Positions 1-31,322 of a stretch of DNA of 31,322 nt are shown here, one piece after another. Numbering within the stretch: the first letter of the stretch is position 1; each line of letters begins with the position of its first letter. The notes below the pieces were generated by a model. That model saw only the letters and a list, made by a program, of their open reading frames with translations, was not told the origin of the DNA and ran no database searches. Position numbers and translations under genes: made by a program. Origin of the DNA: a virus; IMG/VR virus record IMGVR_UViG_3300046167_000179, positions 1 to 31,322 of that record. One strand, 5' to 3'.

Positions 1-753
1 GGTCTTTTCTGTCTGTATGTAGTCTCCAACCTTCCAATTTCTTATAATTGTTCCTTCTGCCTTAGCTAACCATCCTCCTAGTATCTGATGTTGGTATTTA
101 TCTGGTCTTCTAGCCTTCATCTCTAATACTCTGCTAAGAAATGAGTCTGATAGGTTGTCTTTGTTGTCTTTATACGTTGTATGGATGTAAGTTGTGTCTC
201 CTTTAGTTCCGTTATGACCTGCATCAACAATATTACCTAAAAAGAACCTCTGGTATATCCAATGCTCCTTTGTAGTTGGGTTTAGTATCAAAATAACCCT
301 GTTTTGCTTGTTTTGAGACCTTATAGAGAAGTCTATCTTATCAAATGTACCTTCATCATCAAGTTCCTCTGCTTCATCCACTACAAACGTTGTAATTCCG
401 TTCAAAGACTTTAGTGCAGCTGTCTGATTACCACTAGATGTCCTTATACCCTTAAATATAATGGAAGAACCTGTCTGTAGGTTAGTTATCTCATCCTTAG
501 TTATCCTAAAGTGAGCATTTACTCCCATCATATCAATTTTCTCTACAAATTCTGGTATAATAGATGTATTGGCTGATGCCATTGTATAACGAGTAAACAA
601 TATCTTGTGTCCACTTTCGTATGTAAGGTTTAGCAGGAATACGTTTATACCAAAAGACTTACCACTACCTCTACCTCCTGTAATAACATTGTATCTTGTC
701 TTGCTTTGGAATAAAGGTATGTACTTGTCGTGTAGGCTTATACTATTCTTCAT
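1..753 (-). CDS. terL: Terminase large subunit, N-terminal ATPase part (cut by left window edge)
   Basis: This is the DNA-packaging motor ATPase that moves phage DNA into the prohead through the portal. Reading starts at the ATG at 753 and stays open for 251 codons to the edge, so the C-terminal nuclease domain lies outside the window. A Walker A motif GGRGSGKSF is near residues 26-34, and a Walker B motif TTFVVDEAEEL follows in the middle. This order and spacing are those of the phage terminase large-subunit family. The start overlaps the end of the upstream small-terminase-like gene by 11 bases, so translation is probably coupled. It sits at the end of the early gene block, far from the portal. 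Family assignment is firm; the subfamily is not determined. Confidence 0.93.
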   Translation of the reverse strand, partial: MKNSISLHDKYIPLFQSKTRYNVITGGRGSGKSFGINVFLLNLTYESGHKILFTRYTMASANTSIIPEFVEKIDMMGVNAHFRITKDEITNLQTGSSIIFKGIRTSSGNQTAALKSLNGITTFVVDEAEELDDEGTFDKIDFSIRSQNKQNRVILILNPTTKEHWIYQRFFLGNIVDAGHNGTKGDTTYIHTTYKDNKDNLSDSFLSRVLEMKARRPDKYQHQILGGWLAKAEGTIIRNWKVGDYIQTEKT

Positions 754-1114
754 CTTCTGGTGTTACATCTATAATATCTTCTTGTGTAGGAGGTTGGTGT
801 CCATAGAAATTTATAACAGGTGTTGCTGATTTCTGTGTAGCATTACCAAACCCATCTTTAGGTTTTCCATAGACATACTCTAGTAGTAGTTTTCTATCGT
901 TATGGTTTTTCTTAGCCTCTTCTGCTAGACTCATCCAGAAGTCTTGTTCAGAACCAAATACCTTTTTAATGGCTTTGACTCCGAACTCCTTCATCCTTTC
1001 TCTCTTAGCTTTGTTTATAGCTGCTGTAGTAGGTTTAACAACATCTAACTGACCTTTCTTCCTTTTGTTATACTTCCTACCATCAGTAGGTTTAATCTCA
1101 TTTGATTTAGCCAT
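743..1114 (-). CDS. terS: Putative terminase small subunit
   Basis: A 123-residue protein directly upstream of, and overlapping, the large terminase, which is the usual place for the DNA-recognition subunit. The N-terminus is very basic (KYNKRKKGQ), the middle is helical (residues about 30-85, including FGVKAIKKVFGSEQ and LLLEYVYGKPKD), and the tail is acidic and proline-containing (DVTPEDEE). The LLLEYVYGKP segment resembles the end of the helical domain in several phage small terminase or terminase-associated proteins. No textbook helix-turn-helix can be named by eye. The call rests mainly on position, size and this segment. Confidence 0.6.
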   Translation of the reverse strand: MAKSNEIKPTDGRKYNKRKKGQLDVVKPTTAAINKAKRERMKEFGVKAIKKVFGSEQDFWMSLAEEAKKNHNDRKLLLEYVYGKPKDGFGNATQKSATPVINFYGHQPPTQEDIIDVTPEDEE

Positions 1115-1155
1115 AAGTTTAATCTTAATACTATAACGATATGTTTAGGTTTTGT

Positions 1156-1710
1156 TTACCAGCACATTCCATCCATTGATGTACTGCTCTGTATTACCTC
1201 ACATCTATCTTTTGATTTCCAAGCCCAAGACTTCATCCTTAACGTCATCATCTCATACATCTCATCTACTCTATCTTCTGGAATAACGTCTGCTAACTCG
1301 TGTATCTTATTTCTATCCAATTCATCAAGCTTTCTATCTATTCTTTCATTTATTCTCCTAACCCTTTCAGACTTCTTGTTTTCTATTCTTTCTCTTTCCT
1401 TCTTCTTATCATCAAAGAACAAGTCATAAACATTCCTAAACCTAACAAAGCTTTCATAGTAAATATCTATCTTTCTTAATGCGTGGAATATAGATGACCT
1501 ATTTCTTTTTACTCCCATATCTCCAAACCATTCAGATATCATTCTATCATTCATTCCGTTTATGTCACACATTACCTTATAAAACAATGCTCTAAAGTAT
1601 GCTTGTTCTTGATGCCTTGATGTGTTTGTTAAATCTAATCCTGTTATTTGCACAAATTTATCAGCTAATTGTTTAGCTGCTTCTACATTGTATGTTCTAA
1701 GTTTTGCCAT
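1156..1710 (-). CDS. DnaA domain IV-like helix-turn-helix protein
   Basis: A 184-residue protein. Residues about 30-80 run through a helical segment with SRHQEQAYFRAL, ISEWFGDMGVKRNRSSIFHA and then LRKIDIYY. That pattern (an Arg-rich first helix, then a helix-turn-helix ending in a Ser-x-x-x-His-Ala signature) resembles DnaA domain IV, the DnaA-box-binding part of the bacterial initiator. No AAA+ domain is present. The second half is a highly charged coiled-coil-like region (about 105-150) followed by a Trp- and Cys-containing tail. It may bind the phage origin or regulate replication. It overlaps the upstream 80-residue gene by 14 bases. The DnaA-like relation is inferred from motif shape only. 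Confidence 0.5.
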   Translation of the reverse strand: MAKLRTYNVEAAKQLADKFVQITGLDLTNTSRHQEQAYFRALFYKVMCDINGMNDRMISEWFGDMGVKRNRSSIFHALRKIDIYYESFVRFRNVYDLFFDDKKKERERIENKKSERVRRINERIDRKLDELDRNKIHELADVIPEDRVDEMYEMMTLRMKSWAWKSKDRCEVIQSSTSMDGMCW

Positions 1711-1939
1711 TGTTATCTCTGTTTTGTATTTTTTCGTATTCTTTCCATATTTTAATATAAGCCTCTGTAAGCGACAATACCTCTGGATATGTATGCTTCC
1801 TATGTCCTAGCTCTATTGATACCCTCCAGCTACCCTCAAATGCCTCTGGATATATTACATACCCTTTTTTAAAGCAATGACTCTGAGCCTCGTTGTTTGT
1901 CTTGTAATAATTAAATGAAGTCTTCTTCTTCTTCGCCAT
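1697..1939 (-). CDS. Hypothetical 80-residue protein
   Basis: A small basic protein beginning MAKKKKTSF, with several aromatic residues and the segment GSWRVSIELGHRKHTYPEVLS. It has no recognised domain. It overlaps the upstream 72-residue gene by 29 bases and the downstream DnaA-like gene by 14 bases, so it is embedded in a tightly coupled operon. That context, and not its own sequence, is the main reason to accept it. Function is unknown. Confidence 0.7.
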   Translation of the reverse strand: MAKKKKTSFNYYKTNNEAQSHCFKKGYVIYPEAFEGSWRVSIELGHRKHTYPEVLSLTEAYIKIWKEYEKIQNRDNNGKT

Positions 1940-2129
1940 AGTTATATCCCATTTCCTCCATACTACCTTTAAAGTTTAACGCTCTAAGTAATCCGTCACA
2001 CTCTTCATAAGACTCATCTTCTTCTGCTTTCTTAATCCAAAGTCTTAGGTCTGCTCTAGTGTAACCTATAAATAGTAAGTCAAGTCCTAGTTCATAGAAG
2101 TGGTCGGACACATCCTTGTTAAATGGCAT
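1911..2129 (-). CDS. Hypothetical acidic 72-residue protein
   Basis: A small, strongly acidic protein that ends in a run of Glu/Asp (EEEEDFI). Its middle, LFIGYTRADLRLWIKKAEED, looks helical. The ATG lies one base from the stop of the exonuclease gene upstream, and the 3' end overlaps the next gene by 29 bases. No known family is recognised. The position next to an exonuclease and a putative initiator suggests an accessory role in DNA metabolism, but this is a guess from context. Confidence 0.65.
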   Translation of the reverse strand: MPFNKDVSDHFYELGLDLLFIGYTRADLRLWIKKAEEDESYEECDGLLRALNFKGSMEEMGYNYGEEEEDFI

Positions 2130-2130
2130 A

Positions 2131-2902
2131 CTACAATTCTCCGTAAAATGTATACTGTTCTAAATCGTAGTCACTCATAATATAATTCTTATAAGCGTCT
2201 GTAGCCACCTGTAGCTTCTGTAGTCCACTATCTACAAATCCTGCTGTAATAGTATAGACTCCAACATCTAATGTTCTCTTGTCTACTACTAGGAATATAA
2301 AGTCATCTGCATCAAACAAGTCTAGGTACAAAGCTGCCTGTAAGTCATAACTATATTTCTTAGCTGAATACTCAAAGTCTTGTATGTTAGCTGTAGTCTT
2401 TAAGTCTATGATAGTTGTTCCTTTCTTTGCATCTGCCTTACCTCTAAATGGTAATCCCATAAACTCTCCTATTGCAGGTATCTCAAACTCACATCCACTT
2501 AGTAAAGCAGAAGCTTCTTCATTAGCTAATACAGCTTCAGCTATCTTCTGTGCCTTGTTAAGTTCTAGGTTGGTATAAACCAAATCCTTACCTAGCTCTT
2601 CAGCAGTTAACTTAAAACTCTTACTAGCTTTAGTTCCGTCTACAAATGTAAACTCATTAAGTCTATGTGGCTCTAGTACACATAAGTGTGTTAGTCTACC
2701 ATCTCTAAGTGCTTGACTATCTGGAGAACCTTCAGTAAGTGATGTTGCGTATGCCTTTAGGGGACTCTATTAGTTTCTTGCAGGAAGAAGATGATAATGC
2801 GTGTTGACCTAAGTAGCCATAGTAAAAAGAATCATCATACATCTTAGGTATAATATCAGAGACTTTGAACTCATCTCCGTTTAGCAGTCTTATATTTTTC
2901 AT
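2131..2902 (-). pseudogene. PD-(D/E)XK exonuclease (RecB/Cas4-like), broken by one extra base
   Basis: The reading frame starts at the ATG at 2902 (MKNIRLLNGDEF) and continues to about 2758. There the sequence around 2754-2758 holds one base too many, and the frame resumes to the stop at 2131. Removing one base gives a continuous 256-residue protein. The second half holds the nuclease core: FRGKADAKKG, then IIDLKTT (the Asp...Asp-x-Lys pair) and a later QAALYLDLF helix. This matches the PDDEXK_1/exonuclease VIII-type family common beside annealing proteins. With the ERF protein it would form an exonuclease-annealase recombination pair. The exact length after correction suggests a sequencing error or a very recent mutation. 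If the break is real, only an internal start (residue 107 onward) would produce the C-terminal part. Confidence 0.82.
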
Positions 2903-2967
2903 AATGATTGTATTTAAATGAACTGCAATATAGTATTATTATTTCATATAACAAATAAATTTAATAT

Positions 2968-3390
2968 CTATTTGTATGTAGAGTAAACTGATTTCAATGG
3001 ATTAAGAACCTTTCCCTTAAATGCACAAGAAGTACATCCTGTTATCCTTATACTAAATATTCTTTGTGCTATAGGTAGTAACTCTTTCTGTGCGTGTTTA
3101 TTGTATATCGTTTGGTTAGTGTCAAAGTACTTAGCTAAAGTATTAAACTCATCTTCAGTTAAACATTTCACATTCCTGTACTTAAATACTTTATTCAGCT
3201 TCTCTTGTCTCTCATCACAACCACAGTCTTCTCCAGCAATAAACTTAACAACCTTCTTGATACCTGTAGCTTTTGTTATCTTGGCTACAGTATCTCCAAG
3301 TCCTTTAGACTTATTCTCATTGTCTTTATCAAACTTAGCCTTCCATTCTTTGTAAGCTTTAGTTCTTTTATCTCCTTTAAATTCTTCCAT
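2968..3390 (-). CDS. Conserved Cys-containing hypothetical phage protein
   Basis: A 140-residue protein with a charged N-terminus, then GLGDTVAKITKATGIKKVV leading into EDCGCDERQEKLNKVF, and later a second Cys group, TGCTSCAFKG. Two pairs of closely spaced cysteines (CGC and CTSC) could form a zinc site or, less likely, disulfides. Proteins with a similar GDTV..TKATGIKK...CGCDER arrangement occur in phages of Bacteroidota, but I know of no assigned function. It lies between two nuclease genes in the early block. About 65 AT-rich bases without a gene separate it from the exonuclease start. Confidence 0.7.
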   Translation of the reverse strand: MEEFKGDKRTKAYKEWKAKFDKDNENKSKGLGDTVAKITKATGIKKVVKFIAGEDCGCDERQEKLNKVFKYRNVKCLTEDEFNTLAKYFDTNQTIYNKHAQKELLPIAQRIFSIRITGCTSCAFKGKVLNPLKSVYSTYK

Positions 3391-3411
3391 AATATGTAGT
3401 TACAATAAATG

Positions 3412-3804
3412 TTATTTTATTTTTACTGATTGACTTATATCTAATTCAGTTATAATTTTTTTAACCCAAACCCTATTCTCAAATTCTGTTGTTGCAGGTA
3501 ATGATTTCTCAAACCAATTAGGTTTTATTTTGTTTAAGTTAAATAAGTACACTCCCTCTGGAGTACTGTTAATATAGATTGGTATGTCAAGATGTTTTAA
3601 TGACTCAGAAATAATAGCATCGTACTTGGACTTTTCTAGTATTAATGTGTTGTAATGCTTTCTTCTGCATTTAAGCTCTACTCTATGACACTTATCTAAA
3701 TCATAACAATCCCATCTAGATATTGGATTCTTGCTATTTACAAGTTCTTTATAATAGTTTTTAGATAACCATTCAAACAAATCTTTCTCTTTCCAATTCT
3801 TCAT
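3412..3804 (-). CDS. Putative PD-(D/E)XK nuclease
   Basis: I take the ATG at 3804 (MKNWKEKDLF), giving 130 residues. It follows the stop of the sigma-like gene (3818) after a short gap and has an A-rich leader; a longer reading from 3870 would overlap that gene. The segment RWDCYDLDKCHRVELKCRRKH has an Asp followed about ten residues later by Glu-x-Lys (VELKC), the arrangement of restriction-endonuclease-fold nucleases. A preceding helix, DLFEWLSKNYY, also fits the fold. Substrate is unknown; a role in phage recombination or host DNA breakdown is possible. It lies just outside the duplicated block, so it is present once. Confidence 0.55.
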   Translation of the reverse strand: MKNWKEKDLFEWLSKNYYKELVNSKNPISRWDCYDLDKCHRVELKCRRKHYNTLILEKSKYDAIISESLKHLDIPIYINSTPEGVYLFNLNKIKPNWFEKSLPATTEFENRVWVKKIITELDISQSVKIK

Positions 3805-3817
3805 AATGTTGTGCTGG

Positions 3818-4408
3818 TTATAATAATTTGTCGTAGTCTCCGTTAAAGTAATCTTGAGCATCTTCATCAAACTTATCCCTTAGTCTTCTCTTGCAGTTCT
3901 TAGATGTATTGTATAGCGAGGTTAGGCTTATGCCTTTGTACTGATTACCATCCTCATCTATAAACTTGCTTTCTTTCTCTAAACCTCTTAGAGATATATC
4001 TGTCTTGTAGTAAATGTCCGTAAACATTATATCGTACCTATGCCATTGCTTTATCTCTTTGTCGATACTATCCATTAAGTTCTGGAAGGCATAATTTTCT
4101 TTAATGTCAAAAGCTTCTAAAACTTGGTAAGAGTAAACAACCTCATCATACTCAACGAGAGGCTGCTTACTTTTTACCCTCTTATAATCAATACAAACAC
4201 TAAACAAAGTACTGTAGAAGTAACCGAATCGTATTCCGTTATCTTCGTTTAAAATCTTATTAACGTCTTTTAAAGACCTGTGTATTTTTAAATATGCTTC
4301 TTGTACTAAATCCTCAGCAAACATATTAGAGCCTACAAACTTAACAGCCAATCCAACCCACTTTTTGTGGCTCTTGTAAAGCTCTGCTAATAACTCATTC
4401 TTAGTCAT
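3818..4408 (-). CDS. Sigma-70-like (ECF-type) transcription factor, copy A
   Basis: A 196-residue protein. Residues 12-45 (KKWVGLAVKFVGSNMFAEDL then VQEAYLKIHRSL) resemble sigma region 2, where a D/E-D-L-V-Q-E-A-Y/F motif is the hallmark. Residues about 160-182 (SLTSLYNTSKNCKRRLRDKF) resemble the second helix of region 4, which contacts the -35 element. The linker carries FTDIYYKTDISLRGLEKES, a helix-turn-helix-like stretch. Phage sigma-like factors of this sort are thought to redirect host RNA polymerase to phage promoters. The gene sits downstream of RusA with a 33-base AT-rich gap. A copy at 8525-9109 has the same protein except for two residues missing at the C-terminus; the base differences between them are silent. 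Confidence 0.7.
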   Translation of the reverse strand: MTKNELLAELYKSHKKWVGLAVKFVGSNMFAEDLVQEAYLKIHRSLKDVNKILNEDNGIRFGYFYSTLFSVCIDYKRVKSKQPLVEYDEVVYSYQVLEAFDIKENYAFQNLMDSIDKEIKQWHRYDIMFTDIYYKTDISLRGLEKESKFIDEDGNQYKGISLTSLYNTSKNCKRRLRDKFDEDAQDYFNGDYDKLL

Positions 4409-4441
4409 ACATAAATATATGACAAAATAAAAATATAATAA

Positions 4442-4843
4442 TTAAAAGTTATTAACAATTACAACTTCTATTCTACCATTACCTTTGTCGTATTCTGTAG
4501 GTAGTATTGTCTCTGTCTTAACAAAGTCATCATTGTCATCTTCCCAGCAACCATAGTGTGTTATGGCATCCAATAGAAATTTAGATACAACAGCTATTGC
4601 ATTCATTTTATCTCTTCTTCTTCTGTCTGGGCTAAATAACTGATAAGTTATATTAACAGGTGTGTCTATCTTAATGCCCTCTAACTGGTCTCTCATAACT
4701 TCAAAGAATACTTTTTTAGCATTGTTCTTCATAATGTGGTGCAGGTTCATAAACCTGTTCATATTAAGCCAAACGTTTACATTCTTCTTTGTCTTTTTAG
4801 GTAGTTCTACATACATAGGAACTATAAGTTTTAGTTCTGACAT
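4442..4843 (-). CDS. rusA: RusA-like Holliday junction resolvase, copy A
   Basis: A 133-residue protein, the usual length for RusA. The central PDRRRRDKMNAIAVVSKFLL segment, then DAITHYGCWEDDNDDFV, matches the RusA core: an Asp and an Asn in D-x-x-N, then a helix, then the acidic D-D-x-x-V site that binds metal. Family members cut four-way DNA junctions as dimers and help resolve recombination or replication intermediates before packaging. The ATG shares a base with the stop of the ATPase gene. Copy B1 at 9143-9544 has the same C-terminal half but a clearly different N-terminal half; a third, truncated copy is at 10254-10475. Confidence 0.88.
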   Translation of the reverse strand: MSELKLIVPMYVELPKKTKKNVNVWLNMNRFMNLHHIMKNNAKKVFFEVMRDQLEGIKIDTPVNITYQLFSPDRRRRDKMNAIAVVSKFLLDAITHYGCWEDDNDDFVKTETILPTEYDKGNGRIEVVIVNNF

Positions 4844-5689
4844 TATATTATATTGTCTAAATATGATGTATCTACTACTTCTGGCAAACCTGCTTGGTTA
4901 ACCTTAAAACTAAAGTCATCAAAAGAAAAGCTTCTACTTCTTTTACAGCTAACAGTAACCCATCCTTTATTCTGTGTGTTCTTCTCTAGTTGTATCTGTG
5001 TCTCCGTCTTCTTCTCAAGAAAAGAACCTAAGTGACCTGTGGGTTTGGTTGACCCAAAGTTACTATGTATAACTGTAATAATATGGCAGTTATGCTCTGC
5101 TGTCCATCTCATAATCCTTTGTACTATCTCAGAAGACTCTGTAATATTATTTACATCTGAAACTAAATCAGCAATTCCATCAATGACAACTAATCCAATA
5201 TTCTTAGACTGTAACTTATCAGTTAGTATGTATTCTATAAAATCTATCCTTTCTGTATAAGACATCTTTCTTAAAGCGTAAGTGTGATAGTCATCATCAA
5301 TCTCTCCTGCATTCATATCTACAGGTCTTCCTAAACACCTTTTGTGCGTGATACCTTCCTTGCTCCGTATCAAAGTGTATAACCCTTCTCTTATCCCTTA
5401 ATCCTTTTATGTGTCCACTAAACTTATTACTGCCTTTTAGGTATGTACTTACTAGTAAACTTACAAAGTAGGTCTTCATACTTTTAGGAGGTGCTTGTAT
5501 AAAGCTAAAGTTACCATAAGTGGCTAAAGGTATTGTATAGGTTTTATCTCCCTTCAAAGTAGTTAGGTTAGCTTCTCCACAGGATATAGCTATTGGAGGT
5601 TCTTTTATCTCTTCAGATATGTCTACATAGGCATCCTCCTCTAGTAGAGCCATCAACATTCTTTGTTCTTCTTTTTCTTCTATACTCAT
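4843..5689 (-). pseudogene. RecA/RepA-like AAA ATPase, copy A, frameshifted
   Basis: Same gene as the intact copy at 10475-11320, but one extra base in the C pair at 5330-5331 breaks the frame after QKVFR. The upstream piece runs on in the wrong frame to a stop at 5297. Taking out one base restores exactly 281 residues that are nearly identical to the intact copy. Start chosen at the ATG at 5689 (MSIEEKEEQ), which follows AACAAATCAAT; a TTG 13 codons upstream also keeps the frame but overlaps the zinc-protein gene. The P-loop region reads APPKSMKT here. If the insertion is real, copy A makes no full-length ATPase. Confidence 0.85.
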
Positions 5690-5703
5690 ATTGATTTGTT
5701 TGT

Positions 5704-5841
5704 TTATCTGTTTGATGCGTCTATACAACTAAAGCAACAGTATTGTTTACCAAGCTGTATCTCTATACCACATTCCATACATTCACTATTGTCTTCTAAA
5801 GACTCATAGTAGTTATTTAATTCTTCGTCAAATGCTTCCAT
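5704..5841 (-). CDS. Zinc-ribbon-like 45-residue protein, copy A
   Basis: A short gene starting at the ATG at 5841, directly after a terminator hairpin. The protein is acidic at the front (MEAFDEELNNYYESLEDNSE) and carries a CMEC pair and then YCCFSC, so four to five cysteines are in a treble-clef/zinc-ribbon arrangement (C-x2-C...C-C-x2-C). The stop is 14 bases before the preferred ATPase start. Such mini zinc proteins are frequent in phage replication operons; partner and role are unknown. Conservation of the frame in both copies, with one Ile-to-Leu change, supports it as a real gene. Confidence 0.65.
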   Translation of the reverse strand: MEAFDEELNNYYESLEDNSECMECGIEIQLGKQYCCFSCIDASNR

Positions 5842-5852
5842 AGTGTTGTAAT

Positions 5853-5880
5853 AAAAAAGGGGAAGCTTTTACACCTCCCC
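5853..5880 (-). terminator. Intrinsic terminator after SSB, copy A
   Basis: On the minus strand GGGGAGG pairs with CTTCCCC around an eight-base loop (hairpin 5859-5880) and is followed at once by six T (5853-5858). It sits seven bases downstream of the SSB stop and just before the zinc-protein start. It would end or attenuate the upstream half of the early operon. Confidence 0.75.
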
Positions 5881-5886
5881 AATAAA

Positions 5887-6195
5887 TTAAAATGGCAAAT
5901 CGTTTGATACAGTTGTCTGTGTTGATTTAACATTGTTCTCCTTAGATTGGAAAACTGCTTTAGTACAATTTCCATCTGTCCATACAACTTGACCATTACC
6001 TAAATAGTCCTTAGCTTTCTTAGCTTCTCTCTCCTCTTTAGTTTGAGAATCAAATACTGAAACGTTCTGACCATACTGATTGGTATCGTCATTTACCGAT
6101 AGTGTAAAGTTGTAATAATTACCTGCTTTACCTTTTACGATTTTTTGTTTAGGCAACTTGTCTAAGTTGATACTAACATTAATTAATGCACTCAT
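5887..6195 (-). CDS. ssb: Single-stranded DNA-binding protein, copy A (intact)
   Basis: A 102-residue protein from the ATG at 6195 (MSALINVSINLDKLPKQ), preceded by an A-rich leader. The N-terminal part has the beta-rich pattern of an OB fold (YYNFTLSVNDD..., NVSVFDSQTKEE, QVVWTDG). The protein ends in DLPF, the acidic-hydrophobic tail with which bacterial SSBs bind partner proteins. It is shorter than cellular SSBs (about 150-180), as is common in phages. It lies between the ERF annealing protein and the replication ATPase. The copy at 11518-11827 has a frameshift, so this is the functional version in the window. Confidence 0.82.
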   Translation of the reverse strand: MSALINVSINLDKLPKQKIVKGKAGNYYNFTLSVNDDTNQYGQNVSVFDSQTKEEREAKKAKDYLGNGQVVWTDGNCTKAVFQSKENNVKSTQTTVSNDLPF

Positions 6196-6247
6196 ATTAT
6201 AATTGTTTAAATTTGTGTCTAAAAGAATCCGTAGACACATCGGATAT

Positions 6248-6808
6248 TTATTTTAATAAAGCCTCTGCGACTTTCTTACTTATCTTATACTTGGTTCTAA
6301 GAGTATCTATATCTCCACCATCCTTTAACCATTTCTGTGCTTTAGGAAACTCTGGTGTACCTTCGTTTAACCATTTAGTTGGTTCTGCTGACTTAGCACC
6401 TTTTCCGTGTGTATTTGTAGCATCAGCATCTTTAGTGTCGTCTATTAAGAACATTCCATTTAAAGCATACTTTCTTGCATAAGATGAACTACTACCAAAT
6501 GATTGTGCTATGTCCATACCTTTTCTATTAGGGTCTATACCTGCCTGTGCCTGTACACTAACCTTTGCATCCATATCTCCTAATGTAACTGTTGCTTCTG
6601 CAAACAATACTCCTCCTAGTTCTTTTATCTCATCAGAGATAGTTAAAGCTAAAGCATACTTACTTAATAGTGGCTTAACTGCCTCTAGTATGTCTTCACA
6701 GCTTCTGTAGTTGTACTTACCAAAATTATTCCTTTGGTTCTTTGGTGCTTTCAATTCTTTTTGAATTGCGATTAACTTGTCGTTAAAATCTAAATCTTTT
6801 TTACTCAT
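6248..6808 (-). CDS. erf: ERF-family single-strand annealing protein, copy A (intact)
   Basis: A 186-residue protein carrying two family hallmarks: NFGKYNYRSCEDILEAVKPL (residues 28-47) and, near residues 105-125, SFGSSSSYARKYALNGMF followed by LIDDTKDAD. ERF proteins anneal complementary single strands and promote phage recombination and genome circularisation. The C-terminal 35 residues are a Lys-rich helical tail. It would work with the PDDEXK exonuclease and SSB of the same block. Its start overlaps the end of the small membrane-protein gene by 8 bases, indicating coupling. The second copy at 11880-12441 has a one-base insertion. Confidence 0.88.
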   Translation of the reverse strand: MSKKDLDFNDKLIAIQKELKAPKNQRNNFGKYNYRSCEDILEAVKPLLSKYALALTISDEIKELGGVLFAEATVTLGDMDAKVSVQAQAGIDPNRKGMDIAQSFGSSSSYARKYALNGMFLIDDTKDADATNTHGKGAKSAEPTKWLNEGTPEFPKAQKWLKDGGDIDTLRTKYKISKKVAEALLK

Positions 6809-6947
6809 CTTTATTATTGTTTAATTTACTAATTTCTAAATACTTTCTAATCCAATATCTTAATTCAGACTTGGTCTTTTTAATCACAACTATCAAATGC
6901 ACTATCGATGCAATAAGTAATAGTAATGTTAATAATACTAGTATCAT
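6801..6947 (-). CDS. Small single-pass membrane protein, copy A
   Basis: A 48-residue gene whose start overlaps the upstream stop as ATGA and whose stop overlaps the ERF start by 8 bases. The N-terminus, about 22 residues (MILVLLTLLLLIASIVHLIV...), is one hydrophobic membrane span, followed by a basic, probably cytoplasmic tail (KKTKSELRYWIRKYLE). The frame is kept in copy B. Function is unknown; its place among early genes makes a holin role less likely than a host-membrane or exclusion role, but nothing in the sequence shows which. Confidence 0.65.
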   Translation of the reverse strand: MILVLLTLLLLIASIVHLIVVIKKTKSELRYWIRKYLEISKLNNNKDE

Positions 6948-7108
6948 AACGACCTTAATATTATTTCTTTATAACCATCTGGCAGTTCGTCTGCCTCACA
7001 AAGTTCTATTACTAGTTCTTTAAGTTGGTCTTTCTCTATTGTTAATCTTCCTACTAAGCCTTCTAAAGCTTTTATTCTTTGATTTAGGTAATCTATTGTA
7101 TCGCTCAT
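6944..7108 (-). CDS. Small coiled-coil protein, copy A
   Basis: A 54-residue protein from the ATG at 7108 (MSDTIDYLNQRIKALEGLVG), chosen because an A-rich leader precedes it; a longer reading from a TTG is less likely. Heptad-like Leu/Ile spacing runs through residues 5-40, so a short coiled coil is likely. The last bases overlap the start of the membrane microprotein as ATGA. Copy B has an Ile-to-Val change and an Asp-to-Glu change only. Function unknown. Confidence 0.65.
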   Translation of the reverse strand: MSDTIDYLNQRIKALEGLVGRLTIEKDQLKELVIELCEADELPDGYKEIILRSL

Positions 7109-7144
7109 TATAATTGTTTTATGGTGCAATCTACAATTAATATT

Positions 7145-7444
7145 TTAATCCACCAAATTTATATTAATATTTCTCTTGTTAGCGTGTAAATAGTCTTTCT
7201 CTTCCCTAACTTTAAACTCTACACATACTCTAGTAAGGTTAGTATCTTCCTTTAACATATCCCACATCATATCATCTATAGCTACCCAACCTACCTTTGG
7301 TTCTCTACTGATAGCTGAATCTAATCTTTCTAATTCTCTATCTACATCTCTTAGGTAATTGCTTACATTCTTATTATCTGTAAACTCTAGTAACAAGTTT
7401 ATAGTTTTGTTCCGTATTTCTTCTATTGATTTTGAGTAGTCCAT
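7145..7444 (-). CDS. Hypothetical 99-residue early protein, copy A
   Basis: An acidic, mainly helical protein (MDYSKSIEEIRNKTINLLLE at the start), with GWVAIDDMMWDMLKEDTNL in the middle and a basic Asn-rich end. It has no recognised domain. Copy B at 12778-13077 encodes the same residues, although several third codon positions differ, which is good evidence that it is a real gene under protein-level constraint. It lies one base from the stop of the 46-residue gene upstream. Confidence 0.7.
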   Translation of the reverse strand: MDYSKSIEEIRNKTINLLLEFTDNKNVSNYLRDVDRELERLDSAISREPKVGWVAIDDMMWDMLKEDTNLTRVCVEFKVREEKDYLHANKRNININLVD

Positions 7445-7445
7445 A

Positions 7446-7586
7446 CTAACTTCTTTTTTGTATTCTTTTTTCCTCTACCCATCCTGTTATTGGGTTTACC
7501 TTTTCTTCCCAAAACCTATAGTCTCCATAAGTAAAGTAGTTTGTTCTTTCTCTATCTTCTTTAAATAATTCTTTAGTCTTACCCAT
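7446..7586 (-). CDS. Hypothetical 46-residue early protein, copy A
   Basis: Starts at the ATG at 7586, overlapping the stop of the upstream gene by 8 bases (AATGGGTAAG). The protein (MGKTKELFKEDRERTNYFTY...) is highly charged with an aromatic middle (YRFWEEKVNPITGW) and a basic end. It fits end to end between its neighbours, and copy B preserves the frame with one Glu-to-Gly change. A longer overlapping frame at 7496-7693 was rejected in favour of this one. Function unknown. Confidence 0.6.
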   Translation of the reverse strand: MGKTKELFKEDRERTNYFTYGDYRFWEEKVNPITGWVEEKRIQKRS

Positions 7587-7776
7587 TTCTTAAATCTATT
7601 AGTATTAAATTTCTTTTCATTGTATCTGGCATCTTTCTTAGATACCTGTTGTAGTACCAATACTCTGCGTCTTCTTTGTTTGTGTAGAAGCAAGAGTAGT
7701 CGTGTAAGTTACCATCATCATCTGGTGCTTTATAAATCCAATTCTTAACTTCGTTAAATCTTCGTAATGTAATCAT
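7579..7776 (-). CDS. Hypothetical 65-residue early protein, copy A
   Basis: A small protein rich in Tyr and Asn: MITLRRFNEVKNWIYKAPDD, followed by CFYTNKEDAEYWYYNRYLRK. The motif of a short beta hairpin, then an ED-A-E-Y-W helix, looks like a compact alpha/beta fold but matches no family I can name. It is the second gene of the early operon and is coupled to the 46-residue gene. Copy B encodes the same protein. Confidence 0.62.
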   Translation of the reverse strand: MITLRRFNEVKNWIYKAPDDDGNLHDYSCFYTNKEDAEYWYYNRYLRKMPDTMKRNLILIDLRNG

Positions 7777-7843
7777 ACCTGTTTATGTTTTAAACAAAGC
7801 TAATAAACATAATCTAGACTACCAAAAAATAAGTAATGTATTT

Positions 7844-8224
7844 TTACCAAATAGCAAAGTAAGCAGGTTGTAAACTATCCGTGTCAAAGTATAAGGTATC
7901 TTCGCTAACAGCTATTCTTTCTATACCACACTCTATAAGTCCTTTAATAAGTCTCATTCTCTTCTTTGTAGATAAGACTCTAATCCTTATTCCTAAACCA
8001 ACCCTATGTGCATTCTTAGATGGTAGGAACATTTTATCAGCTACAGGTTTTGAAGTATACCCTAGTATAATATCTGGTCTTATTCTATACATCTTACAAA
8101 CAACGTCTAAAATGTACACAGGTTCTCTTTCCATAAATAAATAACCAGAACCTTCAGAATCTGGAGAATCAAACATAGACCATCTTAAATGTGTTAAACC
8201 TTCTGTATCTCTCTCATTATCCAT
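7844..8224 (-). CDS. Degenerate M15 peptidase-like protein, copy A
   Basis: A 126-residue protein and first gene of the early operon. Its second half aligns with the phage's own M15 endolysin (14733-15056): AHRVGLGIRIRVLS against SHIKGLAVDIRTTD, then RMRLIKGLIECGIERIAV against RYRVLNALIHVGFNRIGI, and both end in a Trp-containing tail. The first zinc ligand His is kept (His73), but the Asp ligand is Arg80 and the second His ligand is Tyr112. It therefore probably keeps the peptidase fold without metal-dependent cleavage. It might bind peptidoglycan or inhibit something, but no partner is visible. Copy B at 13477-13857 encodes the same protein. The homology call comes from hand alignment. Confidence 0.6.
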   Translation of the reverse strand: MDNERDTEGLTHLRWSMFDSPDSEGSGYLFMEREPVYILDVVCKMYRIRPDIILGYTSKPVADKMFLPSKNAHRVGLGIRIRVLSTKKRMRLIKGLIECGIERIAVSEDTLYFDTDSLQPAYFAIW

Positions 8225-8244
8225 AAGTTACGCTTTATCTATAT

Positions 8245-8252
8245 CAAATATA
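8245..8252 (-). promoter_or_regulatory. Candidate Bacteroidota-type -7 box, copy A
   Basis: The minus strand reads TATATTTG, an exact match to the TAnnTTTG -7 element of Bacteroidota promoters, 20 bases before the first early gene start at 8224. No convincing -33 TTG is seen at the usual spacing, so it may be weak or activator-dependent. Confidence 0.42.
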
Positions 8253-8281
8253 TCATAAATAAATAACATAATTGTTAATTG

Positions 8282-8291
8282 CTGTTAACAG
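8282..8291. promoter_or_regulatory. Perfect 10-base palindrome, copy A
   Basis: CTGTTAACAG, 30 bases upstream of the -7 box. Possible operator; the same site is kept in copy B. Confidence 0.3.
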
Positions 8292-8362
8292 ATAGGTATT
8301 GACTTTCTAATTTTTTTAATATAACTTCGTCTTCATAAAATGAAATACTTCTCCTTTTAACT

Positions 8363-8403
8363 ATATCTTATCGTAGCCTCCCAAAAGGCGAAGATAAAGA
8401 TAT
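8363..8403 (-). other. Structured RNA hairpin in control region, copy A
   Basis: ATATCT/AGATAT, TATC/GATA and GCCT/AGGC pair in nested order around a small loop, with one bulge and a small internal loop. No T run follows, so it is more likely a regulatory or processing structure than a terminator. The copy at 13996-14036 has the same stem. No known riboswitch family is recognised. Confidence 0.4.
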
Positions 8404-8431
8404 TATCTTTAAGTATTAAGATTTAAGTATG

Positions 8432-8470
8432 TAAAGAAAACATTATAGTTATACCAATACAGGATAACTA
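8432..8470 (-). terminator. Weak intrinsic terminator, copy A
   Basis: A nine-pair stem with one bulged base and a six-base loop (8446-8470) is followed on the minus strand by TAATGTTTTCTTT. Copy B has an unbroken six-T run at this place, so this copy should terminate less well. Confidence 0.45.
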
Positions 8471-8524
8471 TGTTCTAATTTTAGGGAATAAATATTCGTA
8501 GATGAATATCTTGTTTTTAGTCTT

Positions 8525-9109
8525 TTACTTGTCGTAGTCTCCGTTAAAGTAATCTTGAGCATCTTCATCAAACTTATCCCTTAGCCTTCTCTTGCAGTTC
8601 TTGGATGTATTGTATAGTGAGGTTAGGCTTATGCCTTTGTACTGATTACCATCCTCATCTATAAACTTGCTTTCTTTCTCTAAACCTCTTAGAGATATAT
8701 CTGTCTTGTAGTAAATGTCCGTAAACATTATATCGTACCTATGCCATTGCTTTATCTCTTTGTCGATACTATCCATTAAGTTCTGGAAGGCATAGTTTTC
8801 TTTAATGTCAAAAGCTTCTAAAACTTGGTAAGAGTAAACAACCTCATCATACTCAACGAGAGGCTGCTTACTTTTTACCCTCTTATAATCAATACAAACA
8901 CTAAACAAAGTACTGTAGAAGTAACCGAATCGTATTCCGTTATCTTCGTTTAAAATCTTATTAACGTCTTTTAAAGACCTGTGTATTTTTAAATATGCTT
9001 CTTGAACTAAATCTTCAGCAAACATATTAGAGCCTACAAACTTAACAGCCAATCCAACCCACTTTTTGTGGCTCTTGTAAAGCTCTGCTAATAACTCATT
9101 CTTAGTCAT
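8525..9109 (-). CDS. Sigma-70-like transcription factor, copy B
   Basis: This copy encodes 194 residues that match copy A (3818-4408) up to the last two. The duplication junction replaces the final Leu-Leu codons with a stop, so the protein ends GDYDK. All base differences seen inside the gene are silent, for example GTA/GTT in the LVQEAY motif. That pattern argues that both versions come from functional genes and not from random read errors. The sigma region 2- and region 4-like parts are complete. Confidence 0.7.
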   Translation of the reverse strand: MTKNELLAELYKSHKKWVGLAVKFVGSNMFAEDLVQEAYLKIHRSLKDVNKILNEDNGIRFGYFYSTLFSVCIDYKRVKSKQPLVEYDEVVYSYQVLEAFDIKENYAFQNLMDSIDKEIKQWHRYDIMFTDIYYKTDISLRGLEKESKFIDEDGNQYKGISLTSLYNTSKNCKRRLRDKFDEDAQDYFNGDYDK

Positions 9110-9142
9110 ACATAAATATATGACAAAATAAAAATATAATAA

Positions 9143-9544
9143 CTAAAAGTTATTAACAATTACAACTTCTATTCTACCATTACCTTTGTCGTATTCTGTA
9201 GGTAGTATTGTCTCTGTCTTAACAAAGTCATCATTGTCATCTTCCCAGCAACCATAGTGTGTTATGGCATCCAATAGAAATTTAGATACAACAGCTATTG
9301 CATTCATTTTATCTCTTCTTCTTCTGTCTGGACTAAATAACTGGTAAGTTATATTAACAGGTGTATCTATCTTAATGCCCTCTAACTGGTCTCTCATAAC
9401 TTCAAAGAATACTTTTTTAGCATTACCTTTAACAATATAATGCAAGTGAATAAACTTATTCATATTAAGCCAAACGTTTAAATTCTTCTTTGTCTTTCTA
9501 GGTAGTTCTACATACATAGGAACTATAAGTTTTAGTTCTGACAT
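9143..9544 (-). CDS. rusA: RusA-like Holliday junction resolvase, copy B1 (divergent N-terminal half)
   Basis: A 133-residue RusA with the same catalytic half as copy A (D-x-x-N and the EDDNDD site). Residues about 16-43 differ at many positions: PRKTKKNLNVWLNMNKFIHL, then HYIVKGNAKK, where copy A has PKKTKKNVNVWLNMNRFMNL and HHIMKNNAKK. The local cluster of replacements, next to a nearly identical remainder, looks like a recombination tract from a related phage. The gene is complete and starts in the usual overlap with the ATPase stop. Confidence 0.86.
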   Translation of the reverse strand: MSELKLIVPMYVELPRKTKKNLNVWLNMNKFIHLHYIVKGNAKKVFFEVMRDQLEGIKIDTPVNITYQLFSPDRRRRDKMNAIAVVSKFLLDAITHYGCWEDDNDDFVKTETILPTEYDKGNGRIEVVIVNNF

Positions 9545-10260
9545 TATATTATATTGTCTAAATATGATGTATCTACTACTTCTGGCAAACCTGCTTGGTT
9601 AACCTTAAAACTAAAGTCATCAAAGGAAAAGCTTCTACTTCTTTTACAGCTAACAGTAACCCATCCTTTGTTCTGTGTGTTCTTCTCTAGTTGTATCTGT
9701 GTCTCCGTCTTCTTCTCAAGGAAAGAACCTAAGTGACCTGTGGGTTTAGTTGAACCAAAGTTACTATGTATAACTGTAATGATATGGCAGTTATGCTCTG
9801 CTGTCCATCTCATAATCCTTTGTACTATCTCAGAAGACTCTGTAATATTATTTACATCCGAAACTAAATCGGCAATTCCATCAATGACAACTAATCCAAT
9901 ATTCTTAGACTGTAACTTATCAGTTAGTATGTATTCTATAAAATCTATTCTTTCTGTATAAGACATCTTTCTTAAAGCGTAAGTATGATAGTCATCATCA
10001 ATCTCTCCTGCATTCATATCTACAGGTCTCCTAAACACCTTTTGTGCGTGATACCTTCCTTGCTCCGTATCAAAGTGTATAACCCTTCTCTTATCCCTTA
10101 ATCCTTTTATGTGTCCACTAAACTTATTACTGCCTTTTAGGTATGTACTTACTAGTAAACTTACAAAGTAGGTCTTCATACTTTTAGGAGGTGCTTGTAT
10201 AAAGCTAAAGTTACCATAAGTGGCTAAAGGTATTGTATAGGTTTTATCTCCCTTTAAAGT
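9330..10260. repeat. Inner tandem duplication, first unit (931 bases)
   Basis: The unit runs from inside rusA to inside the ATPase gene and is followed directly by a second unit at 10261-11191. The ATPase stop recurs exactly 931 bases later (9544 and 10475). The join at 10260/10261 fuses an ATPase codon region to the middle of rusA with about one base of overlap. Confidence 0.88.
9544..10260 (-). pseudogene. RecA/RepA-like ATPase fragment, copy B1 (N-terminus lost)
   Basis: The frame enters from the inner duplication join at 10260 and is missing about the first 44 residues of the 281-residue protein. The remaining sequence is intact: APPKSMKT, HFDTEQG, LVVIDGIADL and the C-terminal SYLDNII. 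The first in-frame ATG lies within the P-loop region (10179), so a product starting there would lack nucleotide-binding residues. It has no start codon or leader at its upstream end. It overlaps the truncated rusA by a few bases and is probably non-functional. Confidence 0.82.
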
Positions 10261-10475
10261 GGGCTAAATAACTGATAAGTTATATTAACAGGTGTGTCTA
10301 TCTTAACACCTTCTAACTGGTCTTTCATAACCTCAAAGAATACTTTTTTAGCATTGTTCTTCATAATGTGATGTAGGTTCATAAACCTGTTCATATTAAG
10401 CCAAACGTTTACATTCTTCTTTGTCTTTTTAGGTAGTTCTACATACATAGGAACTATAAGTTTTAGTTCTGACAT
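10254..10475 (-). pseudogene. rusA: Truncated rusA, copy B2
   Basis: The 5' part of rusA (72 native residues plus one) that runs into the duplication join and stops at once. The catalytic Asp/Asn and DD residues are lost, so it cannot be an active resolvase. Its N-terminal half matches the copy A variety (NVNVWLNMNRFMNLHHIMKN) and not copy B1, with Arg-to-Lys and Ile-to-Val changes. Three rusA versions in one window therefore represent at least two sequence types. Confidence 0.82.
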
Positions 10476-11191
10476 TATATTATATTGTCTAAATATGATG
10501 TATCTACTACTTCTGGCAAACCTGCTTGGTTAACCTTAAAACTAAAGTCATCAAAGGAAAAGCTTCTACTTCTTTTACAGCTAACAGTAACCCATCCTTT
10601 GTTCTGTGTGTTCTTCTCTAGTTGTATCTGTGTCTCCGTCTTCTTCTCAAGGAAAGAACCTAAGTGACCTGTAGGTTTAGTTGAACCAAAGTTACTATGT
10701 ATAACTGTAATGATATGGCAGTTATGCTCTGCTGTCCATCTCATAATCCTTTGTACTATCTCAGAAGACTCTGTAATATTATTTACATCCGAAACTAAAT
10801 CGGCAATTCCATCAATGACAACTAATCCAATATTCTTAGACTGTAGCTTATCAGTTAGTATGTATTCTATAAAATCTATTCTTTCTGTATAAGACATCTT
10901 TCTTAAAGCGTAAGTATGATAGTCATCATCAATCTCTCCTGCATTCATATCTACAGGTCTTCTAAACACCTTTTGTGCGTGATACCTGCCTTGCTCCGTA
11001 TCAAAGTGTATAACCCTTCTCTTATCCCTTAATCCTTTTATGTGTCCGCTAAACTTGTTACTGCCTTTTAGGTATGTACTTACTAGTAAACTTACAAAGT
11101 AGGTCTTCATGACTTTAGGAGGTGCTTGTATAAAGCTAAAGTTACCATAAGTGGCTAAAGGTATTGTATAGGTTTTATCTCCCTTTAAAGT
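10261..11191. repeat. Inner tandem duplication, second unit (931 bases)
   Basis: Second unit of the inner tandem repeat, holding the truncated rusA and most of the intact ATPase gene. Unlike the first unit, its rusA part resembles copy A. The two units are therefore not a simple recent duplication of identical DNA. Confidence 0.88.
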
Positions 11192-11320
11192 AGTTAGGTT
11201 AGCTTCTCCACAGGATATAGCTATTGGAGGTTCTTTTATCTCTTCAGATATGTCTACATAAGCATCTTCCTCTAGTAGAGCCATCAACATTCTTTGTTCT
11301 TCTTTTTCTTCTATACTCAT
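10475..11320 (-). CDS. RecA/RepA-like AAA ATPase, copy B2 (only intact copy)
   Basis: A 281-residue protein from the ATG at 11320. Residues 66-73 (APPKVMKT) occupy the P-loop place: the Lys-Thr pair is kept, but the Gly residues of the usual Walker A are missing. Residues 105-110 (HFDTEQ), 166-175 (LVVIDGIADL, Walker B-like) and 202-210 (HIITVIHSN, sensor-like) complete a RecA-fold core like that of RepA/DnaB-type phage ATPases (AAA_25 group). It lies between SSB and RusA, so a role as replicative helicase or helicase loader is likely. The gene shares one base with the start of the truncated rusA. The exact helicase class cannot be settled from this sequence. Confidence 0.8.
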   Translation of the reverse strand: MSIEEKEEQRMLMALLEEDAYVDISEEIKEPPIAISCGEANLTTLKGDKTYTIPLATYGNFSFIQAPPKVMKTYFVSLLVSTYLKGSNKFSGHIKGLRDKRRVIHFDTEQGRYHAQKVFRRPVDMNAGEIDDDYHTYALRKMSYTERIDFIEYILTDKLQSKNIGLVVIDGIADLVSDVNNITESSEIVQRIMRWTAEHNCHIITVIHSNFGSTKPTGHLGSFLEKKTETQIQLEKNTQNKGWVTVSCKRSRSFSFDDFSFKVNQAGLPEVVDTSYLDNII

Positions 11321-11334
11321 ATTGATTTGTTTAT

Positions 11335-11472
11335 TTATCTGTTTGATGCGTCTAGACAACTAAAGCAACAGTATTGTTTACCAAGCTGTATCTCTATACC
11401 ACATTCCATACATTCACTATTGTCTTCTAAAGACTCATAGTAGTTATTTAATTCTTCGTCAAATGCTTCCAT
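11335..11472 (-). CDS. Zinc-ribbon-like 45-residue protein, copy B
   Basis: Same gene as 5704-5841, with all Cys residues (CMEC and YCCFSC) kept and a single Ile-to-Leu change near the C-terminus. It lies between the SSB terminator and the intact ATPase start. Confidence 0.65.
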   Translation of the reverse strand: MEAFDEELNNYYESLEDNSECMECGIEIQLGKQYCCFSCLDASNR

Positions 11473-11483
11473 AGTGTTGTAAT

Positions 11484-11511
11484 AAAAAAGGGGAAGCTTT
11501 TACACCTCCCC
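11484..11511 (-). terminator. Intrinsic terminator after SSB, copy B
   Basis: Same hairpin as 5853-5880, a GGGGAGG/CTTCCCC stem followed by six T on the minus strand, seven bases past the SSB stop. Confidence 0.75.
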
Positions 11512-11517
11512 AATAAA

Positions 11518-11827
11518 TTAAAATGGCAAATCGTTTGATACAGTTGTCTGTGTTGATTTAACATTGTTCTCCTTGGATTGGAAAACTGCTTTAGTACAAT
11601 TTCCATCTGTCCATACAACTTGACCATTACCTAAATAGTCCTTTAGCTTTCTTAGCTTCTCTCTCCTCTTTAGTTTGAGAATCAAATACTGAAACGTTCT
11701 GACCATACTGATTGGTATCGTCATTTACCGATAGTGTAAAGTTGTAATAATTACCTGCTTTACCTTTTACGATTTTTTGTTTAGGCAACTTGTCTAAGTT
11801 GATACTAACATTAATTAATGCACTCAT
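11518..11827 (-). pseudogene. ssb: Single-stranded DNA-binding protein, copy B, frameshifted
   Basis: Matches the intact SSB at 5887-6195, but there is one extra T in the run at 11642-11644. The frame from the ATG at 11827 goes off course after the KEEREAKKAK segment and stops shortly after. The lost C-terminal part includes the DLPF partner-binding tail. Removing one base gives the same 102-residue length as copy A. It is either a sequencing error in a short homopolymer or a recent inactivating mutation. Confidence 0.85.
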
Positions 11828-11879
11828 ATTATAATTGTTTAAATTTGTGTCTAAAAGAATCCGTAGACACATCGGATAT

Positions 11880-12441
11880 TTATTTTAATAAAGCCTCTGC
11901 GACTTTCTTACTAATCTTATACTTGGTTCTAAGAGTATCTATATCTCCACCATCCTTTAACCACTTCTGTGCTTTAGGGAAACTCTGGTGTACCTTCGTT
12001 TAACCATTTAGTTGGTTCTGCTGACTTAGCACCTTTTCCGTGTGTATTTGTAGCATCAGCATCTTTAGTGTCGTCTATTAAGAACATTCCATTTAACGCA
12101 TACTTTCTTGCATAAGATGAACTGCTACCAAATGATTGTGCAATGTCCATACCTTTTCTATTAGGGTCTATACCTGCCTGTGCCTGTACACTAACCTTTG
12201 CATCCATATCTCCTAATGTAACTGTTGCTTCTGCAAACAATACTCCTCCTAGTTCTTTTATCTCATCAGAGATAGTTAAAGCTAAAGCATACTTACTTAA
12301 TAGTGGCTTAACTGCCTCTAGTATGTCTTCACAACTTCTGTAGTTGTACTTACCAAAATTATTCCTTTGGTTCTTTGGTGCTTTCAATTCTTTTTGAATT
12401 GCGATTAACTTGTCGTTAAAATCTAAATCTTTTTTACTCAT
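11880..12441 (-). pseudogene. erf: ERF-family annealing protein, copy B, frameshifted
   Basis: Matches the intact ERF gene at 6248-6808. A third G in the run at 11977-11979 shifts the frame after EGTPEFP, so the product stops at 155 residues and loses the Lys-rich C-terminal tail (about 31 residues). The core ERF motifs are complete, so a shortened protein could still anneal DNA in principle. Correcting one base gives exactly 186 residues. Confidence 0.85.
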
Positions 12442-12580
12442 CTTTATTATTGTTTAATTTACTAATTTCTAAATACTTTCTAATCCAATATCTTAATTCA
12501 GACTTGGTCTTTTTAATCACAACTATCAAATGCACTATCGATGCAATAAGTAATAGTAATGTTAATAATACTAGTATCAT
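12434..12580 (-). CDS. Small single-pass membrane protein, copy B
   Basis: Copy of 6801-6947: one N-terminal hydrophobic span of about 22 residues and a basic tail. It keeps the ATGA overlap with the upstream gene and the 8-base overlap with ERF. Confidence 0.65.
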   Translation of the reverse strand: MILVLLTLLLLIASIVHLIVVIKKTKSELRYWIRKYLEISKLNNNKDE

Positions 12581-12741
12581 AACGACCTTAATATTATTTC
12601 TTTATAACCCTCTGGCAGTTCGTCTGCCTCACAAAGCTCTATTACTAGTTCTTTAAGTTGGTCTTTCTCTATTGTTAATCTTCCTACTAAGCCTTCTAAA
12701 GCTTTTACTCTTTGATTTAGGTAATCTATTGTATCGCTCAT
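12577..12741 (-). CDS. Small coiled-coil protein, copy B
   Basis: Copy of 6944-7108 with Ile-to-Val and Asp-to-Glu changes (NQRVKALEGL, DELPEGY). The heptad spacing and the terminal ATGA overlap are kept. Confidence 0.65.
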   Translation of the reverse strand: MSDTIDYLNQRVKALEGLVGRLTIEKDQLKELVIELCEADELPEGYKEIILRSL

Positions 12742-12777
12742 TATAATTGTTTTATGGTGCAATCTACAATTAATATT

Positions 12778-13077
12778 TTAGTCCACCAAATTTATATTAA
12801 TATTTCTCTTGTTAGCGTGTAAATAGTCTTTCTCTTCCCTAACTTTAAACTCTACACATACCCTAGTAAGGTTAGTATCTTCCTTTAACATATCCCACAT
12901 CATATCATCTATAGCTACCCAACCTACCTTTGGTTCTCTACTGATAGCTGAATCTAATCTTTCTAGCTCCCTATCTACATCTCTTAGGTAATTACTTACA
13001 TTCTTATTATCTGTAAACTCTAGTAACAAGTTTATAGTTTTGTTTCGTATTTCTTCTATTGATTTTGAGTAGTCCAT
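12778..13077 (-). CDS. Hypothetical 99-residue early protein, copy B
   Basis: Encodes the same residues as 7145-7444 despite several silent base changes, which supports selection on the protein in both lineages. Function unknown. Confidence 0.7.
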   Translation of the reverse strand: MDYSKSIEEIRNKTINLLLEFTDNKNVSNYLRDVDRELERLDSAISREPKVGWVAIDDMMWDMLKEDTNLTRVCVEFKVREEKDYLHANKRNININLVD

Positions 13078-13078
13078 A

Positions 13079-13219
13079 CTAACTTCTTTTTTGTATTCTT
13101 TTTCCTTCTACCCATCCTGTTATTGGGTTTACCTTTTCTTCCCAAAACCTATAGTCTCCATAAGTAAAGTAGTTTGTTCTTTCTCTATCTTCTTTAAATA
13201 ATTCTTTAGTCTTACCCAT
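13079..13219 (-). CDS. Hypothetical 46-residue early protein, copy B
   Basis: Copy of 7446-7586 with the same start, stop and overlaps and one Glu-to-Gly change near the C-terminus. Confidence 0.6.
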   Translation of the reverse strand: MGKTKELFKEDRERTNYFTYGDYRFWEEKVNPITGWVEGKRIQKRS

Positions 13220-13409
13220 TTCTTAAATCTATTAGTATTAAATTTCTTTTCATTGTATCTGGCATCTTTCTTAGATACCTGTTGTAGTACCAATACTCTG
13301 CGTCTTCTTTGTTTGTGTAGAAGCAAGAGTAGTCGTGTAAGTTACCATCATCATCTGGTGCTTTATAAATCCAATTCTTAACCTCGTTAAATCTTCGTAA
13401 TGTAATCAT
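13212..13409 (-). CDS. Hypothetical 65-residue early protein, copy B
   Basis: Encodes the same Tyr-rich protein as 7579-7776. Second gene of the early operon, overlapping the next start by 8 bases. Confidence 0.62.
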   Translation of the reverse strand: MITLRRFNEVKNWIYKAPDDDGNLHDYSCFYTNKEDAEYWYYNRYLRKMPDTMKRNLILIDLRNG

Positions 13410-13476
13410 ACCTGTTTATGTTTTAAACAAAGCTAATAAACATAATCTAGACTACCAAAAAATAAGTAATGTATTT

Positions 13477-13857
13477 TTACCAAATAGCAAAGTAAGCAGG
13501 TTGTAAACTATCCGTGTCAAAGTATAAGGTATCTTCGCTAACAGCTATTCTTTCTATACCACACTCTATAAGTCCTTTAATAAGTCTCATTCTCTTCTTT
13601 GTAGATAAGACTCTAATCCTTATTCCTAAACCAACCCTATGTGCATTCTTAGATGGTAGGAACATTTTATCAGCTACAGGTTTTGAAGTATACCCTAGTA
13701 TAATATCTGGTCTTATTCTATACATCTTACAAACAACGTCTAAAATGTACACAGGTTCTCTTTCCATAAATAAATAACCAGAACCTTCAGAATCTGGAGA
13801 ATCAAACATAGACCATCTTAAATGTGTTAAACCTTCTGTATCTCTCTCATTATCCAT
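13477..13857 (-). CDS. Degenerate M15 peptidase-like protein, copy B
   Basis: Encodes the same 126 residues as 7844-8224, including the retained His73 and the replaced zinc ligands Arg80 and Tyr112. This copy lies behind the original control region downstream of the lysis cassette, so it is in what looks like the ancestral position of the first early gene. The true endolysin lies about 0.9 kb upstream, so gene duplication followed by loss of catalysis is a plausible origin, although the two proteins are now well diverged. Confidence 0.6.
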   Translation of the reverse strand: MDNERDTEGLTHLRWSMFDSPDSEGSGYLFMEREPVYILDVVCKMYRIRPDIILGYTSKPVADKMFLPSKNAHRVGLGIRIRVLSTKKRMRLIKGLIECGIERIAVSEDTLYFDTDSLQPAYFAIW

Positions 13858-13877
13858 AAGTTACGCTTTATCTATAT

Positions 13878-13885
13878 CAAATATA
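13878..13885 (-). promoter_or_regulatory. Candidate Bacteroidota-type early promoter -7 box, copy B
   Basis: Minus-strand TATATTTG matches TAnnTTTG, 20 bases from the first early start codon (13857). The palindrome CTGTTAACAG is 30 bases upstream, where an operator or activator site could sit. No clear -33 TTG. Confidence 0.45.
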
Positions 13886-13907
13886 TCATAAATAAATAAC
13901 ATAATTG

Positions 13908-13997
13908 TTAATTGCTGTTAACAGATAGGTATTGACTTTCTAATTTTTTTAATATAACTTCGTCTTCATAAAATGAAATACTTCTCCTTTTAACCAT
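13908..13997 (-). CDS. Possible 29-residue microprotein in the control region
   Basis: ATG at 13997 opens a 29-codon frame (MVKRRSISFYEDEVILKKLE, then a short polar end). The start resembles the beta strand and first helix of ribbon-helix-helix repressors (basic, R-S-I-S-F, then a charged helix), but it is too short for a full domain and may be a remnant. The ATG lies on the 3' arm of the 13996-14036 hairpin. In copy A the start codon is ATA, so the frame is not conserved as a gene there. Confidence 0.25.
   Translation of the reverse strand: MVKRRSISFYEDEVILKKLESQYLSVNSN
13915..13924. promoter_or_regulatory. Perfect 10-base palindrome, copy B
   Basis: CTGTTAACAG, 30 bases upstream of the early -7 box and overlapping the end of the possible microprotein frame. 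Possible operator. Confidence 0.3.
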
Positions 13998-14036
13998 ATC
14001 TTATCGTAGCCTCCCAAAAGGCGAAGATAAAGATAT
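13996..14036 (-). other. Structured RNA hairpin in control region, copy B
   Basis: Nested ATATCT/AGATAT, TATC/GATA and GCCT/AGGC pairing with a CCCAAA-type loop, identical to 8363-8403. Its base covers the ATG of the possible microprotein, so it could limit its translation. No known RNA family recognised. Confidence 0.42.
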
Positions 14037-14064
14037 TATCTTTAAGTATTAAGATTTAAGTATG

Positions 14065-14103
14065 TAAAGAAAAAATTATAGTTATACCAATACAGGATAA
14101 CTA
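14065..14103 (-). terminator. Intrinsic terminator of the structural/lysis operon
   Basis: A nine-pair stem with one bulge and a six-base loop (14079-14103) is followed on the minus strand by AATTTTTTCTTT. It lies 55 bases past the holin stop and should end late transcription before the early genes. Confidence 0.65.
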
Positions 14104-14157
14104 TGTTCTAATTTTAGGGAATAAATATTCGTAGATGAATATCTTGTTTTTAGTCTT

Positions 14158-14616
14158 TTACTTGTGACGTATTTTCTCTAGAGTTCTAGCACCAAAATAT
14201 CCACCATAAACTAACATAAGTAGATTGCCGAGTAGTGATACCCACTCAGAATCTATTTTAAAGCCTTCTAAGGCACTATCTAGTATAATGTAGATAAATA
14301 GTGTCAATGTAAGAAAAGCTAGGCTTAAAGGTCTTATATTCTTACTTAACCAACTATCAGATAGCATATCAGATTGCCAACGTTTAGTTACCTCTTGCAT
14401 CTCTATAACGTCTTGTTCTAGTTCTTTAACTAACATTTCTTTTTCTGCTTCTGTTAGTTCCTTACTGCTACCAATAGATTTTAATATATCAGATACTTTA
14501 CCACCAGTAATTGCATCAAATATTGGAGATACTTTTTTACCAGTACTTACAAGACTTCTTAATAAATTGCCAAAGAAAGTACCTTTGCCATTGTTTTTTA
14601 ACTTATTATTAGCCAT
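14158..14616 (-). CDS. Holin, 3TM / gene-transfer-agent type
   Basis: A 152-residue protein. A basic N-terminus and a helical, charged middle with SKELTEAEKEMLVKELEQDV lead to SKNIRPLSLAFLTLTLFIYI and then a second span, WVSLLGNLLMLVYGGYFGAR. The N-R-P-x-x-x-x-x-F entry into the first span and the Y-G-G-Y-F-G-x-R-T-x-E-K ending are the signature of the Holin_3TMs family. These proteins form inner-membrane lesions that let the endolysin out at lysis. The neighbouring M15 peptidase and small membrane protein make up the rest of the cassette, and it is the last gene before the terminator. Confidence 0.82.
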   Translation of the reverse strand: MANNKLKNNGKGTFFGNLLRSLVSTGKKVSPIFDAITGGKVSDILKSIGSSKELTEAEKEMLVKELEQDVIEMQEVTKRWQSDMLSDSWLSKNIRPLSLAFLTLTLFIYIILDSALEGFKIDSEWVSLLGNLLMLVYGGYFGARTLEKIRHK

Positions 14617-14732
14617 AGTAAAAGAATTATTATTAGTATTAGGTTAAATGTAGTTAGTAGTTTAGGGTATTTTATTGTATCAAGTCTTATTAAACAACCA
14701 CAAAGGAAACATTGTTAAGTGCAGTAAGCCAA

Positions 14733-15056
14733 TTAGTATGTCCAAATTACTTGTTGAGATTTGTCTTTATCGTCATCAACGTGAATAAATGTATCTGCAA
14801 TACCTATACGATTAAAACCAACGTGTATAAGAGCATTTAAAACTCTGTATCTAGTTCTACTATCAGTTGTTCTTATGTCTACTGCTAGACCTTTAATATG
14901 GCTTGAGGTAGGATTTTTTATAGACTCTGGATGTTCTGGACTTCTATAAGCAGAATTAATTACAAATGGTACTTTAGCAAACTCTCTTGCCTTGTCTAGT
15001 TTAGCAAGAAAGTCTGCATCCATTTTATATTCTACTTCTTTAAAGTATTTTGTCAT
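14733..15056 (-). CDS. Endolysin, M15-family (M15A-like) peptidase
   Basis: A compact 107-residue protein consisting of the peptidase domain alone. Ser-Ser-His53, Asp60 in GLAVDIR and His92 in FIHVD are the three expected zinc ligands, and NSAYRSPEHP carries the substrate-site Tyr-Arg. Family members cut peptide bonds in peptidoglycan cross-bridges. There is no signal peptide, so it would depend on the adjacent holin for release. Its start overlaps the upstream small membrane-protein gene by 17 bases. After its stop, 116 bases without a convincing gene precede the holin. Confidence 0.88.
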   Translation of the reverse strand: MTKYFKEVEYKMDADFLAKLDKAREFAKVPFVINSAYRSPEHPESIKNPTSSHIKGLAVDIRTTDSRTRYRVLNALIHVGFNRIGIADTFIHVDDDKDKSQQVIWTY

Positions 15057-15201
15057 CGTTCTTTTTAGACAGATTGTAAATTTTCATAACTGTATAAACA
15101 ATAGATACTAAAAGTAAGGTTAATTTCAACCATTGTTCTATATCAGAAAAACTAACCATAAAGGTTATAAAGTTTAAAGCACCCAATTTAATATCTTGCA
15201 T
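15040..15201 (-). CDS. Small membrane protein of the lysis cassette
   Basis: A 53-residue gene from the ATG at 15201, overlapping the endolysin start by 17 bases. The middle holds one hydrophobic span (LKLTLLLVSIVYTVMKIY, about residues 26-43), followed by a short basic tail. Size, single span and position directly before the endolysin suggest a holin, antiholin or pinholin-like partner of the larger 3TM holin. The sequence alone cannot tell these apart. Confidence 0.6.
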   Translation of the reverse strand: MQDIKLGALNFITFMVSFSDIEQWLKLTLLLVSIVYTVMKIYNLSKKNDDKIL

Positions 15202-15212
15202 ATCCACTTTAA

Positions 15213-15614
15213 TTACATTTTATGTGAATCGTAGTCTAATCCGTAGAAAGAATGTACACCATTACCTTCAATTTCTACTGCATAAGTTTTCCAACCATAA
15301 GGATGGTCAACAGATGTTACCTCTGGAGTTACTATCATACCTTCTTCATCTAAAACTGCTTCTTGTTCTATTGTAGTAATATCTGCATCGTTCCAACATA
15401 CGTCAATATGCCAACCTTCTGATAATACTGGAGCAGTTATTTCTTCTCCTTCTTCGTCATATTCTCCTTGTTCAAGAACAATATTTCCTAGTTGTACAAT
15501 AGTACTTTTGTGAGTTGGATATTCGTTTCCATCTTCATCAGTTGCAGTTCCAAGAGCATCAATTTTACTTTGTGCTTGTTCTCTTGAATCAAATTCGTAT
15601 TTTGCTATTCTCAT
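15213..15614 (-). CDS. Hypothetical acidic protein between fibre and lysis genes
   Basis: A 133-residue, very acidic protein. MRIAKYEFDSREQAQSKIDA at the start, several VLEQGEYDEEGEE- and LDEEGMIV-type turns, and the aromatic end YGWKTYAVEIEGNGVHSFYG suggest a beta-rich structural or virion-associated domain. No family is recognised. About 130 AT-rich bases separate it from the LamG gene upstream. Confidence 0.65.
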   Translation of the reverse strand: MRIAKYEFDSREQAQSKIDALGTATDEDGNEYPTHKSTIVQLGNIVLEQGEYDEEGEEITAPVLSEGWHIDVCWNDADITTIEQEAVLDEEGMIVTPEVTSVDHPYGWKTYAVEIEGNGVHSFYGLDYDSHKM

Positions 15615-15743
15615 TACTTATTTATTTTAACTTTTGGTTATAACTATTAGTTATTATATTATCTGTATAGTTTTTTTAATTTTCTTATCTTATTTCTTTC
15701 CTTATGTAAAGATTTACTCTTGTTGTTATTATAGGTGTAATTG

Positions 15744-16898
15744 TTACACTTGTGTTAATGCAGCTAACTCGCTATCGCTTAATGCTGTGTTGTAAACTCT
15801 TATATCTTTGCAGTTTAAATAGCTTTTTTGAAAACCACTTGATAGCGAAAAATTTAAAACATTCATTCCAATAGGTGAAGTTACGCTTGTATATGATGAT
15901 GCAAGTGTTCCATTTACATAAAATTTACTCACTCCGCCACCCCAAGACAAAGCAAACTTATTGTTATTATCTTGTGCAATTCCAGTAGCACCAAACCCAG
16001 ATGTTTGAAGTACTCCTCCAGATTTAACTTCTGCATTTATATTTCCGCTAAATCTTGAAAAACCAAAATTAATGGCGTTATTTAAAGAACCATCTGACAA
16101 TGTAATTTTCCTATCAGTTCCATCATCATCTAAAGCACTACCCTCGAAATAAAATACTCCCTCTGTTGAATTTATTACTTGGTCATTACCTCCATTAGTA
16201 CAACTATCAGCCAACCTCGTTACTGCACTTCCAGATGTAGGAATATACGATGTAGCGTAACTGCCTTGTTCTAATTGTGGTGCGAATATTTCAATATCTC
16301 TTGCGGTTGTAGAAGAATATGTATTTATAGTTAATCTATTTGTAGATAAAGAACTACCAGTTTGAATTAATTTCTGCCACTCTCCATTTAAAGTAAAAAC
16401 ACCCTCATTACTATTACTACCAAACTTTATTGTTTTACCTACTGAACCTTTAATCCATATTGAAGCAGTTGGTATAATTGTTACAGATGAAGTATTATTT
16501 CTAAATTCTCTTGATGAACTTGTAAATTGTATTCTTGTCGATTTTAATTCAGAACCAGTAAATGGTGTTGTTCCGTAATTCTGCGTTATAGTATTATCAC
16601 TATCTCCAGACCACCCATTTGAACCTCTAATAATACCCTCTGTTTCTGAATATAAAACATAATTTGTCCTCTGTGGTTCAAGAAGCAAAGCACCTTTACT
16701 ATCATCCTTATAATCTACTCTTGGTTGTCCACTACCTACTTCTTCAATTAAACCATCTTTATTTACAAAAGTAGCCTTTGATGCTCTTGAGAAATTAAAG
16801 GGCAGTGGCTTATAATTCGAGTTTAAATCATTATAGGCAAGGATAGTATCTTTCTTTCCATACCATTCTCCATTGCCAAATTTTAATGTATTCGCCAT
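15744..16898 (-). CDS. LamG/concanavalin A-like fibre or adhesin, paralogue 1
   Basis: A 384-residue protein with three parts. Residues 1-85 are a conserved virion-attachment-type head (MANTLKFGNGEWYGKK..., LPFNFSRASKATFVNKDGLI, GALLLEPQRTN). Residues about 86-225 are a beta-sandwich-like region ending in GSYATSYIPTSGSAVTR. Residues about 235-380 are a LamG-type domain (KITLSDGS, KFYVNGTL, DIRVYNTALSDSEL). Proteins with the R-A-S-x-A-T and L-L-L-E-P-x-R-T-N motifs are typical phage appendages with carbohydrate-binding sandwiches, so this probably contacts host surface glycans. It is the last of four related genes in tandem. Confidence 0.78.
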   Translation of the reverse strand: MANTLKFGNGEWYGKKDTILAYNDLNSNYKPLPFNFSRASKATFVNKDGLIEEVGSGQPRVDYKDDSKGALLLEPQRTNYVLYSETEGIIRGSNGWSGDSDNTITQNYGTTPFTGSELKSTRIQFTSSSREFRNNTSSVTIIPTASIWIKGSVGKTIKFGSNSNEGVFTLNGEWQKLIQTGSSLSTNRLTINTYSSTTARDIEIFAPQLEQGSYATSYIPTSGSAVTRLADSCTNGGNDQVINSTEGVFYFEGSALDDDGTDRKITLSDGSLNNAINFGFSRFSGNINAEVKSGGVLQTSGFGATGIAQDNNNKFALSWGGGVSKFYVNGTLASSYTSVTSPIGMNVLNFSLSSGFQKSYLNCKDIRVYNTALSDSELAALTQV

Positions 16899-16899
16899 C

Positions 16900-18178
16900 T
16901 TATAATGTGTTTAAGTTTAATTCTGTTACTAATTCGTTTAATGAACGGTAACTTGTAATATATTCTAATTCTTCGTCTGTTAATGCAGTATCGTAGTAGC
17001 CAAGTTCTTTTGTCTTGCCAAAATAGTCAGCAACACCACGACCATCATCAAAATTTAAAGTATTTAAACCAGTTGGCAGTAATCCACCATCAGCATTTAA
17101 AACATAATTAAATCCATTTACAAATGCTTTGAAATTTCCAGATTTATATTGAAAAACATATTTATTAAAATTAGTAACATCAGAAACATTAGCTATTAAA
17201 TATGAACTATCTCTTGAACTTAAAATAAATTCATTAGAATTCACTCTAAACCCAAAATAAACCCTTTGTGATGTATTTCCATCAGATATTGATATTTGTC
17301 TATTTGTACCATCATTAGATAAAGAAGCAGTATTAATATAGAACACTCCCTCACTATCATTAAACACTTCACTATTACCAGCACCACTTGCAGTATCAGC
17401 TACTCTTGTAACTGCTGAGCCATTGGTTGGGATGTAGGATGTAGGCGTAAGATTGTTGTTCTAATTGTGCACCCCAAATATAAACTCCAGATGTTCCATT
17501 TCCTTGATAAGAAGCTAACCTTGATGATGTTAATGAGGTTGCTAATGAAAATAAAACACCAAAATCACTTGTTACAATAGGTGTAACTGATAATGAAATT
17601 TTATACCATCCATTCCCAAAATCTTCAATAGATGGATTAGTAACTCCATTATTGTTAAAAGTTCCGTTTTGTAAATCGAAATTAATATATATATCGCTAC
17701 TTGTATCAGATGTTCCAAATAAAACTTGTAAATATCTACCTTTATATTTAGCAAAAAAAGACAAAGTGTGTTCGTTTGTAGTAGTGCTTAAATTTAAAAA
17801 AGTGTATTTACTGTTTAAAGTTGCATCTTCTGTAATTAAAGAAGCGTTTAACGTACCATCTGGACTTATAATTTCGTTGTCTGTATTTGATGTTCTTGTT
17901 TGTGACCACTCGCTAGAATTTTGACTATAAGTAAATAAATTAGTAGAACTATTCTCTAACAAAAAAACACCATCTGCACTATCTGTATAATCTATTCTTG
18001 GTACATCATTACCAACTACTTCTATTAATCCTTCTTTGTTAACTCTTGTAGCACCAGATGCTCTAGTAGTTGTAAAAGGTAGAGGTTTAAATCTATCGTT
18101 TTGGTCGTTATATGCTAAGGTAGAGCCTTTCTTTGTTGCCCAATTACCATCTGTTCCAAATTTTAAAGTTCTTGCCAT
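16900..18178 (-). pseudogene. LamG-type fibre/adhesin, paralogue 2, frameshifted
   Basis: The ATG at 18178 (MARTLKFGTDGNWATKK) opens a frame with the same head and sandwich region. It leaves frame at the GG at 17444-17445, inside the shared SYATSYIPTNGSAVTR segment, and stops at 17396. The LamG half continues in the next frame from FNDSEGVFYI to the stop at 16900. Deleting one base yields an exact 425-residue protein like the neighbours. The original protein would be a host-contact appendage. As written, only the first 260 residues would be translated. Confidence 0.82.
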
Positions 18179-18180
18179 AT

Positions 18181-19047
18181 CTATTCTATATTATATAATT
18201 GTGCTATCGCCATTACTTTGAATGAATCCCAAGACGTTAATTCTTCTAGTTCGCTATCTGTTAATGCTGTTTGAAAGTATTGTAGTTGTTTTACGTTTCC
18301 GTAGAAGTTGTTTGCTCCATCCCCTCTGTCAAAAGCAAGTTCATTAATACCAGACAAAGAGCCTATGAATGATTCAGTATCCCCAACTTGAAAACCATTT
18401 ACAAGTAATTTAAATGTATTGTCTGCATAAGCACACGTTACTTTGTTGTAATTCTCAAGAATAACTCCAGAAGTATCTATTATTGTAGTACTCAATGCAT
18501 TTATACATAACACTCTTATTTTCCCAGACACAAAACCTATAAAAACTCTATTTGATAAAGAGCTGTCTGAAATGGTAATAGCAGCGCTAGACTGCGAATC
18601 ATTCAAAGCACTAATCTCCGCCATCAAAACACCTTCTGAATCATTAAACGTAGAAGCATCTCCAGAGTTATTACAAGTTTCTGCTAAACGAGTAACTGCA
18701 CTTCCGTTAGTTGGTATGTAAGAAGTTGGGTATGAGCCTTCTTCTAATTGGAATCCGTATACCAAACAATCAATACTATTCGTTTGTCTAAATCTAAATG
18801 TAAGCGAACCCGTATCAGTTCCCGCATAAGATTGTGTAAAATCAAATCTTTGCCATTCATTGGTAAGAGCTATCCCTTTTGCATAAGTAGAAACACCACT
18901 ACTATTCATTTGAACGGAAATGTTGGCATCACCTCCGTTATTCTTCGCCCAAAAAGAGGATGTGAATGTTTTGTTTGATGGGTTTGCTATAATATTGTCT
19001 TGTCGGATAAAATCAGTCCTTGTGCCATATCTGTAAAAGATGTCCAA
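18181..19047 (-). pseudogene. LamG-type fibre/adhesin, paralogue 3, N-terminus deleted
   Basis: A 288-residue frame that begins in the middle of a typical member. It has a central sandwich (SFWAKNNGGDANISVQ), the SYPTSYIPTNGSAVTR segment and a complete LamG half ending VMAIAQLYNIE. The conserved head with LPF..RAS and LLLEPQRTN is absent. The only start near the upstream end is a TTG inside paralogue 4. The upstream gene's C-terminal bases join this one out of frame near 18990-19025, as expected of a deletion between two neighbouring paralogues. It is unlikely to be expressed as a working fibre. Confidence 0.65.
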
Positions 19048-20267
19048 GACGTTAGTTGTTCTAGTTCGCTATCTGTTAATGCTGAATTGTAGTATTGTAG
19101 TTGTTTAGTTTTTCCTTTAAAGGGTACACCATTTGAACCATTTGAATCAAATGATAAATTACTCAATCCTATTGGTGTATCTGCTAATGAATTTACATAA
19201 ACTTCAAAACCATTAATCCATAAGGCATAATCTCCAGATTTGTATTTTAAAGATATTTTGTTTAAATCTTCAATATTACTTACAGAAACACCAGCATCTA
19301 TCAAAGTGGCACCATTAATATTAACTCTTATTTGAAGTCTATTTGATACATTCCATTTAAACAACGCTAATCTATTATCAGCATTGTTAGCATTAATAGA
19401 AATTGCTTCTATATTTAAATCATCAGCCAAAGCACTTATCTCTGCCATCAAAACACCTTCTGAGTCAGAAAACGTAGCTGCATCTCCAGAACCATTAGCA
19501 GTTTCTGCTGAACGAGTAACTACACTTCCGTTAGTTGGGATGTAGGATGTAGCGTAACTGCCTTCTTCTACTTGCGCTCCCCAAGCATAAATATTTCCAC
19601 CAACTAATGAATTAGATGTAGAATTGTCATAATCTACAACTGCAATCTGTATATATGAATTTGTTATAGTTGCATCCATAGTTATTGAACAACGATACCA
19701 ACCGTTTCCAAAATCTTCTATTTTAGCATCCACGCCACTTTGTACAGTTCCTATTGTTCCGTTACCTAAATTAAACCAAGCAGCCATTGCAGAACCATTA
19801 CTTTTAACTAAACCAACCCATTCTTGAGTTCCTTTTTTAAAAAATACTGAATTAGTGTAAGAACTACCTATTATTGTTGTAAATCTTTTATTAAAACCAG
19901 AATAATTAGAAATAGCAGCATTTAAGGTGTCAGCATTTAATGCTCCGTTTGGAGATATTAAAGTATTTATTGATGTTGTAGCACTTCCATTTGTAAACCA
20001 ATTTGAAAAATCCTCACTATAAGTAATTTTATTAGTCCTACTCGGCTCTAAAATATGATGTGGACACCCTACAACTTTACCATCAATCATTGGATAGTTT
20101 AATCTTGATACTCCATCGTCTACTTCTTCTATTAGTCCTTGTGAATTTATTCTTGTTGCTGAACCACTTCTGCTAAAGTCAAAATCTCCTACACCACTTG
20201 ATGGTAGTACAGAAAACAACTCGCCTCCTTGTGCAGCTGGTATTAATGCTAATTTTGGTTTTGCCAT
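18987..20267 (-). CDS. LamG-type fibre/adhesin, paralogue 4 (altered C-terminal end)
   Basis: A 426-residue protein. A divergent head (MAKPKLALIPAAQGGELFSV, FDFSRSGSATRINSQGLIEE, ILEPSRTN) is followed by a sandwich region, GSYATSYIPTNGSVVTR and a LamG domain ending in YYNSALTDSELEQLTSWTSF. The last dozen residues (AQGLILSDKTIL) come from the next gene's DNA read in another frame, so the native C-terminus is lost. The core domains are complete, and the protein may still fold. Likely role: host-surface carbohydrate contact. Confidence 0.76.
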   Translation of the reverse strand: MAKPKLALIPAAQGGELFSVLPSSGVGDFDFSRSGSATRINSQGLIEEVDDGVSRLNYPMIDGKVVGCPHHILEPSRTNKITYSEDFSNWFTNGSATTSINTLISPNGALNADTLNAAISNYSGFNKRFTTIIGSSYTNSVFFKKGTQEWVGLVKSNGSAMAAWFNLGNGTIGTVQSGVDAKIEDFGNGWYRCSITMDATITNSYIQIAVVDYDNSTSNSLVGGNIYAWGAQVEEGSYATSYIPTNGSVVTRSAETANGSGDAATFSDSEGVLMAEISALADDLNIEAISINANNADNRLALFKWNVSNRLQIRVNINGATLIDAGVSVSNIEDLNKISLKYKSGDYALWINGFEVYVNSLADTPIGLSNLSFDSNGSNGVPFKGKTKQLQYYNSALTDSELEQLTSWTSFTDMAQGLILSDKTIL

Positions 20268-20272
20268 TTGTT

Positions 20273-20455
20273 TTAGTTTTGTATATCTTGTATTCCTATT
20301 CTATGTATTGAATCTGCTAAACACTTAACTGCTTCAACTTCTTGTCTGTCATTCATATTAAACTGACCTTGTATCATTTCAGTTGATGTTCCAATAGAAG
20401 ATGCAGTATCTATTGTGTTACCCCACCAAGAACTATCGTATATTTCGTTTGCCAT
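20273..20455 (-). CDS. Hypothetical 60-residue structural-region protein
   Basis: Starts MANEIYDSSWWGNTIDTASS and has a helical second half (RQEVEAVKCLADSIHRIG). No family is recognised. It overlaps the 34-residue gene upstream by 23 bases and lies 5 bases before the fibre array, so a small virion or fibre-attachment role is possible but unproven. Confidence 0.6.
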   Translation of the reverse strand: MANEIYDSSWWGNTIDTASSIGTSTEMIQGQFNMNDRQEVEAVKCLADSIHRIGIQDIQN

Positions 20456-20537
20456 TATCTTTTTCTTTTATTTTTTTAAACAATATCTCCATCTTCTTAA
20501 CATTGGAGTCTTTTGGTTTATAAATCTTTTTCTTCAT
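20433..20537 (-). CDS. Possible 34-residue basic microprotein
   Basis: ATG at 20537, one base from the stop of the connector gene, opens a 34-codon frame with ten or more Lys residues (MKKKIYKPKDSNVKKMEILF, then KKIKEKDNGKRNIR). It overlaps the next start by 23 bases. Tight packing supports it; composition alone is weak evidence in AT-rich DNA. Confidence 0.4.
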   Translation of the reverse strand: MKKKIYKPKDSNVKKMEILFKKIKEKDNGKRNIR

Positions 20538-20538
20538 A

Positions 20539-21060
20539 CTATCCTAAAAATATACCTCCAGAGAAATTAGAATCTGTATCTGGATTCATCTGCTCATTTG
20601 TAGATGTATTATATTCTGGGAACAGATTGTTATTGTAATCCATATAATCTAAAAATCTCCTAGTATAAAAGTCAGCAGTCTCGTTAACTTTACCCATTAA
20701 GTGTACTAACTCATCTTTATCTATAGCCTGTTTATTGTCTCCAATATGCTTATAGATGCCACCATTACCAATATTGTAAGAGGCAAATGGTAAGTAAGAA
20801 CTTTGGCTAAACCAAATCAACATAGGCTTCACATACTGATTAATTAAATTCTTATAGTTAACGTTAGCAACATCATCAAGTGTGTCTGTTAGTATCAAGT
20901 CCTGCAACTTGTCGTATAGGTTTCCACCTAAATAATTTTGGATATGCAAATCTTGAGCAACCTCTACAAACTGTATTAGCTTATCATCATCTGTATTTCC
21001 AGATATAATAGACTTTCTTTTTAAGTCATTTAATGTTATAAATAATGCTTTAGTTGCCAT
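20539..21060 (-). CDS. Putative head-tail connector (DUF6712-like)
   Basis: A 173-residue, largely helical protein starting MATKALFITLNDLKRKSIIS, with QVAQ-like helices (QFVEVAQDLHIQNYLGGNLY), a YVKPMLIWFSQSSYLPF segment and a Gly/Asn-rich tail. The arrangement of an N-terminal helical bundle with Y-L-G-x-x-L-Y-D resembles a family of small proteins next to portals in Bacteroidota phages that are taken to be head completion or connector proteins. It lies 3 bases from the portal stop. The family match is from memory of its pattern and position. Confidence 0.6.
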   Translation of the reverse strand: MATKALFITLNDLKRKSIISGNTDDDKLIQFVEVAQDLHIQNYLGGNLYDKLQDLILTDTLDDVANVNYKNLINQYVKPMLIWFSQSSYLPFASYNIGNGGIYKHIGDNKQAIDKDELVHLMGKVNETADFYTRRFLDYMDYNNNLFPEYNTSTNEQMNPDTDSNFSGGIFLG

Positions 21061-21063
21061 ATC

Positions 21064-22825
21064 TTATTTTTTATTAGTTGGATAAGCCCCTCTGTCTGGT
21101 CTATCAATCATTCTTTCAGTCATCTCGCTTGGATTTTTAGGCTCTTTCAAACCTTTCTCGTAAGCCGAATTAGGGTCTACTCTCTTATCTCCTTTCAACT
21201 TGTATACTCTTAACTCCCAGAAATGATGACAGTTTTTACCTCCCTTAAATTTTAGTAAACTATAGTTTTGTCTGTTATGACCTAACTCATTATTTACACC
21301 TCTAAAAGACATCATATTAATATCTTCCTTTCTAAATACTATCTTTCTTTCTGTAAACGTCTCCATTTTCTTGCAGAAAGTTCTACTGTCTGGAGATTTT
21401 CTTACAGGCATATAAGCGTATCTAACTTTATAGATTTCACTATCTTCTTTAGATGACTTATTGCTAGACTTAATTTCAGCCATTTTAACCTCACTTAACT
21501 CTTCAGCATACTTCTCAGTATGTATAACCTCCCAATCATCGCTTATAATCTCTCCTAAGCCTTCTAATTGCTCTAACATATCATCTCCTTCTTCATCAGA
21601 AAAGTCTGTTGGCTCTTCTTGAGAACTTAGCTTCTCTCCTGTTTCTTCTTCTCTCTTAATCTTAGTAGATATGTTATCTAATTCTGTAAACTCAATAGGT
21701 TGTAAAGTAACAAAGTATAAGTTTAGGTATATTCCATTTACAGATAATATCTCACAGAAATCATCTAGTAAATCCTTTTGGAAAGGTCTAACAACAAAGT
21801 TATCCATAAGTATAGATGCAGTTCTTAATTCCTCTGCATTGTTACCAAAACCTGTGTTATCCTTAATACCTAATAAAATAGGAGATACAATTCCGTGTCC
21901 TAACATTATCTTCTCTCTACTCTCATCAGCTAAGAACTGATATTGTGCGTGAGCATCTGGTAAGTGTATAGGGTCTATAGTTGCAGAACTATCTTTGTCT
22001 TCGTTAAAAGCTATAATTGTTCTACCTGCATTGTTTGTTCCTCCAAACTTATCATTTATCTTGCTTTCTATTATTTCTTGAGTCTCCTCTGGAGGAATAC
22101 CATTGTTGAAATTAATAAATAAACTAGGCTGTAAACCATTCTTTATATTGTTGATATGGTAGTTAGACACCTCTACCTCTAAATCACAGTACTGTAAACA
22201 TCCGTGATAGTCACTAGGAGTATAATACCAAAATCCACTTTGATAAGGTTTAGATACAAATATCTCAGAAGTTTCCTTCTTACCACCTTGACCGAAAGCA
22301 GGTATTCTTTTAGGCTTATCGCCTCTCTTGTACTCAGACCAATTAGGATGATAGTACCAAGCCTTGATAATTCCATCTACAGCTTTCTCAGCTCTAAGAG
22401 TTTCTATTGGAAAGTGTAATGCTTTTAGTACTCTCTTTTTAGTTTTATTGTAAACAACTTGGATAGCAGCCATTCCTAGCTCTTTCCTATCGTTTACTAT
22501 TCTTTTAATGTCTTTAGGCTTAAATATTAATTGAGTCTCTGCCCACTCTACAGGCTTCTCTTTACTATCAGTACACTCTAATCCTCTACCATAAATCATA
22601 TCAGATATACCTTTGATACATCTTGAGTTAGTAGGACTACCTAAATTTAAGTCTATTAGTCTACCAAAAGTGATTATTGTCTTCTCCCCAGCTAACCCAA
22701 TTATCTCCTTTTCTCTCTATAGCCTTAGGCATCTCATAGGTAGATAGCTCAACGACACTAAAGTTCTTAGTATAATTCTTTGGCTTACTTACTGAATAAT
22801 TCTTTTTAATATTTATTTTACCCAT
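21064..22825 (-). pseudogene. Portal protein, broken by one extra base
   Basis: The gene starts at the ATG at 22825, overlapping the upstream stop (TAATG). After GEDNNHF the frame hits a stop because the A run at 22666-22669 has one base too many. In the next frame it continues as GRLIDLNLGSPTNSRCIKGI and on to 21064. Correction gives exactly 586 residues. Portal features are the conserved start of the clip/wing (SDMIYGRGL), a long helical middle and QPSLFINFNNGIPPEE. The C-terminal 130 residues form an extra domain with FCKKM, FRKEDI and NCHHFWELRVY. Portals form the dodecameric DNA gate of the capsid. As no phage can lack one, an assembly or sequencing error is the simplest reading. Confidence 0.83.
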
Positions 22826-23259
22826 TATATTGTTATGTATTTATCATCGCCATCTGTAACATTCTCTTCATAATAATTAGCACTTATAGTATGATAAACA
22901 TCCGTATCTGTTTGACTTGTAACGTATATCTTATCTCTATACCATAGAACATCGTCTTTAGTTATTTCTAAAACATAAGACCTTTCATCTAAAAGAATAC
23001 TTGATGCTATACTTATGTCTATGTAATCTTTATTTACTACTGATTTAACATCAGTAAAAGACTCTGAATTTCCTGTACCATCTTCTCTTATAATAGCGTC
23101 AATACCTAAATAACTAACCGAATAAACGCAATTATTTAACTCAACACTACCACCTTCAGAAACCACTCTTTCAACCAACTCCTCTATACCTCCATTGAAT
23201 TTTCTTCTAGGTATAATAGAGAAGGTTTGTTCATCTGATGTTGGCAATAATCTAATCAT
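22825..23259 (-). CDS. Putative structural protein (connector/tail-terminator region)
   Basis: A 144-residue, beta-rich acidic protein (MIRLLPTSDEQTFSIIPRRK...; VEITKDDV-like strands; YVTSQTDTDVYHTISANYYE). No family is recognised with certainty. It lies between the tail-tube candidate and the portal and overlaps the portal start as TAATG, so a virion or head-tail joining role is likely. The intrinsic terminator at 23298-23325 is just upstream of it. Confidence 0.62.
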   Translation of the reverse strand: MIRLLPTSDEQTFSIIPRRKFNGGIEELVERVVSEGGSVELNNCVYSVSYLGIDAIIREDGTGNSESFTDVKSVVNKDYIDISIASSILLDERSYVLEITKDDVLWYRDKIYVTSQTDTDVYHTISANYYEENVTDGDDKYITI

Positions 23260-23297
23260 AAACTTATAACGTATATTTACTTTTTTGTTTTTGTTGT

Positions 23298-23325
23298 AAA
23301 AGAAAAGGTCTACCGAAGTAGACCT
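23298..23325 (-). terminator. Strong intrinsic terminator with TTCG loop
   Basis: Minus strand AGGTCTAC-TTCG-GTAGACCT, a perfect eight-pair stem with a stable TTCG tetraloop (23306-23325), followed by TTTCTTTT. It lies 31 bases downstream of the tail-tube candidate and would limit read-through from the highly expressed capsid and tail genes into the portal. Confidence 0.85.
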
Positions 23326-23355
23326 AAACTAAAAAACATAAAGTAAACTGAAAAA

Positions 23356-23889
23356 CTATGATTGAACTACAACAGTAAATCCTACAGTTGCAGGGTCAGA
23401 ATCCAAGAAGTTAGCAGGTTTCTTTTCCATACCAGTTAAAGTTAATGTATAACCACTTAGGTCATTCATTGCTTGTCCTGTTACGATAGTACCAGCAGTT
23501 ACTTGACAGCCATTTTCAAATCCAGCTAAAAAGTAATTGTCATTTTGGTCTTGAACGATAACTCTTGGTCTACCATAAGAAAGTAATTTTAATTCTTTAT
23601 GGTCATCAACAGTTAATTTTTTCAAGGTCAATTCAACTACTTGTTCGAAGGCAGTAGTTCCTGTTTCAGCACTAGACTGAATATTTTGCGTGAAAGAAGA
23701 AGCATCTCTTACTTCATACTTGTATACATTTGGTGTTCCAGTTACAGCGTCAATAACGTCTGTATTAGTAGCATCAAATGTGTAACTAGCAGGAGTAGTA
23801 TCTTCAAAATTCGAGAAGTAGATAGCTTTTATACCTCCAACCGAATCTTTACATACTTCTTTTCTTCCTAATGTTAAATCACAAGCCAT
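23356..23889 (-). CDS. Putative major tail (tube) protein
   Basis: A 177-residue protein starting MACDLTLGRKEVCKDSVGGI, beta-rich with TFDATNTDVI, VVELTLKKLTVDDHKELKLL and SGYTLTLTGMEKKPANFL. The strand pattern, a central helix after VDDHKEL, size and position beside the major capsid gene fit tail-tube proteins of siphoviruses. Related proteins with the C-D-L-x-x-G-R...CK-x-x-x-G-G start are found in Bacteroidota phages next to capsid genes. A strong terminator follows, as expected for an abundant structural protein. An alternative is a capsid decoration protein. Confidence 0.5.
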   Translation of the reverse strand: MACDLTLGRKEVCKDSVGGIKAIYFSNFEDTTPASYTFDATNTDVIDAVTGTPNVYKYEVRDASSFTQNIQSSAETGTTAFEQVVELTLKKLTVDDHKELKLLSYGRPRVIVQDQNDNYFLAGFENGCQVTAGTIVTGQAMNDLSGYTLTLTGMEKKPANFLDSDPATVGFTVVVQS

Positions 23890-23911
23890 TTGTTGTATTG
23901 GGTTTTAATAT

Positions 23912-23933
23912 CCCTCCCCATAAAAGAGGAGGG
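23912..23933 (-). other. GC-rich hairpin between capsid and tail-tube genes
   Basis: CCCTCC/GGAGGG stem (six pairs, possibly extended) with a ten-base loop, 22 bases past the capsid stop. There is no T run on the minus side (ATATTAAAA follows), so it may act as an mRNA-end stabiliser or weak attenuator instead of a full terminator. Confidence 0.5.
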
Positions 23934-23954
23934 TTATTGTTAATAATTAATTAA

Positions 23955-24884
23955 TTAAGCTGGAGTGTAAAGAACGATGTCAGCACCAAATCCGTGTTGT
24001 ACACCAGCACTGAAACGCATTACGAATCTAACGTTCTGACTTCCGTCTAAATCGCTCATATCTAGCACTTTAACTTCGTTATGGTCAGATAATAATCCTG
24101 TTCCAAAGAAGATGTTAGAAGACTCAGCTAAGTACATATAGTTAGAGTCTAATCCGTTTGCTAAGAATACCTCTACTCCATCAAATAATAATGAGTTGAT
24201 AGCTTGGTTATTTCCTTTTGCTTCGTAACCAGCAGCTCCTACTCCGTCAGCACCAAATCCTCCTAAAGCTCTTACATAAGCTTTATAAACGTTTTGAGCA
24301 ACGTATAATTTTACATCTGACTTTCCGTATAATGCAGAAGGCATAGCGTCTACTACTTTACCCATTTCAGCGATTACGTTAGCAGCAGTAATAGTAGTTC
24401 CTACTACATCGTTTACAGTTCCGTCAGCAGTAGCTAAAGCTACTAATCCGTCAAATTCTCCAGCAGTTGCAGTAGCACCCATCCAGATATTTTTCTCATT
24501 CTTGTCAGCAATCTTAGCAATAATCTCAGCGATTAAAAACTCTTGGAAAGAAGGAGGTAAGTTGTCAAATGCAGAATATCCCATAGATATTGCATCCCAG
24601 TCATCTCTAAAATCAGATTTACACAAGTTTAAGTTTACTTGGAATTCCTCTGGTTGTAAGATTTTCTCGTCTAAAGTAACAGTATCAGTAGCAGCGAAAT
24701 CACAGCTTCCATCAGCGATTAAGTCTGTGGTAGAAAGTCTTTTGATTACTTGCTTGAACTTTACATTTGGTTTAACAGTAATACCACCGTTTTCGATAGT
24801 ATTTGCAGATAATAAAGCTGCTGAGATGTACCCTGCTGCTTTTTCTCCTGCGTAAGTTGTTGTAATTGAAGTTGTTGTTGCCAT
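23955..24884 (-). CDS. Major capsid protein
   Basis: A 309-residue protein in the classical place after a scaffold-like gene. The start is MATTTSITTTYAGEKAAGYI, followed by VKPNVKFKQVIKRLSTTDLI, an EEFQVNLNLCKSDFRDDW segment and a helix-rich domain (EFLIAEIIAKIADKNEKNIW, the spine-helix type region). It ends FVMRFSAGVQHGFGADIVLY. Internal control features (codon use rich in GCT/GCA, preferred codons, low number of rare codons) fit high expression. The arrangement fits an HK97-fold capsid of a Bacteroidota phage. The leader is A-rich (AATAAATAAAAAAAG). It is the most probable main head protein of the window. Confidence 0.78.
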   Translation of the reverse strand: MATTTSITTTYAGEKAAGYISAALLSANTIENGGITVKPNVKFKQVIKRLSTTDLIADGSCDFAATDTVTLDEKILQPEEFQVNLNLCKSDFRDDWDAISMGYSAFDNLPPSFQEFLIAEIIAKIADKNEKNIWMGATATAGEFDGLVALATADGTVNDVVGTTITAANVIAEMGKVVDAMPSALYGKSDVKLYVAQNVYKAYVRALGGFGADGVGAAGYEAKGNNQAINSLLFDGVEVFLANGLDSNYMYLAESSNIFFGTGLLSDHNEVKVLDMSDLDGSQNVRFVMRFSAGVQHGFGADIVLYTPA

Positions 24885-24890
24885 CTTTTT

Positions 24891-25361
24891 TTATTTATTA
24901 AATAGTTTGTTGTAGATTGAATCTTTCACAGTTCTACTTCTGCTTTGTGAATATAAATGTTGTTGTTTTTGCTCTACTTGAGCTTCTGGAGAATGTACTA
25001 TTTCTTCTGCTTCTACAGATAGTTCAGTAACTTCTTCCTTAATTTCTACTTCCTCTGATAACTCAGCAGGAACATCTTTCTCTTCTGAAGGAGAAACGAT
25101 TTCCATCATCTGCTTAACAGAAGCCTTTAATGAATCTAACTCTTCGTATAAAGAATCGTATTTCTTCTTTAGTGACTCAATATCTGAATCTTCAGAAATA
25201 ACTTCTTCCTCTGCGATAGGAGCTTCTTCGATAACTTCCTCAGCTTGTTCTACTTTTTCTTCAGCTAGTTCAACAACCTCTTCTACAGGTGTTTCAACTA
25301 CTTCTTCAGAAGAAAGTAAAATACTTTTGAAAGCATCTACAATTTCTTTTGGACTTTTCAT
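24891..25361 (-). CDS. Scaffold-like acidic coiled-coil protein
   Basis: A 156-residue protein with an extremely acidic first half made of VEEVVE-, AEEKVEQ- and EEVIEEAP-like imperfect repeats. A coiled-coil middle (SLKKKYDSLYEELDSLKASV) and a short basic end (SRSRTVKDSIYNKLFNK) follow. An acidic helical body with a basic C-terminal capsid-binding tail, right before the capsid gene and after the protease, is the usual design of a phage scaffolding protein. The first residues, MKSPKEIVDAFKSIL, may be the protease-side anchor. Confidence 0.68.
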   Translation of the reverse strand: MKSPKEIVDAFKSILLSSEEVVETPVEEVVELAEEKVEQAEEVIEEAPIAEEEVISEDSDIESLKKKYDSLYEELDSLKASVKQMMEIVSPSEEKDVPAELSEEVEIKEEVTELSVEAEEIVHSPEAQVEQKQQHLYSQSRSRTVKDSIYNKLFNK

Positions 25362-25432
25362 AAATTAAAATTTATTATTAATAACTCTATAACACTAATA
25401 ACTAGTAATATAAATATTGTTGTATTTTTGAA

Positions 25433-25573
25433 TTATACATTACCAATACCTTGATTAATCATTCTGCCTTTACAACAGTCTCTACTATACCTACTACCAT
25501 CTTTACATAGACAAGCTCTTCTTTTGTTCTTTGGAGATGTTCTACTCCACTCTTGTTCTCTTCTTCTACTCAT
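25433..25573 (-). CDS. Cys-rich 46-residue protein of the head gene cluster
   Basis: ATG at 25573 overlaps the protease stop by 8 bases. The protein is very basic at the front (MSRRREQEWSRTSPKNKRRA), followed by CLCKDGSRYSRDCCKG and an end QGIGNV. Four cysteines in C-x-C...C-C spacing suggest a metal site. The pattern CLC-x-D-G-x-x-Y-S-x-x-CC...QGIG recurs, as I recall it, in flavobacterial phage genomes at this place, but no function is known to me. About 70 bases without a gene follow. Confidence 0.68.
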   Translation of the reverse strand: MSRRREQEWSRTSPKNKRRACLCKDGSRYSRDCCKGRMINQGIGNV

Positions 25574-26603
25574 CTTTTAACTTGTTTAGTACTTCGTTTA
25601 GTAATTCTAAAGCTTCAGCATCTTCTTCAGATAAAGATAACTTCTCTAGCTTGTTTATCGCCCATTCAACTCCACTAGTTCCTCCCCAGCAATCCCACAT
25701 AAGACCACCACATCCTTCCGAATAAGGTACATCTTTGTGTTGTTGGTGTCTTTTAAATGATGCCATTCTAGATATTGTATCTCTAGTTAGTGGCTCTCTA
25801 TTAGCTAGTTGGTTTGCTCTTTGCTTTCCAACAGGAGTACCACAACTTCCCCAGCCATTCTTTTCTACCCAAGCTAACGCTCTTTTAGCATTGTTGGTTG
25901 CAGACTGTGGATAGTCACTATAAGACTTTAATTCTTGTTCCTTATATCCTTCTGGTTTGCTATGCACCCAACCTTTTGATGCATACTTGTCGTGTTCCTT
26001 TTCATCCATTATTTCTACTTTATCCCCAGTCTTAGGGTTGTACATAATGTGAGGGTATTCTACTAAGTCTTGTTTAGCTAACTCTTGTTCTTTTTGACTA
26101 AAGAAACCTTCTATACTAAAACCAAGATATTTACCCTGCTTTACGTCTTCCCATATCTCATCGTTATCAATCTTCATAACTACAGCCCAAGCACCTTCTG
26201 GAGCATCCAACTTGTATAAGTTAGTTTTATCCATATTAGGGTCTTCTACTATCCAAGACTCTATAAGAGATACTCCTTTTACTGCTAGTTCGTGTTCTAT
26301 CGTAGCATTATTATTCTTTAGTCTTTTAAGGTAAAGTTCAGATGCCTTCTTAACAGTCTCTTTAGAGAACATTATCTTGTAAGCGTAGTCTCCACTTTTT
26401 CTAAATATTTCCTTGTCTGGAACTAAAGCTAGTCCTACTACAATTCTTTTCTCGTCATCTACAGACTTGAATTCCACTTTGTGTCTACTTAAAGCTACAA
26501 AGTTTTCTTCTATTGCAGGACTTTCTACTAGCGAGATAGCTTCTATCCCATCCTCTAGATTGTTTTCGTCTATTATTAATTCTATGATATCTAAATCTTC
26601 CAT
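25566..26603 (-). CDS. XkdF-like prohead protease with an extra C-terminal domain
   Basis: A 345-residue protein. Residues 1-175 match the XkdF-type phage serine protease family in pattern: RIVVGLALVPDKEIFR, then YKIMFSKETVKKASELYLK, the NNNATIEHE His-containing segment, LIESWIVEDPN and KQGKYLGFSIEGFF. These proteases mature scaffold and capsid during head assembly. Residues about 225-325 form a second domain: YSDYPQSATNNAKRAL, NGWGSCGTPVGKQRANQLAN, DTISRMASFKRH, then GCGGLMWDCWGG. I know this motif set as a domain attached to various phage head proteins without a settled role. Position before scaffold and capsid supports the call. Confidence 0.78.
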   Translation of the reverse strand: MEDLDIIELIIDENNLEDGIEAISLVESPAIEENFVALSRHKVEFKSVDDEKRIVVGLALVPDKEIFRKSGDYAYKIMFSKETVKKASELYLKRLKNNNATIEHELAVKGVSLIESWIVEDPNMDKTNLYKLDAPEGAWAVVMKIDNDEIWEDVKQGKYLGFSIEGFFSQKEQELAKQDLVEYPHIMYNPKTGDKVEIMDEKEHDKYASKGWVHSKPEGYKEQELKSYSDYPQSATNNAKRALAWVEKNGWGSCGTPVGKQRANQLANREPLTRDTISRMASFKRHQQHKDVPYSEGCGGLMWDCWGGTSGVEWAINKLEKLSLSEEDAEALELLNEVLNKLKDE

Positions 26604-26614
26604 AATTATTGTTT

Positions 26615-28840
26615 TTAACCTCCTATTGTTGCTGTATTAGCTATATTTAAATCTAATTGTTGTTGAGTCGTTATTTCTGATGAAACCACATACGTTTGTA
26701 TTGGTTGGCTTAATTGACTAGCTATTGATTGTGTTAATTGATTTGATTGTGTGCTTCCTGCTAAGTTGAAGTTAAACTCCCTAGAGTCTCCTTCTCCACC
26801 ACCATTACTACCTGCTGCTGCTCCTATAGCACCACCACTACCTGCTGAAGATTGAAACTTCTGTCTTGCTATCTTAGCTACTTGTAGTAAACCCATAGCT
26901 ATAGTTGAAGCAACCACAAAAGGCTTAGCAAAACTAGGAACAGTTTTATCCCCTATAACTTGAGAAGCACCTAAGAATGTGTTTATGGTTGCGTTAGCTA
27001 TGTTTGCTGCCTTGTTTAACTTAAATCTTTTCTTCTCTATAGCTTCTTGCTTTTTCCTTAAACTCTCATCATTTCTAGCTATCTGTAATTGTATTCTTTC
27101 TCTTTCATCTTTAGATAAGTCTTCATTTAGAAGTCTTTGATTAAGCTCGTTGTTTAAAGCGTTTGTTTTATTTTGCTCTATAGTTAATTGTCTGTCATAT
27201 TCCCCACTTAAAAAGTCAGTCATAGAAGACTGAAGTTTCATATATTCCTTAAGACCATCCTGTAAAGTGAATTCAGCCTTAATTTCATCTTTTAATGGCT
27301 TCATAGTACCTATTTCAGAAATCTTAGCAGCTTCTGCCTTCTTAGTGTAGTAGTCGTTCCATCTTATTAACAATGTTGGAAAATTCTCATCCATTGTGTC
27401 TAGTTGACTCTTTGTATTACTTTCGAAATCAGATAATTCTTGACTAGCTTGAGCCTTAGTCATTTTACCAATCTTTACTTGGTAGTCTAGAAATAACTTA
27501 AGCTTAGATTTGTAGCTTTCAGCTTCTTGAACAAACTCCTCTCTATCTTCTTCATTTTTTCTTTGTAAATTCTCGATATGATACTTTCTTTCTATCTCTA
27601 TCTTCTCTACTTGAGTTTTAGCATCCAACAACTCTCTTTTCTTAGATAATTTAGTTATTTGGTCTAAATAATCCTCAGCTTCTTTATCAAATTCTTTAGG
27701 GTCTCTTATCGCAGGTAATTTGTCTTCAACACCATCTTTGTTGAATATAGAAAACATTTCTTCTCCAACTATCATTTTAGTCAAACTATCCACATATTCA
27801 TTAGCATCTTTTAGGTCTTTTTTTCTGAAATCCCTTAAAGCATCAAACCTTTGCATAGTAGAGCTTTTCATATAATTATCTAGAGCTTCTTTTTTCTGAG
27901 TCTCTGTCAAATTACTCTTATCTATCTGATTTTTTGTTCTATCAATGTACTTTTGTCTTTGTTCTTCTAGGTCTTCAAGTGTGCCTTCAAATGCTCCAAC
28001 ACCACCTTCAGCTATTCGCTTAGCTCTTTCTAATTCTATCTCTACTACTTTAGATTGAGCTTCTGTTATTTTTTCTAAAACAGCTTGAGCTTTAGCATTT
28101 TTAACTAAAGACTCAGTTAATTTATCTATATTCTCTTGAGATGTTTTTGTTAATTTACCTTGCTCATCTATTGTTAAATTCAAGTCCTTAAACTCATTGT
28201 TAACATTTGATACTATTTTCTTTTTATCTTCAAGAGAAACGTTTGTACTTCCTAATACATCTTTAAGAATCATTAATTTAGCAGCTTGACTATCTACTAG
28301 TTTAGAAAAATCTATTGTAGAGTCTGATGCTTTCTTAGACTTCTGACTATAAAAGTCTAAAAGAGCTGTTAATCCTTGAAAAGCAACCAATATACCTGCT
28401 GGACCAAGAAGTGATTTTCCAAACCTACCTAAAGCACCACCAAAACCAATAGTTTTACCTGTAGCTTCGTCAACACCTTTAGACATAAAGAATAAGTTTG
28501 AAGCTAATTGTTGAACGTTGTTCGCAACACCTCTAATACCATAAGGAGCATCAGATAGAACTCTACCGAATTCCAATGTAGCTGAAGTAGCTGCTCCTGT
28601 TTGACTAGTAAATCCTCCAACAGATTTTCCTAGTGTATTAAACTGCTTCCTGTTTACGTTACTGTATTCTACTGTATTCTCTACATTTTTAGAAGTTACA
28701 ACAAAATTACCTAACTCTTTCCTTAGCTCCTTTATAGGTACTTTGGATGATATAATTTGATTATTTATATTTTTTAATGTAGCACTAGTCCCTCCATCAT
28801 TAAGAACTATCTTTATTTTAATGTCTTTTTCGTTAGCCAT
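26615..28840 (-). CDS. Tail tape measure protein
   Basis: At 741 residues this is the longest gene here. It has the standard makeup: an N-terminal helical part, a hydrophobic stretch near residues 145-165 (LGPAGILVAFQGLTALLDFY), a long charged coiled-coil body (about 180-600) and a second hydrophobic segment near the end (PFVVASTIAMGLLQVAKIA). A Gly/Ser/Ala-rich tail follows. Tape measures set tail length and help DNA enter the host membrane. At about 1.5 angstrom per residue the length predicts a tail near 110 nm, which suits a siphovirus. This is an estimate from the family rule. Confidence 0.88.
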   Translation of the reverse strand: MANEKDIKIKIVLNDGGTSATLKNINNQIISSKVPIKELRKELGNFVVTSKNVENTVEYSNVNRKQFNTLGKSVGGFTSQTGAATSATLEFGRVLSDAPYGIRGVANNVQQLASNLFFMSKGVDEATGKTIGFGGALGRFGKSLLGPAGILVAFQGLTALLDFYSQKSKKASDSTIDFSKLVDSQAAKLMILKDVLGSTNVSLEDKKKIVSNVNNEFKDLNLTIDEQGKLTKTSQENIDKLTESLVKNAKAQAVLEKITEAQSKVVEIELERAKRIAEGGVGAFEGTLEDLEEQRQKYIDRTKNQIDKSNLTETQKKEALDNYMKSSTMQRFDALRDFRKKDLKDANEYVDSLTKMIVGEEMFSIFNKDGVEDKLPAIRDPKEFDKEAEDYLDQITKLSKKRELLDAKTQVEKIEIERKYHIENLQRKNEEDREEFVQEAESYKSKLKLFLDYQVKIGKMTKAQASQELSDFESNTKSQLDTMDENFPTLLIRWNDYYTKKAEAAKISEIGTMKPLKDEIKAEFTLQDGLKEYMKLQSSMTDFLSGEYDRQLTIEQNKTNALNNELNQRLLNEDLSKDERERIQLQIARNDESLRKKQEAIEKKRFKLNKAANIANATINTFLGASQVIGDKTVPSFAKPFVVASTIAMGLLQVAKIARQKFQSSAGSGGAIGAAAGSNGGGEGDSREFNFNLAGSTQSNQLTQSIASQLSQPIQTYVVSSEITTQQQLDLNIANTATIGG

Positions 28841-28841
28841 C

Positions 28842-28982
28842 TTATAATCTTCTTTGTTTTAGGTTGTACTTAAATTCTTTCCAGTTTGTAGTGGATTGAT
28901 ATTTTCCTTTAGCTATTAATATATCCTCATCAGATATTAGCCAATCATCTTCGTTCAATAAATCTATTATATCTTTTAACAT
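28842..28982 (-). CDS. Small tail-region protein upstream of tape measure
   Basis: A 46-residue gene from the ATG at 28982, fitted between the FN3 gene stop and the tape measure start with one-base gaps. It is acidic at the front (MLKDIIDLLNEDDWLISDED) and basic at the end (KEFKYNLKQRRL). The place directly before the tape measure is where tail assembly chaperones sit. It is short for that role, and no slippery frameshift site was seen. Confidence 0.58.
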   Translation of the reverse strand: MLKDIIDLLNEDDWLISDEDILIAKGKYQSTTNWKEFKYNLKQRRL

Positions 28983-28983
28983 A

Positions 28984-30003
28984 TTATAGTGTTGTTACAT
29001 TTAGTGGAGGACTTGTTGTATCACTTTCATTTCCGTTAGCATCATAAGCTGACACAAAAAACTTATAAAGAGTTCCACTTGTTAATCCTGTAACGTTATA
29101 AGTGGTATTTGTAGTTATAGTTGCTATTAATGTAGTTCCTTGATAAAGCTTATAACCAGACGCAGGAGTACCATCTGGATTAAAGGAGGCTAACCAAGAA
29201 AGGGTTACGCTTGTTGCAGTAATATTACTTGCTGTAAACTCTGTAGGAACACTTGGAGGAACTAAATCTGTTACATCGGTAGTTTGAGTTGTTACAGTAT
29301 TACTAAATCCAGAATTAGGCTGAGCTGCAAAAGTATCAAAAGCTCTAACTTTAAACTGATATTGAACTCCAGCACTTAACCCTGTGACATCATATTTATT
29401 TTGTAAATCTCCAAATTCCTCACTAGATACATTTGAATGAAATAAGAAATCCCCAGAAGTCCCTATTCTTCCATAAATACTATAACCTGTCTCTCCTGCA
29501 TTAACATCAAAAAAAGATAGACTCCAACCTAATCTTACTGAATTATCTGTAACGCTAACTACAGATAGGTTTGATGGGTCAGATGGAGTAACTGAATTTG
29601 TAGTTGTTGAAGCTGTTAATGTTTCCGACCTTTGAGACTCAGCTAAATCTATACTTAGCGAAGAAACTTGTATGTTATAAGATACACCTGTCTCTAAGTT
29701 CTTCAGTAATGAGCTAGGTGTGTTTGGAGTACTTCCTGTATAAGTTATCTCTCCAAAGTCTACCTCAACATTATTAACGTAAGACTTGTAATAGTCAGCT
29801 CTAATTCCTGTTGTTGGTATAGACCATTCTATTGTAATTGTATTTGCATTTCTATTGGAAATAACAATACCGAATGGAGCATCTGGAGCTACTTCTTCAG
29901 CGAAGTTTCCACTAACCAATTCTATATCAGACTTACCTGTTAGCAGGTTTGTCTTTAATTGGTTTATGTTATAATCTAATCCATTTATTCTGAAAAACAT
30001 CAT
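28984..30003 (-). CDS. Tail protein with three fibronectin type III domains
   Basis: A 339-residue protein. A short head (MMFFRINGLDYNINQLKTNL) is followed by three FN3 repeats at about 35-133, 141-240 and 249-339, each with the marker W strand and Y-x-x-x-V pattern (ITIEWSIP, VRLGWSLS, VTLSWLAS; YNIQVSS, YQFKVRAF, YKFFVSAY). FN3 repeats are common in tail-tip and tail-tube proteins, where they are thought to bind carbohydrate weakly. It overlaps the upstream tail gene by 35 bases. The head segment probably anchors it to the tail. Confidence 0.82.
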   Translation of the reverse strand: MMFFRINGLDYNINQLKTNLLTGKSDIELVSGNFAEEVAPDAPFGIVISNRNANTITIEWSIPTTGIRADYYKSYVNNVEVDFGEITYTGSTPNTPSSLLKNLETGVSYNIQVSSLSIDLAESQRSETLTASTTTNSVTPSDPSNLSVVSVTDNSVRLGWSLSFFDVNAGETGYSIYGRIGTSGDFLFHSNVSSEEFGDLQNKYDVTGLSAGVQYQFKVRAFDTFAAQPNSGFSNTVTTQTTDVTDLVPPSVPTEFTASNITATSVTLSWLASFNPDGTPASGYKLYQGTTLIATITTNTTYNVTGLTSGTLYKFFVSAYDANGNESDTTSPPLNVTTL

Positions 30004-31322
30004 TTAACTTATACCTAAGCAATATGCTTAAAGGAAGCATAGCTTTTGTTTTAAACAATCTAGTTGATGGATTAAAAACCTTTTCAACATAAGAAGAGTA
30101 AAATGAGTTGTATAAGCTATTTGTATTTTCCAACCCAGTAAACTCATCATATTCGATGTTAAAGTTTAGCGTCTGAGAACCATCAGCATTAACATTACTA
30201 GGTCTGTAATATTGTCCTATCAAAGGATTTGTAGTTGGACTTACGCTTCCAGTAAAAGCTACAGGGTAGTTAGTTGTATTAACTCCTGTAGAAACAACAA
30301 AGTGTATTATTGGATTTGTCTTTACTGTGTTCTGATTATCATCTACTAACCAACCATACTGTATCGGTGTTGTATAATTTACATTATTAGGGTCTGTAGT
30401 TCTTTCGTATAATAAATGTTCAAAACCTAACTTGATATCGTACTTTCCTCCATCAGAAACAAAGTTATCTAAGTCCCTATTGTCTCTAGTTAAATCTCCA
30501 AACTCATCATCTAGTAATTCGTTTTGGTTTTTTATACCAAAAGTCTTAGGTTTATCGTACTTAAAGTTTATTTCAGAATATATCGGAGACCTTGAAATAT
30601 CAGTTTCATCTATGTTCACATAATCAGAGATATCTATTACTCCTCCATTAGAATAGTAGGTGTTTAGTGGCTCTATCATTATCCTGCTCTTTGACGGAAC
30701 TCCTTCATCTCTTTGGAAATAAGCTGTTAGGTTAAACATCTTAAATATTGATTGTAAGAAGTCTATAATCTTCATCTCTGGTATTTGACTTGTTACAACT
30801 ACATTTGAAGCTGTTGTTTCTGGAGAATTAGGACTTGTATAACTGAAATCCGTAAAAGAATATTGAACAAAAGCTCCAAGATAAAATACAGCAAATTTTT
30901 TAGTTATATCTAAAGAAGCATTAAAAGTATCTAAGTCAGAATCGCCATCTGTTGTTATGTAGAAGTTTAAGTTCCAATTTCTAGGGTCTTCAGAAGACAA
31001 AACACTATAGTCTATAACTAAACTTCCATCTCCGTTTAAGTTATTAGAATAACCTAATGTTTCTCCAGAGCGTGTATCTACAACTCTTAAACTATAATTA
31101 CCTGTTCCAGATACAGGACTTATGCTATACGTTAAAGTGTAGCTATCATATTCGTTAGTAACAATATTACCTAAATCCAAGTTAACCCCAAAGTCTTGCT
31201 GAGTAAATACTCTTTCAGAATTTTCTACTGCACTTAAAAAACCTTTGTCTCTATGAAGATGCAGGTAAAGTTCATTGAAAGGAGGTGTGTCTAGCCAAGT
31301 CTTATCAAAAAACAATCCATCA
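29969..31322 (-). CDS. Tail-tip/baseplate hub-like protein (cut by right window edge)
   Basis: The frame is open to the right edge, so the N-terminus is missing; 450 residues are visible. Features are a beta-rich region with YSISPVSGTGNYSLRVVDTR, the helix IPEMKIIDFLQSIFKMFNLT followed by AYFQRDEG, and a long domain with DYVNIDETDISRSPIYSEIN and NPIIHFVVSTG. The I-P-x-x-K-x-x-D-F-L-x-x-x-x-K-x-F-N-L pattern is seen in tail-associated proteins of Bacteroidota phages that occupy the tail-tip or hub position. It comes before the FN3 and tape-measure genes in the operon. The call rests on pattern and place. Confidence 0.6.
   Translation of the reverse strand, partial: DGLFFDKTWLDTPPFNELYLHLHRDKGFLSAVENSERVFTQQDFGVNLDLGNIVTNEYDSYTLTYSISPVSGTGNYSLRVVDTRSGETLGYSNNLNGDGSLVIDYSVLSSEDPRNWNLNFYITTDGDSDLDTFNASLDITKKFAVFYLGAFVQYSFTDFSYTSPNSPETTASNVVVTSQIPEMKIIDFLQSIFKMFNLTAYFQRDEGVPSKSRIMIEPLNTYYSNGGVIDISDYVNIDETDISRSPIYSEINFKYDKPKTFGIKNQNELLDDEFGDLTRDNRDLDNFVSDGGKYDIKLGFEHLLYERTTDPNNVNYTTPIQYGWLVDDNQNTVKTNPIIHFVVSTGVNTTNYPVAFTGSVSPTTNPLIGQYYRPSNVNADGSQTLNFNIEYDEFTGLENTNSLYNSFYSSYVEKVFNPSTRLFKTKAMLPLSILLRYKLNDVFQNKWIRL

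Follow-up and report, generated by a model that had tools for sequence, protein, structure and literature searches.

The window analysed here, that is, the whole stretch of DNA under study, comprises 31,322 nt, positions 1 to 31,322 of the IMG/VR virus record IMGVR_UViG_3300046167_000179. An open reading frame on its minus strand, at 7844-8224, encodes a protein of 126 aa; coordinates and translation were verified. The protein resembles the M15 endolysins of phages, yet keeps only one of their three zinc ligands, and we refer to it as pseudo-M15. The features of the locus are as follows.

7844..8224, minus strand: pseudo-M15 gene, copy 1, 126 aa
8006-8008, minus strand: His73 codon of copy 1
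7985-7987, minus strand: Arg80 codon of copy 1, at the position of the zinc-binding Asp
7889-7891, minus strand: Tyr112 codon of copy 1, at the position of the second zinc-binding His
8245..8252, minus strand: TATATTTG, candidate Bacteroidetes-type -7 promoter element, copy 1, 28 nt upstream of the start
13477..13857, minus strand: pseudo-M15 gene, copy 2, in a rearranged segment, with normal neighbours and the holin upstream
13878..13885, minus strand: TATATTTG element, copy 2, in the holin/pseudo-M15 intergenic region
14733..15056, minus strand: canonical M15 endolysin with the intact His53/Asp60/His92 ligand set (Pfam Peptidase_M15_3 5.9e-10, PHROG 894 endolysin 4e-21)
14158..14616, minus strand: holin, which ends the lysis cassette and lies immediately upstream of pseudo-M15 (PHROG 3427 holin 4.8e-23)
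10475..11359, minus strand: AAA (RepA-like) ATPase of the early operon, intact copy (Pfam AAA_25 5.8e-10)
7579..7776, minus strand: 65-aa protein, next gene of the early operon, weakly similar to T7 gp1.2 (E 0.027, below cut-off)
6248..6808, minus strand: ERF-family single-strand annealing protein of the early operon (Pfam ERF 1e-35)
5887..6240, minus strand: SSB-like protein of the early operon (Pfam SSB 0.0017, weak)
3818..4408, minus strand: phage sigma-70 region 2 protein, downstream in the operon (Pfam Sigma70_r2 1.1e-6)

The product of T7 gene 1.2 is a dGTPase inhibitor. The usual gene order among the relatives is lysin, holin, pseudo-M15, small ORFs, Erf, SSB, AAA ATPase, nuclease and sigma-like protein, and the lysin-holin-pseudo-M15-Erf linkage recurs in most loci. 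The unduplicated order in the window is the same, with lysin (15056..14733), holin (14616..14158) and pseudo-M15 (13857..13477) following one another consecutively. The original prediction placed the gene at the head of the early operon and outside the lysis cassette. A candidate promoter of its own is indeed present, but the gene adjoins the endolysin and holin as the very next one, and since some relatives have, upstream of it, an ORF of about 76-114 aa that is translationally coupled, pseudo-M15 is not always first. Small ORFs of this size form a family (GSDSxKxxKxxVKKxSRxIYRAIKxxD), without a Pfam match, whose members overlap or abut pseudo-M15 or a NinG-like gene from upstream (L174 5583-5813; L067 9706-9990; L080 4213-4497; L062 9751-9990; L091 2401-2673).

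The two copies of the pseudo-M15 gene show 0 differences over 381 bp. They belong to window repeats of about 98% identity (3828-8520 versus 8529-14153), in which the early region occurs twice and the AAA/nuclease segment three times, the third copy being partial; the parts are 3828-8520, 8529-10260 and 10260-14153, and the repeated part contains broken frames in Erf, SSB and AAA. Relatives L001, L004 and L007 are collinear with the window and each carries the repeated segment in single copy, and 26 of the 26 relatives searched likewise have one copy only. The duplicated early region is likely a chimeric assembly, though it may stem from a genuine rearrangement. That both copies encode the same residues, as originally pointed out, is true to the letter; nevertheless, because the second copy is identical and sits in a rearranged segment that is single-copy in relatives, it provides no independent evidence. 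Two functional copies are ruled out, the duplication being missing from relatives. Elsewhere in the window, 15744-20267 holds a run of related paralogous proteins sharing repeats of 62-84% identity (repeat families D7-D9), which probably function as tail fibres or in receptor binding.

The TATATTTG element is kept at -28 in L001-L010, the closest relatives of the window. TAnnTTTG, which we take to be the Bacteroidetes -7 promoter element, lies at most 150 nt upstream of pseudo-M15 in 33 of 71 distinct leaders, compared with 11% in shuffles; it is missing from about half of the 71, and is frequent in the AT-rich window as a whole (64 sites versus 43 expected). Position and promoter motifs together suggest that pseudo-M15 is likely expressed early. 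A second leader element, GGGGAGG followed after about 35 nt by CCTCCCC-AATACTTT, ends about 12-23 nt before the pseudo-M15 start and often lies downstream of TAnnTTTG. It occupies the last ~70 nt in L022, L023, L027, L029, L033, L035, L040, L041, L046, L051 and L052, and is also present in L012 and L039. Stems of at least 7 bp, with at least 5 G/C, occur in 13 of the 71 leaders versus 0.15% in shuffles. The element resembles a structured 5' leader or an attenuator; an Rfam search of the window gave no match.

BLASTP aligns pseudo-M15 with the endolysin of the window at E 2e-8 (29% identity over 56 aa), pairing His73 with His53, Arg80 with Asp60 and Tyr112 with His92. The hand alignment on which the original prediction was based, in which only the His73 ligand is kept, is thus correct. 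The spacing of His73 and Arg80 is that of the M15 ligand pair His-x6-Asp, as in VldE, whose ligands are His301/Asp308 and His375 (PMC11667670). A profile built from 30 family members matches the canonical M15 endolysin of relative G024 at E 1.2e-20 and those of further relatives at E values of roughly 1e-8 to 1e-12. Curated libraries do not recognise the family, which stays below the thresholds of Pfam, NCBIfam and PHROGs: for the window protein there is no match to Pfam PF08291 and nothing significant in Pfam or PHROGs, and the commonest match among members, PHROG 894 in 11 of 30, reaches a best E of only 0.0029, below cut-off. A sequence profile search of the PDB with pseudo-M15 also returned no match.

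Scanning viral contigs with the window protein yielded 16 loci, and relatives found by alignment numbered 97 and then 155, so that the family is present in more than 150 uncultured viral contigs. No confirmed relatives were found among 84,980 bacterial and archaeal species genomes. Against deposited phages the window protein gave weak matches only, and the best matches of the family consensus were M15 endolysins, that of Agrobacterium phage Atu_ph03 at 5e-5. The family is real and previously unnamed, and its carriers are a widespread lineage of marine phages. Judged by the major capsid protein (39% identity), the nearest cultured phages are the Nonlabens phages P12024S/L (Inhavirus), which have a similar lysin-holin-Erf order but other genes between holin and Erf, and in which pseudo-M15 was not detected.

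An AlphaFold2 model computed from 30 family sequences has a pLDDT of 95.1 and a pTM of 0.88; a model from 10 sequences (pLDDT 60) was set aside. The best PDB match of the model in VIA-align is 1LBU, the zinc DD-peptidase of Streptomyces albus (Z 12.8 over 118 residues), followed by LysECD7, ChiX, LysB4 and Ply500 (Z 8.3-8.8) and by Hedgehog domains (Z 7-8); the Hedgehog zinc complex 6pjv is among the structural matches. Foldseek against BFVD gave 29 matches at E < 1e-3, down to 4e-9, the named ones being nearly all M15 peptidases, whereas against the PDB none reached E < 1e-3, the top rows there being mostly M15 and Hedgehog. The M15-related fold that was proposed at the outset is thus borne out by structure prediction, and pseudo-M15 is predicted to have the M15 (LAS / Hedgehog-DD-peptidase) fold. 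M15, M23 and Hedgehog share a common LAS fold (PMC11667670).

Among 56 distinct family proteins, His73 and Tyr112 are present in all 56, and position 80 is Arg in 35, Lys in 13 and Gln in 8, with Asp in none. Arg74, Gly76, Lys88, Arg89, Arg103, Asp114, Trp15, Phe18-Asp19-Ser20 and Met31-Glu32-Arg33 are invariant as well, and Asp116 nearly so. In the more distant members (L103-L105, L090-L092, L141, L150, L161, L164) His73 is present throughout, position 80 is again basic or polar, and the Tyr is retained. Conservation of the Arg/Tyr replacements across homologues had been named as a check, and none of these members restores His/Asp/His. When 46 non-redundant pseudo-M15s were aligned with 50 M15 sequences (48 from the same phage group and two from outside), four sites split the two sets: position 80, Asp to Arg, Gln or Lys; position 112, His to Tyr; position 57, Arg to mostly Thr or Val (also Leu and Met), Arg not being among the commonest residues; and position 54, Ser to Leu, Arg or Glu. 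His73 and Gly76 are common to both. The endolysins of the same phages carry His, Asp and His at the zinc positions without exception among the aligned residues, and the Ser and Arg of their S-x-Y-R motif, changed in pseudo-M15s, are invariant in 49 of the 49 aligned. In M15 enzymes the active-site Arg is the presumed transition-state stabiliser (PMC11667670). Alteration of the zinc ligands together with the Arg/Ser pair argues against retained canonical substrate binding. Fold, conserved replacements and phylogeny give strong support to the view that the protein derives from M15 and cannot bind a catalytic zinc in the M15 manner, and we regard an M15-derived pseudoenzyme of one origin as nearly certain.

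In a tree of 96 rows, with few columns and an arbitrary root, the pseudo-M15s form a single clade (100/100) on a long branch. The clade adjoins M15 endolysins of the same phage group (98/88), many of which share an FDSPD..GSG..M N-terminus, as a comparison of the L062 lysin with its pseudo-M15 illustrates. The median dN/dS is 0.10 and the maximum 0.27 (242 pairs). Computationally, pseudo-M15 is thus shown to have arisen once from an endolysin-type M15 ancestor and to have been under strong purifying selection since; the simplest reading of these sequences would be one ancient duplication followed by long conservation. A decaying pseudogene is ruled out by a dN/dS of about 0.1 and by the invariant residues, and a chance resemblance to M15 by the profile E-values, the fold and the clade.

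The gene does not follow the type of lysin beside which it lies. Lysin type is known for 41 non-redundant members, the neighbouring enzyme being M15 in 29, a GH24 lysozyme in 6 (pseudo-M15 stands beside one in L026, L067, L080, L091 and L092) and an Amidase_2 in 6 (as in L081, L082 and L164). On the pseudo-M15 tree this amounts to at least 6 switches of lysin type, 3 of them forced by well-supported branches. Conversely, pseudo-M15 is missing from its slot in the near relatives L125 and L131, the latter with an M15 endolysin nearly identical to that of the window; searches of records without pseudo-M15 in the slot, which are contigs and may be incomplete, found the canonical enzyme only, or nothing. 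In L103-L105 a solitary pseudo-M15 (L103: 9980-10378) lies on the opposite strand among structural genes, a moron-like insertion. About 3 kb from pseudo-M15 in L103, and on the other strand, lies an M15 gene whose active-site motif, QHTYEYLGAVD, is unusual. Because pseudo-M15 is kept through lysin swaps, is absent beside a near-identical lysin in L131 and is solitary in L103-L105, its job is independent of the wall bond that the phage cuts; it is thus an accessory gene with its own expression unit, and very probably not an accessory of the M15 endolysin. Its usual adjacency to the lysis cassette could reflect co-regulation with lysis. A NinG-like nuclease gene, recognised by eye, occupies the pseudo-M15 slot after the holin in L143, L174, L183 and L188; in L053, L091 and L092 such a gene lies behind the AAA gene, where it alternates with RusA-type genes.

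Overall, the best explanation is a dead endolysin paralogue, encoded as a separate unit and acting as a binding module, a tentative account that falls a little short of evenly balanced. We infer early production, cytoplasmic location and binding, and the view of pseudo-M15 as a protein-binding, early host-interaction factor is possible, if on the doubtful side. The protein would be made in the cytoplasm, early in infection; the location is suggested because there is no hydrophobic segment (maximum 19-residue hydropathy 0.97), and no signal peptide or export signal is visible in the sequence, the N-terminus being acidic. The former active-site groove, lined by Arg/Lys/Gln80, Tyr112, His73-Arg74 and Asp114-Thr-Asp116, would serve to hold a conserved protein of the host or of the phage, and the invariant N-terminal FDSPD/FMERxPV surface would join it in doing so. 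For an accessory and sometimes moron-like gene, host takeover or the exclusion of competitors, rather than lysis, would be the most likely use. The fuller proposal, that a lysis enzyme was turned into an early non-enzymatic effector whose fold captures a conserved host protein for takeover or rival exclusion, is unlikely as it stands. M23 peptidases without zinc or catalytic residues mostly have protein-protein interaction roles, and EnvC and NlpD bind amidases via an inactive groove (PMC9662197); because of this precedent, capture of a protein partner is favoured over precursor binding or lysis control. The ligand of pseudo-M15 may also be other than a protein.

One alternative is that pseudo-M15 binds peptidoglycan stem peptides or cytoplasmic precursors such as UDP-MurNAc-pentapeptide, inhibiting or shielding wall synthesis, with Arg/Lys/Gln in place of the zinc. 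An M15 fold with its cleft and an endolysin-type ancestor are what such a protein would have, and a basic or polar side chain where the ligand was lost could mimic the charge of the metal. However, this function, the first that the original prediction offered, is weakened because the Ser and Arg of S-x-Y-R are gone and because neither an export signal nor a hydrophobic segment is seen, which leaves it improbable. A superinfection-exclusion or immunity factor against incoming related phages, also among the original suggestions, has a similarly low probability: many exclusion proteins carry a membrane or export signal that pseudo-M15 lacks, and PADLOC gave no match for the window protein and, in 2 of 30 members, a Cas6 match no better than chance, even though the accessory distribution, the solitary insertion in L103-L105, the promoter motif that roughly half of the leaders carry and the strong conservation would all suit such a factor.

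Lysis control through the M15 endolysin, likewise suggested before, would make pseudo-M15 an antilysin that competes or heterodimerises with that enzyme and so times lysis. It is an endolysin paralogue usually found directly behind the lysin-holin pair, as expected of such a protein, but phages with a GH24 lysozyme or an Amidase_2 as lysin retain it, it is missing from the slot in L131, in L103 it lies about 3 kb from the M15 gene and on the other strand, and it has no export signal, whereas the endolysin acts outside the membrane. The retention with other lysins and the absence from L131 disfavour this function, and we judge it quite improbable. The same low probability attaches to an enzyme whose chemistry has changed, with His73, Asp114, Asp116 and further residues acting with a different metal or without one; the invariance of His73, Arg74, Lys88, Arg89, Arg103, Tyr112 and Asp114 and the near invariance of Asp116 would fit a catalytic site, but no M15 enzyme missing two ligands as well as the active-site Arg is known to us. 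That pseudo-M15 replaces a NinG-type recombination nuclease, as the NinG-like gene after the same small ORF in L174, L183 and others, where L067 has pseudo-M15, might suggest, is rejected as highly improbable, since behind the AAA gene most of the pseudo-M15 genomes that were read have a nuclease-like gene, be it RusA-type, NinG-like or another, whereas genomes with NinG in the slot have none behind AAA, and three genomes carry both NinG and pseudo-M15, the slot swap being due to relocation of the nuclease.

Compared with known systems, pseudo-M15 shares with the M15 phage endolysins (PF08291, PHROG 894; Ply500, LysB4, T5 endolysin; 1LBU) the fold, the length, the position of His73, the H-x2-G spacing, often the N-terminal FDSPD..GSG..M, and the gene neighbourhood in which the phage's own lysin usually lies. 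It differs in having Arg/Lys/Gln for the zinc Asp and Tyr for the second His, in the loss of the S-x-Y-R Ser and Arg, in falling below Pfam and PHROG cut-offs, and in being kept when the lysin is not M15. Ply500, LysB4 and the T5 endolysin belong to a class of L-Ala-D-Glu and DD-peptidases. The Hedgehog N-terminal signalling domain likewise uses an M15-like (LAS) fold as a ligand rather than as a peptidase (Z 7-8), yet it is secreted and animal. Hedgehog keeps its zinc site. The degenerate LytM (M23) proteins EnvC, NlpD and DipM are, like pseudo-M15, LAS-fold peptidase relatives without zinc or catalytic residues (PMC9662197), but they are bacterial envelope proteins with known partners, while pseudo-M15 is a phage protein. 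As in a degenerate LAS-fold regulator, the zinc ligands of pseudo-M15 are lost and the fold is kept under purifying selection; the envelope localisation of EnvC and NlpD appears not to be shared, given the hydropathy maximum and the lack of a signal peptide.

Degenerate peptidoglycan hydrolases are already known as bacterial regulators, and we did not find a zinc-less M15 family of phages described; searches of the open-access literature gave nothing relevant on M15 or endolysin pseudoenzymes in phages. The family is abundant, of single origin and strongly conserved, and most of the same genomes also carry the active parent enzyme. It thus offers a natural experiment on the conversion of a lysis enzyme into a binding protein, and it indicates that a protein called M15 endolysin-like by fold alone may not be a lysin. 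If the effector reading is true, pseudo-M15 would represent a viral parallel to EnvC/NlpD and to Hedgehog, independently evolved.
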